Assembly: GCF_004360225.1 (NCBI RefSeq)
Contig: NZ_SNUA01000001.1
Span: 186,001 to 250,000 of the forward strand
Origin: Alcanivorax sp. 24
GTDB taxonomy: Bacteria > Pseudomonadota > Gammaproteobacteria > Pseudomonadales > Alcanivoracaceae
Reading direction: 5' to 3'
DNA length: 64,000 bases
Each line of letters opens with the position of its first letter. Positions within the stretch are counted from its first letter, which is position 1. The notes below the pieces were generated by a model. That model was not told the origin of the DNA, ran no database searches, and saw only the letters and a list, made by a program, of their open reading frames with translations. A program made the translations under genes and the position numbers. Shown here one piece after another: positions 1 to 64,000 of the stretch.

Positions 1-1961
1 TGCTCGATGGTGTGATGCCGGAAATCACCTGGCTGGATGACAGTCAGGCGTTGACCTACCTGCACGGGACCGTCTCCACGCGCCGCTATGAGATAGGCGT
101 TCCCGAGGTGCCGTTCCATCTGGATGCGCTACTGACCGACTGCCCGCTGGTTGGTGGCTTGGCGCCCATGCTGGGCGATCACCATCTGCGCGTGGTGTCG
201 GTGCGCGGCTTTCCGACCTCAACCTGGCCGGGGATTCTAGACGACCTCAACCGTCTGGGGTTCACCTATCGCTGGAGCACGCGCTTTCTGTGCCTCGACA
301 AAACCGAGGCGGAAAGGGAACTGGGCCGTCTGCGCCGCCAGTGGTTCGCCAAACGCAAGAACGTGGTGGCGCTACTGCGCGAGACGATCTTCCAGCAGGA
401 AAGCCCGCTCGTGGATACCGACGCCAACAACAAGGCGGCGGACGCCGATGCGGCCCTGCAGGAATTGGGCAGCGATCAAGTTGCCTTCGGCTATCTGACG
501 GCCACGGTCACCGTGATGGACACGGATGCTGACGTGGCCGAGGAGAAGCTGCGGATGGTGGAGCGTGTCATCCAGGGACGCGGGTTCGTGACCATTCCTG
601 AAACGCTCAACGCGGTGGACGCCTGGCTGTCCTCGATCCCCGGTAACGCCTATGCGAATGTGCGTCAGCCCATTGTCTCGACACTGAACCTGGCGCACCT
701 GATGCCGGTCTCGGCGGTCTGGGCGGGGCCGGAGAGGAACGATCACCTGGATGGCCCTCCGCTGATCGTCACCCGCACTGATGGCGCCACACCGTTCCGG
801 CTGGTGACGCACATCGGCGACGTGGGGCATACCCTCGTCGTGGGGCCGACGGGCATGGGCAAGTCGGTGTTGCTGGCCATGCTGGCCATGCAGTTTCGCC
901 GTTACCCCGGTTCGCGCATCTTCGCCTTCGACATGGGCCGATCCATGCGGGCCACTATCCTGGGTTTGGGCGGCGAGCATTACGACCTGAGCGCGGACGG
1001 CGGTATCGCCTTCCAGCCGTTGGCGCGCATTGACCAGGAAAGCTATCGCACCTGGGCCGCCGAGTGGGTGGAAGGCCGCTTGTTGTACGAAGGCGTGGAG
1101 GTCGGCCCCGACGAGAAGGCGGCCATCTGGTCGGCGCTGAGCAGCCTTGCCGGTGCACCGCAGGAGCAGCGCACCATGACCGGCTTGTCCGTGCTGTTGC
1201 AATCGAACGCGCTGCGCCAGGCGCTAGCGCCCTATGTGCTTGGCGGTGCCCACGGCAAGCTGTTGGATGCCGAGCAGGACCGGCTCGGCAGCGCCGACGT
1301 ACAGGGCTTCGAGATGGAAGAACTAATGCATAGCAAGGCGGCGGTGCTAGCCGTACTGGGCTATCTGTTCGCGCGCTTTGACGAACGCTTCGACGGCGCC
1401 CCCTCGCTATTGATCCTCGACGAGTCCTGGCTGTTCCTTGACGACCCGGTGTTCGCCGCACGCATCCGGCAGTGGCTCAAGACGCTGCGCAAGAAGAACG
1501 TCAGCGTCATCTTCGCCACGCAGTCGCTAGCTGACATCAAAGACTCCAGCATTGCGCCGGCCATCATCGAAAGCTGTGCCAGCCGCATCTTCCTGCCCAA
1601 CCCGCAGGCCACCGAGCCGCAGATTCGCACCATTTACGAGGGCTTCGGCCTCAACGGTCGGCAGATCGAAATCGTCGCCACCGCCGAACCCAAGCGGGAT
1701 TACTACTACCAGTCGCGGCTGGGTAATCGACTGTTTGACCTCGACCTGGGACCAGTCGCATTGGCGTTTGCGGGGGCTTCCACTCCGCAGGATCAACGCG
1801 CCATCGACCGTGTGCTGTTGGATGCCGGCGAACCCGGATTCGCCGGTGCCTGGCTGCGTCATCGCGGCCTCGACTGGGGCGCCGACCTGCTGCCTTCGTT
1901 CCCCGACCTGGTCCCGGCTGCCTCTCGCTTTACCAACCAACCTCAGGAGAATCCACCATGA
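1..1961 (+). CDS. trbE: Conjugal transfer ATPase TrbE (VirB4-like), 5' partial
   Basis: TrbE is the VirB4/CagE-type ATPase that powers assembly and operation of the mating-pair-formation type IV secretion system at the inner membrane. The reading frame is open from the first base, so the N-terminus lies outside the window; about 650 residues remain of a family usually near 800. The Walker A motif GPTGMGKS is encoded around 844-867 and the Walker B stretch LLILDESWLF around 1409-1440. An internal GTG-ATG at 12-17 is not the true start. The last codons overlap the trbJ start by 4 bases (ATGA), which supports one operon. Confidence 0.95.
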   Translation, partial: LDGVMPEITWLDDSQALTYLHGTVSTRRYEIGVPEVPFHLDALLTDCPLVGGLAPMLGDHHLRVVSVRGFPTSTWPGILDDLNRLGFTYRWSTRFLCLDKTEAERELGRLRRQWFAKRKNVVALLRETIFQQESPLVDTDANNKAADADAALQELGSDQVAFGYLTATVTVMDTDADVAEEKLRMVERVIQGRGFVTIPETLNAVDAWLSSIPGNAYANVRQPIVSTLNLAHLMPVSAVWAGPERNDHLDGPPLIVTRTDGATPFRLVTHIGDVGHTLVVGPTGMGKSVLLAMLAMQFRRYPGSRIFAFDMGRSMRATILGLGGEHYDLSADGGIAFQPLARIDQESYRTWAAEWVEGRLLYEGVEVGPDEKAAIWSALSSLAGAPQEQRTMTGLSVLLQSNALRQALAPYVLGGAHGKLLDAEQDRLGSADVQGFEMEELMHSKAAVLAVLGYLFARFDERFDGAPSLLILDESWLFLDDPVFAARIRQWLKTLRKKNVSVIFATQSLADIKDSSIAPAIIESCASRIFLPNPQATEPQIRTIYEGFGLNGRQIEIVATAEPKRDYYYQSRLGNRLFDLDLGPVALAFAGASTPQDQRAIDRVLLDAGEPGFAGAWLRHRGLDWGADLLPSFPDLVPAASRFTNQPQENPP

Positions 1962-2686
1962 AGCAGTGTCTTCTCGCCATCGCCGTCGCGGCTATGCTCG
2001 GCACCGTGTCTACTGCCCAGGCCCAATGGGTCGTGGTCGATCCCACGAATCTTGTGCAGAACGCGCTGACCGCCATTCGCACACTGGAGCAGATCAATAA
2101 CCAGATCAATCAGCTTCAGAACGAAGCGCGGATGCTGACGAACCAGGCGCGCAATCTGGCGGGTCTGGATTTCAACGTCGTCAACCGGCTGCGCTCGACG
2201 CTGGCCACCACCGAACGCCTGATCGCCGAGGCGCAGGGGTTGGCCTATGACGTACAGAACCTCGACCGCGAGTTCGCGCGGCTGTACCCCGAGGAGTACG
2301 CCGCCACCGTCAGCGGCGATCAGATGTACCAGGATGCGCAGGAACGCTGGCGGCACACGCTTGACGGGCTGCACACCGCGATGCGGGTACAGGCGCAGGC
2401 GTCGCAGAACCTGCGCGATGACGAAAGCGCGCTGGTCGATCTGGTGGGTCAGAGCCAGTCGGCGGAAGGCGCTTTGCAAGCCATGCAGGCCACCAATCAG
2501 CTACTGGCCTTACAGGCCAAGCAATCGATTCAGGCGCAACAGCTTCAGATCACCCAGGAGCGGGCGGCGGCGCTGGAGCTGGCACGCCAGGCTGCCGCCA
2601 CCGAGCGAGCCCGTGAGGTGCGGCGCCGCTTTCTCGGTACCGGCACCCCCTACACGCCGCAGCGTGTGGATTTTTATTCCAACTGA
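1958..2686 (+). CDS. trbJ: P-type conjugative transfer protein TrbJ
   Basis: TrbJ is the VirB5-like periplasmic or pilus-associated component of the Trb type IV secretion system. The 242-residue product begins with a clear signal peptide (MKQCLLAIAVAAMLGTVSTAQA) followed by a long, mainly helical region rich in Q, N, A and R (for example EQINNQINQLQNEARML), typical of the coiled-coil TrbJ body. The start is fixed by an AGGAGA ribosome site 7 bases upstream and the ATGA overlap with trbE. trbL follows after 12 bases. No trbK entry-exclusion gene is visible between them. Confidence 0.93.
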   Translation: MKQCLLAIAVAAMLGTVSTAQAQWVVVDPTNLVQNALTAIRTLEQINNQINQLQNEARMLTNQARNLAGLDFNVVNRLRSTLATTERLIAEAQGLAYDVQNLDREFARLYPEEYAATVSGDQMYQDAQERWRHTLDGLHTAMRVQAQASQNLRDDESALVDLVGQSQSAEGALQAMQATNQLLALQAKQSIQAQQLQITQERAAALELARQAAATERAREVRRRFLGTGTPYTPQRVDFYSN

Positions 2687-2698
2687 CGAGGTCGGGCC

Positions 2699-4066
2699 AT
2701 GAATGACGTGACGGTCATCGATCGCTTCCTCAACACCTTCTCCACCTACATCGACTCGGGGTTTGGGTTGTTGCAGGGCGAGGTCGCGTTCCTGACCGCC
2801 ACGCTGATCATCATCGACATGACCCTCGCCGGTTTGTACTGGGCGATGAGCCACGCCACCGGTCAGGGCGAAGACGTGATCGCCAGGCTGCTCCGCAAGG
2901 TGCTCTATGTCGGTGCCTTCGCCTACATCATCGGCAACTTCAACTGGCTGGCGGGCATCGTGTTCCGTTCCTTCGCCGGCCTCGGCCTGACGGCCACCGG
3001 CTCGTCGCTGACGATGGAGCACTTTCTGCAACCGGGTCGGCTGGCCAAGACTGGCATCGATGCGGCGGCGCCGATTTTGGAACAGATCGGCGACATGGCG
3101 GGCTTCCCCGAGGTGTTCGTCAATCTCGATCCCATCGTGGTGATGTTCCTCGCCTGGCTGGTGGTGATCCTGTGCTTCTTCATCCTGTCGATCCAGCTCT
3201 TCATCACGCTCATCGAGTTCAAGTTGACCACGTTGGCGGGTTTCGTGCTGGTGCCGTTTGCCTTGTGGAACAAGACCGCGTTTCTCGCCGAGAAGGTGCT
3301 GGGTAATGTGGTGTCCTCCGGCGTCAAGGTGCTGGTGCTGGCCGTGATCGTCGGTATCGGTACCGGCTTGTTTGCGGAGTTCCAGGTGCATCCGGACGAG
3401 CCGTCCATCGATCACGCGTTGGTCATCATGCTGGCTTCGCTCGCCTTGCTGGCGTTGGGCATCTTCGGGCCGGGTATTGCCACCGGGCTGATTTCCGGTG
3501 GGCCGCAATTGGGTGCCGGTGCGATGGCCGGTGCTGCGGTCGGCGCCGCCGGAACCGCCGTGGCCGTTGGTGCGGCTGCAACGGGTGTGGGCGGAGCCGT
3601 CATGGCCGGAGCACGCATGGCCCCGGCCGCCGCCAGATTGGCCGGTACGGGGGCACGTACTGCCACCTCGACAGTCGGTAGCGCTCGATCGGCATTCCAG
3701 GCCGGTTCGACCGCCGCCGGTGGCGGCCTCAAGGGGGCGGCGGCGGGCTTCGGCAATGTCGCCAGGTCCGGCGCTCAAGCCGCCGGGCGTGGCACGGTCG
3801 CTCGTGTCTCCGCTGCCGGGCAGCGCATGGTGGCTCCCTTCCGCGCGGGCTGGAACGGCTCGTCTACCGATGATAGCGCGGGCGGCGGCGCCACTGGAAC
3901 GGGCCAGACCGCGACATCGCAACCCCAACAACAACCTGCTTGGGCCAAACGCCTGCACCGTCGCCAGCAGATCACCCAGGCCGCCACGACGACCGCCCAT
4001 ACCTTGCGCGGTGGTGACAGTGGCGGTGCGGGTTCCGGCCCAAGTTTGCGTGATTCCGATACCTGA
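2699..4066 (+). CDS. trbL: P-type conjugative transfer protein TrbL
   Basis: TrbL is the VirB6-like polytopic inner-membrane channel component of the mating-pair-formation apparatus. The 455-residue protein has an N-terminal half with about six hydrophobic segments (roughly residues 25-265), then an Ala/Gly-rich low-complexity part and a hydrophilic, Gln-rich C-terminal tail (residues about 370-455). This layout and length are usual for TrbL. It lies between trbJ and trbF on the same strand with gaps of 12 and 18 bases. The repetitive Ala/Gly codons give long spurious reading frames on the other strand. Confidence 0.93.
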   Translation: MNDVTVIDRFLNTFSTYIDSGFGLLQGEVAFLTATLIIIDMTLAGLYWAMSHATGQGEDVIARLLRKVLYVGAFAYIIGNFNWLAGIVFRSFAGLGLTATGSSLTMEHFLQPGRLAKTGIDAAAPILEQIGDMAGFPEVFVNLDPIVVMFLAWLVVILCFFILSIQLFITLIEFKLTTLAGFVLVPFALWNKTAFLAEKVLGNVVSSGVKVLVLAVIVGIGTGLFAEFQVHPDEPSIDHALVIMLASLALLALGIFGPGIATGLISGGPQLGAGAMAGAAVGAAGTAVAVGAAATGVGGAVMAGARMAPAAARLAGTGARTATSTVGSARSAFQAGSTAAGGGLKGAAAGFGNVARSGAQAAGRGTVARVSAAGQRMVAPFRAGWNGSSTDDSAGGGATGTGQTATSQPQQQPAWAKRLHRRQQITQAATTTAHTLRGGDSGGAGSGPSLRDSDT

Positions 4067-4084
4067 TCCTTTAGGAGAACCCTT

Positions 4085-4789
4085 ATGCGATTCAAACGAC
4101 CGAGGGTGCGCTATGCGGAATCTCCGCAACCGGCCACCCCGTACCAATCCGCCGCCCAGGTGTGGGACGAGCGCATCGGCTCGGCGCGTGTGCAGGCGAA
4201 GAACTGGCGCTTGATGGCTTTCGGCTGCCTGGTGCTGGCGTTGCTGATGGCCGGTGGTCTGGTGTGGCGTTCGGCGCAGTCCATCGTCACGCCCTACGTG
4301 GTGGAGGTGGATCAAGCCGGACAGTTGCGCGCCGTGGGCGAAGCCGCCACGCCGTACCGGCCCAATGACGCGCAGATCGCGCATCATCTGGCGCGTTTCG
4401 TGACGCTAGTGCGCGCGCTGTCCATCGACCCGGTTGTAGTACGGCAGAACTGGCTCAATGCCTACGACTACACCACTGACATGGGCGCGGCGGTGCTCAA
4501 TGACTATGCCCGCACCAACGATCCCTTCGCTCGCATCGGCAAGGAGACGGTGACGGTACAGATCACCAGTGTCGTGCGTGCCAGCGACTCGTCGTTCAAC
4601 GTGCGCTGGACCGAACGCCGCTACGTCAATGGTGCTGCCGCCGGGCTGGAGCGCTGGACGGCTGTGGTGTCCATCGTGTTGCAAACCCCGCGCACCGAAG
4701 ACCGTTTGCGCAAGAACCCCTTGGGCATCTACGTCAATGGCCTGTCGTGGAGCCGTGAACTGGATACGTCCGAAGGAGCCCAGCCATGA
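4085..4789 (+). CDS. trbF: Conjugal transfer protein TrbF (VirB8-like)
   Basis: TrbF is the VirB8-like bitopic inner-membrane protein that bridges the inner-membrane and core complexes of the secretion channel. The 234-residue protein has a short cytoplasmic N-terminus, one transmembrane segment at about residues 40-60 (LMAFGCLVLALLMAGGLVW), then a periplasmic NTF2-like domain ending in NPLGIYVNGLSWSREL, a conserved TrbF/VirB8 ending. AGGAGA upstream of the ATG supports the start. The stop overlaps the trbG ATG by 4 bases. Confidence 0.95.
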   Translation: MRFKRPRVRYAESPQPATPYQSAAQVWDERIGSARVQAKNWRLMAFGCLVLALLMAGGLVWRSAQSIVTPYVVEVDQAGQLRAVGEAATPYRPNDAQIAHHLARFVTLVRALSIDPVVVRQNWLNAYDYTTDMGAAVLNDYARTNDPFARIGKETVTVQITSVVRASDSSFNVRWTERRYVNGAAAGLERWTAVVSIVLQTPRTEDRLRKNPLGIYVNGLSWSRELDTSEGAQP

Positions 4790-5778
4790 ACCCATTTTTA
4801 CGTTTTTACGCGTTGCCACTGATCCTGCTGGTCCTATCGGGCTGCGCCACGCAGGGCAAGCCGCCACCCGCTATCTCTCTTGATGAGCCAGTGTTAGCTC
4901 AGCCCTTGCCCGAGCCGCCCCTGCCGGTGGAAGTGGTGGCGGTGCCCGAAGTGCTACCGATGCCGGGGCAGATGAAACTACTGCCGGAGGCCGAGGAAGC
5001 GGACTCCGCATCTGAGCCCGACGATGAAACCGTGCGTGTTTCCAGGGCCAATGAGGAAGCGCGCATGGCCCCGACTCGTGAGGGCTACGTCAATGCCATC
5101 CAGGTCTGGCCTTTCACCGACGGCGCACTGTATCAAGTCTATTCTGCGGTCGGACGTGTGACGGTGATCGCGCTCCAGCCGGGCGAAGAACTGGTTACGG
5201 TGGCGGCTGGGGACACCGTGCGCTGGGTCGTGGGCGACACCTCCAGCGGTACCGGCGACGACCGGCGCGTCAATGTGCTGGTCAAGCCGATCCGTTCGGG
5301 CCTGCAAACTAATCTGGTCATCACCACCAGTCGGCGCACTTACCTGATCGAACTGTCCTCGACGGACAAGGCCTGGATGGCGTCGGTGTCCTGGGACTAT
5401 CCGCGCGACCAGATGCTGGCCTTGCAGCGCCGGAATCAGGCAGCGGAGGCGGCCACACCTATTGATACCGGCCTGGCGCTGGAAAACCTGCGCTTTCGTT
5501 ACGCGATTAGCGGCAGTCAGCCGCCCTGGAAACCGCTGCGCGCCTTCGACGACGGACGAAAGGTCTATATCCAATTCCCGGTGGGCATCGCACAAGGCGA
5601 GCTACCACCGCTGTTCGTGATCGGCGCCGAGGGGGATGGGCAACTGGTGAACTACCGGTTCCGTCCACCGTATTACATCGTCGATCGGCTGTTCGGGGCA
5701 GCCGAGCTGCGCCTGGGCGGCGACAAGGGCGACGTAGTGCGCATCGAACGCACTGACGGCGTGGCACGGAGGGACTGA
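4786..5778 (+). CDS. trbG: P-type conjugative transfer protein TrbG (VirB9-like lipoprotein)
   Basis: TrbG is the VirB9-like part of the outer-membrane core complex. The N-terminus MNPFLRFYALPLILLVLSGC is a lipoprotein signal with a lipobox Cys at residue 20. A Pro/Glu-rich linker follows, then the CagX/VirB9 beta-rich domain, ending with the typical NYRFRPPYYIVDRLF segment. Length (330 residues) is normal. It overlaps trbF by 4 bases and is followed 2 bases later by trbI, so the three are translated from one message. Confidence 0.95.
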   Translation: MNPFLRFYALPLILLVLSGCATQGKPPPAISLDEPVLAQPLPEPPLPVEVVAVPEVLPMPGQMKLLPEAEEADSASEPDDETVRVSRANEEARMAPTREGYVNAIQVWPFTDGALYQVYSAVGRVTVIALQPGEELVTVAAGDTVRWVVGDTSSGTGDDRRVNVLVKPIRSGLQTNLVITTSRRTYLIELSSTDKAWMASVSWDYPRDQMLALQRRNQAAEAATPIDTGLALENLRFRYAISGSQPPWKPLRAFDDGRKVYIQFPVGIAQGELPPLFVIGAEGDGQLVNYRFRPPYYIVDRLFGAAELRLGGDKGDVVRIERTDGVARRD

Positions 5779-5780
5779 AT

Positions 5781-7070
5781 ATGAGTCAGGAAGAGACGGC
5801 CGACCGGGCCACACCGCAAGCGGATAAAGTCTCCCCCCACAGCGTGACCCTACGTGCCCAACCGCGTCCGGTGACGCGACTGAACCGGCGCACCTTGGCG
5901 ATCCTGACCGGCGGTCTGGCGGTCGCCATGCTCGGGGCCACACTCTGGTCATTGCAGCCGCCACAGCGCAGGGGTAGCGAGCAGACGGAGCTGTACAACG
6001 TCGAGCGTGTGTCACGCTCCGAAGAGCTGGAGCAGCTGCCCTCCGACTATTCCAAGCTGCCACCTGACGTACCGCCCGAGGTGCCGGCGTTGGGGCCGCC
6101 GTTACCGGGGGATCTGGGACCAGCCATCGTGAACGCGCAACAGCCAGCGGTGGCCAGCTATTCGGCTCCTGGCTATGATCCCGCCGATGCGCTACGCGAA
6201 GAGACCGAAGCCGCAGCCGCTTCGTCGCTGTTCTTCCAGACCGGCAACCGAAACCCAGCCACCACGGCAGTCACGGTATCGTCGCCGTCTTCTATGCCAG
6301 ACGGGAGCAACACCTTGGCAGCTTTTGATGCGCTGGCCGGCGGAGCGGTCTCGACGGGTGTACAACCGGCTGATCCGACCGCCGTCCAGAACCGGCAAGA
6401 CCAGAAAGAGGCTTTCCTGAAATCCGGTTCTACGGAAACCCGTAATGCCGGGCACCTGCAACTGCCCGATTCACCGTATCAGGTCATGGCCGGTACGGTG
6501 ATCGCGGGGGCACTGGTGACAGGCATCCAATCCGACCTGCCGGGCGATGTGATCGCCACGGTCACGGAGCCGATCTACGACACAGCTACCGGCCAACACC
6601 TGCTGATCCCGCAGGGCTCCCGTATCCTGGGCCGCTACAACAGTCAGGTCAGTTACGGGCAGAGCCGGGTTCAAGTCGTCTGGAACCGCATCATTCTGCC
6701 GGATACATCCTCACTGACGCTCGACAGCCTGGTCGGCACCGATCCAGCTGGCTATGCCGGTTTGGAGGATGGCGTCGATTGGCACTGGGACCGAATCTTT
6801 GCCGGCGCCGTGCTGACAACGCTGCTGGGTGTCGGCGCCGAACTGGCCGCGCCGGAAAACCGGCAGGACGGTGATCGCGTCATCATCGCTGGCCGCGACA
6901 GCGCGCAAGACAGCATCAATCAGGTTGGCCAGGAGATGACCCGGCGCAACCTGAACATCCAACCCACCTTGACGGAGCGGCCCGGCTTGCCAGTACGCAT
7001 TATCGTCAACCGCGATTTGGTACTCCGTCCTTACCAGCCACCGTTCTTCAATCAGGGAGCCTTACAATGA
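5781..7070 (+). CDS. trbI: Conjugal transfer protein TrbI (VirB10-like)
   Basis: TrbI is the VirB10-like energy-sensing scaffold that spans from the inner membrane to the outer-membrane core complex. The 429-residue protein has a cytoplasmic N-terminus, one transmembrane segment near residues 37-56, a Pro-rich periplasmic linker, and the VirB10 beta-barrel domain (from about residue 225: YQVMAGTVIAGALVTGI through LLIPQGSRILGRYNSQV). It closes the visible trb series. The stop overlaps the following DUF2274 start by 4 bases. Confidence 0.95.
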   Translation: MSQEETADRATPQADKVSPHSVTLRAQPRPVTRLNRRTLAILTGGLAVAMLGATLWSLQPPQRRGSEQTELYNVERVSRSEELEQLPSDYSKLPPDVPPEVPALGPPLPGDLGPAIVNAQQPAVASYSAPGYDPADALREETEAAAASSLFFQTGNRNPATTAVTVSSPSSMPDGSNTLAAFDALAGGAVSTGVQPADPTAVQNRQDQKEAFLKSGSTETRNAGHLQLPDSPYQVMAGTVIAGALVTGIQSDLPGDVIATVTEPIYDTATGQHLLIPQGSRILGRYNSQVSYGQSRVQVVWNRIILPDTSSLTLDSLVGTDPAGYAGLEDGVDWHWDRIFAGAVLTTLLGVGAELAAPENRQDGDRVIIAGRDSAQDSINQVGQEMTRRNLNIQPTLTERPGLPVRIIVNRDLVLRPYQPPFFNQGALQ

Positions 7071-7294
7071 CCACCACCCGAAAGTTACGTCTTGGTCCGC
7101 TGCCCAGCACCCAGACCACCAAGCTGACCTTCGCCTGCCCGGCCAGCCTGAAGGCTGACCTCGATCGCTATGCCGCGTTGCACGCGCAGACCTATGGGGA
7201 GGCGGTTGATGCGGTGACGCTGGTCCCGCATATGCTGGAGGCATTTATGGCGAGAGATCGAGGATTTAGGAAGGCAGCCCTCCCTGAAATGTAA
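7067..7294 (+). CDS. DUF2274 family protein at the end of the trb operon
   Basis: This 75-residue hydrophilic protein starts MTTTRKLRLGPLPSTQTTKL and matches the small DUF2274 family that regularly follows trbI in ICEs. It contains KADLDRYAALHAQTYGEAVD, a basic helix-turn-helix-like stretch that resembles small ribbon-helix-helix proteins. The ATG overlaps the trbI stop, so it is translationally coupled. Its function is unknown; a regulatory or DNA-binding role is only inferred from composition and position. Confidence 0.85.
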   Translation: MTTTRKLRLGPLPSTQTTKLTFACPASLKADLDRYAALHAQTYGEAVDAVTLVPHMLEAFMARDRGFRKAALPEM

Positions 7295-7455
7295 CAATAT
7301 GTCAGAATAACCCTTAAAATGGCTGACGCCAGCTAGGAGTGAGCGTGTTTCCTAAGGTGGACACAAATAGTCGGGTATGGTGGCAATAATAACACCACTG
7401 TCATTGGCTCCTTTGCGATGTGACAGAAGAATTGGGAAATAATTAAGGGGAACGC

Positions 7456-10437
7456 ATGCTGAATCGCGGATCGGAGTGGCGGAGGTGGGAGCCACATATT
7501 CATGCGCCCGGCACGGTCATGAACAACCAGTTCAGTGGACCAAATGCTTGGGACGACTACCTCACAGCACTTGAGCGGGCGACCCCAGTCATCGAGGCGA
7601 TCGCAGTCACCGACTATTACATAACTGATACCTATCAGAAAATCTTGGAATATCGAGATGTAGGTAGGCTTCCTAACGCGACGCTTATTTTCCCCAATGT
7701 GGAGTTGAGGCTCGATGTTGCTACTGCGAAGGGAGGCTTCGTCAATCTACACCTTTTTGTGAGTCCCGAAGATCCTCAGCACATTGATGAGCTGCAACGG
7801 ATACTGTCGCGCTTGCAGTTTAATGTGATCCAGGATCGATTCGATTGTACGCGCGCCGATCTGATCAGGCTGGGCAAGAAGGCGGACCCGAATATCACTG
7901 ACGATGGTGCTGCACTTGCCTATGGTGCCAGCCAGTTCAAAGTCAACTTCCAGCAGCTGCGTGAAGTGTATGCGGAAAGCAGTTGGGCGAGAAAGAACAT
8001 ATTAATTGGTGTGGCAGGTGGGGCGAGCGATGGAACATCGGGCGTCCGAGAGGCGGCCGACCAGACCATCCGGCGCGAGATCGAAGGGTTTGCTCATGTG
8101 ATATTCGCTAGCAGCGAAGCGCAGCGCGAATTTTGGCTGGGCCGTAAGCCTTCAATGTCTGCGGATGAAGTTCGCAAGGTCTATGGCGGCCTCAAGCCCT
8201 GCCTTCATGGAAGCGACGCCCATAACCTTGAGAGTGTAGCCTCGCCGTTTGGGGATCGCTTCTCCTGGATCAAGGGCGGGCTTGAATTCGACTCGTTGCG
8301 TCAAGCATGTATCGATCCTGCCGACCGGGCGTATGTTGGGAGCGAACCGCCAGCGTCTGCAACACCCTCTCAGGTGATTTCTGGAATCAAAGTTCTAGAT
8401 GCACCATGGCTGAAGACGCCGGTTATACCGCTCAATCCAGGGCTGGTTGCTATTATCGGAGCTCGTGGATCCGGCAAGACCGCGCTGGCGGACATGATCG
8501 CGGCTGGTTGCGACTCGATCCCGGACGAGACTTGGAACGCAGACGAGTGGGCAAATCCATCCTTTCTCGTTCGGGCACGCCCAATTGTCGGAGACTCAAA
8601 GGTCAAGGTGAAATGGGCGGCTGGAGACCCCGAGATACGTGCGCTCGATGGTTCGGACGCGAACGGACCGTTCAGCTATGAACGGGTGCGGTATTTGTCT
8701 CAGCAATTTGTCGAAGAACTATGCTCCTCAAACGGGCTAACAGACGGATTGCTTCGAGAAATCGAGCGTGTGATTTTCGAGGCGCATCCCGAGGATACCA
8801 GGGACGGTGCGTTGAATTTTACCGAGTTGTTGGAGCAGCGTGCATCACGACATCGCCTCGCCCGCGCCAGGGAGGCTGAAGCAGTCGCTCAGATTTCTGA
8901 TCGCATAAGTACGGAATTGGAAAAGGAAAAACTCGTCGCCAGCTACGAGGCAGAGGTGGCGAAGAAAAAGAAGCTGGTCGACGCGTATACGGCCGATCGT
9001 GCCAAGCTGGTATCAAAAGGCGGTGAAAAGAGAGCTCAGAGACATACGGAGTTGGCCGGCGCTGCCAACAAAGTCCGAGCAAAGCTTCGTCAGTTTACGG
9101 GGCAGCGACAGACGTTTCTCGCCATGCAGGATGAAGTGAAAGACATGCGCCGCAACCAAGCACCCGAGGCGCTTCGGCAAGCTCAGGCGCGTCATGAACA
9201 CAGCGGAATGTCAGCGGAACAATGGGCGGCGTTCCTGATCGACTATACGGGGCCGGTCGATGACAATCTCACTGGCTATGTGAAATGGGTCGATGGTGAG
9301 ATAACCAAACTCAAGGGAACAACACCGCCACCGGGTGACCCGAACACCACCTATGTCCCCGAGAACACTGATCTCAGCACACTCACACAGGCGGTGCTGG
9401 AAGCAGAGATGGCGCGGCTGGAGAAGCTGGTCAATGCCGACAAGGATGCACAGCGCCGCTATGCCGCGCTCTCCAAGAACATTGCGGCCGAGACCACGGC
9501 GCTACAAACGTTGACGGAAAAGCTAAAGGACGCCAAAGGAGCCAAGGACCGTGCTCTTCAGCTGCAGGCAGATCGTGAGACGGCGTATGGCAGGGCCTTC
9601 GATGCGCTCGTCGCTGAGCAATCGGTTCTGGAGGAGCTTTACGCGCCGTTGATGGCGAGGCTTGCCGCATCTTCGGGAACATTGAAGAAACTCTCATTCT
9701 CCGTTGCGCGCATTGCAGACGTGGAACAGTGGGCAGAGGCGGCCGAGGAAGGTCTTATTGATTTGAGAAAGGCCGGCGCCTTCCGTGGGAAAGGGACGCT
9801 TCAGCAAAAAGCTGATGAGGTGCTGAAAGCTGCTTGGGAAGTCGGGGATTCTGGTGCAGTGATAGCAGCGATGGCAGAGTTCCGGCGGCTCTACCAGAAC
9901 GATTTGCTGGACCACTCCCCCGTCGCAAGGACGGATCAGGCGGAGTTCCGCATATGGTCGAAACGCTTCGCTCAGTGGCTGTTCAGCACGGACCATATCG
10001 AGATCCGATACGGCATCGACTATGATGGTGTCGATATCCGAAAGCTATCCCCTGGCACGCGCGGAATAGTCCTCCTACTTCTTTACCTCGGTTTGGACGA
10101 CAAAGATGACCGGCCGCTTCTCATTGACCAGCCGGAAGAGAACTTGGATCCGAAATCGGTCTTTGACGAATTGGTGGGGCTATTTATTGAAGCCAAATCA
10201 CACCGACAGGTGATCATGGTTACTCACAACGCGAATCTCGTTATCAATACCGACGCCGACCAGATCATCATCGCAGAGGCAGGTCCACATCCCCATGAGG
10301 CGCTGCCGCCCATTACCTACCTGTCTGGCGGTCTCGAGAACGCCGAAATCAGGAAAGAGGTATGCGAAATCCTGGAGGGTGGCGAGGCGGCGTTCCAGGA
10401 GCGTGCGAGGCGGCTGCGTGTAAGGTTGGATCGATGA
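7456..10437 (+). CDS. PHP-like/SMC-like ATPase of the TrlF family, ICE cargo
   Basis: The 993-residue protein has an N-terminal PHP-like region (residues about 10-290) starting with WEPHIHAPG, where the PHIH histidines and the later TDYY motif resemble PHP metal ligands. An SMC/Rad50-type ATPase follows: Walker A GARGSGKT near residues 335-342, a long charged coiled-coil region (about 450-800), a signature-like segment LSPGTRGIVLLLLYLG near 864, and Walker B LLIDQPEENLDP near 886-897. This architecture matches the TrlF family of AAA-like ATPases. The gene stands alone with its own AAGGGG ribosome site, has lower GC than the trb genes, and sits in an ICE cargo position. A defence or nucleic-acid-processing role is inference. 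Confidence 0.8.
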   Translation: MLNRGSEWRRWEPHIHAPGTVMNNQFSGPNAWDDYLTALERATPVIEAIAVTDYYITDTYQKILEYRDVGRLPNATLIFPNVELRLDVATAKGGFVNLHLFVSPEDPQHIDELQRILSRLQFNVIQDRFDCTRADLIRLGKKADPNITDDGAALAYGASQFKVNFQQLREVYAESSWARKNILIGVAGGASDGTSGVREAADQTIRREIEGFAHVIFASSEAQREFWLGRKPSMSADEVRKVYGGLKPCLHGSDAHNLESVASPFGDRFSWIKGGLEFDSLRQACIDPADRAYVGSEPPASATPSQVISGIKVLDAPWLKTPVIPLNPGLVAIIGARGSGKTALADMIAAGCDSIPDETWNADEWANPSFLVRARPIVGDSKVKVKWAAGDPEIRALDGSDANGPFSYERVRYLSQQFVEELCSSNGLTDGLLREIERVIFEAHPEDTRDGALNFTELLEQRASRHRLARAREAEAVAQISDRISTELEKEKLVASYEAEVAKKKKLVDAYTADRAKLVSKGGEKRAQRHTELAGAANKVRAKLRQFTGQRQTFLAMQDEVKDMRRNQAPEALRQAQARHEHSGMSAEQWAAFLIDYTGPVDDNLTGYVKWVDGEITKLKGTTPPPGDPNTTYVPENTDLSTLTQAVLEAEMARLEKLVNADKDAQRRYAALSKNIAAETTALQTLTEKLKDAKGAKDRALQLQADRETAYGRAFDALVAEQSVLEELYAPLMARLAASSGTLKKLSFSVARIADVEQWAEAAEEGLIDLRKAGAFRGKGTLQQKADEVLKAAWEVGDSGAVIAAMAEFRRLYQNDLLDHSPVARTDQAEFRIWSKRFAQWLFSTDHIEIRYGIDYDGVDIRKLSPGTRGIVLLLLYLGLDDKDDRPLLIDQPEENLDPKSVFDELVGLFIEAKSHRQVIMVTHNANLVINTDADQIIIAEAGPHPHEALPPITYLSGGLENAEIRKEVCEILEGGEAAFQERARRLRVRLDR

Positions 10438-10725
10438 TCTGCCTTGTCCAGATGATGGAATGGAGGGTTTCTGCTGCTTGCAACCACGCTGTGGCCCGCC
10501 TGGGCTTACTGCCGCGATACACCTATGTGGCTCCCAGCCTACAAAATTGTACGGCTCGCAAGCAGCCAAAACCTAACCTAAGTTCTTTCCCTGTATAGTC
10601 TTTACACTTCAAGCCAACTTGGCTTTAAAGCTTGACGCCGGTCTTTTTTTATGGCCGCCGTCACTGGCGTGACGTTAAAAATCGTTCCCGGCGATTTGTT
10701 TATAACCCCCGTTCGGCCAGCGCGA
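10438..10725. other. Non-coding stretch between the ICE cargo gene and the chromosome
   Basis: No gene is supported here. The stretch becomes AT-richer after about 10560. At 10609-10623 there is a short palindrome (AAGCCAA C TTGGCTT) and at 10640-10650 a T-run, together possibly a weak terminator. This is the likeliest place for the ICE border, but no attachment repeat can be shown from one side alone. Confidence 0.4.
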
Positions 10726-11238
10726 TCACCCGCCTTGCCGCCAGGCGGTGTCCGGTGACCGGCTTTCATCGGGCAGATCCAACTGCCGTGCCAGGGCCGG
10801 GTTGGCCACCACGGTGACATCCCGGGGGCCCACCACTTCGCCGCAATCGGCACAGGTGAGTTGAGCCTGGAAACGATGCCCGTGACCGCGGTGGACATGC
10901 TGGAGTGGGGCGCCATGATCATCGGACAGCCAGCGGTCGCCCCACTGCACCAGGTGGATGATCGCGGGATGCAGCTCCAGCCCCATGGTGGTGAGGCGGT
11001 ACTCTTCCCGCACGGGCCGTTCCTGGTAAGCCCGTTTCTCCAACACACCGGCCTCCACCAGTTTGCGTAACCGGTCGCTGAGCACGTGCCGGGTGATGCC
11101 CAAACGCTCCTGGAAGCGTTCGAAACGGCGTACGCCGAGAAAACAGTCCCGCAATATCAACAGCGTCCAGCGGTCGCCAATCACCGCCAGGGTGCGGGCC
11201 ATGGAGCAGGGCTCCTGATCCAGATCTTGCCAGCGCAT
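10726..11238 (-). CDS. HxlR-family winged-helix transcriptional regulator
   Basis: This 170-residue regulator contains the HxlR core CSMARTLAVIGDRWTLLILRD followed by FERFQERLGITRHVLSDRLRKL, the winged-helix recognition region. A C-terminal zinc-finger-like pair (CADCG) is present. The start is set by AGAGGAGGA just upstream of the ATG at 11238; a longer reading frame upstream lacks such a site. It is divergent from the SDR gene at 11408 across 169 bases that contain two copies of a palindromic operator-like motif. Near the 3' end a +1 frame would continue with a plausible C-terminus (RVIALAERGL), so a late frameshift cannot be excluded. Confidence 0.88.
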   Translation of the reverse strand: MRWQDLDQEPCSMARTLAVIGDRWTLLILRDCFLGVRRFERFQERLGITRHVLSDRLRKLVEAGVLEKRAYQERPVREEYRLTTMGLELHPAIIHLVQWGDRWLSDDHGAPLQHVHRGHGHRFQAQLTCADCGEVVGPRDVTVVANPALARQLDLPDESRSPDTAWRQGG

Positions 11239-11278
11239 GCCGTCCTCCTCTGTGAATCCACAGTATAGTGGTTTGACA

Positions 11279-11320
11279 GGTTCCAAAAAAGAATGGACTA
11301 TTTAGTTCCTTTTTGGAACT
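11279..11320. promoter_or_regulatory. Putative HxlR operator pair in the divergent hxlR/SDR promoter
   Basis: AGTTCCTTTTTGGAACT at 11304-11320 is a perfect 6-base inverted repeat with a T5 spacer. Its reverse complement recurs imperfectly (13 of 17) at 11279-11295. A TTGACA hexamer at 11273-11278 directly abuts the left copy, so a bound repressor would block a promoter reading toward the SDR. The TATACT sequence on the minus strand near 11263-11268 could be the hxlR -10 box. Confidence 0.55.
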
Positions 11321-11407
11321 CTAAGTGCTGATGATCGGTGCCATTGGGTGGGCCCGGGTATGACGGGTCGATTTCGTAATGGACGGAAGAACGGACAGGA
11401 GAGAGTT

Positions 11408-12133
11408 ATGAGCAAACCCGCGATGCTGGTGGTGGGAGCCGGTGATGCCACCGGCGGCGCCATTGCCCGGCGCTTCGCCCGTGAGGGCTATGTGGCCTGT
11501 GTCAGCCGCCGCAAGCAGGAGTCCCTGGCGGATCTGGTGGACCAGATCGAGGCGGAGGGGGGAGAGGCCAGCGCTTTCGGCTCCGATGCCCGGGATGAGG
11601 GACAGGCCGTGGCCCTGGTGGATACCATTGAACAGGAGGTGGGCCCGCTGGAGGTATTGGTGTTCAACATTGGCGCCAACGTCAACTTCCCGATCCGCGA
11701 GACCACCGCCCGGGTTTATCGCAAGGTCTGGGAAATGGCGGCGTTCGCCGGTTTTCTCGCCGGCCGCGAAGCGGCGCGGGTGATGGTGCCCCGTGGGCGC
11801 GGCACGATTATTTTCACCGGTGCCACCGCGTCGTTGCGGGGCGGGCGTGGTTTTTCCGCCTTCGCCGGCGCCAAGTTCGCGTTGCGGGCGCTGGCCCAGA
11901 GCATGGCGCGGGAATTGGGCCCGGAGGGTATTCATGTGGCGCACAGCATCATTGACGGCGCCATCGACACCGCTTTCATTCGCGACAACTTTCCTCAGCG
12001 TTACGCGCTCAAGGATCAGGACGGTATCCTCGATCCGGAGCACATCGCCGATGCCTATTGGATGCTGCATCAACAGCCCCGCGATACCTGGACTCATGAA
12101 CTGGATCTGAGACCCTGGATGGAGACCTTTTGA
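11408..12133 (+). CDS. Short-chain dehydrogenase/reductase-like protein with Phe at the catalytic Tyr position
   Basis: A 241-residue SDR-fold protein. Near the N-terminus GAGDATGG stands in place of the usual TGxxxGIG nucleotide-binding motif. The catalytic Ser is in GATAS, but the expected YxxxK reads FAGAK: the Lys is present and the Tyr is replaced by Phe. Such atypical SDRs form a recognisable subgroup, and classical Tyr-dependent catalysis is doubtful. The start at 11408 follows ACAGGAGAGAG; an upstream in-frame GTG lacks a ribosome site. It is co-transcribed with the isomerase gene that starts 1 base after its stop, and probably controlled by the divergent HxlR regulator. Confidence 0.85.
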   Translation: MSKPAMLVVGAGDATGGAIARRFAREGYVACVSRRKQESLADLVDQIEAEGGEASAFGSDARDEGQAVALVDTIEQEVGPLEVLVFNIGANVNFPIRETTARVYRKVWEMAAFAGFLAGREAARVMVPRGRGTIIFTGATASLRGGRGFSAFAGAKFALRALAQSMARELGPEGIHVAHSIIDGAIDTAFIRDNFPQRYALKDQDGILDPEHIADAYWMLHQQPRDTWTHELDLRPWMETF

Positions 12134-12134
12134 G

Positions 12135-12725
12135 ATGAGCAAGACCGTGGAATTCTTCTTCGACGTGGGTAGCCCCGCCAGCTATCTGGCCTGGACCCAA
12201 CTGCCCGGGATCGCCGAGCGCCAAGGCGCGGAATTGCTTTATCGGCCGATGCTGTTGGGCGGTGTGTTCAAGGCCACCGGCAACGCTTCGCCAGCGGCGG
12301 TGCCACTGAAGGGACTGTACTCGCGCATGGATATGCAGCGTTATGCCCGGCGTTATGGGGTCACGCTCAATCAGAATCCCCATTTTCCGGTGAATACGCT
12401 GAGCTGCATGCGTCTGCTCACCGCCGCGCTGAATACGCCGCAATGGGAGACCCTGCTCAAGGTGGTGTTCGAAGGCATGTGGCTGAAGGAACGCAAACTC
12501 GACGAATTGGACGTGCTGGGTGCGACCTTGCAGGAAGCCGGCCTCGATCCGGCCGAATGGGCGGCCCGGGCCCAGGAGCCCGAGGTTAAGGAAGTGCTGA
12601 AACAGACCACGGAAGAAGCCGTGTCCCGAGGCATTTTCGGCGCCCCGACAATGTTCGTCGGCGATGAGATGTTCTTTGGTCAGGACCGGTTGGATTGGGT
12701 GGAGGAAGAGCTTGGAAAGAGTTGA
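12135..12725 (+). CDS. 2-hydroxychromene-2-carboxylate isomerase / DsbA-family protein
   Basis: This 196-residue thioredoxin-fold protein of the DsbA/HCCA-isomerase (kappa-GST-like) family opens with VEFFFDVGSPASYLAWTQLP, the typical glutathione-binding N-terminus with Ser instead of a CxxC. The conserved ending GIFGAPTMFVGDEMFFGQDR is present. HCCA isomerases act in naphthalene degradation, but many homologues lie with SDRs in gene pairs of unknown substrate, as here. It follows the SDR by 1 base. Its TGA stop lies inside a heptad repeat arm (12720-12750). Confidence 0.88.
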   Translation: MSKTVEFFFDVGSPASYLAWTQLPGIAERQGAELLYRPMLLGGVFKATGNASPAAVPLKGLYSRMDMQRYARRYGVTLNQNPHFPVNTLSCMRLLTAALNTPQWETLLKVVFEGMWLKERKLDELDVLGATLQEAGLDPAEWAARAQEPEVKEVLKQTTEEAVSRGIFGAPTMFVGDEMFFGQDRLDWVEEELGKS

Positions 12726-12935
12726 CAGTTGATAGTGGACAGTTGACAGCGACGCGAGACAGGGTCAATTGATTTGAAAGCAAAGAGGCCGCGCCTGAAG
12801 CTTGGGCGCGGCCCCTTTGCTCTTAGAACAAAAACAACACCAGGAAAAACGGATCTTGCTGATGCGCAAAAGATTTTTGCGTAAGCGCATTTATTTCGTT
12901 TTTCGTTGTCAACTGTCCACTATCAACTGTCAACT
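12720..12935. repeat. Pair of inverted heptad-built 31-base repeats around a terminator
   Basis: The left arm at 12720-12750 consists of four degenerate AGTTGAC heptads plus AGC. The right arm at 12905-12935 is its reverse complement with 30 of 31 positions identical. The arms end two convergent genes: the isomerase stop codon (12723-12725) and the last residues and stop of the MFS gene (12923-12925) lie inside them. A related hairpin occurs at 47306-47383. Confidence 0.9.
12779..12821. terminator. Bidirectional intrinsic terminator-like hairpin
   Basis: A long, nearly perfect stem pairs AGCAAAGAGGCCGCGCC with GGCGCGGCCCCTTTGCT across a short loop. It lies between the convergent isomerase and MFS genes. 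The stem is GC-rich at its core with A/T-containing flanks, so it can end transcripts from both sides. Confidence 0.8.
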
Positions 12936-14119
12936 GTATTCTTCAGCGCGACATGAAACGCGATCTGGCCGATGACGCCGGCGCTGGCGAGGACCACCGC
13001 GGCGGCCAGGGCCGGGTCGTCACCGAGCACCGCCAGGGCCGAGCACAGGGCGCCGATGGCCATCTGGGTGAAGCCATACAGGCCCGAAGCGGAGCCGGTG
13101 ACGCTGGGCATCACGCTGATCGCTTCGGTGAGCGTGGCCGGCGCGGCGATACCGAGGCCGGTGGCGAACACGAACAGGGACAGCAGCAGGACGGTCAGTG
13201 ACAAATGACCACTGAGCACCGCACCGAGAAACACGAACGCCGCCAGCACACTGACCTGATTGGCGCGCATCAGCACCGTGCGCATGGGGACCCGCGCCAG
13301 CAGACGGCTGGCGAACACATTGCCCATGGACATGCCGGACACCAGCAGTGCCAGATACAGCCCGACGTGTTCCGCCGGCACCTGCAACTGGTCCACGAAC
13401 ACAAACGGCGCCGCGCTGATGAACGCGTATACGGAAGTGGTGGCGCAGCCGCCGCCGAGGGCGAAGCCCAGGAACGCCGGTGAGCGCAGCAGCGCCTGAT
13501 AATCCCGGACCAGGGTTTTGACGTTGCCGCCGACACTGCCGCGCGGTCGGGTCTCCGGCAACAGCCGCCAGGTGAACAGCACGTTGGCCACGCCCAGTCC
13601 CACCAACAGATAGAAAATCCAGCGCCAGCCCAATTCGTTGGCCAGCAGCCCGCCGAGAATCGGCGCGATGCCCGGCCCCAGGGTCACCATCAGATTCATC
13701 ATCGCCAGCCGTTGCGCCGCTTCCCGGGGTGCGGTGGTGTCGCGGACGATGGCCCGCGCCAGGGTCAGGCCGGCGCAGCCGCCCAGGGCCTGAAACAGAC
13801 GCGCGGCGATCAACGAGTGGGCTCCGGGGGCCAGGGCCGCGGCCAGCCCGGCCAGGGTGTACAGGCCCAGGCCGACCATCAGCACCGGCCGGCGGCCGAA
13901 ATGGTCGGACAGCGGGCCATACACCAGTTGCCCCACGGCGAGGCCGAGAATATACAGGCTGACGGTCATCTGCATGGCGCTGGCGGAGGCATTGAGGTCG
14001 TCGCCAGCCAAAGCCAGGGCCGGCACGAAGATGTGCATCGCCAGGGTGCCGCTGAAGGTCAGTAGCGCCAGCCCCCAGAGCGGGGCGTTAGCGCCCGGTG
14101 TTGAGTGGGAATCGGTCAT
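12923..14119 (-). CDS. Bcr/CflA-type multidrug efflux MFS transporter
   Basis: A 398-residue inner-membrane protein with about 12 transmembrane helices. It contains the MFS loop 2-3 motif GPLSDHFGRRPVLM and the drug:H+ antiporter helix-5 motif LGPGIAPILGG. Together with WRWIFYLLVGLG and LLPETRP these place it in the Bcr/CflA (DHA1) subfamily, which exports drugs or metabolites by proton antiport. The gene is single, with convergent transcription toward the terminator at 12779-12821. The last three residues (VDS) and the stop are encoded by the heptad repeat arm at 12905-12935. Confidence 0.92.
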   Translation of the reverse strand: MTDSHSTPGANAPLWGLALLTFSGTLAMHIFVPALALAGDDLNASASAMQMTVSLYILGLAVGQLVYGPLSDHFGRRPVLMVGLGLYTLAGLAAALAPGAHSLIAARLFQALGGCAGLTLARAIVRDTTAPREAAQRLAMMNLMVTLGPGIAPILGGLLANELGWRWIFYLLVGLGVANVLFTWRLLPETRPRGSVGGNVKTLVRDYQALLRSPAFLGFALGGGCATTSVYAFISAAPFVFVDQLQVPAEHVGLYLALLVSGMSMGNVFASRLLARVPMRTVLMRANQVSVLAAFVFLGAVLSGHLSLTVLLLSLFVFATGLGIAAPATLTEAISVMPSVTGSASGLYGFTQMAIGALCSALAVLGDDPALAAAVVLASAGVIGQIAFHVALKNTVDS

Positions 14120-14184
14120 TGCTTCCGTGATTCAGCGCCCTGGGGAAGAGTGCTTCCCCGGGGCGCGGGTTGAGCGGTGCGGAA

Positions 14185-15045
14185 TCAGTCGCCGATGGCG
14201 GCGCTCATGAATGGCGGCAGGGTCAGGGCGCCACGATGGATGGCGTCGCTGTAATAGCGGGTGTCGAAATCCTTGCCGGCGGCGTCCGCCTCACGGAAGG
14301 TGCTGACATCGCGGCCCTTGCCGGCCAGAGTGCAGCTCCACCAGCCGCTGGGATAGACCGGCTGCGGGAACGGCAGGGTCTGGGTGTGATCAAAGCCGGC
14401 CTCGCGCATGTTCACGTGCAGGTCGTGGATAATGGTGTCGCTGTGCAACAGCGGTGATTCCGACTGCTGTACCAGTACCCCCCCATCGGCGAGCACGCGG
14501 TGGCAGTGACGGAAGAACGCCGCCTTGAACAGCCCTTCCGCGGGACCCACCGGATCGGTGGAATCGACAATGATGACATCGAACTGGCCGGGCTCGCAGT
14601 CCTGCATGAACTTGACGCCGTCCTCGAAGCGCAGTTCGGCGCGCGGGTCGTCATTGGACTCGCACAATTCCGGGAAATACTTCTCGGAGAAGCGGGTGAC
14701 CTGTTCGTCGATGTCGATCTGCACCGCTTTCTCCACACCGCCGTGGCGCAGCGCCTCGCGCAAGGTGCCGCAGTCGCCGCCGCCGATGATCAACACACGG
14801 CGCGGCGCCGCGTGCGCGAACAGAGCCGGGTGCGCCATCATCTCGTGGTAGAGGAAGTTATCGCGGCTGCTCAGCATGGTGGCGCCGTCGATGGTCATCA
14901 GATAGCCGAAGGTGTCGGTTTCCCACATTTCGATGTGCTGGTAGGGGGTTTGCACAGCTTCCAGCTTTTGTTTGAGGCGCAGGCCGAAGGCCACGCCGGC
15001 GGAGTCGAAATGCTCGATGAACCAATTGCCGTCTTGGGCGCTCAT
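14185..15045 (-). CDS. speE: Polyamine aminopropyltransferase (spermidine synthase)
   Basis: SpeE transfers an aminopropyl group from decarboxylated S-adenosylmethionine to putrescine to form spermidine. The 286-residue protein starts MSAQDGNWFIEHFDSAGVAF and contains the nucleotide-binding motif VLIIGGGDCGTLREALRH, then VQIDIDEQV and DVIIVDSTDPVGPAEGLF, where the second Asp of DSTD is the family's catalytic position. ATG at 15045 is chosen because the family begins here and GGGAAG precedes it; an in-frame extension to 15177 runs into repeat sequence. It is divergent from speA, so both polyamine genes flank the composite repeat at 15125-15882. Confidence 0.95.
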   Translation of the reverse strand: MSAQDGNWFIEHFDSAGVAFGLRLKQKLEAVQTPYQHIEMWETDTFGYLMTIDGATMLSSRDNFLYHEMMAHPALFAHAAPRRVLIIGGGDCGTLREALRHGGVEKAVQIDIDEQVTRFSEKYFPELCESNDDPRAELRFEDGVKFMQDCEPGQFDVIIVDSTDPVGPAEGLFKAAFFRHCHRVLADGGVLVQQSESPLLHSDTIIHDLHVNMREAGFDHTQTLPFPQPVYPSGWWSCTLAGKGRDVSTFREADAAGKDFDTRYYSDAIHRGALTLPPFMSAAIGD

Positions 15046-15370
15046 AGGACTCTTCCCGCTAATGGGTGGTGGAGGGAACGGCGTCGATTGTACTGGCCAG
15101 CGGCACTCGCGCCTATAGAAAAGCGCTGGACGCCAGACGCTGAAGTCAAAACCCGGGGCTGCGGGGCGTTGCGGCAATAAAAAATTGCCGGGAGCAATTT
15201 TAACGTCGCTCCGGCGGGGGCTCCCGTATTGCCCGGTTACCTCGAAGACCTCCCTTCAGAGGTGGCTACAGCGCCGCTGTGGGAAGCTTGCTGGCAAGCG
15301 AATCGCCAACGGCTCAGGGCATTCGCGGCCAAGCGGAGCGCCGCCCGGGCCGCTTCCCACAGTGGCTTGG

Positions 15371-15680
15371 TGGCAGATCCGTGGGAGATCAGCTTGCTGG
15401 CGAGTTCCGGCCCTCTGGTGTTGGGATATTCGCTTGCCAGCAAGCTTCCCACGGCGGCTTCGTGGCAGATCCGTGGGAGACCGGCTTGCTGGCGAGTTCC
15501 GGCCCTCTGGTGTTGGGATATTCGCTTGCCAGCAAGCTTCCCACAGCGGCTTCGTGGCAGATCCGTGGGAGATCAGCTTGCTGGCGAGTTCCGGCCCTCT
15601 GGTGTTGGGATATTCGCTTGCCAGCAAGCTTCCCACAGCGGTTTCGTGGCAGATCCGTGGGAGACCGGCTTGCTGGCGAA
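15371..15680. repeat. 92-base tandem repeat, 3 full copies plus a partial fourth
   Basis: Copies start at 15371, 15463 and 15555, with a truncated fourth at 15647. Each holds a palindrome made from GCTTGCTGGCGA and TTCGCTTGCCAGCAAGC plus CTTCCCAC. The copies are nearly identical. Copies 1 and 3 share one variant (GATCAGC) and copies 2 and 4 another (GACCGGC), which points to amplification of a 184-base dimer. Confidence 0.95.
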
Positions 15681-15813
15681 TATAGCGGCTTGGTAGCCCC
15701 TTCCGTTACGGACCCGTGTCCATGATTGAAGCGCCGTGGCCCGCCAAACCGCGATGAACCATAAAAAAGCGTTTTAGTGCTTGCCAGGGCGTTGGGTCTG
15801 GTTTTGCATTACC

Positions 15814-15882
15814 GGCGTCCGGCGTCCGGCGTCCGGCGTCCGGCGTCCGGCGTCCGGCGTCCGGCGTCCGGCGTCCGGCGTC
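15814..15882. repeat. Heptanucleotide microsatellite (GGCGTCC), nine perfect copies
   Basis: GGCGTCC is repeated nine times from 15814 to 15876, then an incomplete tenth copy. It is the reverse complement of the GCCGGAC-type heptads found at 37714-37755. It ends two bases before a predicted speA -35 box. Confidence 0.95.
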
Positions 15883-15883
15883 T

Positions 15884-15911
15884 TTGCCACCCCTTCATGA
15901 TGGCCCATAAT
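15884..15911 (+). promoter_or_regulatory. Predicted speA promoter
   Basis: TTGCCA (15884-15889) and CATAAT (15906-15911) are separated by 16 bases and lie 40 bases upstream of the speA start. This sigma70-like site directly abuts the heptad microsatellite. Confidence 0.5.
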
Positions 15912-15950
15912 TGAGTCAGTCATTACTTCCCCACCAAGGATTGCCAGTCT

Positions 15951-17831
15951 ATGAGCACCGCCCCGGAACGCCCCTTTGACGCCATCTATAATGTGGATCG
16001 CTGGGGGGATGGCTATTTCCGTATCGATGACCAGGGACGCTTGTGTGTGCGACCACAGGGCGGCGATGGCGCCGAAGCGCCATTGGAGACGGTGCTGGAA
16101 GCCTGCCGAGGGGCTGGGTTGCGGCCTCCGGTGCTGGCCCGGTTTTCCGGCATTCTCAAGGACCGGGTGCGGCGTTTGTCCACGGCCTTCGGGGCCGCCA
16201 TCGATGATCTGGCATACCGGGGGGAGTACACGCCGGTTTATCCGATCAAGGTGAACCAGCAGCGCCGGGTCGTGCATGAGATCATCCGCGCCCGCGAGGA
16301 CGGTGATCGGGTCGGCCTGGAAGCAGGCTCGAAGCCCGAGTTGCTGGCGGTCTTGGCGTTGTCCAATCCTGGCGACACGGTGGTCTGCAACGGCTACAAG
16401 GACCGCGAATACCTCCGTCTGGCGCTGATGGGGCAGACCCTCGGGTTCAAGGTGCATATCGTGGTGGAAAAGCTCTCGGAGCTACCGCTGTTGCTGGAAG
16501 AGGCGGACCGGATCGGGGTGGAGCCGATCATTGGCCTGCGCGTGCGTCTGATGAACATCGGCAAGGGCAACTGGCAGAACACCGGGGGTGAGAAATCCAA
16601 ATTCGGTCTGAGCGCGCCGCAACTGATCGAGGCGGTGGCGCACTGCCGGAATGCCGGCAAATTGTCCTGTGTGCGCATGCTGCATTTTCACCTGGGCTCC
16701 CAGGTGGCCAACATCCAGGACATCAAGGCCGGTATGCGCGAGGCGGCCCGCTACTACGTGGAACTGCGTGGCCTGGGCGCGCCGGTGGATACCGTGGACG
16801 TGGGCGGCGGCCTCGGCGTGGACTACGAAGGCACGCACTCGCGCTCCTACTGCTCGATGAACTATGGCGTGGCCGATTACGCCTGGCACATTGTCCACAC
16901 CCTGGCCGAACAGTGTGCCGCCCATGACTTGCCGCACCCCGACGTGATTTCCGAGTCCGGCCGCGCGCTCACCGCCCATCATGCGGTGCTGTTGCTCAAT
17001 ATCACAGACGAAGAGCGACAGACCGTGGCGGAGGTGCAGCCGCCCGGTGACGACGACAGTGTGGAACTGCATGAACTGTGGCGGCTGAACGGTCAGTTGG
17101 AACGTGGGGAAGGCAACCTGCTGGAGCTGTATCCTGAGCTGATGGGCGCCTGGCAGGATCTGCAGCTGCGTTACCTCAATGGCGACCTCGGCATCGTTGA
17201 GCGTGCCCGCGCCGAGCAGCTGTACGTGAATGCGCTGCTGCGCTTGCGCCAGCGCCTGGATCCGCGCCGCCGGCAGCAGCGGGAATTGCTGGATCAGCTC
17301 AATGAACGTCTGGCCGACAAGCTGTTCGTGAACTTTTCCGTGTTCCAGTCCGTGCCAGACGTTTGGGGTATCGATCAGGTGTTTCCGGTGCTGCCTTTGT
17401 CCGGGCTCGATCAGCCGGCCACCCGCCGGGGGGTCTTGCAGGACATCACCTGTGACTCGGATGGCCGTATTGATCAGTACGTGGACGGCGAGGGCGTGGA
17501 GAGCAGCCTGCCGCTGCCGGAGACCCTGAATGGCCATCTTGGCATCTTCATGGTTGGCGCTTATCAGGAGATTCTTGGTGACATGCATAACCTGTTTGGT
17601 GATACCGACTCGGTGGATGTCACTGTCACGGAGAATGGCGACATTGAACTGGCCCACGCGATCCAGGGGGATACCGTCAGCACCGTGTTGCGTTACGTCA
17701 ATTTCGATCCGCAACGATTATTGGAAACCCTGGAGAACCGGTGCCGGGACGCCCATCTGGACGAATCACGCCGGCAGGTCTTTTTGAACGATATTCGCGA
17801 TGGTCTGGCTGGCTACACTTATCTGGAATAA
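15951..17831 (+). CDS. speA: Biosynthetic arginine decarboxylase
   Basis: SpeA is a PLP-dependent fold-III decarboxylase that converts arginine to agmatine, the first step of the agmatine route to putrescine. The 626-residue protein has the PLP lysine at K100 in YPIKVNQQ and a glycine-rich phosphate-binding region VDVGGGLGVDYEGT. The later SVFQSVPDVWGIDQVFPVLP segment holds the conserved substrate-site cysteine region as S/D rather than the usual CSxF; the rest of the family ending is intact. The start follows AAGGA at 15936-15940. No agmatinase or agmatine deiminase gene is in the window. Confidence 0.95.
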   Translation: MSTAPERPFDAIYNVDRWGDGYFRIDDQGRLCVRPQGGDGAEAPLETVLEACRGAGLRPPVLARFSGILKDRVRRLSTAFGAAIDDLAYRGEYTPVYPIKVNQQRRVVHEIIRAREDGDRVGLEAGSKPELLAVLALSNPGDTVVCNGYKDREYLRLALMGQTLGFKVHIVVEKLSELPLLLEEADRIGVEPIIGLRVRLMNIGKGNWQNTGGEKSKFGLSAPQLIEAVAHCRNAGKLSCVRMLHFHLGSQVANIQDIKAGMREAARYYVELRGLGAPVDTVDVGGGLGVDYEGTHSRSYCSMNYGVADYAWHIVHTLAEQCAAHDLPHPDVISESGRALTAHHAVLLLNITDEERQTVAEVQPPGDDDSVELHELWRLNGQLERGEGNLLELYPELMGAWQDLQLRYLNGDLGIVERARAEQLYVNALLRLRQRLDPRRRQQRELLDQLNERLADKLFVNFSVFQSVPDVWGIDQVFPVLPLSGLDQPATRRGVLQDITCDSDGRIDQYVDGEGVESSLPLPETLNGHLGIFMVGAYQEILGDMHNLFGDTDSVDVTVTENGDIELAHAIQGDTVSTVLRYVNFDPQRLLETLENRCRDAHLDESRRQVFLNDIRDGLAGYTYLE

Positions 17832-17863
17832 TCGCCTCCATAGATTGGAAAGGAGATCAGTGC

Positions 17864-18316
17864 ATGGATGAGAAGGAACGTCAGCGTTATCAGGCGGTGC
17901 TGGAGCGGCTTGACCGGTTCAGCACCTGGACTGATTCCAGTATCGGTATTCCTTTCACCCGCTTTCGTATCGGCCTGGAAGCCCTTGTCGGCCTGATTCC
18001 CGGTATCGGCGATGTGGTGGGCTTGCTGTTGTCCGGCTATGTGCTGCTGCAAGCCCGGAAAGTGGGTGCCAGCGGCAAGGTCAAACGGCGTATGGTGCGC
18101 AATATCCTGGTGGACTTTCTCGGCGGCCTGCTGCCGGTGGTGGGCGATGCCTTCGACGCGGTGTTCAAAGCGAATACGCGCAATACCCGATTGCTGCGTG
18201 AATACCTCCACGAGCAATTGGAGGAAGAACCCCGGCAGCGTTTCCCCTGGCGGCCGTTCATCGGATTGTGCCTGTTGTTCGGGCTCATCACCGCTCTGGT
18301 TATGTGGATCTGGTGA
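17864..18316 (+). CDS. DUF4112 family membrane protein
   Basis: A 150-residue protein of the DUF4112 family. It contains the hallmark IGLEALVGLIPGIGDVVGLLLSGYVLLQAR, followed by NILVDFLGGLLPVVGDAFDAVFKANTRN, and a C-terminal transmembrane segment (FIGLCLLFGLITALVMWIW). Two or three hydrophobic hairpins suggest membrane association. The ATG at 17864 follows AAAGGAGA. It lies 32 bases after speA on the same strand and may share its transcript. Its function is unknown. Confidence 0.85.
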   Translation: MDEKERQRYQAVLERLDRFSTWTDSSIGIPFTRFRIGLEALVGLIPGIGDVVGLLLSGYVLLQARKVGASGKVKRRMVRNILVDFLGGLLPVVGDAFDAVFKANTRNTRLLREYLHEQLEEEPRQRFPWRPFIGLCLLFGLITALVMWIW

Positions 18317-18332
18317 CCGCGCGGTGATGGTG

Positions 18333-18965
18333 TCAACGGCGCTGTAGATACCACAGTAGCGACTGCCGCGGGCCCGGAGCCAGGTGTCGTGCCCGTTGTC
18401 GCAAATCGGCAAGGGAGCCTCCCAACCGCTGGTGCCGATGGCAGTGGACTTGCAACAGGAAATCGGCGAGTGCGCCCTCGCTATCCAGATCGCTGTCGTT
18501 GCACAGCGGCAAGGCCGGCCGGCGAGTATGAAGCCGGGCGGCGAAAGCGCCGCTGGTGACACCGACTTCCGCGCCGCTCTCGTTGTGCAGCGGTGTGGTG
18601 CCAAAGCCGCAGCTGGGCGAGCGCGATTTCAACACCATGCCATCCAGTGCCGGCGCCAGGCTGTCGGCGTACTCCGACAGAGCATCACTGAAATCATCGT
18701 CCGGCGCGGCCAGGCCGCGCACCCGTTGCGCTCCACCCACAAGCACCACCTGGATCGGAGGGCGGGGCACCGGCAGGCCGATGGCGGTTTCTGGACACAG
18801 TGGCACCAGGGTGACCCGGGCCGCCAGGGTGTTGGCCACGGCGGTGTGGTATTTGTGGCCGCCATCGTAGCGCACCGGTTGGCCCAGCAGGCAGGCGCTG
18901 GCCGCCACCCGGGGCTGTTCCAGAGCGGATTCGAAGCCCATTTCCTCGAGCAATTCCGTTAGCAT
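18333..18965 (-). CDS. DUF523 domain-containing protein
   Basis: A 210-residue protein with the DUF523 signature: SACLLGQPVRYDGGHK near residue 23, VPLCPE at about 55, and LKSRSPSCGFG at about 112. The conserved cysteines in these motifs suggest a metal- or Fe-S-binding site; DUF523 proteins are linked to 2-thiouracil desulfurisation-type chemistry in some bacteria, but the role here is not known. It converges with DUF4112 (16-base gap) and is divergent from the dehydrogenase gene at 19001 with only 35 bases between starts. Confidence 0.85.
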   Translation of the reverse strand: MLTELLEEMGFESALEQPRVAASACLLGQPVRYDGGHKYHTAVANTLAARVTLVPLCPETAIGLPVPRPPIQVVLVGGAQRVRGLAAPDDDFSDALSEYADSLAPALDGMVLKSRSPSCGFGTTPLHNESGAEVGVTSGAFAARLHTRRPALPLCNDSDLDSEGALADFLLQVHCHRHQRLGGSLADLRQRARHLAPGPRQSLLWYLQRR

Positions 18966-19000
18966 AGTGGCCCGTCCGGTTTCATAACGAAGGATCTCCC

Positions 19001-19969
19001 ATGCAAGGCGTATTTCTCGACATCGAAACCATCAAGCCCTCCGAGCTGGATCTGTCGGCGCTGCGCACCGCGCTGTCCGGTTGGACCTTCCATGATCGCA
19101 CTGCCCCGGAGCAGGTGGCCGAACGTCTGGCCGGCGCCGCCGTGGCGGTGACCAACAAGGTGGTCATCGACCGGGCGGTGATGGACGCTTGCCCGGACCT
19201 CAAGTTTATCGGTATCTCCGCCACCGGCACCAACAATGTGGATCTGGAGGCGGCTCGGGAAAAAGGCATCGTGGTCAGCAATGTGGTGGGCTACTCCACC
19301 GCCACCGTGGCTCAGCACGCGGTGGCACTGATGCTGGGCCTGGCCACGCAATGGCACCGCTACGATCGGGATGCCCAACAGGGGCGCTGGAGCGAGTCGA
19401 CCATGTTTTGCCGCATGGACTACCCGGTGGTGGATCTGGCCGGCCGTACCCTCGGTATTATCGGCTACGGTGCTCTGGGACAGCGGGTGGCGGCCATTGC
19501 CCGGGCAATGGGAATGGACGTGCTGGTGGCCGCGTCGTTGCGCCCTGGCGCGAGCCCGGCACCGGATCGGGTACCGCTGCCGGAATTTCTTCGTCGCGCC
19601 GATGTCGTCAGTTTGCATTGCCCGCTCACCGCCGACACCCAGGGGCTGGTCAACGATGAGTTCCTGGCCGCCCTGCGTCCCGGCGCTTTCCTGATCAATA
19701 CCGCCCGCGGGCCCTTGGTGGATGAAGCAGCGCTGGAGCGCTCATTGCGGGCGGGGCATCTGGGCGGTGCCGCCCTCGACGTGCTCAGCCAGGAGCCGCC
19801 ACCGGCGGATCACCCTCTGCTCAGCGGTGAGGTGCCGAATCTGATCGTCACTCCGCACAGTGCCTGGGTCAGTACCGAATGCCGCCAGCGTATGGTCGAC
19901 CAGGTCGTGGAAAACATCCATGCCTGGCGGAACGGACAGCCGGTCAATGTCGTCAACCAGGGGGGATGA
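19001..19969 (+). CDS. D-2-hydroxyacid dehydrogenase (glycerate dehydrogenase-like)
   Basis: A 322-residue NAD(P)-dependent D-isomer-specific 2-hydroxyacid dehydrogenase. The Rossmann motif LGIIGYGALGQRVA lies near residues 150-163. The catalytic Arg is expected in NTARGPLVDE, Glu in LDVLSQEPP and His in VTPHSAW, all present. The closest named relatives are hydroxypyruvate/glycerate dehydrogenases of the HprA type, but the substrate cannot be read from sequence. AGGATCTCCC upstream supplies a weak ribosome site. The YjbQ gene follows after 3 bases, so the two are an operon. Confidence 0.9.
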   Translation: MQGVFLDIETIKPSELDLSALRTALSGWTFHDRTAPEQVAERLAGAAVAVTNKVVIDRAVMDACPDLKFIGISATGTNNVDLEAAREKGIVVSNVVGYSTATVAQHAVALMLGLATQWHRYDRDAQQGRWSESTMFCRMDYPVVDLAGRTLGIIGYGALGQRVAAIARAMGMDVLVAASLRPGASPAPDRVPLPEFLRRADVVSLHCPLTADTQGLVNDEFLAALRPGAFLINTARGPLVDEAALERSLRAGHLGGAALDVLSQEPPPADHPLLSGEVPNLIVTPHSAWVSTECRQRMVDQVVENIHAWRNGQPVNVVNQGG

Positions 19970-19972
19970 GCC

Positions 19973-20398
19973 ATGTGGTATCAGCAGACCATCACCCTGA
20001 AGCCCCGGGCCCGGGGCTTCCACCTGATCACCCGCGAAGTGGTCGAAGCGCTGCCGGAATTGGGCCGTTACCGGGTGGGGCTGCTGCATTTGTTCATCCA
20101 GCACACTTCCGCCTCCCTGGCCGTCAACGAAAACGCGGACCCGGATGTGCGCGGTGATCTGGAGCGCCATTTCAATGTGATGGTGCCGCCGGACGCGCCG
20201 CACTACGAGCACACCCTGGAAGGGCCGGATGACATGCCCGCGCATATCAAGAGCGTGCTGATCGGGCCGTCGCTGTCCGTGCCGCTCCACGACGGGACCC
20301 TGGCCCTGGGCACCTGGCAGGGAATCTATCTGTGCGAGCACCGGGATCACGGCGGTGCGCGCAAAATAGTGGCGACCTTGCAGGGCGACGCGGGATAG
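19973..20398 (+). CDS. yjbQ: YjbQ/UPF0047 family protein
   Basis: This 141-residue protein matches the UPF0047/YjbQ family, annotated as secondary thiamine-phosphate synthase because overexpressed homologues rescue thiE mutants weakly. Family motifs present are [59 protein letters not shown]. Histidines in these motifs form the known metal site. It is coupled to the upstream dehydrogenase. The physiological reaction is not established. Confidence 0.92.
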
Positions 20399-20419
20399 CG
20401 GAAGACGTTGCTGATACGC

Positions 20420-20485
20420 CGCCCGGGCCACTTCCACAGCAACTTCGAAGAAACACTGTGGGAGCGGCCCTGGCCGCGAATCAGC
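20420..20485. repeat. REP-like palindromic element, degenerate copy
   Basis: Contains CTTCCACAG facing CTGTGGGAGCGGCC and the GGCCCTGGCCGCGAAT core, a weaker version of the CTGTGGGAAGC repeat family seen elsewhere in the window. It lies between the convergent yjbQ and DUF2057 genes. Confidence 0.7.
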
Positions 20486-20524
20486 GCCAGCGCCGCGTGA
20501 GCGCGGGCTGCTGGCGGTCAGAGC

Positions 20525-21247
20525 TTACTTGGAAATCCACTGCAGGAACTCGCGACGCTCCTCGGGCGTGGCCTGGTTCCACTGGGCTTTCAGGGTATCC
20601 ACATAGCTGCCGGCCGGTGCCGCCGGTGCCGGAGAGGAGGAAGGAGCGGGGGCCGGAGCCGGCGCGGAGGCCGCTTCCTGGGGCGCGATCACGGCGGCGG
20701 GCTTGGGCGCTACCGCTTCGCTGGTGGAGGATTCCACCTCGGTGCCGGTGAGTGGCGCCAGAATGCTGCGCTTGAGCACCAGGCCACTGGGCTGGGTCGG
20801 GGTCTTTTCGCCGGTGGCGGTGTTCTCCACCCAGCCGGAGAAGTTGTTCGCCAGCTCCCGGGCTTCGCGGGCGTTTTCCGGCTGCTTGTAGTTCATGGCG
20901 TAGGACTGGCCGGCCTTGCCGCTGACCGGGAAAATCACCGGGTCGGACTTCATTACTTCGTGGCTTTCCGAGTTCAGATCCCACAGTTCCTTGTAGTAGG
21001 CCACGATTTCATAGGTGCCGGGGGTCAGCTTCAGATCCTTGTGGGAGGTATTGAAGAAGGTGTTGGCGCCTTTTACCTCCTGGCCATTGATGGTGACGAC
21101 TTCCATCTGGGTCGGGACCCGCACCGTCAAGACCTGGGTGTCCGGCTTTTTCGGACCATCATAAAGCTGAACCACCGGATTGCGCGCGCAAGCGGTGAGG
21201 GCCAGGGTGGCGAAGATCAGGATCAGAAGAGAACGCGGAGAAGGCAT
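20525..21247 (-). CDS. DUF2057 family lipoprotein-like protein
   Basis: A 240-residue exported protein. The N-terminus MPSPRSLLILIFATLALTAC is a lipoprotein signal with a Cys at residue 20. The following region (VQLYDGPKKP, VTINGQEVKG, LTPGTYEIVAYYKELWD) matches the DUF2057/YccT family. The C-terminal third has an Ala/Pro-rich linker and then a charged segment (YVDTLKAQWNQATPEERREFLQWI), an addition not typical of the short YccT proteins. ATG 21247 with GGGAG upstream is preferred over longer in-frame starts. Role unknown; probably cell-envelope stress related. Confidence 0.8.
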   Translation of the reverse strand: MPSPRSLLILIFATLALTACARNPVVQLYDGPKKPDTQVLTVRVPTQMEVVTINGQEVKGANTFFNTSHKDLKLTPGTYEIVAYYKELWDLNSESHEVMKSDPVIFPVSGKAGQSYAMNYKQPENAREARELANNFSGWVENTATGEKTPTQPSGLVLKRSILAPLTGTEVESSTSEAVAPKPAAVIAPQEAASAPAPAPAPSSSPAPAAPAGSYVDTLKAQWNQATPEERREFLQWISK

Positions 21248-21352
21248 GGTGAACTCCCGATAAAACAGGCCCGACAGTGTGCCGATGGCCGGTGAAGGTT
21301 TTATGACAACATTCCATGGCGGTATAGGCCACGGTGGCAAGAACGGGGCGGG

Positions 21353-21688
21353 TTAAAAGCCCCAGGTTTCCAGATTGGCCGGTGGCTGGCCGCGATTCAG
21401 CTTGTCCAGACCGCGCAGACCCCGTATTACCCACCACACCACCGTGATGGTCAACAGTACCCAGCCGATCAGCGCCAGCGTGGTCAGCCCGGAGATAAAG
21501 TAATACAACAGGCCGATCCAGAATGTCCGGTACTGGAAGCGAAAATGCGCGCGGACCGGGTCGTCGGTCTGCGGTGCATGAAGGTGCGCGATCACCACCG
21601 CCACCAGCGCGGTAAGGCCGCCGGTAAGGATGCCCAGAAGAAGCAAAACATAGGCCAGTTTGCACAGCTGGGTATGATTATCCGGCAT
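21353..21688 (-). CDS. Small DUF4870-like membrane protein
   Basis: A 111-residue protein with three hydrophobic segments: LAYVLLLLGILTGGLTALVAVVI, TFWIGLLYYFISGLTTLALI, and VLLTITVVWWVIRGL. The order and RGLRGLDKLNRGQPP tail resemble DUF4870-type inner-membrane proteins. ATG 21688 follows AGGAGA. It is on the same strand as the downstream DUF2057 gene and the upstream metallo-hydrolase gene, with gaps of 105 and 77 bases. Function unknown. Confidence 0.8.
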   Translation of the reverse strand: MPDNHTQLCKLAYVLLLLGILTGGLTALVAVVIAHLHAPQTDDPVRAHFRFQYRTFWIGLLYYFISGLTTLALIGWVLLTITVVWWVIRGLRGLDKLNRGQPPANLETWGF

Positions 21689-21765
21689 TGAGGGTCTCCT
21701 GATCGGCCGGGCGGGAACCGAACAGCACCTTACCCCGGCCCCTGTTGTAAATGAAGCCTTGACCC

Positions 21766-22407
21766 TTAGCCGCGATGATCGGCGACGAAAGGGTTGTGCT
21801 GGCGCTCGTGGCCGATGGTGGACATTGGTCCGTGCCCGGGGATGAACGCCACGTCGTCGCCCAGGGTGAACAGCTTGGTCTGGATGGCGTCGATCAGGGT
21901 CGGGTAGTCGCCCCGGGGGAAGTCGGTACGGCCGATGGAGCCGTTGAACAGCACGTCGCCGACCACCGCCAGTCCGGCTTCCGGCTGGAAGAACACCACA
22001 TGCCCGGGAGTATGGCCGGGGCAATGCAAGACCTTGAGTTCCGTCGTGCCGACAGTGACGGTATCGCCGTGTTCCAGCCAGCGGGCGGGGGTGAAGGGGC
22101 GAGCGGGCGGAAAACCCATCATCTGCGACTGTTGTGGCAGCATGTCGATCCAGAACTGGTCGTCACGATGGGGCCCTTCGATCGGTACGCCCAGTGCTTC
22201 CGCCAGGTCCGCGACACCGCCCACGTGATCCAGATGAGCGTGGGTCACCAGGATCTTTTCCGCCTTGCCACCGAGCTGCTCGAGAGCCTGGTGGATGCGG
22301 GGCAAATCGCCGCCGGGGTCGACGATGGCGACCTTGCCGGTGTCCTCGCACACCAGGAAAGAACAGTTCTGTTCATAAGGGGTAACGGGCAGAATGGCGT
22401 ATTTCAT
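21766..22407 (-). CDS. MBL-fold metallo-hydrolase (GloB/YcbL-like)
   Basis: A 213-residue metallo-beta-lactamase-fold hydrolase. Zinc ligands are visible: THAHLDH near residues 55-61, CPGHTPGH near 128-135 (His), GDVLF with the bridging Asp, and the final His in FIPGHGP near 190. This pattern and length match type II glyoxalases of the YcbL class, which hydrolyse thioesters such as S-lactoylglutathione; the natural substrate is uncertain. It is divergent from the SDR at 22468 with a 60-base gap. Confidence 0.9.
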
Positions 22408-22467
22408 GGCGAATCGGCTTTGAAAAACGGGGCCGACAGTATAACCCGAACAGGAAGGAGAGCAGTG

Positions 22468-23223
22468 ATGAGTTCATCTCCCGTGGCCATTGTGACCGGC
22501 GCCGGTACCGGAATCGGACGCGCGGTGATGCTGGCGCTGGTGAGCGCCGGTTATCGCGTGGGAGCCGCCGGCCGTAATGGCGAGCGTCTGCAACAGGGGC
22601 TGGCGGACGCCGGGTTGGGGCCGGATCAGGCGCTGGCCATCGCCACCGATATCACCGACCCGGATTCGGTGAAGGCCCTGTTCACCAAGGTGAAGGAGCA
22701 GTACGGCCGGCTCGATCTGTTGTTCAACAACGCCGGTATCGGCGCTCCGCCGGTGCCGCTGGAAGAGCTGTCGGTGAAACACTGGCGGGCGGTGGTGGAC
22801 ACCAATCTGACTGGAGCCTTTCTGTGCACCCAGGAGGCGTTTCGCATCATGAAAGAGCAGAGCCCACAAGGCGGGCGTATCATCAACAACGGCTCGATCT
22901 CCGCCACCTCGCCGCGACCGCGCTCGGCCCCCTACACCGCCACCAAGCACGCCATGACCGGGCTGACCAAATCCACCTCGCTGGATGGTCGCGCTTACAA
23001 CATCGCCTGCGGCCAGATCGACATCGGCAACGCCGCTACCGAAATGACCGAGCCGATGCGGCGCGGCATTCCCCAGGCCAACGGCGATATCCTGGTGGAG
23101 CCGATGATGGACGTGGCCCATGTGGCCGACGCGGTGGTGCACATGGCGCGGCTACCACTGGACGCCAACGTGCAGTTCATGACCATCATGGCCACCAAAA
23201 TGCCGTTTGTCGGGCGGGGCTGA
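22468..23223 (+). CDS. SDR-family NAD(P)-dependent oxidoreductase
   Basis: A 251-residue classical short-chain dehydrogenase. The cofactor motif TGAGTGIG is at residues 10-17, NNAG at about 91, catalytic Ser in [23 protein letters not shown], and YTATK supplies Tyr and Lys. All catalytic residues are present. CAGGAAGGAGAG precedes the ATG; the reading frame is open far upstream through the opposite-strand hydrolase gene, but that part is not coding. The substrate is unknown. A strong REP palindrome lies downstream. Confidence 0.9.
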
Positions 23224-23262
23224 GAGCGAGAAGACCTGAAATCGGAGGCTGCCACGCCGTGG

Positions 23263-23350
23263 CTGTGGGAAGCTTGCTTGCAAGCGAATTGGCCTGGTTC
23301 CTCAAGAATTCGCTTGCAAGCAAGCTTCCCACAGAGACTTCGTAGTCCGC
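23263..23350. repeat. REP/BIME palindrome with perfect 28-base arms
   Basis: The arm at 23263-23290 (starting CTGTGGGAAGCTTGCTTGC) is repeated as an exact inverted copy at 23307-23334 with a 16-base spacer. AGACTTCGTAGTCC follows, matching the outer flank of other copies. It sits between convergent genes and may act as a terminator-like structure. Confidence 0.95.
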
Positions 23351-23385
23351 TCCGCGGGAAGCGGCCGATCGGTGCCGAACAGGCC

Positions 23386-24573
23386 TTAGCCGGCCTGTTC
23401 CGACCGTTCCAGTTCGGCCAGGATTTCCTCGTTATGCTCGCCGAGACGCGGCGGTGGTCGGCGCAGGCTGCCCGGGGTGCGCGACAGATTCACCGGGGCC
23501 GTCGCCAGTAGCGCTTCCTTGTCCAGTCCAGGAATGGTCATTGGCTGCAGCATGCCGGTGGCCTGAACCTGGGGATGAGCCAGGGACTGCGCCGGAGACA
23601 GCACCGGTGCCGAGGGGATGCGCGCCTCCGCCAGCGCGTCCAGTGCCTCGTCGAGGGTGCGTTCCGCGCACCAGGCGGCGATGCGTTCACACAGTTCCTC
23701 GCCATGGGCGCCGCGCCCCTCATCGTCCTGGAAGCGGGGATCTTCCAGCCACTGCGGCTCATCGATCAGTTTTGCCAGCCGGCGGAACAGGGGATTGCCC
23801 ACCGCCTGCAGCACCAGCCAGCCGTCACGGGCTTCGAACAGATCGCCGGGGTTGGTGAAAATGCCCCGGTTGCCCGCCGGCTGACGGTCGCTGGCGATCA
23901 GATGCTGTTCCACCAGGGGCTGGGCGTGGGCGGACAGCGCGGTATTCAGCAGGGCCCCGGTGACCTCCTGACCACGTCCGCTGAGATTGCGTTCCATCAA
24001 CGCCAGCAGGGTGCCGAAAGCCGCGTGGGTGGCGGTGGCGTGGTCCACCCAGTTGACCTGGGTGCGGCGGGGCTTGCCGTCCTCGCCACTGAGGTATACG
24101 CCGCCGCACATCACCTGGCCGATACTGTCGAAGCCGGGGCGGGTGCTCCACGGACCTTCCTGACCGTAGGCGCTGAGGTTGACCAGAATGATATCCGGCT
24201 TGATGGCGCTGAGCGTGGCGTAATCCAGGCCCATTTTGCGCAGGGTGGTGGGGGGCAGATTGGCCACCACCACATCGGTGTTGGCCAGCAGCCGGCGCAC
24301 GATGGCGCGGCCCTCGTCGCTGGTCACGTCCAGGGCCAGCGAGCGTTTATTGCGGTTCATTTGCAGATACAAGGCACCGGTGCCGTCGTCAGTCACCGGC
24401 ATCAGGAAACGGTCTTCCGCGCCTTCCGGGCGTTCCACCCGGATCACATCGGCGCCGAACTCCGCCAACAGCGCGGCGCAAAAAGGGCCGGCGATGAAAC
24501 GGCCGAAATCCAGAACACGGACACCGGTCAGCGGCCCCGCGTTGCCGCCAGCGGGCGGTGTTGTTGTACTCAT
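23386..24573 (-). CDS. CaiB/BaiF family CoA-transferase
   Basis: A 395-residue class III CoA-transferase, which moves CoA between acyl-CoA and carboxylic acids. Family landmarks: LTGVRVLDFGRFIAGPFCAALLAEFGADVIRVE at the N-terminus, NRNKRSLALDV, and NWVDHATATHAAFG, whose Asp is the expected catalytic aspartate. The substrates are unknown. It is divergent from a TetR regulator (88-base gap) and, with the nearby nitronate monooxygenase, probably forms a catabolic group controlled by it. Confidence 0.92.
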   Translation of the reverse strand: MSTTTPPAGGNAGPLTGVRVLDFGRFIAGPFCAALLAEFGADVIRVERPEGAEDRFLMPVTDDGTGALYLQMNRNKRSLALDVTSDEGRAIVRRLLANTDVVVANLPPTTLRKMGLDYATLSAIKPDIILVNLSAYGQEGPWSTRPGFDSIGQVMCGGVYLSGEDGKPRRTQVNWVDHATATHAAFGTLLALMERNLSGRGQEVTGALLNTALSAHAQPLVEQHLIASDRQPAGNRGIFTNPGDLFEARDGWLVLQAVGNPLFRRLAKLIDEPQWLEDPRFQDDEGRGAHGEELCERIAAWCAERTLDEALDALAEARIPSAPVLSPAQSLAHPQVQATGMLQPMTIPGLDKEALLATAPVNLSRTPGSLRRPPPRLGEHNEEILAELERSEQAG

Positions 24574-24597
24574 GATCTCTCCCGATATCGGTCTTTG

Positions 24598-24625
24598 TTA
24601 TCGTTTACACTATAAATCCATAACC
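24598..24625. promoter_or_regulatory. Putative TetR operator between CoA-transferase and tetR
   Basis: The intergenic segment contains GTTATCGTTTACACTATAAA followed by TCCATAAC, so GTTAT and ATAAC form outer arms around a GTTTAC box. GTTTAC is the reverse complement of the GTAAAC repeats at 25385-25421, which suggests one regulator acts at both places. Confidence 0.45.
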
Positions 24626-24661
24626 GAGGTCCGCGCCAATGGCGTAACTGGGGAGAGCCGG

Positions 24662-25309
24662 GTGTCGAAAAAACCGAAGACCGATCAGGAAGTGGCGGTG
24701 TTTCGTAAGCGGGTGTGCGATGTCGCCACCCGTTTGTTCATCGAGCACGGGCGGGAAAACGTGACCATGCGGCAGATCGCCGCTGAACTGGGTGTCAGCG
24801 CGATGACGCCGTATCGCTACTTCCGCGACAAGGACGAAATCCTCGCCGCCGTGCGCGCGGCTGCTTATAACAAGTTCGCCTCGTCCTTGTCCCGGGCGGT
24901 GAGCCGGGCTCCGGATGTGCGCGCCAAGGCCCGCGCCGTGGGCGATGCTTACGTCCGTTTCGCCAAGCGCTATCCCGCCGCCTACCAGATGATGTTCGAC
25001 TTCTCCATGCAGGATGAGGAACGTTATCCGGAACTGGTCAAGGCCAATGCCCGTGCCCACGACACCATGATCGGATATGTGCAGTTAATGATTGATGCCG
25101 GCCTGCTGCAGGGGGACGCGGATCTGATCGGCTATATGTTCTGGGCCACCATGCACGGCATCGTGGTGTTGGAGATGGCCGGCCGCCTGGATCGGGAAAT
25201 CGACGCCGATACCTTGCGCGAAAAATGCATGCGCACCCTGTATGCGGGCATGCTGGCTTCACCGCCGTCGCTGGAACCGGGCCCCCCGGTGGATGAAGAT
25301 CAGGCTTGA
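24662..25309 (+). CDS. TetR/AcrR family transcriptional regulator
   Basis: A 215-residue TetR-type repressor. The N-terminal helix-turn-helix reads RLFIEHGRENVTMRQIAAELGVSAMTPYRYFRDKDEILAAV (residues about 24-64). The C-terminal ligand domain includes MMFDFSMQDEERYPELVKANARAHD, typical of the subgroup with a TetR_C_13/WHG domain. The start is GTG at 24662, preceded by GGGGAGAG. It is divergent from the CoA-transferase and followed on the same strand by the nitronate monooxygenase. Confidence 0.9.
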   Translation: MSKKPKTDQEVAVFRKRVCDVATRLFIEHGRENVTMRQIAAELGVSAMTPYRYFRDKDEILAAVRAAAYNKFASSLSRAVSRAPDVRAKARAVGDAYVRFAKRYPAAYQMMFDFSMQDEERYPELVKANARAHDTMIGYVQLMIDAGLLQGDADLIGYMFWATMHGIVVLEMAGRLDREIDADTLREKCMRTLYAGMLASPPSLEPGPPVDEDQA

Positions 25310-25384
25310 TCTTTAAAGATATACGGTGTAAATCTTACCGCCATCCCGAGGCGAGCTGTCTTCGAGCAGCTCATTGAATTTACA

Positions 25385-25421
25385 ACGTAAACCCGTTTTT
25401 AACGTAAACCATTACGTAAAC
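25385..25421. promoter_or_regulatory. Three ACGTAAAC repeats upstream of the nitronate monooxygenase gene
   Basis: ACGTAAAC occurs at 25385, 25402 and 25414, within an AT-rich stretch 50-80 bases before the gene start. A related GGTGTAAAT lies at 25325-25333. The boxes are plausible TetR binding sites. Confidence 0.5.
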
Positions 25422-25467
25422 AATAGGACCGGCCGTCCACGGGGCGCCGGAACGAAGAGGACTTCCC

Positions 25468-26463
25468 ATGGCACTTCCTGATTCCATCGCCAGCCGGCTG
25501 CGTTTGCCGGTGCTGTGTTCACCGCTGTTCATCATCTCCAATCCGGATCTGGTCATCGCCCAGTGCAAATCCGGCGTGATCGGCTCTTTCCCTTCTCTGA
25601 ATGCCCGTCCGCTTTCACAGTTGGACGAATGGCTGCACCGGATCACCGAGGAGCTGGCGGCCTGGGACCGTGATCATCCGGACCAGCCGTCCGCGCCGTT
25701 CGCGGTGAACCAGATCGTGCATAAGACCAATGATCGTCTGGAACAGGATCTGGAGCTGTGCGAGAAGTACAAGGTACCGCTGGTGATCACTTCCCTGGGC
25801 GCCCGCGAGGACCTCAACCAGCACGTGCACAGCTGGGGTGGCATTACCCTGCACGACGTCATCAACGACCGCTTCGGCCGCAAGGCCATTGAGAAGGGCG
25901 CGGACGGCCTCATCGCGGTGGCCGCCGGTGCTGGTGGTCACGCCGGTAAGTTGTCGCCGTTCGCCCTGGTTCAGGAACTGCGCCAGTGGTTCGACGGTCC
26001 GATCGGGCTGTCCGGTTCCATCGCCAATGGCCGTTCCGTTCTTGCCGCCCAGGCCATGGGCGCGGACCTGGCCTACATCGGCTCCATGTTCATCGCCAGC
26101 GAGGAAGCCAACGCGGCGGAAGGCTACAAGCAGATGATCGTCGACAGCTCCGCCAACGATATCGTCTACAGCAACCTGTTCACCGGCGTGCACGGTAACT
26201 ACCTGGCGCCCTCCATCCGCAATGCCGGCCTCGATCCGGAAGACCTGCCGGAAAGCGATCCGTCGAAGATGAACTTCGGTTCCGGCGGCAGCAGCAAGGC
26301 CAAGGCCTGGAAAGACATCTGGGGCTGCGGCCAGGGCATTGGCACGGTGGACAAGGTGACTTCCGCGGCCGAACACGTGGACCGTCTGGCGCGGGAATAC
26401 GAAGCCGCCAAGGCCGAGCTCAACGGCAAGGTCGCCTCTCCGGCGCTGCGCGCCGCGAGCTGA
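25468..26463 (+). CDS. Nitronate monooxygenase family FMN protein
   Basis: A 331-residue TIM-barrel FMN protein of the nitronate monooxygenase / 2-nitropropane dioxygenase family. The FMN-binding AGAGGHAG motif is near residues 151-158 and GADLAYIGSMF follows. The QIVHKTNDRLEQDL and HSWGGITLHDVINDRFGRKAIEKGAD segments are typical of the PA1024-like branch, at least one member of which is an NADH:quinone reductase instead, so the reaction is open. GAAGAGGA precedes the ATG. cobU begins 5 bases after the stop and is likely co-transcribed. Confidence 0.9.
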   Translation: MALPDSIASRLRLPVLCSPLFIISNPDLVIAQCKSGVIGSFPSLNARPLSQLDEWLHRITEELAAWDRDHPDQPSAPFAVNQIVHKTNDRLEQDLELCEKYKVPLVITSLGAREDLNQHVHSWGGITLHDVINDRFGRKAIEKGADGLIAVAAGAGGHAGKLSPFALVQELRQWFDGPIGLSGSIANGRSVLAAQAMGADLAYIGSMFIASEEANAAEGYKQMIVDSSANDIVYSNLFTGVHGNYLAPSIRNAGLDPEDLPESDPSKMNFGSGGSSKAKAWKDIWGCGQGIGTVDKVTSAAEHVDRLAREYEAAKAELNGKVASPALRAAS

Positions 26464-26468
26464 TCCTG

Positions 26469-26996
26469 ATGGCGCATACCCTGATCCTCGGTGGTATCCG
26501 TTCCGGCAAAAGCGCGGAAGCGGAGCGGGCGGCGGCGAGCAGCGGCCGTCCGGTGACCTATGTGGCCACCGCCACCGCCGGGGACGGGGAGATGCGGGAT
26601 CGTATCGAGCGGCACCGCCGCCGCCGTCCGGACCATTGGGGGCTGGTGGAAGAGCCGTTGGCGCTGGGCCGGGTCTTGCGCGAGCAGGCGCCTTCGTCAC
26701 CGTGTCTGTTGATCGATTGCATGAGCCTCTGGCTGAGCAACCTCCTGCACGCTGGCGAGGAACGCTGCCGGGAGGAGCGTGATGATTTTCTTAAGGCTCT
26801 GATCGGCTATCCCGGCCCGCTGGTGATTGTCAGCAATGAAGTGGGTCTTGGCATCATCGGCATGGATCCCCTGACCCGCCGCTTCGGCGATGAACTGGGC
26901 TGGCTCAATCAGGCGTTGGCGCAACGTTGCCAGAACGTTCGTCTGGTGGTGGCGGGGTTGCCCCTTGATCTGAAATCCGGTGTCCCCTCCCGCTGA
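26469..26996 (+). CDS. cobU: Adenosylcobinamide kinase / adenosylcobinamide-phosphate guanylyltransferase
   Basis: CobU phosphorylates adenosylcobinamide and transfers GMP to form AdoCbi-GDP, the substrate of CobS. The 175-residue protein has the P-loop GGIRSGKS at residues 8-15 and the family segment SNEVGLGIIGMDPLTRRFGDELG near 118-140. His46 or a nearby His in ERHRRRRP is the expected guanylylated residue. The gene lies 8 kb from the other cob genes and directly behind the nitronate monooxygenase, an unusual location. Confidence 0.95.
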   Translation: MAHTLILGGIRSGKSAEAERAAASSGRPVTYVATATAGDGEMRDRIERHRRRRPDHWGLVEEPLALGRVLREQAPSSPCLLIDCMSLWLSNLLHAGEERCREERDDFLKALIGYPGPLVIVSNEVGLGIIGMDPLTRRFGDELGWLNQALAQRCQNVRLVVAGLPLDLKSGVPSR

Positions 26997-27160
26997 CCCG
27001 AACACCCCCTCCCTTGACCCGGGCGTCGTCCGGCTCGCCTCCGATTGTCATGTTCATGCCAGACGGCAACGGTATACTTTTTGGCGCGCGCTGCTGGCGC
27101 CGTCTAAAACGTCTTTTTTTATCGTGTTTGATTCCGGGGGCGTACCGCCAAGAGCCAATC

Positions 27161-27511
27161 ATGCTGATACGATTTTTTTTAATCATGACATTGCCGCTGG
27201 TACTGGCGGCCTGCACGGATGCGGAGGAAGCTTCCTCCGCCGGGGAAGTGGTGGCTCGTGATGGCGCGTCCATCTATCGACAATACTGCGTGGTTTGTCA
27301 TTCCAGCGGCGCCGGCGGAGCGCCGGTCGTGGCCAAGGAAAACCGCTTGCACTGGTCCCACGAAGTGGAGGAAGAAGGCTTTGAAGCTATCGTGCGCGAG
27401 GCCGTCAACGGCGTTAACGCCATGCCGCCCCGAGGCGGGTGCATGGATTGCAGCGACGATGAAATCCGCGCCACGGTGATTCACATGTTGCAATTGAGCG
27501 GCGCGAAATAG
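27161..27511 (+). CDS. Cytochrome c5-like lipoprotein
   Basis: A 116-residue c-type cytochrome. The N-terminus MLIRFFLIMTLPLVLAAC is a lipoprotein signal with Cys18, so it is probably membrane-anchored in the periplasm. The haem motif CVVCH is in IYRQYCVVCHSSGAGGAP, and the later CMDCSDDEIRATVIHML is the cysteine-pair segment of the cytochrome c5 family; the axial Met is likely in VNAMPPRGG. The upstream in-frame extension lacks a ribosome site and a signal peptide. It is a single gene, convergent with the phosphatase operon. Confidence 0.88.
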   Translation: MLIRFFLIMTLPLVLAACTDAEEASSAGEVVARDGASIYRQYCVVCHSSGAGGAPVVAKENRLHWSHEVEEEGFEAIVREAVNGVNAMPPRGGCMDCSDDEIRATVIHMLQLSGAK

Positions 27512-27531
27512 GGTTGTCGCTAGGGCAGAAA

Positions 27532-27644
27532 GGACTACGAAGCCGCTGTGGGAAGCTTGCTTGCAAGCGAATGCCCAACGGCCCGGGCATTCGCGGCCAA
27601 GCGGAGCGCCGCCCGGGCCTCTTCCCACAGTGGCTCCGTAGTGG
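27532..27644. repeat. REP/BIME element between convergent genes
   Basis: The left flank GGACTACGAAGCCGCTGTGG is mirrored at the right end by CTTCCCACAGTGGCTCCGTA with three mismatches. Inside are GCTTGCTTGCAAGCGAAT and GGCCAAGCGGAGCGCCG palindromes. This copy shows best the consensus outer arm of the repeat family in this window. Confidence 0.92.
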
Positions 27645-27683
27645 CCTCGGTATAACGGGCTCCGTGGAGCAGAAACGCTTGCT

Positions 27684-29837
27684 CTAGCCAAACAAACCGG
27701 ACAGCAGGTCCCGCAATAATCCGGTGATCGGCGACAGCAGGTCGCGGAGAAGATCCAGCGGCCCTTCCAATACCGTATCCAGTATCGTGGTGATCTCTCT
27801 CACCAGGGTGGACAGCACCGAAGAGAGAAAGTCGCCGGGCAGGGTAGTGTAATCCCCGGCTCCGGGAATCTTGTTGAGCCAGAGCACATCGTTGACCAGA
27901 TTCTCCAGGGTTTGCTGGACCGTCCCCACCAATTCGTCACCGCCGGCGCTGACATCCAGCGCCACCAGCTGCTCCAGCGTGTTGGCCAGTCCCAGGGTGA
28001 CGGTGGACAGTACCGACGTGAGCCCGGCGAACACCGGCACCTCCTCGGGCATCACTTCCTCGATGCCATCCAGGATGTTGTGCAGGTTGCGGGACAGTTC
28101 CACCAGGGGGCCGGCGATGAAGGCGATGTCATCCACGGTGCTGCCCTCGCCCGGCTCGGTTTCACCGCTGCCGATACCGGCGGCCAGAGACTGGAAGGCA
28201 CCGCCCAATTGATCAAACGGCGCCGGCAGGCCGCTGGTATCAATGGCCTGCAGTTGCTCGGCGGCGGCCAGCACCGCTTCCACCGACTGAGTGATTTCGC
28301 TGCTGTCACCGTTGACAATGGCGGCGGTGGCCGCATCCAGGGCGTTGAGCAGAATGTCCATGCCGGCGATCAGCTGGTCCAGTGTCTGTCGCATCTCAGG
28401 CGGCAAATCCGCACCGGCTTCGGTGAAACCCGACACCAGGGCTTCGCGCAGTTCCTTCAGCGGGCCGGTGAAGGTGGCGTCAAAGTCCTCGGGCAAAGGC
28501 AGTGGCAGGGCACCGTCGCCAATCGGTTGGCCGGTAAAATCGTTACCCGGGGTAAGACCGGTTTTCGGTTGTTTGTCATAGCAGTGCGTGAACGCCGGGG
28601 TCAGCTCAGCGCTGCCGTCGATGACGCCAAGCCCTTCCGCGTCTTTATCCACCACATAGACTTCCAGGCACAAAGATGCCGGAGTCTGGTTCTGCTCATC
28701 CGCCTCGGTGGCCTGCAGCCACATGAAACCGTATTCATCACCTTGCTGGAACAGCGCCTGGTTGCGCTGCGGATCGTCAATGGAGCGATGTTTGCCGGCG
28801 GCGCCGCTGACCATGAATTCGGTGCGGCCACAGGAGGACGGCACGCCCGGCAGGACTTGCAGATCATGATCATGACCGGCCAGGAAGAAGTCGGCCTGAT
28901 CGCACACCGCCTCTTCCAGAAACGCCTTCCAGCGGGTGCCGGCCAGCACCGGTAGAATCTGACGCGGTACGCCGTCATAGTTACCGGCATTGCCGTGGGA
29001 ACCGTTGGAGAGATAAGGGTGATGCGCCATGGCGATCTTGAATACCGCGTTGGAACCGGCCAGGGCGTTCACCGCCCAGTTGCGCTGGTCCACGCCATAG
29101 GTGTGGTAGGCATAGGCGATGTCCGGGTCGGCGAAACCGCCGGCGATGGGGTTGGAATCCAGCGCGAAGAAATCCACCAGCGGGCTGCCGTCACGGGTGG
29201 TTGGGGCGGGAGTGTGCCGGTAGTACCGGTCCGGCATTTTCCAGCGGTTGGACAAGCGGCCATCGAAGTAATGATAGTCGACCTGGAATTCGCCACGGGC
29301 GTTGCCGGCGCCGTCACCGCCCACATAACCGGTATTGTCGTGATTGCCCAATACCATGTAGAACGGCAATTGGATCGGTTCGAAAGGTTTCTCGAATTTT
29401 TCCTCGAACTGGGGATCATCGACGCTGGTGACCCCGGATTCATAGATGTTGTCGCCCAGTCCCAGGGCGAGGTGGCAGCCGGCGGCGGCGGATGTTTCGT
29501 CCATGCCGCCTTTGCGATTACAGACGGCGGCAATGGCTTCCCCCACCGCGTATTGTCCGGATGAACCGCTGCCGGAGTCGCCGATCACGATGAAACGCAG
29601 GGACGCCAAGGGTTCCGGTTCAGGCTCCGGCTCGGGATCCGGATCAGGGTCCCCGTTGCCATCACCGCCATCACTTCCGCCATCCCCGTCACCGCCATTA
29701 TTGCCGTCGCCATCCCCGGGGGCGCTGGGATCGGGGTTGGCGCCACCGTCGGCATCACTGCCAGAGGAGCCACCGCCTCCGCAGGCGGCCAGTGTCAAAG
29801 CCGCCAACAGTGGCAGCAGGGTCCATAGGGGCTTCAT
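27684..29837 (-). CDS. Metallophosphoesterase lipoprotein with a long C-terminal domain
   Basis: A 717-residue exported calcineurin-like phosphoesterase. MKPLWTLLPLLAALTLAAC is a lipoprotein signal. A low-complexity linker of Gly/Asp and Pro/Glu repeats (residues about 20-76) precedes the catalytic domain (about 80-430), with metal-ligand motifs VIGDSG, LGDNIYESG, GNHDN, AHHPYLSNGSHG and GHDHDLQ. The remaining 290 residues form a helical region with no recognised domain and an amphipathic ending (SPITGLLRDLLSGLFG). The start overlaps the phoD stop by 4 bases, so the two surface phosphatases form an operon. Confidence 0.9.
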   Translation of the reverse strand: MKPLWTLLPLLAALTLAACGGGGSSGSDADGGANPDPSAPGDGDGNNGGDGDGGSDGGDGNGDPDPDPEPEPEPEPLASLRFIVIGDSGSGSSGQYAVGEAIAAVCNRKGGMDETSAAAGCHLALGLGDNIYESGVTSVDDPQFEEKFEKPFEPIQLPFYMVLGNHDNTGYVGGDGAGNARGEFQVDYHYFDGRLSNRWKMPDRYYRHTPAPTTRDGSPLVDFFALDSNPIAGGFADPDIAYAYHTYGVDQRNWAVNALAGSNAVFKIAMAHHPYLSNGSHGNAGNYDGVPRQILPVLAGTRWKAFLEEAVCDQADFFLAGHDHDLQVLPGVPSSCGRTEFMVSGAAGKHRSIDDPQRNQALFQQGDEYGFMWLQATEADEQNQTPASLCLEVYVVDKDAEGLGVIDGSAELTPAFTHCYDKQPKTGLTPGNDFTGQPIGDGALPLPLPEDFDATFTGPLKELREALVSGFTEAGADLPPEMRQTLDQLIAGMDILLNALDAATAAIVNGDSSEITQSVEAVLAAAEQLQAIDTSGLPAPFDQLGGAFQSLAAGIGSGETEPGEGSTVDDIAFIAGPLVELSRNLHNILDGIEEVMPEEVPVFAGLTSVLSTVTLGLANTLEQLVALDVSAGGDELVGTVQQTLENLVNDVLWLNKIPGAGDYTTLPGDFLSSVLSTLVREITTILDTVLEGPLDLLRDLLSPITGLLRDLLSGLFG

Positions 29838-31588
29838 GACATTACCTCTTCCTGGTTGGGCTCGACGGGAGGATGGAACAGGGCGGTGCGCAAGGTTCGA
29901 GGACGGGAAACCGGCAGGTCTTCCTTGATGCGGCTGTTGCCGCTTTCCACCGCCACGACCTTGGTCAGGCGATCATTGAGCTGCCCGCGCAGGTCATAGG
30001 CATCGATGCTGTTGACGTAGTAGTACTCGGCTTGCGCGCGTGCCCGGGTCACATCCACCAGTATGAAACCGTGGGTTTTCAGTTCGGTGTAACGGATGTG
30101 CGGATTCACCACCGGCAGCGCCACCGAGGCCAGCTCCGCCAGGCCCTCGGGGAAGCCGGGGCTGGTAACCGAAGGGGTGACGAATTCCGCCGCCAGCGGA
30201 CGGGCAAACAGGTCGCCCACCAGTACCGCGGGATTGCGGTACAGCTCATTGGCCCAGGAGGTGTGAATATCCCCGGTGAGCACGATCACGTTATCGATGC
30301 GGTGGTCTTCCAGATGTTTGAGGATCGTGTCGCGATCAGCGGTATAGCCGTCCCATTGATCCATGTTGATGGCCAGCAACTGACCTTTCATTGCCGGGGT
30401 CAGGCCGGGGATTTCAAGAATATTGAGCTGGGAGAACATGACCTGTTGGCCGATGAACCGCCAGTGGCCCCGGGCGTTGTCCAGGCCGTCGAGCAGGAAG
30501 TCCATCTGTTCGGTACTGATCAGACGGCGATCCGGGGCGTTGCGCTTCGGGTCCAGTGAACCGGCCACCGCCGGCAGCGGCGCGTCACGGCTTTCCAGCC
30601 GGGTATCCAGCAGGGTCAGGTCGAGCAGATCGCCGAAGTGGAAGCGGCGGTAAATGACGTCGGTGTTGCCGGGTTCGCGGGGGCGTATCGGCATCCATTC
30701 GAAATACACGTCGCGAGCGGCGTTCTTGCGCTGTTCCCAAACGCCTTCGGTGAGGGGGTCGTGATTCTCGGCGCCACCGTGCCAGCTGTCGTTGGCGGAC
30801 TCATGGTCATCCCAGATCGCGATCATCGGGAACTGTTGGTGCAGCGCCTGCAGGTCCTCATCGGTTTTATACTGGGCGTGGCGCCGGCGGTAGTCCTCCC
30901 GGGTGACGATTTCGTGCGGCGGATCCGGCACGCGTTCGGGAAAGTCTCCGTACTCGCCGGCGCCGTATTCGTAGATGTAATCCCCCAGGTGCAGCACGAA
31001 ATCCAGATCGCCCAGTTCCGCCACCGCTTTGTAGACCGAGAAGTAACCATTGGGGAAATTGGAGCAGGACACCACCGCGAAACGAGCGCGGTCAACGGCA
31101 TTCCAGGATGCCGGGAAAGTGCGGGTGCGGCCCACCGGGGAGCGCTGCTGCCCCACCTCGAACCGGTAGTAATACCAGCGGCCGGGCAGCAGTCCGGTGG
31201 CGTCCACCTTGACGCAATAGTCGCCATCGGCGCTGGCCACGGCCTGGTATTGAGCCACCACCGCGGTCATGGCGGGATCCGTGGCGACGGTGGCGGTGAC
31301 CGTTACCACGGCGTCTTCCTCGGGAGTGACCCGGGTCCACAGGATCACTTGCGTGGAGAGCGGGTCGCCGGAGGCCACGCCATGCAGAAAACGGACGTTG
31401 GGCGGTGCCGGGGTTTCCGGCTCCGGTGATGGCGGGGTCGGCGTACCGGGGTCCGTGGGCTGATTGGGGGCTTCGGGATTGCCCACGGGCGGGCTGCCGC
31501 CACCACCGCCGCCCCCGCCACAGCCGGCCAATACCAAAGTGCTGCCTGCCCCGAGTGTCCGTACCAGAGCACGACGTTTGTGATCCAT
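29834..31588 (-). CDS. phoD: PhoD-family alkaline phosphatase
   Basis: A 584-residue PhoD-like phosphodiesterase/alkaline phosphatase. The N-terminus MDHKRRALVRTLGAGSTLVLAGC has RR and a lipobox-like Cys and may be a Tat/lipoprotein signal. A Gly run and Pro-rich linker follow. Landmarks: LHGVASGDP, VILWTRVTP, FAVVSCSNFPNGYFSVYK, LHLGDYIYEYG, IAIWDDHESANDSW and LTGDIHTSW, the Fe/Ca-binding segments of the family. ATG 31588 is preferred over an upstream start because of the signal sequence and GGGGA site. It is divergent from an OmpR-type regulator gene. Confidence 0.92.
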   Translation of the reverse strand: MDHKRRALVRTLGAGSTLVLAGCGGGGGGGGSPPVGNPEAPNQPTDPGTPTPPSPEPETPAPPNVRFLHGVASGDPLSTQVILWTRVTPEEDAVVTVTATVATDPAMTAVVAQYQAVASADGDYCVKVDATGLLPGRWYYYRFEVGQQRSPVGRTRTFPASWNAVDRARFAVVSCSNFPNGYFSVYKAVAELGDLDFVLHLGDYIYEYGAGEYGDFPERVPDPPHEIVTREDYRRRHAQYKTDEDLQALHQQFPMIAIWDDHESANDSWHGGAENHDPLTEGVWEQRKNAARDVYFEWMPIRPREPGNTDVIYRRFHFGDLLDLTLLDTRLESRDAPLPAVAGSLDPKRNAPDRRLISTEQMDFLLDGLDNARGHWRFIGQQVMFSQLNILEIPGLTPAMKGQLLAINMDQWDGYTADRDTILKHLEDHRIDNVIVLTGDIHTSWANELYRNPAVLVGDLFARPLAAEFVTPSVTSPGFPEGLAELASVALPVVNPHIRYTELKTHGFILVDVTRARAQAEYYYVNSIDAYDLRGQLNDRLTKVVAVESGNSRIKEDLPVSRPRTLRTALFHPPVEPNQEEVMS

Positions 31589-31712
31589 GCTGATCCCCGC
31601 TGAAAGACGGTCAATAAATGCCCCAAGGGTAGGCAGGGAATTGCACCGGCACCGTGGCACTTACGTTTAGTACGGCAGTGCCATGTGTCGGTTTGTAAGG
31701 GCCCGGTTAAAG

Positions 31713-31740
31713 GTGACGGGAGGATGAAGGGGGGATGAAG
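31713..31740. promoter_or_regulatory. Putative OmpR/PmrA-type response-regulator box
   Basis: On the minus strand CTTCAT-N5-CTTCAT-N5-CGTCAC, that is, three hexamers with exact 11-base spacing (plus-strand positions 31735, 31724, 31713). Direct repeats with 11-base phase are the usual binding sites of OmpR/PhoB-class regulators, and this one resembles a PmrA box. It lies midway between divergent phoD and the response-regulator gene. Confidence 0.5.
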
Positions 31741-31832
31741 AAATGCGGATGGAGACCGGGTCTGGTGGAACGTAATCCGGGGACAGAGGGTCTTCAGTTT
31801 GGGTGTTTTGATCCGCAGTGTCGGAGAGCGAT

Positions 31833-32513
31833 GTGCGTATTCTGGTCATCGAGGATAACCCGGACATTCTGGCCAACGTGATGGATTACCTTCAGTTGAA
31901 GGGGTTCACGGTGGATTGTGCCCGGGATGGAGTCAGCGGGCTGCACCTGGCGGTAACCCAGCCTTTCGACCTGATTCTGCTGGATATCATGCTGCCGGGT
32001 ATGGACGGCTATCGGTTGTGCGAGCGGCTGCGTCTGGACGCGGGCGTGACCACGCCGATCATTATGCTGACCGCCCGCGATGCGCTGGATGATCGGGTCA
32101 AGGGGTTGCGTACCGGGGCCGACGACTATCTGATCAAGCCGTTCGCGCTGTCGGAGCTGGTGGCGCGTATCGAGGCGGTGCTGCGCCGCTGCCAGGGTGA
32201 CCTCAAGCGCCGGTTGCAAGTGGCGGACCTGTGCTATGACCTGGATACCCTGGAAGTGAGCCGGGGAGGACAGTCCCTGAAACTGAATCCGCTGGCCTTG
32301 AAGCTGCTCGAAGTGTTGATGCAAAAAAGTCCGGCGGTAGTGCGCCGGGAAGCCCTGGAAGCGTCGTTATGGGGTGAAGACCCGCCCGACAGCGACAGCT
32401 TGCGCAGCCATATCCATCAGCTGCGTCAGACCGTCGACAAACCCTTCGAACGGGCCCTGCTGCACACGGTCCACGGTATCGGCTATCGACTTTCGGATCG
32501 TGCCGATGCCTAG
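31833..32513 (+). CDS. OmpR-family response regulator
   Basis: A 226-residue two-component response regulator. The receiver has acidic residues in IEDNPD, phospho-acceptor D51 in LILLDIMLPGMDGY, T in MLTARD and K in LIKPFALSEL. The C-terminal winged helix (about residues 130-226) includes LNPLALKLLEVLMQKSPAVVRREALEASLWGEDPPDSDSLRSHIHQLRQ. GTG 31833 is chosen because GGAGAG lies 6 bases upstream; GTG 31818, five codons earlier, is an alternative. The 3' end overlaps the kinase gene by 8 bases. Confidence 0.92.
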   Translation: MRILVIEDNPDILANVMDYLQLKGFTVDCARDGVSGLHLAVTQPFDLILLDIMLPGMDGYRLCERLRLDAGVTTPIIMLTARDALDDRVKGLRTGADDYLIKPFALSELVARIEAVLRRCQGDLKRRLQVADLCYDLDTLEVSRGGQSLKLNPLALKLLEVLMQKSPAVVRREALEASLWGEDPPDSDSLRSHIHQLRQTVDKPFERALLHTVHGIGYRLSDRADA

Positions 32514-33783
32514 CCGGCAGCCGTTTGTCCGGCGTCTGGTGATCGCTTTCACGGTGATGACACTGGTGGTCAGCGGACTGTTTTCGTTTGGCATCTTCTT
32601 CTCCGTTCATTTTGTTGAACAACATCTGATGTCGGAGGAGATGGGACGTAAACTGGATGCCATTCTTTCCGATGATTCGCGGTCACACGCTTCACCGCGG
32701 CCGGACTTCAAAACCCGTTTCTATAGTGATGCTGGCGATGGCTTGCCGTCGGAGCCATGGATGATGGTTTTGTCGCCGGGGTTTCATGAACTGGAGCGTG
32801 GTGGCGAGGCCTATTACGCCTATGTGCGAGATCAGAGCGGGCATCGTTACGTGTTGCTGCAGGAACAGCAGGAATTCGAAGCGCGCGAGCAGGCGTTGTT
32901 CCAGGTGGTCGCGGTGGGGTTTCTGCTCAGCGTGGTGGCCGCCTGCCTGCTCGGTTGGTTATTGGCCCGCAAGGTGATGGCGCCGCTGGTGACACTGGCC
33001 TGGCAGGTACGGCAAGAAGACCGGCTGTTGTCCCATTCTCCACCACTGGCCCTGCATTACGCCGACGATGAAATTGGTCATTTGGCGGAGGCCTTTGATG
33101 CCACGCTGCGGCGTTTGCATGAGTCCCTCGAACGGGAGCGTCTGTTCACCGGAGATGTCAGTCACGAACTGCGCACGCCGCTGATGGTGATCGCCGGCAG
33201 TTGTGAGTTGCTGGCGGCCCGACCGCTGGCGGACAGGGAGAAGGAGCAGGTTGAACGCATTGCCCGCGCGGTGGAGGAAATGCACGGTCTGGTGGACACT
33301 TTCCTGATGCTGGCGCGCAACGACCCGGAAGACTCGGCCTTCGCCGCCGATGCTTCTCTTGAACAGGTAGTGGCAGAACAATGTGCGCGCTGGGCACCGC
33401 GGATTCGTGCCAAGGGCCTGGCTTTTCAGGTGCGATACCGGAACGACGAGGACGGTGCCGACAATGCCTATAACCCGACTTTATTGGGCGCGGTGCTGGG
33501 CAACCTGTTGCGCAATGCCTGTCATTACACCGAGAGCGGCGGTGTCATCCTGACGGTGTCGGCGCAGGGCTTCGAGGTGGAGGACAGCGGGGCCGGTATC
33601 CCCGAGGCGGAGCAGGTGACGGTGTTTCAACCCTTCGTGCGTGGCAGCAGTGCCCGGGGTGAGGGTATGGGGCTCGGTCTTTCTCTGGTGAAACGCATCT
33701 GTGCCAGTCAAGGCTGGCGTATCTCGGTAACTTCCCTGCCCGCGGGCGGCTGCTGTTTTCATGTGTCGCTGTCATCGTCCTGA
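32506..33783 (+). CDS. Sensor histidine kinase (HAMP type)
   Basis: A 425-residue inner-membrane kinase, partner of the preceding regulator. One transmembrane helix is at about residues 10-35, a periplasmic sensor of roughly 90 residues follows, then a second helix (VVAVGFLLSVVAACLLGWLLA), a HAMP region, and the H-box GDVSHELRTPLMVIAG with H220. N-box (GNLLRNACHYTES), G1 (VEDSGAGIPEAE) and G2 (GEGMGLGLSLVKRI) are complete, so it should be active. The start overlaps the regulator gene. The signal sensed is unknown; the divergent phosphatase operon suggests phosphate or envelope conditions. Confidence 0.92.
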   Translation: MPSRQPFVRRLVIAFTVMTLVVSGLFSFGIFFSVHFVEQHLMSEEMGRKLDAILSDDSRSHASPRPDFKTRFYSDAGDGLPSEPWMMVLSPGFHELERGGEAYYAYVRDQSGHRYVLLQEQQEFEAREQALFQVVAVGFLLSVVAACLLGWLLARKVMAPLVTLAWQVRQEDRLLSHSPPLALHYADDEIGHLAEAFDATLRRLHESLERERLFTGDVSHELRTPLMVIAGSCELLAARPLADREKEQVERIARAVEEMHGLVDTFLMLARNDPEDSAFAADASLEQVVAEQCARWAPRIRAKGLAFQVRYRNDEDGADNAYNPTLLGAVLGNLLRNACHYTESGGVILTVSAQGFEVEDSGAGIPEAEQVTVFQPFVRGSSARGEGMGLGLSLVKRICASQGWRISVTSLPAGGCCFHVSLSSS

Positions 33784-33889
33784 TTTTTTTGGAAAAAAAC
33801 CCACTTAACGAAATTTTGACATCCCTTTGACGAGTGTTTCAGGCGGCTTTTCTTACTGTTATGGCTGATATTCCCAATGGAGTAGAGCC

Positions 33890-34585
33890 ATGTCGGATTC
33901 ACGGCCGGTGGAACTGGAATTTTCCAGAAAGTACGACCTGCAACACGCCGAGCACTATCTGAACAAGCATCAGGATGGCTGGTCCCGCCGGCTGTCCAAC
34001 TGGCGCGATCAGCAATTGGCGCGTCGGGCCTTGAAACAAGCCGGAGAACCCCGGTTGGTACTGGACCTGCCCTGTGGTGCCGGGCGTTTCTGGTCCACGC
34101 TGGCGGAGCACCCGAGCCGGGAAATTCTGGCCGCCGACTACTCCGCCGACATGCTGGATGTGGCCCGGCGCCATCAGCTACGTGAAAGCCAGGGGCGGGT
34201 GCGGACCTTGCGCACCTCGGCATTTTCCATCGATCTCGATGACGCCAGTGTTGACTGTGTGTTCTGCATGCGGCTGCTCCATCATGTCGCCGACGCTGAA
34301 CACCGAACCACCATACTGCGCGAGTTTCACCGGGTCAGCCGCGACACGGTGATTCTGTCCCTGTGGGTCGACGGCAATTACAAAGCGTGGCGCCGTCGCC
34401 GTCTGGAGCAACGCCGCGACCAGAGCCGCAATCGTTTCATCATCACCCGGGATCGGGTGGAACAGGAGTTTCGCGATGCCGGCTTCGACATCGTCGGCCA
34501 CCAGGATTTTCTGCCGGGTTACGCCATGTGGCGAGTCTATACTTTACGCAAGAAGGGTGCCGGTGGCGGGAGCGAGGATGAGTGA
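33890..34585 (+). CDS. Class I SAM-dependent methyltransferase
   Basis: A 231-residue methyltransferase with motif I VLDLPCGAGRFW near residues 57-68, a following acidic strand-2 position in AADYSADMLDVAR, and VDCVFCMRLLHHVAD as motif II/III. It overlaps the following kinase gene by 8 bases (the pair is translationally coupled), which suggests that both act on the same envelope component. The substrate is unknown. GGAGTAGAGCC lies upstream of the ATG. It starts 106 bases after the histidine kinase and may have its own promoter. Confidence 0.88.
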   Translation: MSDSRPVELEFSRKYDLQHAEHYLNKHQDGWSRRLSNWRDQQLARRALKQAGEPRLVLDLPCGAGRFWSTLAEHPSREILAADYSADMLDVARRHQLRESQGRVRTLRTSAFSIDLDDASVDCVFCMRLLHHVADAEHRTTILREFHRVSRDTVILSLWVDGNYKAWRRRRLEQRRDQSRNRFIITRDRVEQEFRDAGFDIVGHQDFLPGYAMWRVYTLRKKGAGGGSEDE

Positions 34586-35315
34586 ATCAACCTTCTCCTA
34601 CTGGTGGCGGCGGCATGGGCCCTGGGTAGAGCCCGCCAACCAGCGGCGTGGCGGCGAGAGCGGCGTACAGTACCTGCGAATCGAGGGAGAGGGCGTGCCG
34701 GGGCTGTATTGCAAACGGCAAACCGGTCATCTGTATCGCTCGCTGCGCTATCCGCTGGGACGGCCTACCGTGGTTCGCGAGGCAGAGGCTTACCGGGCCT
34801 GGCGGGCTTTGGGCATTCCCTTGCCGGTGCTGCGCTACGCCGGTGCCCGGCGTGAACAGGGGCAGTGGCGCGCGCTGTTGGTGACCGAAGCGCTGACCGG
34901 GTTCATCAGTCTGGATCAATGGTACGCGCAGGCGCCGCGCGCGGAACAGGAGCGGCATGCGATGCTCCATGATCTGGCCACCATTCTGGCGCGACTGCAC
35001 ACCGCCGGTTGGCAACACGGCTGCCTTTACGCCAAGCATGTGTTCGTCAATGTGGGGCATGGCCGGCCGCGGGTGGCGCTGATCGATCTGGAAAAGAGCC
35101 GCCGCCGGTTCCGGCGGGCCACCGCGTCATGGCGCGATCTGGATCAGTTCGGCCGGCATCGCGGCACCATGCCGGAACGGGATTGGGCCTGGTTTCTGGA
35201 GCAGTACCAACGGGCCTGGGATCACAACACCAAGGCGGCGGCCAGTAGCACCGTGGTTTCCACCACTTCGATCAGGGCACCGGCGGTGTCCCCGGTGAAG
35301 CCGCCCAGCCGCTGA
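34578..35315 (+). CDS. Lipopolysaccharide core kinase-like protein (InaA/RfaP family)
   Basis: A 245-residue protein of the InaA/WaaP-like kinase family. It contains a nucleotide-lobe Lys in GLYCKRQTGHLYRS, Glu in REAEAYRAWRALGIPLPVLRYAGARR, and the catalytic-loop-like HTAGWQHGCLYAKHVFVN followed by VALIDLEKSRR, where Asp of the LIDLE motif is the metal ligand. Homologues phosphorylate lipid A-core sugars or respond to acid stress. The final 31 codons overlap the 3' end of convergent cobS by 94 bases and look unlike the family, so the tail may be read-through after a lost stop. Confidence 0.82.
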   Translation: MSESTFSYWWRRHGPWVEPANQRRGGESGVQYLRIEGEGVPGLYCKRQTGHLYRSLRYPLGRPTVVREAEAYRAWRALGIPLPVLRYAGARREQGQWRALLVTEALTGFISLDQWYAQAPRAEQERHAMLHDLATILARLHTAGWQHGCLYAKHVFVNVGHGRPRVALIDLEKSRRRFRRATASWRDLDQFGRHRGTMPERDWAWFLEQYQRAWDHNTKAAASSTVVSTTSIRAPAVSPVKPPSR

Positions 35316-35968
35316 CGAAGCAGACGCACGGCGCCCCAGGTGACCAGCACGCTGATCAGTACCCAGGCGGCGCCGGCGAAACCACCGAGCAGCACGCTGA
35401 GCAGCGCGGTCAGCGCCAGGGCCAGAGAGACCTTGCCCCGGGGCAGGTGGTCCGCGCCGGCGCGTCCCAGTCCTTCCGGGCGGGCGTAAGGTAGCCGCAG
35501 AAACAACGAGGCGGTGGCCGCGCGGGCCAAGACCGGCGCCAACAGCAGTGGCAGGGACCAGCCCAGATCCAGCAATGTCCACAACGCCAGGGATTTGCCC
35601 AGCAGCACCAGCACCACGGCGCTGACCCCGGCGGGACCACTGGCCGGATCCTTCATGATGCGCAGAGTACGCTCGCGGTCGCCGTAGCCTCCGAGCCAGG
35701 CATCGGCACTGTCGGCAAGGCCGTCCAGATGCAAGGCGCCGGTGAGCAGCACCCAGGCCGCCACCAACAGAATGGCCAGCGGCGCGCTTTGCCAATGAAG
35801 CCAGCCGCCGCTGGCGGCGCCCAGCCACAGCAGCAATCCGACGATCAGCCCGACCAGGGGATAGCAGGCCACCGCCAGGCCCTGATCACGGTCGTCGGGC
35901 GTCCGCTTCAGTCCGCTGGGCAGGCGGGTCATCAACGCCAGGGCGGTGCGCAGCGGCATGGCGGTCAT
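35222..35968 (-). CDS. cobS: Adenosylcobinamide-GDP ribazoletransferase (cobalamin synthase)
   Basis: CobS joins AdoCbi-GDP and alpha-ribazole (phosphate) at the inner membrane, completing the nucleotide loop. The 248-residue polytopic protein has the family motif GALHLDGLADSADAWLGGYGDRERTLRIMKDPASGPAG near residues 76-113, whose acidic residues bind metal, and a C-terminal GGFTGDTAGALIEVVET motif. Its 5' end overlaps cobC by 4 bases. The 3' end overlaps the convergent kinase gene by 94 bases. Confidence 0.95.
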   Translation of the reverse strand: MTAMPLRTALALMTRLPSGLKRTPDDRDQGLAVACYPLVGLIVGLLLWLGAASGGWLHWQSAPLAILLVAAWVLLTGALHLDGLADSADAWLGGYGDRERTLRIMKDPASGPAGVSAVVLVLLGKSLALWTLLDLGWSLPLLLAPVLARAATASLFLRLPYARPEGLGRAGADHLPRGKVSLALALTALLSVLLGGFAGAAWVLISVLVTWGAVRLLRQRLGGFTGDTAGALIEVVETTVLLAAALVL

Positions 35969-36579
35969 GGCGTCAGTCCGTGGCTGAGCAGGCAGCCGAG
36001 GCGGCCGTGTTCGGTGTCGTCCAGCCGTACCCGGCTGCGCCCGGCGTAGGGGATATAAAGACGCGCCATGGCCCGCGAAGGGGCCAGATCCAGTACCGAG
36101 GCCAGTATCATCCGGATCATGCCGCTATGCCCGACCAGCAGGACGCGCTGTCCCGACAGGCGGTCGGTCCATTGTTCCCAGGCGGCGGATACGCGGGCGT
36201 GGAAGTCAGTCAGGGACTCGCCATTGGGGGGCGGATTGCGCTCGCCGTCGGCCCAGAATGCCGCCAGCCGTTCGCCGTCGCGTTGCGCCAGTTCGGTGGG
36301 GGTGAAGCCCTCCCAGTCACCGAAGTGAATTTCCTTGAGTTGCGGTTCCACGTGCAAAGGCAGGCCCCGTTGCCGCGCCACTTCCTCGGCGAAGGCGCGG
36401 CAACGCAGCAAGGGCGAGCTGAGCACCGCGTCCCAGTGCTCATCGGCACTGATGGCGCCGCGCATTTGCGCCCAGCCGGCGTCGCTGAGCGGGTCGTCAC
36501 GGTGCCCGCGATAGCGGCGCCCGCCTTCCGGTTCGCCATGGCGGATCAGGTCCACCCAGGTGGTCGTTTCAATGCCCAT
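35965..36579 (-). CDS. cobC: Alpha-ribazole phosphatase (histidine phosphatase family)
   Basis: A 204-residue member of the phosphoglycerate-mutase-like histidine phosphatase superfamily. The phospho-acceptor motif LIRHGEPEGGRRYRG is at about residues 11-25, followed by SSPLLRCRAFAE, EIHFGDWEG and LLVGHSGMIRMI, all catalytic segments. Position between cobT and cobS supports the role of removing the phosphate from alpha-ribazole 5'-phosphate or cobalamin phosphate. It starts 2 bases after the cobT stop and overlaps cobS. Confidence 0.92.
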   Translation of the reverse strand: MGIETTTWVDLIRHGEPEGGRRYRGHRDDPLSDAGWAQMRGAISADEHWDAVLSSPLLRCRAFAEEVARQRGLPLHVEPQLKEIHFGDWEGFTPTELAQRDGERLAAFWADGERNPPPNGESLTDFHARVSAAWEQWTDRLSGQRVLLVGHSGMIRMILASVLDLAPSRAMARLYIPYAGRSRVRLDDTEHGRLGCLLSHGLTP

Positions 36580-36581
36580 CG

Positions 36582-37649
36582 CTACGGTCCTTTGCTGATG
36601 CCGGCGTCCTCGAACGACGCCATCTCGTTATGCAGGGCGCAGGCCTGGCGCAGCAGTCCCACCGCCACCGCCGCGCCGCTGCCTTCTCCGAGCCGCATGC
36701 CCAGCCGCAGTAGCGGGTCGGCGTCCAGAGCGGTCAGGACCCGGACGTGACCGGGTTCGGCGGACTGATGAGCAAAGTGCAGCCAGTCCGCCAGACCCGG
36801 TTGCAGGCGCGTCGCCGCCAACGCCGCCACCGATGCGATGAAACCGTCCACCAGCACCGGCAGCCGGGCCTGGGCGGCGGCCAGGAAAGCGCCGGCCAGG
36901 GCCGCCACCTCGAAGCCGCCGAGGGAGGCGAGAACGGAGAGGGGCTGGCCGGCCTCGGTAACGGTATCGCGATGACGCTGCAACGCCCGGTGCAGTACCG
37001 CCACCTTGCGTCGAAGGCCGTCGGCGTCGAGCCCGGTGCCGGGACCGGCCAGGGCCTCCGGTGCCAGGTCCAGCAGGGCACAGGCCACCGCGGCGGCGGC
37101 GGTGGTATTGCCGATCCCCATTTCGCCGCCGATGAACAGCTCGGCGCCGGTCCGCGCCGCCCGTTGCACGGCGCTCTGCCCGGCGTGCAAGGCGGCTTGC
37201 AGCTGTTCGGCGCTCATCGCCGGCGCCGTCGCCAGATTGGCGGTGCCGGGCGCGATTTCCGCCATTACCACCCCGTCATGGATGGGCAGTGGGTGCGCGG
37301 TGCCCAGATTGACCACCTCCAGTTCCGCGTTCAGATGACGGGCGAGCACGCTGATGGCGGCGCCGCCGTTGACGAAGTTGGCGATCATCTGGCCTGTCAC
37401 TTCCTGGGGGAAGGCGGACACGCCTTCGGCGCAAACGCCATGGTCGGCGGCGAACACCACGATGCGCACGCGGTCCACCGCCGGGCGGGGGCGTTGCTGT
37501 TGCGCGCTCAGGGTAATGGCAAGTTGTTCCAACTGTCCCAGGGAGCCGGCGGGTTTGGTCAGGCTGGCCTGGCGCTGACGGCCTTGCCGCAGAAAATCAG
37601 GACCCAGGGAGGGGGGCGATTGTCGCCAGAAAGGGGAAGAAACGGGCAC
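36582..37649 (-). CDS. cobT: Nicotinate-nucleotide-dimethylbenzimidazole phosphoribosyltransferase
   Basis: CobT makes alpha-ribazole phosphate from dimethylbenzimidazole and nicotinate mononucleotide. Motifs: [58 protein letters not shown], and [15 protein letters not shown] with the catalytic Glu. The start is uncertain: GTG 37649 with GGAT upstream is used here; TTG 37667 adds six residues. The promoter must lie in or next to the composite repeat at 37714-38117. It heads the cobT-cobC-cobS operon. Confidence 0.93.
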
Positions 37650-37713
37650 GGGGCTATCCAGTGGCAAAGAGCAAAATGGTCGGCACGCTTGGAGGGGCTG
37701 TCAAGGGTTGAAA

Positions 37714-38117
37714 GCCGGACGCCAGGCGCCAGACGCCAGACGCCAGACGCCAGACGCTAAAGTCAAAACCCGGGGCTGCGGGCATTGTGGTCATAAAAAA
37801 GGTTCATCGCGGTTTAGAGGGCCACGGCGCTTCAATCATGGGCATGGGTCTGTAACGGAAGGGGCTATCAAGCCGCTCTGGGAGCGTGTCCGCAAGCGAA
37901 TACCCCACACCAGAGGCCGCATTCGCCAGCAAGCTGGTCTCCCACGGATCATGCCACGAAGCCGCTGTGGGAAGCTTGCTGGCAAGCGAATCGCCAACGG
38001 CCCAGGGCATTCGCGGCCATGCGGAGTGCCCCTTCCCGCTAAGCCGCGATGAACCATAAAAAAGCGTTTTAGTGCTTGCCAGGGCGTTGGGTCTGGTTTT
38101 GCATTATCGGCGTCAGG
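37714..38117. repeat. Composite intergenic repeat element B between cobT and cbiB
   Basis: Six GCCAGAC-type heptads (37714-37755) are followed by the segment GCTAAAGTCAAAACCCGGGG seen in element A. At 37791-37872 there is an inverted copy of the AACCATAAAAAAG / GGCGCTTCAATCATG segment that element A has at about 15697-15770; REP palindromes lie at 37868-38025. The right end (38043-38113) repeats the AAAAAAGCGTTTTAGTGCTT to TTTTGCATTA segment of element A almost base for base. The two elements share both ends but differ internally. Confidence 0.85.
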
Positions 38118-38196
38118 CTAGGCCACCCGGCTAGGCCCACCCCGCCGCCCACGCTAGACTTGGCGCCTCATTTCATTGGGATGGTCTCCACAATCC

Positions 38197-39120
38197 ATGG
38201 GCGCCTGGCTTTGCGTATTGGCTGTTTTACTGGACACCGCTTTGGGGGAGCCCCGGCGCGGGCATCCTCTGGTGGTGTTCGGCGGCTGGGCCACGGCTCT
38301 GGAACGGCGTTGGAACCGGCAACCCGACCGCAGCGGGGGAGCCGGCGTCAAAGCGACCCTGTTGCTGGTGGGCGGGCCGGTGTTGGTGGCGGCGTTCTGT
38401 CAGTGGTGGTTGCCGTCGGTGCTGCTATGGCCGTTGCAGGTGCTGGTGCTGGTGCTGGCAATGGCACCGCGCAGTTTGCACGAACATGCCCTGGCGGTGG
38501 CGCGGCCCTTGGCCCGCGCTGATCTGCCCGCCGCCCGTATGGCGGTTGGGCGGGTGGTGAGCCGGGACACCGCCGCTCTGGACGAAACCGGCGTCGCCAC
38601 CGCCGCCACTGAATCGGTGCTGGAAAACGGCGCCGACGCCGTGTTCGCCACGCTGTTCTGGTTTCTGCTGGCCGGATTGCCCGGCGTCGTCGCCCATCGC
38701 GCCGCCAACACTCTGGACGCCATGTGGGGGTATCGCAGCGAGCGTTACGAGCGATTCGGTAAAACCGCGGCCCGTCTGGATGATGTGCTCAACTGGGTGC
38801 CGGCGCGTCTTACCGCCCTGAGTTACGCGCTTTGTGGTCAGACCCGTTTGGCGCTGTCCTGCTGGCGCCGGCAGGCCCGGCAGTGGTCGAGTCCCAATGC
38901 CGGCCCGGTGATGGCCGCCGGCGCCGGAGCGCTGGGCGTATCGCTCGGTGGCGGCGCGCCCTATCACGGTCAATGGCGGCAACGGCCCGTGCTGGGGGAG
39001 GGCCCGACGGCGGAGGCGGCGACCATCGACGCCTCTCTGCGGCTGCTGCGGAGAACCCTGGGTTTGTGGTTGCTGGTGGCGGTGACCGGAAGTGTATTGC
39101 TGTCGGTGGGGAACCCATGA
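38197..39120 (+). CDS. cbiB: Adenosylcobinamide-phosphate synthase
   Basis: CbiB (CobD in the aerobic nomenclature) attaches aminopropanol phosphate to adenosylcobyric acid. The 307-residue membrane protein has an N-terminal LDTALGEPRRGHPLVVFGGW, the core VGRVVSRDTAALDETGVATAATESVLENGADAVFATLFWFLLAG, and RAANTLDAMWGYRSERYERFGKTAARLDDVLNWVPARL, all typical. The start at ATG 38197 lacks a clear ribosome site; TTG 38176 is an alternative. The stop overlaps the following gene by 4 bases. Element B ends 80 bases upstream. Confidence 0.93.
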   Translation: MGAWLCVLAVLLDTALGEPRRGHPLVVFGGWATALERRWNRQPDRSGGAGVKATLLLVGGPVLVAAFCQWWLPSVLLWPLQVLVLVLAMAPRSLHEHALAVARPLARADLPAARMAVGRVVSRDTAALDETGVATAATESVLENGADAVFATLFWFLLAGLPGVVAHRAANTLDAMWGYRSERYERFGKTAARLDDVLNWVPARLTALSYALCGQTRLALSCWRRQARQWSSPNAGPVMAAGAGALGVSLGGGAPYHGQWRQRPVLGEGPTAEAATIDASLRLLRRTLGLWLLVAVTGSVLLSVGNP

Positions 39121-40154
39121 GCCGGGACTGGGAACGTGACCACGGTGGCGGCCGCCGGGTGGCGGCCCGGCTCTGGGGGCGGCCGGAGGCGGACTGGCTG
39201 GATCTGTCCACCGGCATCAACCCGAAGGGCTGGCCGGTGCCGCCGCTGCCACCGGAAGTGTGGCAACGGTTGCCGGAGCCGTCCCCGGAGCTGGCGGATC
39301 TGTCCCGCCAATGGGTGGGCGCGCCGTCCACGACGGCCTGCCTGGCGGTGCCGGGCAGCCAGGCGGCGATTCAGCAACTGCCGTTGTTGCGCGCGCCTTG
39401 CCGGGTCGGCGTGCCGGTGCCGGGTTATGGCGAGCACGCCTTGTGCTGGCGGCGTGCCGGTCACCAGGTGCGTGGTCTCGGCAGTGATCAGGTGGAGGCG
39501 GCGCTGGATCAACTGGATGTGCTGGTCTGGATCAATCCCAACAACCCCACCGGCGAACGGCTGCCGCCGGAACGGCTGTTGGCCTGGTGCCGGCGGTTGG
39601 CGGATCGCGGTGGCTGGCTGGTGGTCGATGAAGCCTTTCTCGATGACCCGGCAATGAGCGTCGCCGCCGATACCGGGGCGCCGGGGCTGGTGCTGCTGCG
39701 TTCCCTGGGCAAGGCGTTCGGGCTGGCTGGCGTGCGTGCCGGCTGGGTTTTCGCCGAAGCGGCGTTGTTGCAACAGCTGGCGCGGGCGCTCGGCCCCTGG
39801 AGCCTGAGCGGCCCGGCGCAGGCGGTAATGGCGGGCGCCCTGGCGGACCACGCCTGGCAACGCGAAAACCGGCAATGGCGCCGGCAGGCGGCGGAACGCC
39901 TGTCCGGGTTATTGAGCGCAGCGGGACTGAGGGTGGCCGGTGGCACTGATCTGTTCCTGTATTGTCCGCACCCCGGTGCCGACGCCCTGGCCCGGGCTCT
40001 GGCCCAGGAGGGGATTCTGGTGCGTGCTTTCGGTGACCCGCCGGCCCTGCGCGTCGGTCTGCCGCCGGACCAGAACGCCGCCTGGAAACGGCTGGAACGG
40101 GCTCTGGCCGAGCCGGCAGTGCGGGAAATCATTGACCCGCCGAGGCCAGATTGA
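39117..40154 (+). CDS. cobD: Threonine-phosphate decarboxylase
   Basis: A 345-residue PLP-dependent aminotransferase-fold enzyme that produces (R)-1-aminopropan-2-yl phosphate, the linker used by CbiB. The N-terminus has HGGGRRVAARLWGRPEADWLDLSTGINPKGWP, characteristic of CobD/CobC proteins. PLP contacts are in INPNNPTGE and VVDEAFLD, and the Schiff-base Lys is in RSLGKAFGLAGVRAGW. Coupling to cbiB by an ATGA overlap fits the joint role. A cobalamin riboswitch follows 15-20 bases downstream for the next operon. Confidence 0.93.
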   Translation: MSRDWERDHGGGRRVAARLWGRPEADWLDLSTGINPKGWPVPPLPPEVWQRLPEPSPELADLSRQWVGAPSTTACLAVPGSQAAIQQLPLLRAPCRVGVPVPGYGEHALCWRRAGHQVRGLGSDQVEAALDQLDVLVWINPNNPTGERLPPERLLAWCRRLADRGGWLVVDEAFLDDPAMSVAADTGAPGLVLLRSLGKAFGLAGVRAGWVFAEAALLQQLARALGPWSLSGPAQAVMAGALADHAWQRENRQWRRQAAERLSGLLSAAGLRVAGGTDLFLYCPHPGADALARALAQEGILVRAFGDPPALRVGLPPDQNAAWKRLERALAEPAVREIIDPPRPD

Positions 40155-40167
40155 TAGCTTCGCGCCA

Positions 40168-40400
40168 CTTTCGGGTGCCCGTGAGCCTGCCAGGCCACGG
40201 GTTAAACGGGAAGTCGGTGTGCCCTGGGTTCCGAGCAGCTACCAGGGGTGAATCCGACGCTGCCCCCGCAACGGTGATTGAGTACACCGCGATCCGCGAC
40301 CGGTCCGGCGCCGGCCGCCACCACTGTGCCCCAGGCATGGGAAGGTGATTGCGACGGAAGGTGTTCCACCTTCCACCTCATCAGTCCGGATACCGGCCCG
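40168..40400 (+). ncRNA. Cobalamin (B12) riboswitch upstream of btuB
   Basis: The characteristic elements occur in order: TTTCGGGTGCCCGTGAG near 40169, AAACGGGAAGTCGGTG at 40204-40219, GAATCCGACGCTGCCCCCGC at 40250-40269, GGGAAGGTG at 40339-40347 and the B12 box AGTCCGGATACCGGCC at 40383-40398. An extra hairpin GGAAGGTGTTCCACCTTCC is inserted near 40356. It should shut off the btuB-btuF-btuC-btuD transcript when adenosylcobalamin is plentiful. Confidence 0.93.
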
Positions 40401-40404
40401 AAGG

Positions 40405-40506
40405 GGAGAGGCGTGCCTCTCCGCCAGGCGTCGCGGTGGGCGACCGCCGGGTGATGCGAGGGCGTTTCCCACGCCCGCTTTCGTGGCTTGCCTCCGCCGC
40501 CTCTCC
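40405..40506 (+). promoter_or_regulatory. Leader segment with two alternative pairings downstream of the riboswitch
   Basis: GGAGAGGC at 40405-40412 has two perfect complements: GCCTCTCC immediately after it (40415-40422) and again at 40499-40506. The pairings exclude each other, as expected for an expression platform. Near the start codon, CGTGCGGGTGAGCACG (40539-40554) can form a hairpin next to the AGGGGA ribosome site. Confidence 0.4.
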
Positions 40507-40573
40507 CGGATGTCCCGCCGTGACACGACACCATTCGCCGTGCGGGTGAGCACGGCCAGGGGAAATTCGTGCC

Positions 40574-42451
40574 ATGTCCAGATTCAAACTGACACCGGTG
40601 GCCGCCGCCGTTATCGGCCTGTGTGCCACTACCTCCCATGCTGGGGAAACCCCAACCGATCCCATCTTGCTGGCGCAGCTGTCATTGCCGGAAGTGAAAC
40701 CCCACGAGAATCGGCTTGATCCGGTGGTGGTGACGCCGAGCATGACCACGCAAACCGCCCGCGCCAGTCTCACGCCGGTGGCGGTGATTGACGAAGAAAC
40801 CTTGCGAGAACAACAACCGCTGGAAATGGCGGACATTCTGCGCGCTCAGCCCGGGGTGGATATCATCGGCAATGGCGCTTTCGGCAAAACCACCAGCGTT
40901 TATATGCGCGGCACCAGTGGCAGTTCCACTTTGCTGTTACTTGACGGCGTGCGTATCCGGCCCGCCACCGGCGGCACGCCGTCCTGGCAGTTCCTGCCGC
41001 CATCAATGATCGACCGGGTGGAAGTGGTGCGGGGGCCGCGCGGCAGTCTCTATGGCTCCGACGCCGTGGGCGGCGTGGTTCAGGTATTCACCCCGGACGG
41101 CAGCGGTGAGCCTGGCGCCTGGCTGGAACTGGGCGGTGGCAGCTTCAGCACCCGTTCCATCGGCGGCGGTGCGGCCGGTGAAAAAGACGGCACCCGCTAC
41201 AGCATGGCGGTAAACCGTTTCGATACCGACGGCACCCGCCTGCGTGAGCACGGTGATGATCGCGGTTACGACAATACCTCCGGCATCGTCAAACTGAGCC
41301 ATCGCTTCGGTGAGCGGGCGGAAATCGGCGTGATGGGGTTCCGCGCCGAGGGCAACACCGAGTTTGAGCCCGGCACCGCCGCCACCCGGGAAGACACCGA
41401 TTACCTGATCCAGGTAGGGGCTCTGCACGGTGAATTACTGGTGTCCGATGACTGGCTGATGCAGCTGCAAGTCAGTGAAGCGAAGGATGAGAACGACAAT
41501 TTCACCGACGGTGATCTGACCAGCACCTTCAACACCAAGACCCGAGCCGTCAATCTGAAGAACCACTTCCTGGTGAACGATTACGTGGAACTGATCGTCG
41601 GTGGTGAGTATCTGCGTGACGACATCGAAAGCACCACGAAATACAGTCTGGACAACCGCGAGAACAAGGCGGCCTTTGCCCAGTTGATGACCACTGTCGG
41701 TGATCTGGATGCGCAAGCCAGCGTGCGCTATGACGACAACGAAGCCTTTGGCCACAAGAGCACCGGCGGCGTGGCCCTCGGTTACGCGCTGAACCCATAT
41801 CACCGCCTTCGTGTCAGTTACGGCACCGCCTTCCGGGCGCCGACCTTCAACGAACTCTATTATCCGGGCTTCGGCAATCCGGACCTGTCGCCGGAAAAAT
41901 CCGAAAACAAGGAAATAGGCATACGCGGGCAGTACGGCCGTGGCTTCTGGGATCTGTCGGTATTCCAGAATGATGTCGAGGATCTGATCGCCTCGGAACT
42001 GCGGGACGGCAAATACCTTCCCTATAACGTCAACGAAGCACGCATTCGCGGCGCCGAACTGCAAACCGGTCTCGACCTGGATCAGTGGCGTCTGGCCATG
42101 GCAGTCACCGTACTGGATCCCAAGGACGAGGAAACCGATGAGCTGTTACAGCGTCGAAACCGCAAGAGCGTGCGTTTCGATGTGGACCGGGATTTCGGCT
42201 CCGTGTCACTGGGCGGCAGCGCGGTGTTCCAGGATCACCGCTACAACGACGCCGCCGCCACCCAGCGCCTGCCGGGCTACGGCTTGCTGGACCTGCGCGC
42301 CAGCTGGCGCTTCGCCCCGGACTGGACCACCCGGGTCTCGGTGAAGAACGTATTCGACAAGGAATACGCCACGGCGCGGAACTATTCCGGCTGGCATTAT
42401 CTCAACGCCGGCCGCACCGTGTTCGTCAGCGTGCGCTACGATATCCGCTGA
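40574..42451 (+). CDS. btuB: TonB-dependent vitamin B12 outer-membrane receptor
   Basis: BtuB takes up cobalamin and cobinamide across the outer membrane with TonB energy. The 625-residue protein has a signal peptide (to about residue 23, TSHA), a TonB box-like LDPVVVTPS, and a plug domain (about 60-170) with LADILRAQPGVDI-type and MRGTSGSSTLLLLDGVRI motifs followed by VEVVRGPRGSLYGSDAVGGVVQV. The barrel includes SYGTAFRAPTFNELYYPGFGNPDLSPEKSENKEIG. It ends in YDIR rather than an aromatic residue, which is slightly unusual. A riboswitch precedes it; btuF follows 18 bases later. Confidence 0.95.
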   Translation: MSRFKLTPVAAAVIGLCATTSHAGETPTDPILLAQLSLPEVKPHENRLDPVVVTPSMTTQTARASLTPVAVIDEETLREQQPLEMADILRAQPGVDIIGNGAFGKTTSVYMRGTSGSSTLLLLDGVRIRPATGGTPSWQFLPPSMIDRVEVVRGPRGSLYGSDAVGGVVQVFTPDGSGEPGAWLELGGGSFSTRSIGGGAAGEKDGTRYSMAVNRFDTDGTRLREHGDDRGYDNTSGIVKLSHRFGERAEIGVMGFRAEGNTEFEPGTAATREDTDYLIQVGALHGELLVSDDWLMQLQVSEAKDENDNFTDGDLTSTFNTKTRAVNLKNHFLVNDYVELIVGGEYLRDDIESTTKYSLDNRENKAAFAQLMTTVGDLDAQASVRYDDNEAFGHKSTGGVALGYALNPYHRLRVSYGTAFRAPTFNELYYPGFGNPDLSPEKSENKEIGIRGQYGRGFWDLSVFQNDVEDLIASELRDGKYLPYNVNEARIRGAELQTGLDLDQWRLAMAVTVLDPKDEETDELLQRRNRKSVRFDVDRDFGSVSLGGSAVFQDHRYNDAAATQRLPGYGLLDLRASWRFAPDWTTRVSVKNVFDKEYATARNYSGWHYLNAGRTVFVSVRYDIR

Positions 42452-42469
42452 TCGCAACGGGAGAACGTT

Positions 42470-43363
42470 ATGGTGGCCAGAATGGGGCAATGGACTGTAT
42501 TCACGATACTGATCGCGCTGTTGCCCCTGGCCGCCATGGCGGCACCCCGTTGCGTCGAGGACGATGTCGGCCGTGAAGTCTGCCTGGAGCATCCCGCGCA
42601 ACGTATCGTGGGGTTGTCGCCGGGGGCGGTGGAGCTGTTGTTTTCCGCCGGCGCTGGCGAGCAGGTGGTGGGCGCGGTGGGTTTCAGCGACGAACCGCCA
42701 GCGGCGCGCAAAGTGCCCCGGGTCGGCAGTTACAAACGATTGGACCTGGAAGCGATCCTGGCGCTCAAGCCGGATCTGGTGATCGCCTGGCGCAGCGGCA
42801 ATCCGGCCGGTCAGACCGAACAGCTGGAACGGCTTGGTCTCACCGTTTATTACAGCGAACCGGTCCGCTTCGAAATGATCGGCACGACTTTGGAACGGTT
42901 CGCCAGACTGGCCGGTACCGAGCAGCTGGGCAAGCCGGTGGCGGAGCAGTTCCGCGCCGGCATCGATGCTCTGCGCCAGCGCCACGGCGACGCCAAACCG
43001 ATCACCGTGTTCTATCAGGTATGGGAAGAGCCGTTGATGACGGTGAACGACCGGCACCTGATCAGCGAAGCGATTCGGTTGTGTGGCGGCGTCAATGTGT
43101 TTGGCGAGTTGCCGGCGTTGACGCCGCGAATCGGCCGCGAAGCGGTGCTGGGCGCGGACCCGGAGGTGATCATCGCCGGCGGCATGGGCGAGGACAATCC
43201 GGCCTGGCTGGACCCCTGGCGCGAGTTCGGCTCGCTCACCGCGGTGCGTCGCGACAATCTGTTCTTCGTTCCGCCTTCCACCTTGCAGAGGCCCACGCCG
43301 CGCATGCTGGAAGGCACCCGCCGTCTGTGCAAACACCTGGAGCAGGCCCGTGCCCGGCGTTGA
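42470..43363 (+). CDS. btuF: Cobalamin ABC transporter substrate-binding protein
   Basis: A 297-residue periplasmic helical-backbone binding protein. The signal peptide ends near AAMAAPRC. The body shows class III binding-protein features: QRIVGLSPGAVELLFSAGAGEQVVG, LDLEAILALKPDLVIAW and QRPTPRMLEGTRRL. Context between btuB and btuC assigns it to B12. CGGGAGAAC precedes the ATG. Its last 14 bases overlap btuC. Confidence 0.93.
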   Translation: MVARMGQWTVFTILIALLPLAAMAAPRCVEDDVGREVCLEHPAQRIVGLSPGAVELLFSAGAGEQVVGAVGFSDEPPAARKVPRVGSYKRLDLEAILALKPDLVIAWRSGNPAGQTEQLERLGLTVYYSEPVRFEMIGTTLERFARLAGTEQLGKPVAEQFRAGIDALRQRHGDAKPITVFYQVWEEPLMTVNDRHLISEAIRLCGGVNVFGELPALTPRIGREAVLGADPEVIIAGGMGEDNPAWLDPWREFGSLTAVRRDNLFFVPPSTLQRPTPRMLEGTRRLCKHLEQARARR

Positions 43364-44342
43364 CGCGCCGGCGCGCGCCTACCCCTGGACCGCTCTGTGG
43401 GTTCTGGCGCTGGCGGGGGGGCTGGCGATGGCACTGGCGGTGGCGGTGGGCAGCGTGCCGTTGGGCGCCGCCGATCTGTGGGCGGTGTTCACCGGCGGTG
43501 GCAACGAGCTGCAGCGGGATCTGATTTGGTCACTGCGTGCTCCTCGTGCGCTGGCCGCGTTCGCCACCGGGGGGCTGCTGGCCCTGGCCGGCGCTCTGAT
43601 GCAGGTGCTGTTGCGCAATCCACTGGCCGATCCTTATGTGCTCGGATTGTCCGGCGGTGCCGCCGTCGGCGCGCTTGGCGCCATGCTGCTGGGTGCTGGA
43701 GCGATGTTGGTGTCCGGCTCCGCGTTCGCCGGCGCTTTGTTGTCCACGCTGCTGGTGTTCGGTTTGGCGCGGGGCTCCGGCAGTTGGACCCCGACCCGTC
43801 TGCTGCTCACCGGCGTGGTGGTGGCGGCGGGCTGGGGCGCGGTGATCACCTTTCTGCTCACCATGAGTCCGACGGAACGTCTGCCCGGCATGTTGTACTG
43901 GCTGATGGGCGACCTCGCCCATGCCAGGCATCCGGGCTGGGCCTGGCTGGTACTGGTGATCGCGGTGGCGGCCATGCTGCCGATGGGACGTTCACTCAAT
44001 GTGCTGGCGCGCGGGCCGCTGCAAGCGGCGGCGCTGGGCGTGGCGGTGCGGCCACTGGAAACCTCGGTGTATGTGCTGGCCAGCCTGGTCACGGCGGTGG
44101 CGGTGACCACCGCCGGCAGCGTCGGTTTCGTCGGCCTGATCGTGCCCCATTTGTTGCGTCTGGTACTGGGCAACGATCAGCGCTTGATCCTGCCGGCCAG
44201 CGCCCTGGCCGGCGGGACCCTGTTGACGCTGGCGGATACCCTGGCCCGTATCCTGTTGGCACCGCAGCAACTGCCGGTGGGCGTGATCACCGCCTTGCTG
44301 GGTGTGCCGGTATTTCTGTTCCTGCTGTACCGGAGCCGATGA
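43350..44342 (+). CDS. btuC: Cobalamin ABC transporter permease
   Basis: A 330-residue FecCD/BtuC-type permease with about ten transmembrane helices. Family motifs: LRAPRALAAFATGGLLALAGALMQVLLRNPLADPYVLGLSGGAAVGA near the N-terminus, and AGSVGFVGLIVPHLLRLVLG with the coupling region that contacts BtuD. The start is GTG 43350 inside the btuF 3' end. It overlaps btuD by 4 bases. Confidence 0.94.
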   Translation: MPGVDAPARAYPWTALWVLALAGGLAMALAVAVGSVPLGAADLWAVFTGGGNELQRDLIWSLRAPRALAAFATGGLLALAGALMQVLLRNPLADPYVLGLSGGAAVGALGAMLLGAGAMLVSGSAFAGALLSTLLVFGLARGSGSWTPTRLLLTGVVVAAGWGAVITFLLTMSPTERLPGMLYWLMGDLAHARHPGWAWLVLVIAVAAMLPMGRSLNVLARGPLQAAALGVAVRPLETSVYVLASLVTAVAVTTAGSVGFVGLIVPHLLRLVLGNDQRLILPASALAGGTLLTLADTLARILLAPQQLPVGVITALLGVPVFLFLLYRSR

Positions 44343-45106
44343 TGAGCGTGCTGGAAACCCGCGAGCTGATCATCGATGTGCCCGGGCGAGTCTCCGGGCG
44401 CGCGCTGAGTCTGCGCATTGAACCGGGACAACGCTGGGGCATTCTCGGACCCAACGGCGCCGGCAAGACCACCTTGCTGCACACTCTGGCGGGATTGCGC
44501 GCGCCACGTTCCGGGCAGGTGCTGCTGGATGGCAAGCCGCTGTCTCAATGGCGCCGCCGTCAGGTCGCCCAGCGGCTGGCGGTGGTGTTTCAGGAACGGC
44601 AGGACGGCTTCCCCGCCACCGTGCTGGAGACCGCGCTGATCGGCCGGCATCCGTTCCTGCCGCCGTGGCGCATGGAAACCGCGGCGGATCTGGAACAGGC
44701 CCGGAACGCTTTGCGCCTATTGGATTTGAGTCATCTGGAACAGCGCCTGGTAAGCACCCTGTCCGGCGGTGAACGGCAGCGTCTGGCGCTGGCTACGGCC
44801 CTGGCTCAACAGCCGGCATTGTGGTTGGCGGACGAGCCCACCAACCATCTCGACTTGCACCATCAGGTGGCGGTGATGCGGTTGCTGGCACAGCAATCGC
44901 AACAGGGCGCGGGCCTGTGTCTGTGCCTGCACGATCTGAACCTGGCCGCGCGCTGGTGCGACCGGGCCCTGCTGCTCTATCCCGACGGTGAGCTGTGCCA
45001 TGGGCCCGCCGACGCCATGCTGATACCGGAGGCGCTCGAGCGGTTGTACCGGCAGTCGCTGATCGTCACCGAAGTAAATGGCACCCGGGTATTTTTGCCG
45101 GGGTGA
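44339..45106 (+). CDS. btuD: Cobalamin ABC transporter ATP-binding protein
   Basis: A 255-residue ABC ATPase that drives B12 import. Walker A GPNGAGKTT (residues about 37-45), Q-loop in VVFQERQDGF, signature LSGGERQRLALA, Walker B ALWLADEPTNHLD and switch His in CLHDLNLAARW are all intact. Translation is coupled to btuC (ATGA). The gap to cobB (243 bases) holds the repeat element at 45140-45304, so cobB may need read-through or its own promoter. Confidence 0.95.
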   Translation: MMSVLETRELIIDVPGRVSGRALSLRIEPGQRWGILGPNGAGKTTLLHTLAGLRAPRSGQVLLDGKPLSQWRRRQVAQRLAVVFQERQDGFPATVLETALIGRHPFLPPWRMETAADLEQARNALRLLDLSHLEQRLVSTLSGGERQRLALATALAQQPALWLADEPTNHLDLHHQVAVMRLLAQQSQQGAGLCLCLHDLNLAARWCDRALLLYPDGELCHGPADAMLIPEALERLYRQSLIVTEVNGTRVFLPG

Positions 45107-45111
45107 TTCTC

Positions 45112-45345
45112 TGACATAAGGACCACCGCTGTTCCACGATTCACATACACGCAATACGCCGAGACCGGACTACGAAGCCGCTGTGGGAAGCGGCCTTGGC
45201 CGCGAATGCCCCCGGGTCGTTGGCCATTCGCTTGCCAGCAAGCTTCCCACGGTGGCTTCGAGGTGATCCTTAAAGAAGGTGCCAGCGTGTTGCGTGTAAG
45301 TGGCCAGACCCATAATCGCGGGGCAGCCATGACATAAGGACCGCC
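45112..45345. repeat. Small element with imperfect terminal inverted repeats and an inner REP
   Basis: Imperfect 27-base inverted repeats lie at 45140-45166 and 45278-45304, sharing ACACGCAA-ACGC cores (20 of 27 positions). Between them is a REP-like unit that starts GGACTACGAAGCCGCTGTGG and ends CCAGCAAGCTTCCCACGGTG. Outside, TGACATAAGGACCACC at 45112 recurs as TGACATAAGGACCGCC at 45330; the second copy provides the cobB ribosome site. The outer repeats are not directly adjacent to the ends, so they are not a simple target duplication. Confidence 0.7.
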
Positions 45346-45349
45346 ATCC

Positions 45350-46672
45350 ATGACACAAGCGGTTTCCCGAGTGGAGGGCCGCGCGCCCGCCGCTCTGATC
45401 AGTGCACCCGGATCGGGGCAGGGCAAGTCCCTGATCACCGCCGGCCTGGCGCGCCTGCACCGCAACGCCGGCCGTCGTGTGCGGGTATTCAAGTTTGGTC
45501 CGGATTATCTCGACCCGATGATCCTGGCCCGCGCCAGCGGCGCGCCGGTGTACCAACTGCAGCCGTGGATGACCGGCGAGGCGGAATGCCGCTGGCGTCT
45601 CGCCGAGGCCGCCCGTGAGGCGGACCTGGTGCTGGTGGAAGGGGCCATGGGCCTGTTCGATGGCTCGCCTTCCAGTGCCGATCTGGCACGGATGTGCGAC
45701 CTGCCGGTGATTCCGGTCATCGATGCGGCCGGCATGGCGCAGACATTCGCCGCACTGGCCCAGGGGCTGGCGAGGTTCCGTCCCGGGTTGAGACTGCGGC
45801 AGGTGATCGCCAATCGCATCGGCAGTCCCCGTCATGGTGAAATGCTGGCGGAAGGTTTGCCGGCGGATCTGTCGTTGCTGGGTGCGGTGCCCCGTCATTC
45901 CGATCTGGCTTTACCGGAGCGGCATCTGGGTTTGGTGCAGGCGGAGGAACTGACCGATCTGGACCGGCGTCTGGATGCGGTGGCGGCGGTGCTGGCGGAG
46001 GCCGGCCTGGATCGCCTGCCGGAGGAAGTCACGTTGAATGCCGATTGTCCGCCGCCGCCGGCGGCGCTGTTGGCCGGGCGCCGCATCGCGGTGGCCAGGG
46101 ATGCCGCCTTCGGTTTTCTCTATCAGGCCAACCTGGACTTGCTCACCGCCATGGGCGCCGAGCTCCGGTTCTTTTCGCCCCTGCACGATCGGGGGATGCC
46201 GGAGGCGGAGGCGCTCTGGCTGCCCGGCGGCTACCCGGAACAGCATGGCGGCGCGTTATCCTCGAACCTGGCCATGCGGGCGTCGATCCGTGACCACCAT
46301 CGTCAAGGCAAGCCGATCCTGGCGGAGTGCGGCGGGCTGATGTATTGCATGGAGACACTGGTGGACAATAAGGGCTGGCGCCATTCCATGCTGGGCCTGC
46401 TGCCCGGCGAAGCACTGATGATGGGGCGCTTGCAGGGGCTGGGGTTGCACGCGTTGTCATTGCCACAAGGGCAGTTGCGTGGGCATACCTTCCACTACTC
46501 CAGGTTGGAAACGCCACGTGTGCCGGATCAGCATAGTGAAAAACAAAGCGGCACTGGCGGGGAGCCGGTGTTCCGTGAAGGCACTCTGACCGCCAGTTAC
46601 TTTCACGGCTATTTCCCGTCGGCGCCGGAAGCGGTGGCGGCATTGTTTGCAGGCAAAATGTCCGATCATTGA
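45350..46672 (+). CDS. cobB: Cobyrinate a,c-diamide synthase
   Basis: CobB amidates the a and c side chains of (hydrogeno)cobyrinate with glutamine and ATP. The 440-residue protein has an N-terminal ATP-binding domain (SAPGSGQGKSLITAGLARLH, FKFGPDYLDP, VEGAMGLFDG) and a C-terminal class I glutaminase-like domain with the nucleophile Cys in ILAECGGLMYCM and a late SYFHGYF His. AAGGACC precedes the ATG. It is the earliest pathway step found in this window. cobO follows 17 bases after the stop. Confidence 0.94.
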   Translation: MTQAVSRVEGRAPAALISAPGSGQGKSLITAGLARLHRNAGRRVRVFKFGPDYLDPMILARASGAPVYQLQPWMTGEAECRWRLAEAAREADLVLVEGAMGLFDGSPSSADLARMCDLPVIPVIDAAGMAQTFAALAQGLARFRPGLRLRQVIANRIGSPRHGEMLAEGLPADLSLLGAVPRHSDLALPERHLGLVQAEELTDLDRRLDAVAAVLAEAGLDRLPEEVTLNADCPPPPAALLAGRRIAVARDAAFGFLYQANLDLLTAMGAELRFFSPLHDRGMPEAEALWLPGGYPEQHGGALSSNLAMRASIRDHHRQGKPILAECGGLMYCMETLVDNKGWRHSMLGLLPGEALMMGRLQGLGLHALSLPQGQLRGHTFHYSRLETPRVPDQHSEKQSGTGGEPVFREGTLTASYFHGYFPSAPEAVAALFAGKMSDH

Positions 46673-46689
46673 AAGCAGGGAGACGGATC

Positions 46690-47301
46690 ATGCGTGAAGA
46701 CGCCAAAACCCCGCACCGCCATGCCGAACGCATGGCGAAAAAGCAAAAAATCATGCAGGAACGAATCGCCCGGGCACAGAACAACCAGGGTGTGTTGCTG
46801 GTGCTGACTGGCCCCGGCAAGGGCAAAAGCAGTTCCGCTTTCGGTATGGCGGCGCGCGCCCTGGGCCACGACATGAAAGTGGGTGTGGTGCAGTTTATCA
46901 AAGGGGCGTTCAAAACCGGCGAGGAGCGCTTCTTCCGTGCGCAGCCGCTGGTGGACTACCACGTCATGGGAGAGGGCTACACCTGGGACACCCAGGATCG
47001 CGAACGCGATGTGGCCGCCGCCAAAGCCGCCTGGGCCGAGGCGCGCCGCATGCTGCGTGACCCGGACTACAAGCTGGTGGTGCTGGATGAACTGAACATC
47101 GCGCTGCGTTACCAGTACCTGGATCTGGACACCGTACTGGATGACCTGCAGGACCGCCCGGAAATGCAGCACGTGGTGGTCACCGGCCGTTACGCACCTA
47201 AGCCGCTGATCGAACTGGCCGACACCGTCACCGAAATGAAAGTGGTGAAGCACGCGTTCAAGGATCTTGGCGTGAAGGCGCAGAAAGGCATAGAGCTGTG
47301 A
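46690..47301 (+). CDS. cobO: Cob(I)yrinic acid a,c-diamide adenosyltransferase
   Basis: CobO (BtuR/CobA type) adds the 5'-deoxyadenosyl group to the corrinoid cobalt. The 203-residue protein has the modified P-loop [21 protein letters not shown] near residues 38-58, then [26 protein letters not shown] and [22 protein letters not shown], all diagnostic. GCAGGGAGA upstream of ATG 46690 fixes the start. Its TGA stop overlaps the proposed GTG start of cobQ. Confidence 0.95.
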
Positions 47302-48815
47302 AGAAAGTTGATAGTGGACAGTTGAAAGTTGACAGCGAAAATCCTGGCAGTAGCTGTCAACTATCCACTGTCAACTGTCAACTGACTTTAATGGTGCAAG
47401 GCACGACTTCGGATGCCGGAAAAAGCACGGTGGTGGCGGCGTTGTGCCGCTGGCTGGCGCGGCAGGGGGTGGCGGTGGCCCCGTTCAAGCCGCAAAACAT
47501 GGCGTTGAACAGCGCGGTGACCGGGGACGGTGGCGAGATCGGGCGCTCCACCGCGTTGCAGGCGCTGGCCTGTGGTCTTGAACCGCACAGTGATATGAAC
47601 CCGGTATTGCTCAAGCCGCAGACCGATCGTGGTGCCCAGGTGATCCTGCGCGGACGGGTGCTCGGCAACATGGACGCCATCGCCTATCACGAATACAAAA
47701 CCACTGCCCGGGAAGCGGTGCTGGCGGCCTGGCATGATCTGTCCGCACGCTATCCGATCATCATCGCGGAAGGCGCCGGCAGTCCGGCGGAGATCAACCT
47801 GCGTGAGAACGACATCGCCAACATGGGTTTTGCCGAGGCGGTGGATTGCCCGGTGATTCTGGTGGCGGACATTGACCGGGGTGGTGTTTTCGCGCAGTTG
47901 GTGGGCACGCTGGAGCTGCTTTCTGAAAGCGAACGGGAACGTGTGGTCGGCTTTGTCATCAATCGTTTTCGCGGAGACCCGGCGCTGTTGCAAAGCGGCC
48001 TGGACTGGCTGGAGCAACGCACCGGCAAACCGGTACTCGGCGTGCTGCCTTATCTGCATGGCCTGTTGCTGGACGCGGAAGACGCGGTGGCCGACGCCGG
48101 TGAGCATGTCGGTGAAGCATTGAACGTGGTGGTGCCGGTCTTTCCCCGCATCAGTAACCACAATGATCTGGATCCGCTGCGCCTGCATCCCGGTATTGCC
48201 CTGTATCTGGTCGGGCCGGGGCAAACACCGCCGCCAGCCGACTGGGTGATTCTGCCGGGCAGCAAGCATACTCGCGCCGATCTTCACTGGTTGCGGGAGC
48301 AAGGCTGGGAGCCTTATTTGCAGCGTCATCTGCGTTATGGCGGGCGCATATTGGGTATCTGTGGCGGCTTCCAGATGTTGGGCAAGGCGATACATGATCC
48401 GGACGGTATTGAGGGGCGTCCCGGCAGTAGTGATGGACTGGGGCTGCTGGATATGGAAACCACCCTGGTGGCTGGCAAGCAACTGCGGCAGGTGGGGGCA
48501 CGTTTGCTGCCTGGTGGTGAAGCCGTAGCCGGTTATGAAATCCACAATGGCGTCACTGGCGGGCCGGCGCTGCAACGGCCGTTGTTCGATGTGGGTGGTC
48601 GCATGGACGGCGCGGTCAGTGACGACGGCCAGGTGATGGGCGGCTACCTGCATGGCTTGTTTGATCGGGCTGGCGTGTGCGATGCGTTATTGCGGCCACG
48701 GCAGGAGAGCACAGCGGATCATGAGCAACACCGGCAAGCGGTTCTGGATCGTCTGGCGGACAGTGTCGAACAGCATTTGAATCCGCCCTTGTTGCGCCGC
48801 TGGCTGCGGCTCTGA
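47298..48815 (+). CDS. cobQ: Cobyric acid synthase, with a repeat-encoded N-terminus
   Basis: CobQ amidates the b, d, e and g side chains of adenosylcobyrinate a,c-diamide. The family sequence begins at [21 protein letters not shown] (ATG 47391), continuing with [10 protein letters not shown], an [12 protein letters not shown] motif, [10 protein letters not shown] and the glutaminase Cys in [12 protein letters not shown]. No ribosome site precedes ATG 47391. GTG 47298 overlaps the cobO stop and has AAAGG upstream, so translation probably starts there and runs through the heptad hairpin, adding 31 residues. If ATG 47391 is used instead, the hairpin is an untranslated leader. Confidence 0.9.
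47306..47383. repeat. Heptad-built hairpin repeat at the cobO/cobQ junction
   Basis: Arm 47306-47336 and inverted arm 47353-47383 (27 of 31 positions pair) surround a 16-base loop. Each arm is four AGTTGAC-like heptads plus AGC, the same unit as at 12720-12750 and 12905-12935. The frame of the downstream cobQ gene stays open through the whole structure. Confidence 0.9.
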
Positions 48816-48882
48816 ACTTGTCCTGGTTGTGCTGGAACGGCTCTGTTTGATTGCGCCTTTGGAGCGCTTGTCCTATCGATCG

Positions 48883-48899
48883 TGCCCCGTGACGAGGCA
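48883..48899. promoter_or_regulatory. Putative activator site upstream of the porin sigma54 promoter
   Basis: TGCCCCGTGACGAGGCA is a 17-base imperfect inverted repeat at about -117 to -133 from the predicted start site. A near-identical 17-mer lies at the same distance from the importer promoter (60571-60587). The layout resembles NtrC-type sites (TGCACC-N5-GGTGCA) but with C/G at the A/T positions. Confidence 0.5.
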
Positions 48900-48989
48900 A
48901 ACACCGTGCTTCGAAAGTCCGGCTCCGATTCGCCGTCGATGTTGTCATCTCCCGGTAAAAAACGCTTCTGCCCCGATCGACATGGAAAC

Positions 48990-49005
48990 TGGTACGGCGC
49001 CTGCG
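48990..49005 (+). promoter_or_regulatory. Predicted sigma54 promoter of the porin gene
   Basis: TGGTACGGCGCCTGCG has GG and GC at the -24/-12 spacing and matches the sigma54 consensus TGGYACGNNNNTTGCW except at the first T of TTGC and the last base. The predicted start site is near 49016. Confidence 0.6.
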
Positions 49006-49029
49006 TCTTTCTTCTTCAAGGTATTGACC

Positions 49030-49042
49030 GGTTAGTACAAGT
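49030..49042. promoter_or_regulatory. GntR-type operator-like site before the porin gene
   Basis: GGTTAGTACAAGT: its reverse complement ACTTGTACTAAC is identical over 12 bases with the site at 60430-60441. It lies about 15-27 bases downstream of the predicted start site, overlapping an inverted CAAG-TCAT-CTTG. Confidence 0.5.
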
Positions 49043-49062
49043 CATCTTGACGAGGAGGGAAC

Positions 49063-50301
49063 ATGAGCAGGCTTACTGGAACGGATCCTGTGAATCGATG
49101 TGGCCCATTGGCGGCCGCCATGCTGATCGCCGCTCTGCCGGGTCTCGCCCTGGCTCAGGCCGAGTCGCTTCAGGAGGCGTTTTCCGATGGGGAAGTCAGC
49201 GGCAATCTGCGCGCCTATCACAACATCAGGGACGCACACGGCAGTGACGCCAACCATACCTTCGCGCTCGGCGGCAGCCTGCACGCGGAAACCGCGCCCT
49301 GGTCCGGTGTGTCCGCCGGCGCCACATTTTACACCTCCAACGGATTGGGGCTGCAGTACGAAGAGCGCTCCCGGCGTAACGCCAATCTGCCCGATGACGT
49401 GGACGTGCTGGGCGAAGCCTGGATGCAGTATGAGGGCGCCGGCAATCGGCTGCGGGCCGGGCGACTGAAAGTGGATACGCCTTTCTCCAATCCCTCCGAT
49501 GCGTTTCTGATTCCAATTACCTATGAAGCGCTGTCGGTGGCCAACACCGCGATCGACGGACTGGAGCTGTCCGGGCATTATTTGCGCCGGATCAAGAACC
49601 GCCCGGACGATGCATTCGAACGGATCGGCCAGTTCGCGCTGGATCGTTATGGTGTTGTCGATGACAGTGACAAAGGCGCCTGGATCGCCGGCGCCCGTTA
49701 TCAACCGGCGGAGCGCCAGTGGCAGGCCTGGGCCATGGCGCTGCCGGACCTGTTCACTCTCTATTACGTGCGGATGGATACCCCGCTGGCGGATTGGCGC
49801 GGCCTGGCCTTTGACCTTGGCGTGCAAGGACTTTACGGGGATGACGCCGGTGACGCCCTGGCGGATCGGATCAACGCTCGTGGTGGCGGGCTGCAACTGT
49901 CGTTGTCACGGAACGCCACGACTCTGGCGCTGGCCTGGAACCGCTTCTGGGAAGACGCCGATGCCTATGGCCGCGGCGCCTTGCCGATGCCGTTCAGCTA
50001 TTCCACCGGGCCACTGTTCACCAACTCGATGACGCAGACACTGGAAAACAGCGCCGCCGGCCAGGCTTACAAGATCAGCCTGAAACAGTCGTTTTCGCCG
50101 CGCTGGAGCGGGCAAGTCAGCTATGCCCGCTATCAGCGGCTTGGCGCGGTGGACACGGATGAGGCGGATCTGGACATCAGCTATGCCTTCGGTGGTGGCC
50201 TGGAAGGGCTGTCGCTGCGTCTGCGTGTCGGCGTGATCGGTTCCGACCAGGCCGATGCGCGTTTTGTCGAGGTGCGGCCGCAACTGCAATACGTGTTTTA
50301 A
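49063..50301 (+). CDS. OprD-like outer-membrane porin
   Basis: A 412-residue outer-membrane beta-barrel with a signal peptide ending around LPGLALAQA and a C-terminal Phe in the QLQYVF ending. EVSGNLRAYHNIRD, GLKVDTPFSNPSDAF-type (here GRLKVDTPFSNPSDAFLIPITYEAL), and LSWNRFWEDAD-like strands resemble the OprD family of substrate-specific porins. GAGGAGG precedes the ATG. A sigma54 promoter, an upstream activator-like site and a GntR-type operator match those of the importer operon at 60.4 kb, so it probably admits the same substrate through the outer membrane. Confidence 0.85.
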   Translation: MSRLTGTDPVNRCGPLAAAMLIAALPGLALAQAESLQEAFSDGEVSGNLRAYHNIRDAHGSDANHTFALGGSLHAETAPWSGVSAGATFYTSNGLGLQYEERSRRNANLPDDVDVLGEAWMQYEGAGNRLRAGRLKVDTPFSNPSDAFLIPITYEALSVANTAIDGLELSGHYLRRIKNRPDDAFERIGQFALDRYGVVDDSDKGAWIAGARYQPAERQWQAWAMALPDLFTLYYVRMDTPLADWRGLAFDLGVQGLYGDDAGDALADRINARGGGLQLSLSRNATTLALAWNRFWEDADAYGRGALPMPFSYSTGPLFTNSMTQTLENSAAGQAYKISLKQSFSPRWSGQVSYARYQRLGAVDTDEADLDISYAFGGGLEGLSLRLRVGVIGSDQADARFVEVRPQLQYVF

Positions 50302-50342
50302 CACCGGGGACCGTACTCGCCAGGATTGTATTTTCGCGCAAT

Positions 50343-50363
50343 ATGTAATATTGTTTGTTACAT
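50343..50363. promoter_or_regulatory. Inverted repeat over the Rrf2 start codon
   Basis: ATGTAA and TTACAT flank a 9-base AT-rich spacer, and the right arm contains the first two bases of the start codon. No ribosome site is visible, so the message may be leaderless. The position suggests self-repression. Confidence 0.45.
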
Positions 50364-50811
50364 GAAAAGAGACAGCAGATTATCAGGTGTGCTGCACGTG
50401 CTTCTGCACATGGCGGAAGTGGAAGGGCCGGTTACTTCCGAGACCCTTGCCGGGATCATGCAGACCAACCCGGTTGTGATTCGCCGTACCCTTGCCGGAC
50501 TGCGCGAGCAGGGGCTGGTGACCTCGGTAAAGGGGCACGGCGGCGGCTGGCGTCTGTGCTGCGATCTGGATGCCGTCACCCTGCATGACATCTATGTGGC
50601 GCTGGGCGAACCCGTGGTGTTCGCCATGGGAAACCGTACTGAGTCGCCTGGCTGCCTGGTGGAAAAAGCAGTCAACGCTCATATGAACGATGCTCTTCAA
50701 CAGGCCGAAGCGGTGCTGATGGCCCGGTTGCGTGATGTGACCCTGGCGGATCTGAGCCGGGATTTTCATCGTGGCCTGCAACAGCGGGACCACGCTCACT
50801 GCCCCTCCTGA
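50362..50811 (+). CDS. Rrf2 family transcriptional regulator
   Basis: A 149-residue Rrf2/BadM-type regulator. The N-terminal winged helix reads RLSGVLHVLLHMAEVEGPVTSETLAGIMQTNPVVIRRTLAGLREQGLVTSVKGHGGGW, with the family's GxGGGW wing. Only one Cys (SPGCLVEKAV) lies in the sensor region, so it is unlikely to bind an Fe-S cluster like IscR or NsrR and resembles YwnA-type members. The thioredoxin-reductase-like gene follows 27 bases later; the pair probably responds to redox or thiol stress. Confidence 0.9.
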   Translation: MKRDSRLSGVLHVLLHMAEVEGPVTSETLAGIMQTNPVVIRRTLAGLREQGLVTSVKGHGGGWRLCCDLDAVTLHDIYVALGEPVVFAMGNRTESPGCLVEKAVNAHMNDALQQAEAVLMARLRDVTLADLSRDFHRGLQQRDHAHCPS

Positions 50812-50838
50812 CCGCGCTATTTTTTGCCGGAGGCTATT

Positions 50839-51735
50839 ATGTTTGACGTCATTATTGTCGGCGGCGGTTACGCTGGTATGTCCGCGGCGCTGCCGCTGGC
50901 GCGCGCCCGTCGCAAGGTACTGGTGATCGACAGCGGACTGCGCCGTAACCGCTTCGCTGACGCCGCCCATGGTGTTCTGGCCCAGGATGGACGCCCGCCG
51001 GGGGAGATCGCCGCTGAAGGGAAGCGGCAATTGCTGCTTTACCCGGATCTCACCTGGCGTGATGGCGAAGCTGTATCCACGAGTCGGCTTGATGACGGGT
51101 TTGCAGTGGGCACCGCCGACGGCGACCAGTTCCGAGGTCGCCTCCTGATCCTTGCCACCGGTGTTTCCGATACCTTGCCCGATGTGCCGGGTGTGAAGGA
51201 ACGTTGGGGGCGTTCGGTGTTTCACTGCCCATACTGCCACGGTTACGAACTGAACCGGGGCGTGCTCGGGGTGCTTGCCAGCGGGCCTATGTCGCTGCAT
51301 CAGGCGCAATTGATTCCGGAGTGGGGACCCACCACGCTTTTCACCAATGGCGTGTTGACCTTGGATCAGGAACAGCAACAGGATCTGGCCCGGCGTGGTG
51401 TCACGGTGGAGACGGAAGCCGTGGTGGCGGTGTCCGGCGACCGGGCCACGGTGGCGTTGAAGGACGGCAGAGAGAAGGAACTGGTGGGTTTGTTTGTGGC
51501 CACCGAGATAGTGCCCGGTCCGTTGGCGGAACAATTGGGATGCAAACTGGAATCCACTCCCATGGGCACAATCATCGCCACCGATGAGGTCAAGGCCACC
51601 TCGGTGCCCGGTGTGTTCGCGTGTGGCGACACGGCCCGGGCCGCCGGCAACGTGACGCTGGCCATGGCCGATGGCACCATGGCGGCCATGGGCGCGCACC
51701 GGGCTTTGTTGTTCGGTTTGCCGGAGAGCGGCTGA
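50839..51735 (+). CDS. Thioredoxin reductase-like NAD(P)/FAD-dependent oxidoreductase
   Basis: A 298-residue class II pyridine nucleotide-disulfide oxidoreductase. FAD motif VIIVGGGYAGMSAAL at residues 4-18; redox-active CPYC at 130-133 in HCPYCHGYE; GVFACGDTARAAGNVTLAMADG near the C-terminus for FAD. The sequence is closer to the short TrxB-like proteins encoded beside Rrf2 regulators than to housekeeping TrxB. The NADPH motif is weak (VLASGPMSLHQA), so the electron donor is uncertain. CGGAGG precedes ATG 50839. It converges on the ferredoxin-NADP reductase gene. Confidence 0.88.
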   Translation: MFDVIIVGGGYAGMSAALPLARARRKVLVIDSGLRRNRFADAAHGVLAQDGRPPGEIAAEGKRQLLLYPDLTWRDGEAVSTSRLDDGFAVGTADGDQFRGRLLILATGVSDTLPDVPGVKERWGRSVFHCPYCHGYELNRGVLGVLASGPMSLHQAQLIPEWGPTTLFTNGVLTLDQEQQQDLARRGVTVETEAVVAVSGDRATVALKDGREKELVGLFVATEIVPGPLAEQLGCKLESTPMGTIIATDEVKATSVPGVFACGDTARAAGNVTLAMADGTMAAMGAHRALLFGLPESG

Positions 51736-51777
51736 CGCCGGACGCCAGCTGCTTGTGGTGGTTTGCCCGCTGGCGCG

Positions 51778-52554
51778 TTATTGCTCCACGAAGGCACGTT
51801 CGATGACATAGTCGCCGGGCTGCCCTTGATGTGGAGACGCCTGAAAGCCACGGGCGTCCAGCATTCTGGTCAGTTCCTCCAGCATCGCCGGGCTGCCGCA
51901 CAGCATGACCCGGTCGGTTTCCGGGTTCAGTGCCGGCAGGCCGAGGTCCTCGGTGAGTTTGCCGCTTTCGATCAGGGTGGTGATCCGCCCCCGGTTGCGG
52001 AACGGCTCCCGGGTCACGGTGGGATAATAAATCAGTTTTTCGCGAATGCACTCGCCAAGGAATTCGTGTGCGGGTAGCGCCTGATGAATGTAATCGTGAT
52101 AGGCCAGTTCGCTCACATAACGGACGCCGTGGACCAGGATGATGTTGTCGAAACGGTCATAAATCTCGGGATCCTTGATGATGCTCATGAAGGGCGCCAG
52201 GCCGGTTCCGGTGCCGAGCAGGAACAGGTTCCTGCCCGGATTCAGGTCGTGTACCACCAGGGTGCCGACCGGTTTGCGGCTGACGATCAGCGCGTCTCCC
52301 TCTTTCAAATGCTGAAGCCGGGACGTCAACGGGCCGTCTGGTACCTTGATGCTGAGAAATTCCAGATGTTCTTCATGGTTGGCGCTGGCGATGCTGTAGG
52401 CGCGCATCAGTGGTTTGCCGTCCAGCTCCAGACCAATCATGACGAAGTGCCCGTTCTCGAAGCGCAGGGCCTGATCACGGGTGGTGCGAAAGCTGAACAG
52501 AGTGTCGTTCCAATGGTGCACACTCAGTACGTTTTCTTTACCAATGGCAGCCAT
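51778..52554 (-). CDS. fpr: Ferredoxin-NADP reductase
   Basis: A 258-residue FAD-dependent ferredoxin/flavodoxin-NADP reductase. FAD binding is in LMRAYSIASANHEEHLEF, the NADP pyrophosphate loop in LLGTGTGLAPFMSI, and VMLCGSPAML and the C-terminal VIERAFVEQ are as in bacterial subclass I Fpr proteins. GGAGG lies upstream of the ATG. It is the last gene of the minus-strand series that includes two ferredoxins and can supply or drain their electrons. The 99-base gap to DUF971 leaves room for an own promoter. Confidence 0.92.
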   Translation of the reverse strand: MAAIGKENVLSVHHWNDTLFSFRTTRDQALRFENGHFVMIGLELDGKPLMRAYSIASANHEEHLEFLSIKVPDGPLTSRLQHLKEGDALIVSRKPVGTLVVHDLNPGRNLFLLGTGTGLAPFMSIIKDPEIYDRFDNIILVHGVRYVSELAYHDYIHQALPAHEFLGECIREKLIYYPTVTREPFRNRGRITTLIESGKLTEDLGLPALNPETDRVMLCGSPAMLEELTRMLDARGFQASPHQGQPGDYVIERAFVEQ

Positions 52555-52653
52555 GTCTATCCTCCAATAACGAACAAAGTTGAATGCGGTCCCCTTCGGG
52601 GAGGTTGCAAGCGTGCACGCAGTGACGCGGGCGCCGGCGTCCGCTGGTGGGTG

Positions 52654-52989
52654 TCACGGTGGCGCCTCCGCGTTGTTGTCGAGGCGGCAAAGGTTGTCGA
52701 GACGGTAAAGATAGCTCCAGGGAAAACGGCCGCGATCGTGGCCGTCGGAGAAGGTCAATTGCAGCGCACCGAGGTCGGCCATGGCCACGTCTCGGATGCT
52801 AACGTCGTCGTCGACCAGATCAGTGCCGCACCGCCGTGCCGCTTCGCAGTGCGCGCAGCGGCAGGCACGGCGCAGAGCGGTGCTGGCGAGGCGGGAGATT
52901 TCGCCATTTTCCCACAGCAGTTGCAGAGCGCCACCGCCGTCGAGCAGACGTATTTCCTCCGGGGCATTGATCCCGCTGTGATGTGTCAT
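52654..52989 (-). CDS. DUF971 (GBBH-like N-terminal domain) protein
   Basis: A 111-residue single-domain DUF971 protein. It shows the family order IRLLDGGGALQLLWENGEISRLAS, a cysteine cluster CRCAHCEAARRCG likely to bind zinc or Fe-S, VSIRDVAMADLGALQLTFSDGHDRGRFPWSYLYRL. In plants and many bacteria this domain is linked with Mrp/ApbC Fe-S carriers (for example at the C-terminus of HCF101), and an Mrp gene lies 8 kb away in this locus. ATG 52989 follows CCGGAGACGACA. A longer frame upstream is not needed. Confidence 0.88.
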   Translation of the reverse strand: MTHHSGINAPEEIRLLDGGGALQLLWENGEISRLASTALRRACRCAHCEAARRCGTDLVDDDVSIRDVAMADLGALQLTFSDGHDRGRFPWSYLYRLDNLCRLDNNAEAPP

Positions 52990-53048
52990 TGTCGTCTCCG
53001 GATTGAGTGAGTGCCTGGGATAACCTGTCATGACAAGTTGTCGTGCAC

Positions 53049-53372
53049 TCAGCGTTGCAGGTACCGCAGCTTGTCGCTCTTGCCTTCCCAGGCTTCGGCG
53101 TCAGGCAGGGGCTCCGACGCTTCCGCCAGTACCGGCCAGACCTGCGCCAGCTCCGCGTTCAGTGCCACGAACATTTCCTGGCCTTCGGGCAGTTCCTTGT
53201 CCGCGTGGATGGCGCCGGCTGGACACTCCGGCACACACAGAGCGCAATCAATGCAGACCTCCGGGTCGATCACCAGAAAGTTTTCCCCCTCGTGGAAGCA
53301 GTCCACCGGGCACACTTCCACGCAGTCGGTGTATTTGCAGCGTATGCAGTTCTCGGTCACCACGAATGTCAT
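53049..53372 (-). CDS. fdxA: 7Fe-type ferredoxin (FdxA-like)
   Basis: A 107-residue ferredoxin with cysteines at 9, 12, 17, 21 and 40, 43, 46, 50 ([18 protein letters not shown] and [12 protein letters not shown]), the pattern of [3Fe-4S][4Fe-4S] ferredoxins of the Azotobacter FdI/FdxA type. The C-terminal half ([25 protein letters not shown]) is the usual FdxA extension. It lies between the HEAT-repeat and DUF971 genes. It may pass electrons between the Fpr reductase and the AprB-like ferredoxin; that link is inferred from context. Confidence 0.93.
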
Positions 53373-53402
53373 CGTCGTCTCCTTGCCGGCCGAGGCCGCC
53401 GG

Positions 53403-54359
53403 TCAGGCGGCACTCAACTTCGATTGCGCCCAGCGGGCCAGTTTGCGAACGTCCGGGTCCGGATCATCCAGAGCGGTTTGAATGTAAGGCCGGCATTGTT
53501 CGTGAGCGATGGCGCCGAGCGCGCCGATGGCGGCTTTGCGCAAATTGCTCATGGCATCGCGGCTGCACTCGCCCAGTGCCGGAATGCCTTCCACCCGGCC
53601 GAGTTTGCCGATGGCGTCGGCGGCCTTTTCCCGCACCTGCCAGGTGCTGTCCCGGGTCGCCTCGATCAGCAGCGGCAGGCTGTCTTGGTGATTGAGCTTG
53701 GCGATGCTGTTCATCGCCTCGGCCCGCACCTGCCAGTGCGGATCACTTACCACTTGCCGGAGCGCTTCCGCCACCGAGTCCGGCTCGGCGTAGACCAACG
53801 CACCGACGGCGGCGCGGCGTACCTCGGCATCGTCATCGTCGCGGGCGCGTTGGATCAGCGCCGGCAGGTTGCGTTCCTCCTTGAGCCAGCCGAGCAGCCC
53901 GACGGCTTCACGGCGGATCGTGGCATCGCCGGCTTCCAGGCGCGCCAGCGCCGGTTCACGGGCCGCCGGTTCGCGCAGGGGCTTCAGCGCCCGCAGAATG
54001 CCCGCCACCACGAACGGGTCGCGGCTTTCTTCCAGGGCGGCCAGTAGCGGTTTGGCCGCGGCCGGATCCTTGAGATCAGAGAGCGCATGAGCAGCGGCGT
54101 TGCGCACCACCTCGTCGCTGTCATTGAGCGCGGCGATCAGTGCGTCGGCCATATCCTCGGATTCAAATTCATCGACCACCTTGGCGGCCTCCTGACGCAC
54201 CTGGGGGTCGGGGTCCCGGAGTGCCTGGATCAGCAGCGTCACCGCCTCCGGTTCCGGGCAATCGACCAGGTCCAGCACCGCCACGCGGCGCAGGCCGGGA
54301 TCCGGCGAGGCCAGGCGCTCGGCCAACTCCCGCAGTTCGGGATCGTGAAACACGTTCAT
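53403..54359 (-). CDS. HEAT-repeat protein
   Basis: A 318-residue protein made almost entirely of HEAT / PBS-lyase-type repeats of about 31 residues, for example LRDPDPQVRQEAAKVVDEF, LNDSDEVVRNAAAHALSDL, RDDDDAEVRRAAVGALVYA and LDDPDPDVRKLARWAQSKL. About nine units can be counted. Such solenoids mediate protein binding or cofactor attachment. Its position between the AprB-like ferredoxin and FdxA suggests a scaffold or maturation factor for the redox complex. The start at 54359 fits GAGG upstream; a GTG two codons earlier is too close to it. Confidence 0.9.
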   Translation of the reverse strand: MNVFHDPELRELAERLASPDPGLRRVAVLDLVDCPEPEAVTLLIQALRDPDPQVRQEAAKVVDEFESEDMADALIAALNDSDEVVRNAAAHALSDLKDPAAAKPLLAALEESRDPFVVAGILRALKPLREPAAREPALARLEAGDATIRREAVGLLGWLKEERNLPALIQRARDDDDAEVRRAAVGALVYAEPDSVAEALRQVVSDPHWQVRAEAMNSIAKLNHQDSLPLLIEATRDSTWQVREKAADAIGKLGRVEGIPALGECSRDAMSNLRKAAIGALGAIAHEQCRPYIQTALDDPDPDVRKLARWAQSKLSAA

Positions 54360-54366
54360 GGGCACC

Positions 54367-54600
54367 TCAGCGCAGCAAGTAGGGAATGTTCACGGTGACC
54401 GCATCGGTCGGGCAGTCCGCTTCGCAGGGCATGCAGTACCAACACTCGTCGTACTTCATGTGGGCCTTGCCGGTGCTCTCATCGATCCAGAGCACATCCA
54501 GGGGGCAGACGTCGATGCACACGGTGCAGCCTTTATCGGCGATACATTTATCCGCGTCGACGGTGACGGGCACGGCGCTGTGATGATTGGCGATAGGCAT
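54367..54600 (-). CDS. AprB-like 4Fe-4S dicluster ferredoxin
   Basis: A 77-residue ferredoxin with two CxxC-type clusters (Cys 19, 25, 28, 32 and 53, 56, 59, 63). The first has the longer CIADKGCTVCIDVCP spacing and the second DECWYCMPCEADCP, closely resembling the N-terminal part of adenylylsulfate reductase beta subunit (AprB), but without its C-terminal tail. It lies 19 bases downstream of the flavoprotein gene and 7 bases before the HEAT gene, as the expected small subunit of the flavoenzyme. Confidence 0.92.
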   Translation of the reverse strand: MPIANHHSAVPVTVDADKCIADKGCTVCIDVCPLDVLWIDESTGKAHMKYDECWYCMPCEADCPTDAVTVNIPYLLR

Positions 54601-54619
54601 GAGAATCTCCTTGTCGGAA

Positions 54620-56353
54620 TCAGGCGTTGGCGGCTTTTTTTACACGCAGCTGGTTGTAGGCATCCTTTTCTTCGCCGAGTGAAACGATGTACGGAGCAAT
54701 CGGGCGGGTGCCGCTGGCCATCCCGCCGGACTCGTCCTTGTACAGGCGGCTGTGACAGAACCACTGCTGCTCGTCGGTCTCGGGGAAGTCCACGCGATAG
54801 TGGTACAGGCCCCAGCGCGACTCGGTGCGGTAAAGCGAGGCGCGGGCGGCCATCTCGGCGCAATCGACGATGGAATGCACCTCCATGGCGCGCATCAGTT
54901 CGTGGGCGTCACCGGCCTTGAGCAGCGGCAGGTCATCGCGGACCGAGAGAATCCGTTCCAGGCCGATCTCCATGCGGCGGGTGACCTTTGGCGGTTGCAG
55001 GTAGTCGTTGACCAGACGCCGGACTTTGTACTCCATCTGTTCCGGCGGGATACCGTCGGCCCGTTGCAGTGGCGCGCGCAGACGCACCAGTTCTTCCTCG
55101 ATCAGATTTTTGTCCAGTTCAAATTGGCCGCGCTGTTGCGCGAAGTCAGCGGCGCTTTCGCCGCAGATCTGGCCATATACGAACGCGCCGAGCATGTAGT
55201 TATGGGGCACCGAGGCCATATCGCCGGCGGCGTACAACCCCGGCACGGTGGTGGCACCGGTCTCATCCACCCAGACGCCGGAGGCGGAGTGGCCGCTGCA
55301 GAAGCCGATCTCGGAAATGTGCATTTCCACCATGCGTTTGCGGTAGTCGACGTGGCGGCCGTCATGGAAGCGGCCACGGCTGGGCCGCTCATTGGTGTGC
55401 AGAATCGTCTCGATCTCCTGAATGGTTTCCTCGGCGAGGTGATCCAGCTTCAGGAACACCGGACCCTTGCCGGATTCCAGTTCCTTGAAAAACTCCAGCA
55501 TCATCTGCCCGGACCAGTAGTCGCACTCTATGAACCGTTCGCCGAAAGCATTGGAGGTGAACCCGCCGAGTGGACCGGTAACGTAGGCGCAGGCCGGGCC
55601 GTTGTAATCCTTCAACAAGGGGTTGACCTGATAGCACTCGAGATTGGCCAGGTCGGCGCCGGCGTGATAGGCCATGGCGTGGCCGTCGCCGGAGTTGGCC
55701 GGGTTTTCATAGGTGCCGAACAGGTAGCCGGAATGCGGCAGGCCAATGCGACCCGCGGCGCCGGTGGCCATCACCACCGCCTTGGCGCGGATGATGATCG
55801 GCTCGGCGGTGCGGGTGTTGATACCGATCATGCCGGAAATATTGCCCTTGGTGTCCTTGAGAAGACGGGTGGCCTGATAGCGGTTTTCCACCTTGATGCG
55901 ATGACGGCGCAGGCGCCGGTAGAGAATTTTCTTGACGTTATGGCCTTCCGGCATGGGCAGAACATAGGTGCCGAGGTGATGCACCTTTTTCATGTCGTAG
56001 TCGCCGGTTTCGTCCTTCTGGAAATGCACGCCCCAGGAATCCAGTTTCTCGATCATCGGGTAGGAGCGCTGGGCATAGGCCATCAGCGCTGGCTGGTGGA
56101 CGATGCCGTCGTTGGCGATGGTGATTTCCCTGACGTACTGCTCCGGGGTGGCGTGGCCGGGGACAATGGCGTTGTTCAACCCGTCCATGCCCATGGAAAT
56201 GGCACCGGAGCGTTTGACGTTGGCTTTCTCCAGCAAGGTCACGTCGAGATCCGGGTGACGTTCCTTGACGGTCACCGCGGCCATTGGACCGGCGGTGCCG
56301 CCGCCGATCACCAGCACATCGGTATCGATGATGGCTACGTCGTCGAAGTTCAT
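54620..56353 (-). CDS. AprA-like flavoprotein of the fumarate reductase/succinate dehydrogenase superfamily
   Basis: A 577-residue FAD protein. The dinucleotide motif TDVLVIGGGTAGPMAAVTVKE is at residues 11-31, AVVMATGAAGRIGLPHSGYLFGTYENPANSGDGHAMAYHAGADL lies mid-protein, and VPGLYAAGDMASVPHNYMLGAFVYGQICGE near 385. The C-terminal helical domain follows the AprA/L-aspartate oxidase pattern. With the adjacent AprB-like ferredoxin it looks like a small heterodimeric oxidoreductase related to APS reductase, but no sat or qmo genes occur nearby, so the substrate is open. It starts 8 bases after gntR and is likely expressed with it. Confidence 0.88.
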   Translation of the reverse strand: MNFDDVAIIDTDVLVIGGGTAGPMAAVTVKERHPDLDVTLLEKANVKRSGAISMGMDGLNNAIVPGHATPEQYVREITIANDGIVHQPALMAYAQRSYPMIEKLDSWGVHFQKDETGDYDMKKVHHLGTYVLPMPEGHNVKKILYRRLRRHRIKVENRYQATRLLKDTKGNISGMIGINTRTAEPIIIRAKAVVMATGAAGRIGLPHSGYLFGTYENPANSGDGHAMAYHAGADLANLECYQVNPLLKDYNGPACAYVTGPLGGFTSNAFGERFIECDYWSGQMMLEFFKELESGKGPVFLKLDHLAEETIQEIETILHTNERPSRGRFHDGRHVDYRKRMVEMHISEIGFCSGHSASGVWVDETGATTVPGLYAAGDMASVPHNYMLGAFVYGQICGESAADFAQQRGQFELDKNLIEEELVRLRAPLQRADGIPPEQMEYKVRRLVNDYLQPPKVTRRMEIGLERILSVRDDLPLLKAGDAHELMRAMEVHSIVDCAEMAARASLYRTESRWGLYHYRVDFPETDEQQWFCHSRLYKDESGGMASGTRPIAPYIVSLGEEKDAYNQLRVKKAANA

Positions 56354-56361
56354 GGTTCCTC

Positions 56362-57108
56362 CTATTTCCGACCCACGCGGAAGTGATATTTGAAAGAGTC
56401 GCCGCGGAAGCTCAGATACTCGAAGTCGATCGGGCGTCCACGACGGTCATGGGTAAGGCGTTCCACCCGCAGCACCGGCTCGCCGGGTTGCAGGTTCAGA
56501 TGGGCGCGGGTGCCCTGATCGGAAAGCGCCGCTTCGATGCGAATGCTGGCCTCACCCAGGGGAATGGCGAACAGGTTCTCCAACATCGGAAAAATGTCAC
56601 CGCTGAGCTCCATGCCGAACATGCGCCGGCCGATATCCAGCGGGAAATAGCTGTGTTCCAGGGACAGCGCCTCACGGTTGAGGAAACGGACCCGGGTGAT
56701 TTCCACCACGTCCTCGCCGCTGGCGAGGCGCAGCGCGGCGGCCACTGCTTTGGGAGCCTTCAACTGCTGGATGCTGAGCAAACGGGCGGAGGCTTCATAG
56801 CCTTGCGCGGTCATGGCTTCGCCAAAACCCTGCAAGTGCTCCACGCTCTGCACCGCCTTGGGTTTGCTGACGAAGGTCCCCTTACCCTGGGCGCTGAACA
56901 CCAGCCCTTCGTTATGCAGGTCGCGCAACGCCTGCCGGATAGTGATACGGCTGACGCCGAAGGCGCTCATCAATTCGCTTTCCGAAGGCAATTTCTCGTG
57001 GGGGCGATAGTCGCCTTCGAGAATGCGCCGCCGGAGCTGGTCCTTGATCTGCAGGTACAGCGGTTGTGGTGACCGGTTCGATAGCGGCCGGGTCAGGGTT
57101 TTGCTCAC
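56362..57108 (-). CDS. GntR family (HutC-type) transcriptional regulator
   Basis: A 248-residue regulator with an N-terminal GntR winged helix (YLQIKDQLRRRILEGDYRPHEKLPSESELMSAFGVSRITIRQALRDLHNEGLVFSAQGKGTFVSKP) and a C-terminal UTRA ligand domain (VVEITRVRFLNREALSLEHSYFPLDIGRRMFG). This places it in the HutC subfamily. The start is GTG 57108 with AGAGGA upstream. An operator-like CCTGT-CATA-ACAAG overlaps its leader, implying autoregulation. Similar sites lie before the importer and porin genes. Confidence 0.92.
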   Translation of the reverse strand: MSKTLTRPLSNRSPQPLYLQIKDQLRRRILEGDYRPHEKLPSESELMSAFGVSRITIRQALRDLHNEGLVFSAQGKGTFVSKPKAVQSVEHLQGFGEAMTAQGYEASARLLSIQQLKAPKAVAAALRLASGEDVVEITRVRFLNREALSLEHSYFPLDIGRRMFGMELSGDIFPMLENLFAIPLGEASIRIEAALSDQGTRAHLNLQPGEPVLRVERLTHDRRGRPIDFEYLSFRGDSFKYHFRVGRK

Positions 57109-57119
57109 GGTACTGTCCT

Positions 57120-57133
57120 CTTGTTATGACAGG
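57120..57133. promoter_or_regulatory. GntR-type operator-like site before gntR
   Basis: CTTGTTATGACAGG on the plus strand; as CCTGT-CATA-ACAAG on the gntR strand it differs by one arm position from CTTGT-N4-ACAAG at 60431-60444. It lies 11 bases upstream of the GTG start, next to the ribosome site. Confidence 0.45.
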
Positions 57134-57175
57134 TCATGGCATTTACAGGCATGAAAGCGAACGGCATGAAGCATC

Positions 57176-58114
57176 TCAGCCGGCCTGTCCGTTCTGTTGC
57201 TCGAACGCGCGCAGGGTTTCACGGCGAATCAAATCCAGGCATTCGCGTTTCAGGGCCATGAAGCCGGGCTGGGTCAGCAGGTCCTGGCTGCGCGGGCGGG
57301 GCAGATCCACGGAGATGTCGGCGATGATGCGGCCGGGGCTGGCGCTCATGATCAGAATGCGATCGGACAAAAACACCGCTTCGTCGATATCGTGGGTGAC
57401 GAACAAAACGGTGTTGCCGAATTCGCTCCAGATATCCAGCAGGCTTTCCTGCATCATGGTGCGGGTCTGGGCGTCGAGAGCGCCGAACGGCTCGTCCATC
57501 AGCAGCACGCTGGGGTAGTTGGCGAGCGCGCGGGCAATCCCCACACGTTGCTGCATGCCGCCGGACAAGGTGTCAGGAAAGGCATTGGCATGGGCGGACA
57601 AGCCGACCAGGCCAAGAAAGGTGCGTGCCAGACTCAGCGCTTCGTTGCGGCCGAGCCCCGACATCAAGGGACCGAACGCCACGTTGTCGCGCACTGTTTT
57701 CCAGGGGAACAGGGAATGTTGCTGGAACACCATGCCGCGATCCGGGCCCGGTGCCTTGACCGGATTACCGTCCACCAGCAGTTCGCCCCGGGTGGGGCTG
57801 ACGAATCCGGCGACCGTATTCAGCAATGTGGATTTGCCGCAGCCGGACGGGCCGAGCAGGCAGACGAATTCGCCGGGGCGGATGTCCACCTGGGCGCGGT
57901 GTACCGCGGTAACCCAGTCGCCACTGCGCTCAAATTCCACCGAGACATCACGAATCTCGATATGGCCACGTTCACCGCCGGGGGCTCTGGAGCTCCGTCC
58001 TGGCGGTTGCGCCAGCCTCCGGGTCATGTCGATGGCGGAGGTCATGGGGTTCTCCTTGGCTCTGCTCTGGTCCCGGATGGTGCTTTCCGGAGTCGATTTG
58101 GTGGCCGGTTTCAT
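57176..58114 (-). CDS. NitT/TauT-type ABC transporter ATP-binding protein
   Basis: A 312-residue ABC ATPase of the SsuB/TauB/NrtD group. Walker A LLGPSGCGKSTLL, Q-loop VFQQHSLFPWKTV, signature LSGGMQQRVGIARAL, Walker B LLMDEPFGALDAQTR and H-loop VTHDIDEAVFL are complete. An unusual 50-residue hydrophilic N-terminal extension precedes the domain. ATG 58114 overlaps the permease stop (ATGA) and follows AGGAGAAAG; the internal ATG 40 in the longer frame is another possibility. It is the third importer gene; gntR starts 67 bases downstream. Confidence 0.93.
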   Translation of the reverse strand: MKPATKSTPESTIRDQSRAKENPMTSAIDMTRRLAQPPGRSSRAPGGERGHIEIRDVSVEFERSGDWVTAVHRAQVDIRPGEFVCLLGPSGCGKSTLLNTVAGFVSPTRGELLVDGNPVKAPGPDRGMVFQQHSLFPWKTVRDNVAFGPLMSGLGRNEALSLARTFLGLVGLSAHANAFPDTLSGGMQQRVGIARALANYPSVLLMDEPFGALDAQTRTMMQESLLDIWSEFGNTVLFVTHDIDEAVFLSDRILIMSASPGRIIADISVDLPRPRSQDLLTQPGFMALKRECLDLIRRETLRAFEQQNGQAG

Positions 58115-58998
58115 CGGTCTTTCTCCTGTACTTGCCAGCGCAACAGTGGACGGCACAACCACTTGATCAACAGGGTGCAGAGCGTGCCGAGGCCACCGAT
58201 CATCAACATGCCGATGATGATCTGCGGGTACTGGATCAGGGTGTAGGCGGACCAGGTGAAGTAACCGATGCCGTACTGGCCGCTGATGATTTCGCCGGCC
58301 AGCAGCGAGAACCAGGCGACCCCCATGCCAATAGCGAGGCCGGCAACGATGCTGGGCAGTGCGCCGGGCAATACCACATGCCGAAGGATGGCGGCGTTGC
58401 TGGCGCCAAGACTGCGCGCCGCCCGCACCAGCACTTTGGGTGTCTGTTCAACGCCGTGCACGGTGTTGATGACGATCGGAAACAGGGCACCGAGAAAGGT
58501 GATGAAGATGATGCTGGACTCCTCGCTGGGCATCATCAGGATGGCCAGCGGAATCCAGGCCACCGCCGGTATCGGTCTGAGCAGTTCGATGTAGGGCGTG
58601 ATGATGTCTTCGGCGAGACGGGAGCGGCCCATCAGAATACCGAGCCCGACGCCGAGCACCACGGCCACCGCATAGGCGACGGTGATGCGTCGCAGACTGT
58701 GCAGGATGTGCAGGTAAAAATCGCTGTTGGACAGCGCTTCCGTCAATGCCTGGCCCACCACCAATGGGCCGGGCACGTTCTCGAAGTTGATGAACAGATT
58801 GAAGCCGCTGCTGGATGCCCAGTGCCATACCAGTAGCGCGGCCAGAAGGGCCAGGCCGCGTACCAGATAACGGCTGAGGGTTTCCGGCAGGCGTAGCGGC
58901 GAGCGGCGTGCCGTGGCGGTGTCGGCGGCTGGGGTATCGACCTGATCGATCACCGGGCTGCCGGCCTCGCCACCGATTTCACTATTGTTCAGGCTCAT
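58111..58998 (-). CDS. NitT/TauT-type ABC transporter permease
   Basis: A 295-residue BPD-type permease with six or more transmembrane helices after a hydrophilic N-terminus of about 35 residues. The EAA loop is in LVRAARSLGASNAAILRHVVLPGALPSIVAGLAIGMGVAW, as in SsuC/TauC. SLLAGEIISGQYGIGYFTW is also typical of the family. GGGAGGAG lies before the ATG. It sits between the binding-protein and ATPase genes, with a 24-base gap and a 4-base overlap. Confidence 0.93.
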   Translation of the reverse strand: MSLNNSEIGGEAGSPVIDQVDTPAADTATARRSPLRLPETLSRYLVRGLALLAALLVWHWASSSGFNLFINFENVPGPLVVGQALTEALSNSDFYLHILHSLRRITVAYAVAVVLGVGLGILMGRSRLAEDIITPYIELLRPIPAVAWIPLAILMMPSEESSIIFITFLGALFPIVINTVHGVEQTPKVLVRAARSLGASNAAILRHVVLPGALPSIVAGLAIGMGVAWFSLLAGEIISGQYGIGYFTWSAYTLIQYPQIIIGMLMIGGLGTLCTLLIKWLCRPLLRWQVQEKDR

Positions 58999-59022
58999 AA
59001 TGCGCTCCTCCCTGACCCGCCA

Positions 59023-60405
59023 TCACCGTTCGGCGACCGCGTTGTCTTTGCGGCTTTGCAGAATTTGCCGGTAGCTGAAAACCTCGCCGTCGGCGGCGAA
59101 AGCCTCCGCCTCCGGGCGGCGCATGAACGCGGCCAACTGGTCGCCGTTACGGGCGTAGAAGGCGCTTTTCCCGAACAGCTTCAGACCACTGTTTTTGTCG
59201 TAGACATAAGAGGCGTTGATACCACTGCCGTTCTGTTCCGCTTCGCGTTCGGCGGCCAGCATGGCATCAATGGAGTCATAGCCTTTGACGCCGTCTTCGG
59301 CGTACCAGATTTCCGCCGGCTGCAAGGCCGGGTTATCCGGAATCGGGGTGACCATGGCGGCGACCGCCTTATCGTAGTCGAGGCCGCTGGCGGCGTAGGC
59401 GTTACGCAGATAGCTGTCGTCCACCCAGGCGTTGAAATTCAGGTCCGGAATCTGCTTTTCTTTTTGCAGCAGTTCATGATCGTACTTCATGGCCGCTATC
59501 CAGGCGGGTTTGACGCTGGCGTCCATGGTGGTGATGCCGCCATTGCTGAAGTACAGATAGAGCACTTCTTTTTCCACACCGGTCCACTCGGCGACCTGTT
59601 CGGCGGCACGTACCGGGTCGTCCCGAATCCATTGCTGTGCTTCGAGGGTGGCCTGCAGAACCGCCTGCACCACCTCGGGGTAGTCCCGAGCGTAGGATTC
59701 ACGCACCACGATGCCGTGGAAGGTGGGAACGCCGGCCTGGCGGCCGTCGTGGATTTTCCGGCCGGTACCGCGGAATTCCATGATCTCGGACCAGGGACAG
59801 AAATCGGCGTGGGCGTCGATTTTGCCGGCGGCGATATTGGCGGCGCCAACTGGTGGTGACTGATTGACAATAGTGACCTTGTCGATCAGCCCTTCGTCTC
59901 GCAGTGCCTTGAGCGTCATACCCCAGGCGGCGCTGCCCACTGGGGTGGAAATGGCTTTGCCGGAAAGATCGGAGAGGGACTGGACCGGGGAGTCCACCGG
60001 CACCACGATGCCATTACCGGTGCCCTCCTTGTTGTAACCGGTGATGGCGATGAAACGGGTTTCGGCGCGGCCGCCTTCCTGGAATTTGGCGCCATTGACG
60101 ATCAGCGGGTAATCGCCCATGACACCGAAGTCCAGCTTTCCCGCCAGCATCTGGTTGGTGATCGGCGGGCCAGAATCGTAGTCCTTGAAGACAATGTCGT
60201 AGTCCGCGTCTTGATACTTACCGCTCTTGGGTAAGTGCTTTTCGATCAGATTCAGTTTTTCCAGAACAACGCCGCCCGACACGGTGTTGGTCACCATGCT
60301 CTGGTGGCCAATGCCAATGCGAATGGTTTCCGCCAGCAGCGGTGTCGAAGCAAGCCCGATAAAAACGCTGAAACAGGCCGCGACGCCGTATCGTTTGTGA
60401 TTCAT
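59023..60405 (-). CDS. NitT/TauT-type ABC substrate-binding protein with NosL-like C-terminal extension
   Basis: A 460-residue periplasmic protein. Signal peptide to about residue 25 (STPLLA). Residues 26-350 form a SsuA/NrtA-type binding fold (TIRIGIGHQSMVTN, DYPLIVNGAKFQ, GKAISTPVGSAAWGMTLKAL, AANIAAGKIDAHADFCPW). Residues about 364-447 resemble NosL: AEIWYAEDGVKGYDSIDAML, YVYDKNSG, SAFYAR and EAEAFAADGEVFSY, but the usual Cys/Met copper ligands of NosL are missing. The family is normally about 320 residues long. ATG 60405 with GAGGAAA upstream is chosen over ATG 60420. It is first gene of the importer operon, with a sigma54 promoter and GntR site upstream. Confidence 0.85.
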   Translation of the reverse strand: MNHKRYGVAACFSVFIGLASTPLLAETIRIGIGHQSMVTNTVSGGVVLEKLNLIEKHLPKSGKYQDADYDIVFKDYDSGPPITNQMLAGKLDFGVMGDYPLIVNGAKFQEGGRAETRFIAITGYNKEGTGNGIVVPVDSPVQSLSDLSGKAISTPVGSAAWGMTLKALRDEGLIDKVTIVNQSPPVGAANIAAGKIDAHADFCPWSEIMEFRGTGRKIHDGRQAGVPTFHGIVVRESYARDYPEVVQAVLQATLEAQQWIRDDPVRAAEQVAEWTGVEKEVLYLYFSNGGITTMDASVKPAWIAAMKYDHELLQKEKQIPDLNFNAWVDDSYLRNAYAASGLDYDKAVAAMVTPIPDNPALQPAEIWYAEDGVKGYDSIDAMLAAEREAEQNGSGINASYVYDKNSGLKLFGKSAFYARNGDQLAAFMRRPEAEAFAADGEVFSYRQILQSRKDNAVAER

Positions 60406-60430
60406 GTCCGGTTTCCTCATTGAGAGTTCA

Positions 60431-60444
60431 CTTGTACTAACAAG
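60431..60444. promoter_or_regulatory. GntR-type operator upstream of the importer operon
   Basis: CTTGTACTAACAAG is a perfect CTTGT-N4-ACAAG inverted repeat, located about +12 to +25 from the predicted start site, in the leader before the binding-protein gene. HutC-type regulators recognise sites of this general shape. Confidence 0.6.
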
Positions 60445-60465
60445 ACATCACCACTGCTTATAAAA

Positions 60466-60481
60466 CGCATTAGACGTGCCA
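60466..60481 (-). promoter_or_regulatory. Predicted sigma54 promoter of the importer operon
   Basis: On the minus strand TGGCACGTCTAATGCG matches the sigma54 consensus TGGCACGNNNNTTGCW except at the first T of TTGC and the last base. The predicted start site is near 60455, 50 bases before the ATG. Confidence 0.65.
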
Positions 60482-60570
60482 GTTTTCGAAAGCCTGTTCG
60501 TATCCGTATGTTTTATAAGGGCAATTTTCTTGTTTGGTGTTTGCGACGGAATCCGGGCGTAAGGTGCGCT

Positions 60571-60587
60571 TGCCCCTTGCTGGGGCA
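60571..60587. promoter_or_regulatory. Putative activator site for the importer sigma54 promoter
   Basis: TGCCCCTTGCTGGGGCA is a 17-base inverted repeat (TGCCCC-N5-GGGGCA) at about -116 to -132 from the predicted start site on the minus strand. It matches the porin site at 48883-48899 in sequence, length and distance. Confidence 0.55.
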
Positions 60588-60871
60588 GGTGCACAGTGAT
60601 GACGCCAGTTTTCGGGACAAGGCGAGGCGTAACGGTACGACAACTAGAACAAGTTGCTGGCCGCGGCGTGATTCCCGTCGGAGATGTCGGGCCGCCCGCG
60701 GACGGGTAGGCGGTATCGTCGAGGTGGACGATGCGAAACAGGGTATGAAAGAGCGAAGGAACAGATCAAAGAATGTTTTTAAATATGGATATCCGTTTTT
60801 TCTGTTCACGGCACACTTCGCGGCATGGAAATTGCTGCCTTAAAAGGTATGACCGTTCAGGAGCGCCTCCC

Positions 60872-61963
60872 ATGACAACTCTGGATACCACGCACTTACG
60901 CCATCTTCTGCACCATTGGAAAGAACCAATGCAGGGCCAGGATCTAATCAACAGCAAAGCGCTCAGGAACATATCGGTGGACGGTGGCGTCGCGACTTTG
61001 AAAGTGTCCCTGGGGTTCCCGGTGGACCGCTATAAAGAAGAAAGCGCGGCGGGCTTGATCGACTATCTGGGTGCTCATGCGAATGCGATGCGGATTGTCG
61101 TTGATATGGAATGGCAGGTGCGGCCACATCGTGTCCAGGGCGGCATGGAGCCGTTGCCGGAGGTGCGCAATATCATTGCCGTGGCTTCGGGTAAGGGCGG
61201 CGTCGGGAAATCCACCACTACCGCCAATCTGGCGCTGGCCTTGCAGGCGGAAGGCGCGCGGGTCGGCATTCTCGACGCGGACATTTACGGTCCCAGCCAA
61301 CCGCGCATGATGGGCGTCGATGAGCGGCCGCAAAGTGATGATGGCAAACGAATGACACCGCTGATCGGTCACGGTGTGCAGATCATGTCGGCGGGTTTCA
61401 TGGTGGAAGAGGATTCGCCGGTGATCTGGCGCGGCTCCATGGTGACCCGGGCACTGACGCAGTTGCTCAAGAATACTCGCTGGCGGGATCTCGATTATCT
61501 GCTGGTGGATCTGCCGCCAGGCACTGGCGACGTGCAACTGACACTGGCCCAGCAGATTCCGGTGGCTGGCGCGGTGGTGGTGACCACGCCCCAGGACATT
61601 GCCCTGCTGGATGCGCGCAAGGCGTTACGCATGTTCGAGAAGGTGGATATTCCGGTGCTCGGCGTGATCGAGAACATGAGCACTCATGTGTGTAGCCACT
61701 GTGGGTATCAGGAACCGATCTTCGGCAGCGGCGGTGGTGGTCGCATGGCGGAGGATTACCAGGTGCCGCTGCTGGGCCAGCTGCCGCTGGACATCGGTAT
61801 CCGCACCCAGGCCGATGCCGGTCTGCCGTCGATACTGGCTGATCCGGACGGCGCCGTGGCACGGCAATATCGGAATGTGGCCCTGGCCCTGGCCGGCCGG
61901 CTGGCCTGCCGGCCACTGGACCACAAAGCCCGCTTCCCGCGCATTGTGGTGGAGAACCGCTGA
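60872..61963 (+). CDS. Mrp/ApbC family Fe-S cluster carrier ATPase
   Basis: A 363-residue P-loop ATPase that carries Fe-S clusters to target proteins. An N-terminal MIP18/DUF59-like domain (residues about 5-85) is followed by the deviant Walker A GKGGVGKST (107-115), switch motifs LDADIYGPSQPRMMG and DLPPGTGDVQLTLAQ, and the cluster-binding C274-x2-C277 (CSHC). ATG 60872 follows AGGAG; an upstream in-frame extension is AT-rich and unconvincing. It is divergent from the importer operon that precedes four Fe-S or Fe-S-linked genes, so a dedicated maturation role is plausible but it may be the general Mrp. Confidence 0.93.
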   Translation: MTTLDTTHLRHLLHHWKEPMQGQDLINSKALRNISVDGGVATLKVSLGFPVDRYKEESAAGLIDYLGAHANAMRIVVDMEWQVRPHRVQGGMEPLPEVRNIIAVASGKGGVGKSTTTANLALALQAEGARVGILDADIYGPSQPRMMGVDERPQSDDGKRMTPLIGHGVQIMSAGFMVEEDSPVIWRGSMVTRALTQLLKNTRWRDLDYLLVDLPPGTGDVQLTLAQQIPVAGAVVVTTPQDIALLDARKALRMFEKVDIPVLGVIENMSTHVCSHCGYQEPIFGSGGGGRMAEDYQVPLLGQLPLDIGIRTQADAGLPSILADPDGAVARQYRNVALALAGRLACRPLDHKARFPRIVVENR

Positions 61964-61980
61964 CACGCGACACGCCATTC

Positions 61981-62100
61981 GCTGCCAAGGCAGCTTCCCA
62001 CAGGGGGGTCCGAAGCCGCTGTGGGAAGCTTGCTTGCAAGCGAATGCACCAACCTCGGAAGAACGGTATTCGCCAGCAAGCTGGTCTCCCACGGTCGCCG
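61981..62100. repeat. REP/BIME element between mrp and an MFS gene
   Basis: Contains CCGAAGCCGCTGTGGGAAGC, GCTTGCTTGCAAGCGAATGC and the opposing ATTCGCCAGCAAGCTGGTCT then CCCACGG, the same units as in the other copies. It lies between convergent genes. Confidence 0.9.
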
Positions 62101-62136
62101 CGTGGCCATCTCTGCATCCATGTCAGCAGGCAGCGC

Positions 62137-63312
62137 TCAGGACACCTCCGTCACCGGCTTGTGCCTGGCGAACAGCGGTGTCGCCAGCGTCAAGGTGGCG
62201 GCGCAGAGCAGGGCGCTGCCGCCGATGATGAAAATCAGAGAGCTGTGCTCGGCGCCGGCGTAAATCGGAGCCATCAGATAGGCCGCCGCCGCTTGTCCGA
62301 CGGCGAACAGGGCGGTGGCCCGGCCCCAGGCGGTGGCGTGCGCATGGGCGGGTACCAACTCGCCGATGCGGCCCATGGTGGTGGCGACCATGCCAGGGAT
62401 CAGCGCGCCCACGGTAAAGGACGAAAGCGATACCACCAGGGTGCCTGGTACCAGCATTGGCAGCAGGACCGCCGTTCCCTTTAAGGCCAGAGCGGTGAAC
62501 AAGGTGCGGTGCCAACCGGCGTGGCGGGCGATGGCGCCGACCAGGAACGGGCCGCTGATGGCGCCGAGAGCCACCAGTCCCCACTGCATCGCCGCTGCCC
62601 AGGTGCTGAAATCTCTGTGCCTTTCCAGATAATCCACCCAGAACACGGTATGCGGCACGAAGCCCACGGCATCCAGCAGGTAGGCCAAATAGATGGCGGC
62701 CAGCACCAGCCCGACCCGGGCAGGCTGATGGCCCTGTTGCGGAGCGCTCGGCAGGCTTGGCCAGGGGCGCCACACCAGAGCAACGGGTAACAGGGCGATC
62801 AGGCCGAGACCCAGCCAGGTCAGTGCCGGCCCTTGTTGTATCAGCAACGGGACCAGGGTGGCGGAGATCAGCACACCGGTGCCGACACCGGTGAAGACCA
62901 GCGCGGTGCCTCTCTTGCGCTTGGATTCCGGTAACTGGCTGGCGATCAGTGAGGGCGCCACCACCATCAGCAGGGCGCCGGTGACACCGGCGACGAAGCG
63001 CCAGAGGCTGAACCACCACACGGGCCCCTGCCACATGCTGGCCAGGAAACTGATCGCGATCAGCAAGGTGGAAAGTTTGATCACCGCGCCCGGGCTGGTA
63101 CGGCGGGCCAGACGGCTGGCGAGTACCGCGCCGACCAGATAGCCGAGCAGATTGGTGGCGCCGACGAAACCGGCATCACGGGCGCTCAGCCAGCCGGCCT
63201 CGATCAGCCCGGGTAACTGCGCGGCGTAGGCGAAACGGCCCAGTCCTATGCCCGCCAGGGTGGTGGCGGCCCCCATCAGGACAAGACGGGCGGGCGAGGC
63301 GGAAGTGGTCAT
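62137..63312 (-). CDS. YbfB/YjiJ family MFS transporter
   Basis: A 391-residue transporter with about 12 helices. The N-terminus ATTLAGIGLGRFAYAAQLPGLIEAGWLSARDAGFVGATNLLGYLVGA is the diagnostic start of the YbfB/YjiJ family. RRTSPGAVIKLST forms the loop 2-3 and ESKRKRGTALVFTGVGTG a later motif. Substrates of the family are unknown; a role in organic-acid or drug transport is only guessed. It is a single gene, with its 3' end facing mrp across a REP element. Confidence 0.9.
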   Translation of the reverse strand: MTTSASPARLVLMGAATTLAGIGLGRFAYAAQLPGLIEAGWLSARDAGFVGATNLLGYLVGAVLASRLARRTSPGAVIKLSTLLIAISFLASMWQGPVWWFSLWRFVAGVTGALLMVVAPSLIASQLPESKRKRGTALVFTGVGTGVLISATLVPLLIQQGPALTWLGLGLIALLPVALVWRPWPSLPSAPQQGHQPARVGLVLAAIYLAYLLDAVGFVPHTVFWVDYLERHRDFSTWAAAMQWGLVALGAISGPFLVGAIARHAGWHRTLFTALALKGTAVLLPMLVPGTLVVSLSSFTVGALIPGMVATTMGRIGELVPAHAHATAWGRATALFAVGQAAAAYLMAPIYAGAEHSSLIFIIGGSALLCAATLTLATPLFARHKPVTEVS

Positions 63313-63426
63313 GTGCGGCTCCGGTTCTCAGGGCGGTCGTTGGCAGGTGCCCAGTTAAGCAGAGTCCGCCCATCACTAAAAATGATTTATACAGATGCCA
63401 GGTATCACTGATCTGAATGCGCGGGA

Positions 63427-64000
63427 TCAGGCGTGGAGAGCGTCGTCCTGCTGACGCAGATTGATGGCGATCTGCACCAGTTCCGCCAGGGAGTCCGCCG
63501 CCATCTTGCTCATCATGTTGGCGCGGTGGCCTTCCACTGTTTTGCGGTTGATGCCGAGTTTATCGGCCACTTCCTGATTGGACAGGCCGTTGACGACTTC
63601 CTCGAACACTTGGCGCTCCCGTTTGGTCAGGCCCTGGTAGCGTTGCCGGTGCACCGCCAGTGCCCGCAGTTTGCGGCGATGCTGGCGATCCCGCTCAAGG
63701 GCGTTCTGGACATGGTCGATCAGCACCTGATCGTCGAACGGTTTCTCGATAAAGGTCAGGGCGCCATCGGTGAGGGCGGTCACCGCCATGTCGATGCTGC
63801 CGTGGGCGGAGATCATGATCACCGGCAGGTCGATGCCGTATTCGGGAAATTTTTTCTGCGCGTTGATACCGCTGAGTTCGGGCATGCGCACGTCCATCAC
63901 CACGCAGCCGCCGTCGCCAGGCTGGAAACGCTCGAGGAAGGCGAGGGCGGTTTCATGGCAGCGCACCCGCAGCCCCACGGACTCCAGTAGCCATTGCAGG
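63427..64000 (-). CDS. FixJ/NarL-type response regulator, 5' partial
   Basis: The frame is open to the window edge; the first visible residues are LQWLLESVGLRVRC, so the N-terminal receiver start lies outside. The phospho-acceptor Asp is in CVVMDVRMPELSG, followed by VIMISAHGSIDMAV and FIEKPFDDQVL. The C-terminal LuxR helix-turn-helix reads LTKRERQVFEEVVNGLSNQEVADKLGINRKTVEGHRANMMSKM. This is the FixJ/TodT/StyR class, normally paired with a sensor kinase gene upstream, which would be beyond position 64000. It is not a sigma54 activator. Confidence 0.92.
   Translation of the reverse strand, partial: LQWLLESVGLRVRCHETALAFLERFQPGDGGCVVMDVRMPELSGINAQKKFPEYGIDLPVIMISAHGSIDMAVTALTDGALTFIEKPFDDQVLIDHVQNALERDRQHRRKLRALAVHRQRYQGLTKRERQVFEEVVNGLSNQEVADKLGINRKTVEGHRANMMSKMAADSLAELVQIAINLRQQDDALHA

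Follow-up and report, generated by a model that had tools for sequence, protein, structure and literature searches.

Organization of the gene run

The window analysed here is a 64,000-nucleotide stretch of the Alcanivorax sp. 24 genome. Ten Open Reading Frames (ORFs), each found at its expected coordinates, lie on the minus strand from 60420 down to 51778. They are separated by gaps of 1 to 99 bases, and the only overlap is that of the permease and ATPase genes. The initial annotation of ten same-strand genes with short gaps and named families was confirmed by the ORF coordinates and family matches.

The run begins with a substrate-binding protein of 465 aa (59023..60420), which is NMT1/SsuA-like and combines an SsuA/TauA-like core with a C-terminal NosL-like domain. 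It is followed by a NitT/TauT-type permease (58111..58998; BPD_transp_1) and an ABC ATPase (57176..58162), whose listed start overlaps the permease and whose true start is probably later than listed. The GntR/UTRA regulator (56362..57108) was assigned from its domain match, its operators and the EMSA performed on an Acinetobacter orthologue, as given in the available part of that paper (PMC13104710). Next come an AprA-like FAD protein of 577 aa (54620..56353; FAD_binding_2 and Succ_DH_flav_C; NF006131 family), an AprB-like ferredoxin with two 4Fe-4S motifs (54367..54600) and a HEAT-repeat protein matching the C-terminal part of NF010374 (53403..54365). The last three genes encode an FdxA ferredoxin (53049..53372; 165.2 bits, cut-off 135), a DUF971 protein (GBBH-like N; PF06155; 52654..53031) and an Fpr-like ferredoxin-NADP reductase (51778..52554; PRK10926 156 bits, below the cut-off of 390).

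The system extends past these ends to an ApbC/Mrp iron-sulfur carrier on the plus strand (60773..61963; 402 bits, cut-off 348), divergent from the gene run, and perhaps to a plus-strand OprD-type porin (49063..50301), a possible outer-membrane entry. It had been proposed that sat, qmo, ssuD and tauD are all absent. SsuD has no match across the whole genome bearing the window, and neither sat, other sulfate-activation genes nor qmo occur among the ten genes; two TauD-family genes were found elsewhere in the genome.

Predicted GntR operators

A predicted GntR site, ACYTGTYATRACARGT, is a new finding of the present analysis. It occurs before the GntR gene (57119..57134) with one mismatch and before DUF971-Fpr (53023..53038) as an exact match. 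A probable copy with three mismatches lies before the binding-protein gene (60430..60445), and a similar variant is present at the same place in relatives. Because the second site overlaps the listed start of the DUF971 gene, the true start of this gene is probably Met15 at 52989. Since the regulator, DUF971-Fpr and, with a weaker match, the importer each have a predicted operator in front of them, the run reads as a regulon of three units and not as a single unbroken operon. The same three units are preceded by sites in gammaproteobacterial relatives.

Sites of this type also reach other genes. A weak operator-like site with three mismatches precedes the OprD-type porin (49027-49042), and a similar one precedes the porin of locus L041; none was found upstream of the porin of locus L025 at score 9. 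The operator precedes TauE/SafE sulfite-exporter-type genes in 3 loci (L054, L084 and L153), and it lies before or at the start of an FAD reductase of about 1190 aa in 6 of the 11 loci with that gene.

Conservation and distribution

Neighbourhoods were counted in the 80 closest loci with an AprA-like gene. The AprB-like ferredoxin is near this gene in all of them (80 of 80) and the HEAT gene in 79, while a binding protein lies within 9.5 kb in 66. FdxA (35 of 80) and ApbC/Mrp (9 of 80) are less frequent; in cyanobacterial clusters ApbC/Mrp is downstream of HEAT. Two Actinobacteria have AprA fused to HEAT in a single reading frame. Among the importer-less Burkholderia-type loci, no substitute transporter common to them was found.

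Co-occurrence was summarized in 398 genomes of the phylum, about 5% of which (21 of 398) carry the flavoprotein. The long binding protein is found in 20 of these 21 carriers and in none of the 377 non-carriers. The gene set is one conserved system rather than a chance run, because its neighbourhood is conserved across the 80 loci and its co-occurrence in the 398 genomes is near-perfect. Flavoprotein and HEAT genes occurring mostly without the importer would have spoken against a shared system, and these counts contradict such a pattern. In a plasmid collection, 55 records matched, including rhizobial, methanotroph, cyanobacterial and Acinetobacter ones; one of the 55 is a plain APS reductase. 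The sulfonate operon Bphy_7232-37 of P. phymatum, as described in the available part of PMC8305402, was considered as an orthologue and rejected, with no Paraburkholderia phymatum among the 55 plasmid matches.

The AprA-like flavoprotein and its ferredoxin

The AprA-like protein scores 1028 bits with NF006131 (PRK08275), above the cut-off of 587. Its nearest solved relative is the Methanothermococcus PAPS reductase 8a8o (1e-64), and the APS/PAPS-reductase alpha subunit is nearest by fold as well as by sequence. These relatives are what favours a ferredoxin-linked APS or PAPS reductase serving ordinary sulfate assimilation. The protein falls below the curated APS-reductase cut-offs (TIGR02061 aprA, 153 bits against 642; NF005331, 288 against 557), as does the ferredoxin for TIGR02060 aprB (32 bits against 136). 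Arg265 and Trp234 (A. fulgidus numbering), two functional residues of APS reductases, are replaced by Leu246 and Tyr215, and both replacements are invariant in 40 family members. In contrast, 8a8o keeps this Arg and Trp, and an Ilyobacter enzyme from a sulfate-assimilation operon retains both.

Residues were also compared with those of the MtPAPSR-type PAPS reductase (PMC10322725). The AprA-like protein shares the fold, the AprB partner and Asn74 with 8a8o and AprBA, but it differs in Arg265 to Leu, Trp234 to Tyr, Tyr95 to Glu, Gly274 to Cys and an extra loop, and its system is importer-linked with a HEAT partner. Family-specific features are an invariant Cys255, the invariant Tyr215 and a VHxxGxYVLPMP loop. 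With the Arg and Trp missing, and an invariant Cys, Tyr and loop peculiar to the family, the protein is not an APS reductase; APS, moreover, would need no importer. An APS/PAPS reductase identity is rejected on active-site residues, and we give the assimilatory explanation next to no chance.

The ferredoxin has the two 4Fe-4S motifs and the Trp of an AprB-type partner, the role of this Trp being taken partly from the portion of PMC10322725 available. Conservation of its eight Cys and of Trp54 is 97% or higher over 85 sequences.

A succinate dehydrogenase or fumarate reductase (SDH/FRD) annotation of the flavoprotein was rejected by score (TIGR01812, 153 bits, below the cut-off of 567) and by motif. 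HPT is the substrate motif of these enzymes, and the window letters, read without an SDH in the alignment, give NPL where HPT would be expected. In the AF2 model, the active-site stretches have pLDDT below 50 and the pocket was not usable.

The importer and the published Acinetobacter operon

The core of the binding protein is nearest to SsuA/TauA by sequence, and all four of its sequence relatives with solved structures belong to SsuA or TauA, although one is deposited as a 'nitrate transport protein' yet titled SsuA. By fold, SsuA ties with the regulatory domain of CmpC (bicarbonate system), and NrtA comes next. The binding protein scores 119 bits with SsuA_fam, below the cut-off of 163.5, and the importer proteins score under the NCBIfam cut-offs of SsuA, TauA, SsuB, TauB, SsuC and TauC. 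The core fold and the permease and ATPase families are shared with SsuABC/TauABC, whereas the present binding protein has the extra NosL-like domain and the ten genes include no monooxygenase or dioxygenase. Pfam NosL matches this C-terminus in 15 of 30 aligned members, with E 0.11 for the window member; no NosL entry stands among the fold matches of the binding protein, which carries no weight in either direction. As for a possible copper site, inspection by eye showed no conserved Cys or Met motif in the window protein's C-terminal domain. A link to the SAO (Sec-assisted organometallic) system was also rejected as weak ATPase similarity only: SaoA is the best score of the ATPase (249 bits, below the cut-off of 360), and among the matches listed for the ten genes the proteins stay below the Sao cut-offs and there is no SaoL.

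ABC efflux pumps are built as exporters and lack a periplasmic solute-binding protein. The ABC genes here form a binding-protein-dependent importer set (binding protein, permease and ATPase). This bears on a GntR-'ABC efflux' operon of Acinetobacter baumannii (AUO97_RS16340-RS16365) published in 2026, for which an oxidative-stress and efflux role was reported (PMC13104710, available in part). According to that part, its order is GntR, flavoprotein ('dehydrogenase subunit'), ferredoxin, binding protein, permease and ATPase, with chrA divergent, which is orthologous to locus L116, likewise beside a divergent chrA. Gaps of 241, 28, 19 and 34 bp are the same in both, while two further gaps are printed as 74 and 16 bp against 20 and 1 in L116; because these two differ, the identity is one of synteny and not of sequence. 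The GntR-bound intergenic region corresponds to the L116 region with the present operator, and HEAT and DUF971 come next in L116 but are outside the six-gene unit described (PMC13104710).

An efflux or stress system of this kind is very improbable for our locus: besides the importer architecture, the published unit was described, in the part available, without HEAT and DUF971, and peroxide sensitivity could be a consequence of a failing sulfur supply or of damage to Fe-S proteins. By its sequence the Acinetobacter orthologue is an importer, and the operator and the residue map suggest that the published 'efflux pump' is an importer beside an unstudied enzyme. The available part of PMC13104710 gives no substrate, and none is named for the present system among the matches listed in the open-licence PMC literature, likewise available in part. 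The genes can thus no longer be called undescribed, though the word is fair for their function: an orthologous operon has been studied, as efflux and with no substrate given in that part of the paper.

Sulfur context

YeiH occurs in 18 of the 80 loci, one of them confirmed by Pfam, and it accompanies TauE/SafE in three plasmid-borne clusters of cyanobacteria. Of 16 annotated plasmid regions, 6 have organosulfur genes no more than 12 kb away. SsuD is present in 17 of the 21 flavoprotein-carrier genomes against 50 of the 377 others; since both co-occur, the system as an SsuD replacement is unsupported.

The same importer and enzyme could instead act on another oxyanion or a nitrogen compound (nitro, N-oxide or nitrate-like), which would be reduced to supply nitrogen or be detoxified. 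Nitrate and bicarbonate are also among the cargoes of this importer family, in line with the CmpC and NrtA folds, a demand for nitrogen is more plausible than one for sulfur in hosts of Thiobacillus, Acidithiobacillus and cyanobacterium type, and the active site is unlike those of the APS/PAPS reductases compared. However, the operator-bearing TauE/SafE genes, the YeiH partners and the organosulfur neighbours indicate sulfite, and the solved binding-protein relatives are SsuA or TauA; we therefore consider such a target unlikely. Of the sulfur or nitrogen compound first suggested, the context favours sulfur, released as sulfite.

Electron supply

Fpr is found in 21 of 80 loci, a large FAD reductase in 11, and Rnf subunits in locus L040. 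None of the three was seen in the available stretch of 47 loci. The complete electron path described beside the transporter thus holds in the window but not generally, as FdxA is also confined to 35 of the 80. Where present, the electron-input genes all fit ferredoxin reduction.

AprBA enzymes are reversible, and the names of several hosts mark them as sulfur oxidisers. Both points would suit a flavoprotein that acts as an oxidase on the sulfur compound taken up, with electrons flowing via AprB, FdxA and Fpr to NADP. Against this, Rnf, Fpr and a GltD/FNR-like reductase with FdxA fit a low-potential electron supply, although 47 loci are without such inputs, and we regard the oxidative direction as quite improbable. 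Between reduction and oxidation, both initially allowed, the context favours reduction.

Proposed function

That the locus is neither for sulfate respiration nor a standard sulfonatase, but one importer-plus-redox system, is supported. The sequence itself shows the gene set, its conservation, the operator sites, the folds and the residue changes. With slightly less than even confidence, we propose that a sulfonate-like (sulfo-bearing) compound is taken up by this GntR-controlled system and loses its sulfo group reductively as sulfite, driven by ferredoxin. In favour of this proposal are the APS/PAPS-type fold with an AprB-type ferredoxin that has the conserved Trp and eight Cys, the SsuA/TauA-nearest core, the regulon with its sites before TauE/SafE and the FAD reductase, YeiH, the input genes, which where present (Fpr, FAD reductase, Rnf) fit ferredoxin reduction, the organosulfur neighbours and the SsuD co-occurrence.

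The electron direction, the sulfite product, the reaction chemistry and the roles of HEAT, ApbC and DUF971 are what we infer in the following scheme. The candidate compound would enter via the porin and reach the SsuA-like binding protein with its permease and ATPase. Electrons from NADPH would pass through Fpr and FdxA, enter both 4Fe-4S clusters in the AprB-like ferredoxin and then run past Trp54 until they reach FAD in the AprA-like protein. HEAT may dock or align partner proteins, and ApbC and DUF971 may assist Fe-S loading. As in APS reductase, N5 of the reduced FAD would make the attack on sulfur, with a leaving group other than AMP presumably held by the family-specific pocket (Cys255, Tyr215 and the VHxxGxYVLPMP loop). 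The sulfite could then be assimilated, or exported by TauE/SafE or YeiH in relatives.

Known aerobic desulfonation is oxygen-using (SsuD, TauD) or depends on dedicated lyases. A broader reading, which we hold to be possible with the balance against it, is that aerobic bacteria, cyanobacteria and Actinobacteria have an oxygen-independent desulfonation or desulfation driven by ferredoxin. In it, an APS-reductase fold re-tooled around a new active site would split the sulfo group off imported organic compounds, a HEAT subunit would take part, sulfite would be exported, and the genes would in some cases be plasmid-borne. The operator and the residue map allow direct tests of the reading. The gene set is widespread in bacteria yet almost unstudied, and, if the reading is true, an enzyme descended from APS reductases that works reductively on ferredoxin electrons would be new chemistry in a setting that is common.

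Gene set and conserved core

All ten genes proposed in the initial annotation are present with the domain families named there, as confirmed by profile matches. The ten ORFs run on the minus strand of the window from 60420 down to 51778, in a genome of 4.76 Mb (99 contigs). The AprA-like protein (the flavoprotein) matches NF006131 with 1028 bits (cut-off 587), and is the only one of four matches in this genome above the cut-off. It is 92% identical to that of Alloalcanivorax mobilis, the best named relative among the best 80 loci. On the plus strand (50326–51735), after an OprD porin, lie a gene for an Rrf2 regulator and one for a Pyr_redox_2 flavoprotein that resembles thioredoxin reductase by eye. 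The gene at 47298–48815, by eye probably one for cobyric acid synthase, is unrelated to the system.

A species-genome scan gave at least 595 relatives; the 80 best were retained, so the set represents the closest relatives and is not evenly sampled. Counting genes no more than 9.5 kb from the flavoprotein in these best 80 of at least 595 loci, we found the AprB-like ferredoxin in 80, the HEAT protein in 79, GntR in 70, the importer ATPase in 67, its binding protein and permease in 66 each, DUF971 in 63, FdxA in 35, Fpr in 21 and ApbC in 9. For the 60 loci among the best 80 uncut by a contig end, the counts are AprB 60, HEAT 60, GntR 53, binding protein 50 and DUF971 49. Gene order is variable among the best 80: the importer leads the cluster in Gammaproteobacteria, sits between AprB and HEAT in many Burkholderiales-type loci, and follows HEAT in others. 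In Alphaproteobacteria, GntR is replaced by a Crp/Fnr regulator, which is also annotated thus in plasmid records. The AprA-like and HEAT parts are fused in one 894-aa protein in Tsukamurella and share one open frame in Nonomuraea. From the neighbourhood counts, the shifting gene order and these fusions, the core of the system is AprA-like, AprB-like and HEAT.

Some loci show further peculiarities. The binding-protein stretch of a Halomonas locus (L030, 5546–6880) contains one stop codon as matched. On Nostoc edaphicum plasmid pNe_5 (L106), two HAD hydrolases, a methyltransferase, a GNAT and a VOC protein lie between flavoprotein and ferredoxin, with a further GNAT and an amidase after them; Methylocystis (L112) has GNAT and amidase genes as well, a possible hint to the substrate.

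Co-occurrence across genomes

Of 398 genomes sampled from the phylum, among them that of the window, 21 carry the flavoprotein and 20 the long binding protein, all 20 falling within the 21 carriers (0 of 377 non-carriers; Fisher p 8e-33, which is overstated because the genomes are related). Among the best 80 of at least 595 loci, 14 have no binding protein within 9.5 kb. One of these, L040, has it just past that limit; in the genomes of the other 13, it was found elsewhere in 3 and not found in 10. SsuD occurs in 17 of 21 carriers versus 50 of 377 other genomes, indicating that carriers tend toward organosulfur use. The same co-occurrence does not support the system as a simple SsuD replacement. 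SsuD had no match in the window's whole genome.

The AprA-like and AprB-like proteins

The nearest solved proteins by sequence are the Methanothermococcus PAPS reductase (8a8o) and the APS reductases. The AF2 model of the AprA-like protein fits 8a8o with a TM of 0.80, the active-site stretches of the model being of low confidence. The AprA-like and AprB-like proteins stay below the cut-offs of the curated AprA and AprB families. The active site was compared in an alignment of the AprA-like family with 8a8o, part of the APS reductase structure 1jnr and an enzyme encoded in a sulfate-assimilation operon of Ilyobacter. Compared with APS/PAPS reductases, the family retains Asn74, but has Leu246 for Arg265 and Tyr215 for Trp234 (A. 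fulgidus numbering), Glu76 for Tyr95, Cys255 for Gly274, together with the loop VHxxGxYVLPMP. In a family alignment of 40 sequences drawn from Proteobacteria, Cyanobacteria and Actinobacteria, none of these five residues varies (its numbering runs one lower, the start Met being left out). Because the kinship in fold and sequence is kept while active-site residues are replaced, the protein uses the APS-reductase scaffold, very likely for a different substrate. Of 85 AprB-like sequences, at least 97% retain the eight Cys, and also the Trp of AprB.

Predicted GntR operators

One palindromic motif, ACYTGTYATRACARGT (consensus by eye), recurs in many of the upstream regions searched, which came from 71 of the best 80 loci and from the window. 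In the window, predicted operators lie at 53023 before DUF971-Fpr (exact match), 57119 before GntR (one mismatch) and 60430 before the binding-protein gene (three mismatches). Three more matches with three mismatches are at 24860, at 49027 (20 bases before the porin gene) and at 60027 within the binding-protein gene. Together these make six matches at up to three mismatches, where 0.67 would be expected; all 100 shuffles gave fewer than six. With no more than two mismatches allowed, the whole genome has the motif at 3 places (2 in the cluster) and the reversed control pattern at 6, so that only the two low-mismatch sites stand out genome-wide. Support for the putative 60430 operator comes from where it lies and from a similar variant present in relatives.

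With a weight matrix trained on the same best 80 loci, so that training and test overlap, 129 sites scored at least 9, versus 20 in shuffled sequence. The nearest downstream gene is GntR for 71, the binding protein for 19, DUF971 for 14, AprA and permease for 4 each, and another for 17. The 12 of 80 loci with no site comprise 8 of the 10 without a GntR match and 4 with GntR. Exact motif matches were found in 13 of 30 genomes searched (from the 80 loci; positions inspected for some only), and the reversed pattern in none. Eleven of the best 80 loci contain a FAD reductase of roughly 1190 aa, and in 6 of these loci (L043, L047, L048, L053, L061, L064) a site lies at or before the start of the reductase. 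In Alloalcanivorax mobilis (L025, 2035–2050), an operator-like site scoring 11.8 lies in front of genes for another NMT1-like binding protein and a permease (both by eye).

The Acinetobacter locus (L116) has a site inside the 241-bp chrA-GntR gap. In PMC13104710, the Acinetobacter orthologue was studied as an efflux system with GntR as activator; phenotypes were reported for peroxide, macrophage, MIC, motility and insect, and the text consulted names no substrate. The L116 operator gap corresponds to the intergenic region that purified GntR bound in that study. L116 and the published operon agree in the divergent chrA and in the lengths of four of the six gaps; two gaps differ in length.

Electron supply and predicted product

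Electron-supply genes differ by locus: Fpr, Rnf subunits RnfA and RnfC (L040), or the large FAD reductase. These suit ferredoxin reduction, and the flavoprotein therefore probably works as a reductase. None of them was found in 47 of the best 80 loci in the stretch covered (Rnf counted from L040 alone); such loci would draw on the cell's general supply. In L040 (11868–16979), the Rnf subunits directly follow DUF971 and precede a TauE/SafE-like gene (by eye). A SCO1-like protein (by eye) and a cytochrome c lie between importer ATPase and GntR in L039 (7213–8992) and L041 (7919–9158); in L039, the cytochrome has a weak PdsA/SoxA match and a PCuAC-like protein (by eye) is also present.

The product would be sulfite, as suggested by operators before TauE/SafE genes in three loci, a relative of the putative exporter YeiH in 18 of the best 80, and cyanobacterial plasmid clusters. 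In Methyloversatilis (L153), a second motif site pointed to a paralogous second cluster with operators before GntR and the TauE/SafE gene, and YeiH upstream of the latter on the same strand; L084 has the same order, and in L054 sites lie 116 and 106 bases upstream of the TauE/SafE ORF. Three cyanobacterial plasmid clusters extend beyond Mrp to YeiH-type and TauE/SafE genes; the Nostoc plasmid cluster has no such run, and neither gene was found in the window. Among 16 plasmid regions whose annotation was inspected, 6 have organosulfur genes within 12 kb; their products are named as LLM flavin oxidoreductases, NtaA/DmoA monooxygenase, 3-mercaptopropionate dioxygenase, sulfonate binding proteins or O-acetylhomoserine aminocarboxypropyltransferase.

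In summary, this is a real, widespread and co-regulated importer-plus-flavoenzyme system, and its predicted function is most likely the reductive release of sulfite from an imported sulfo compound.
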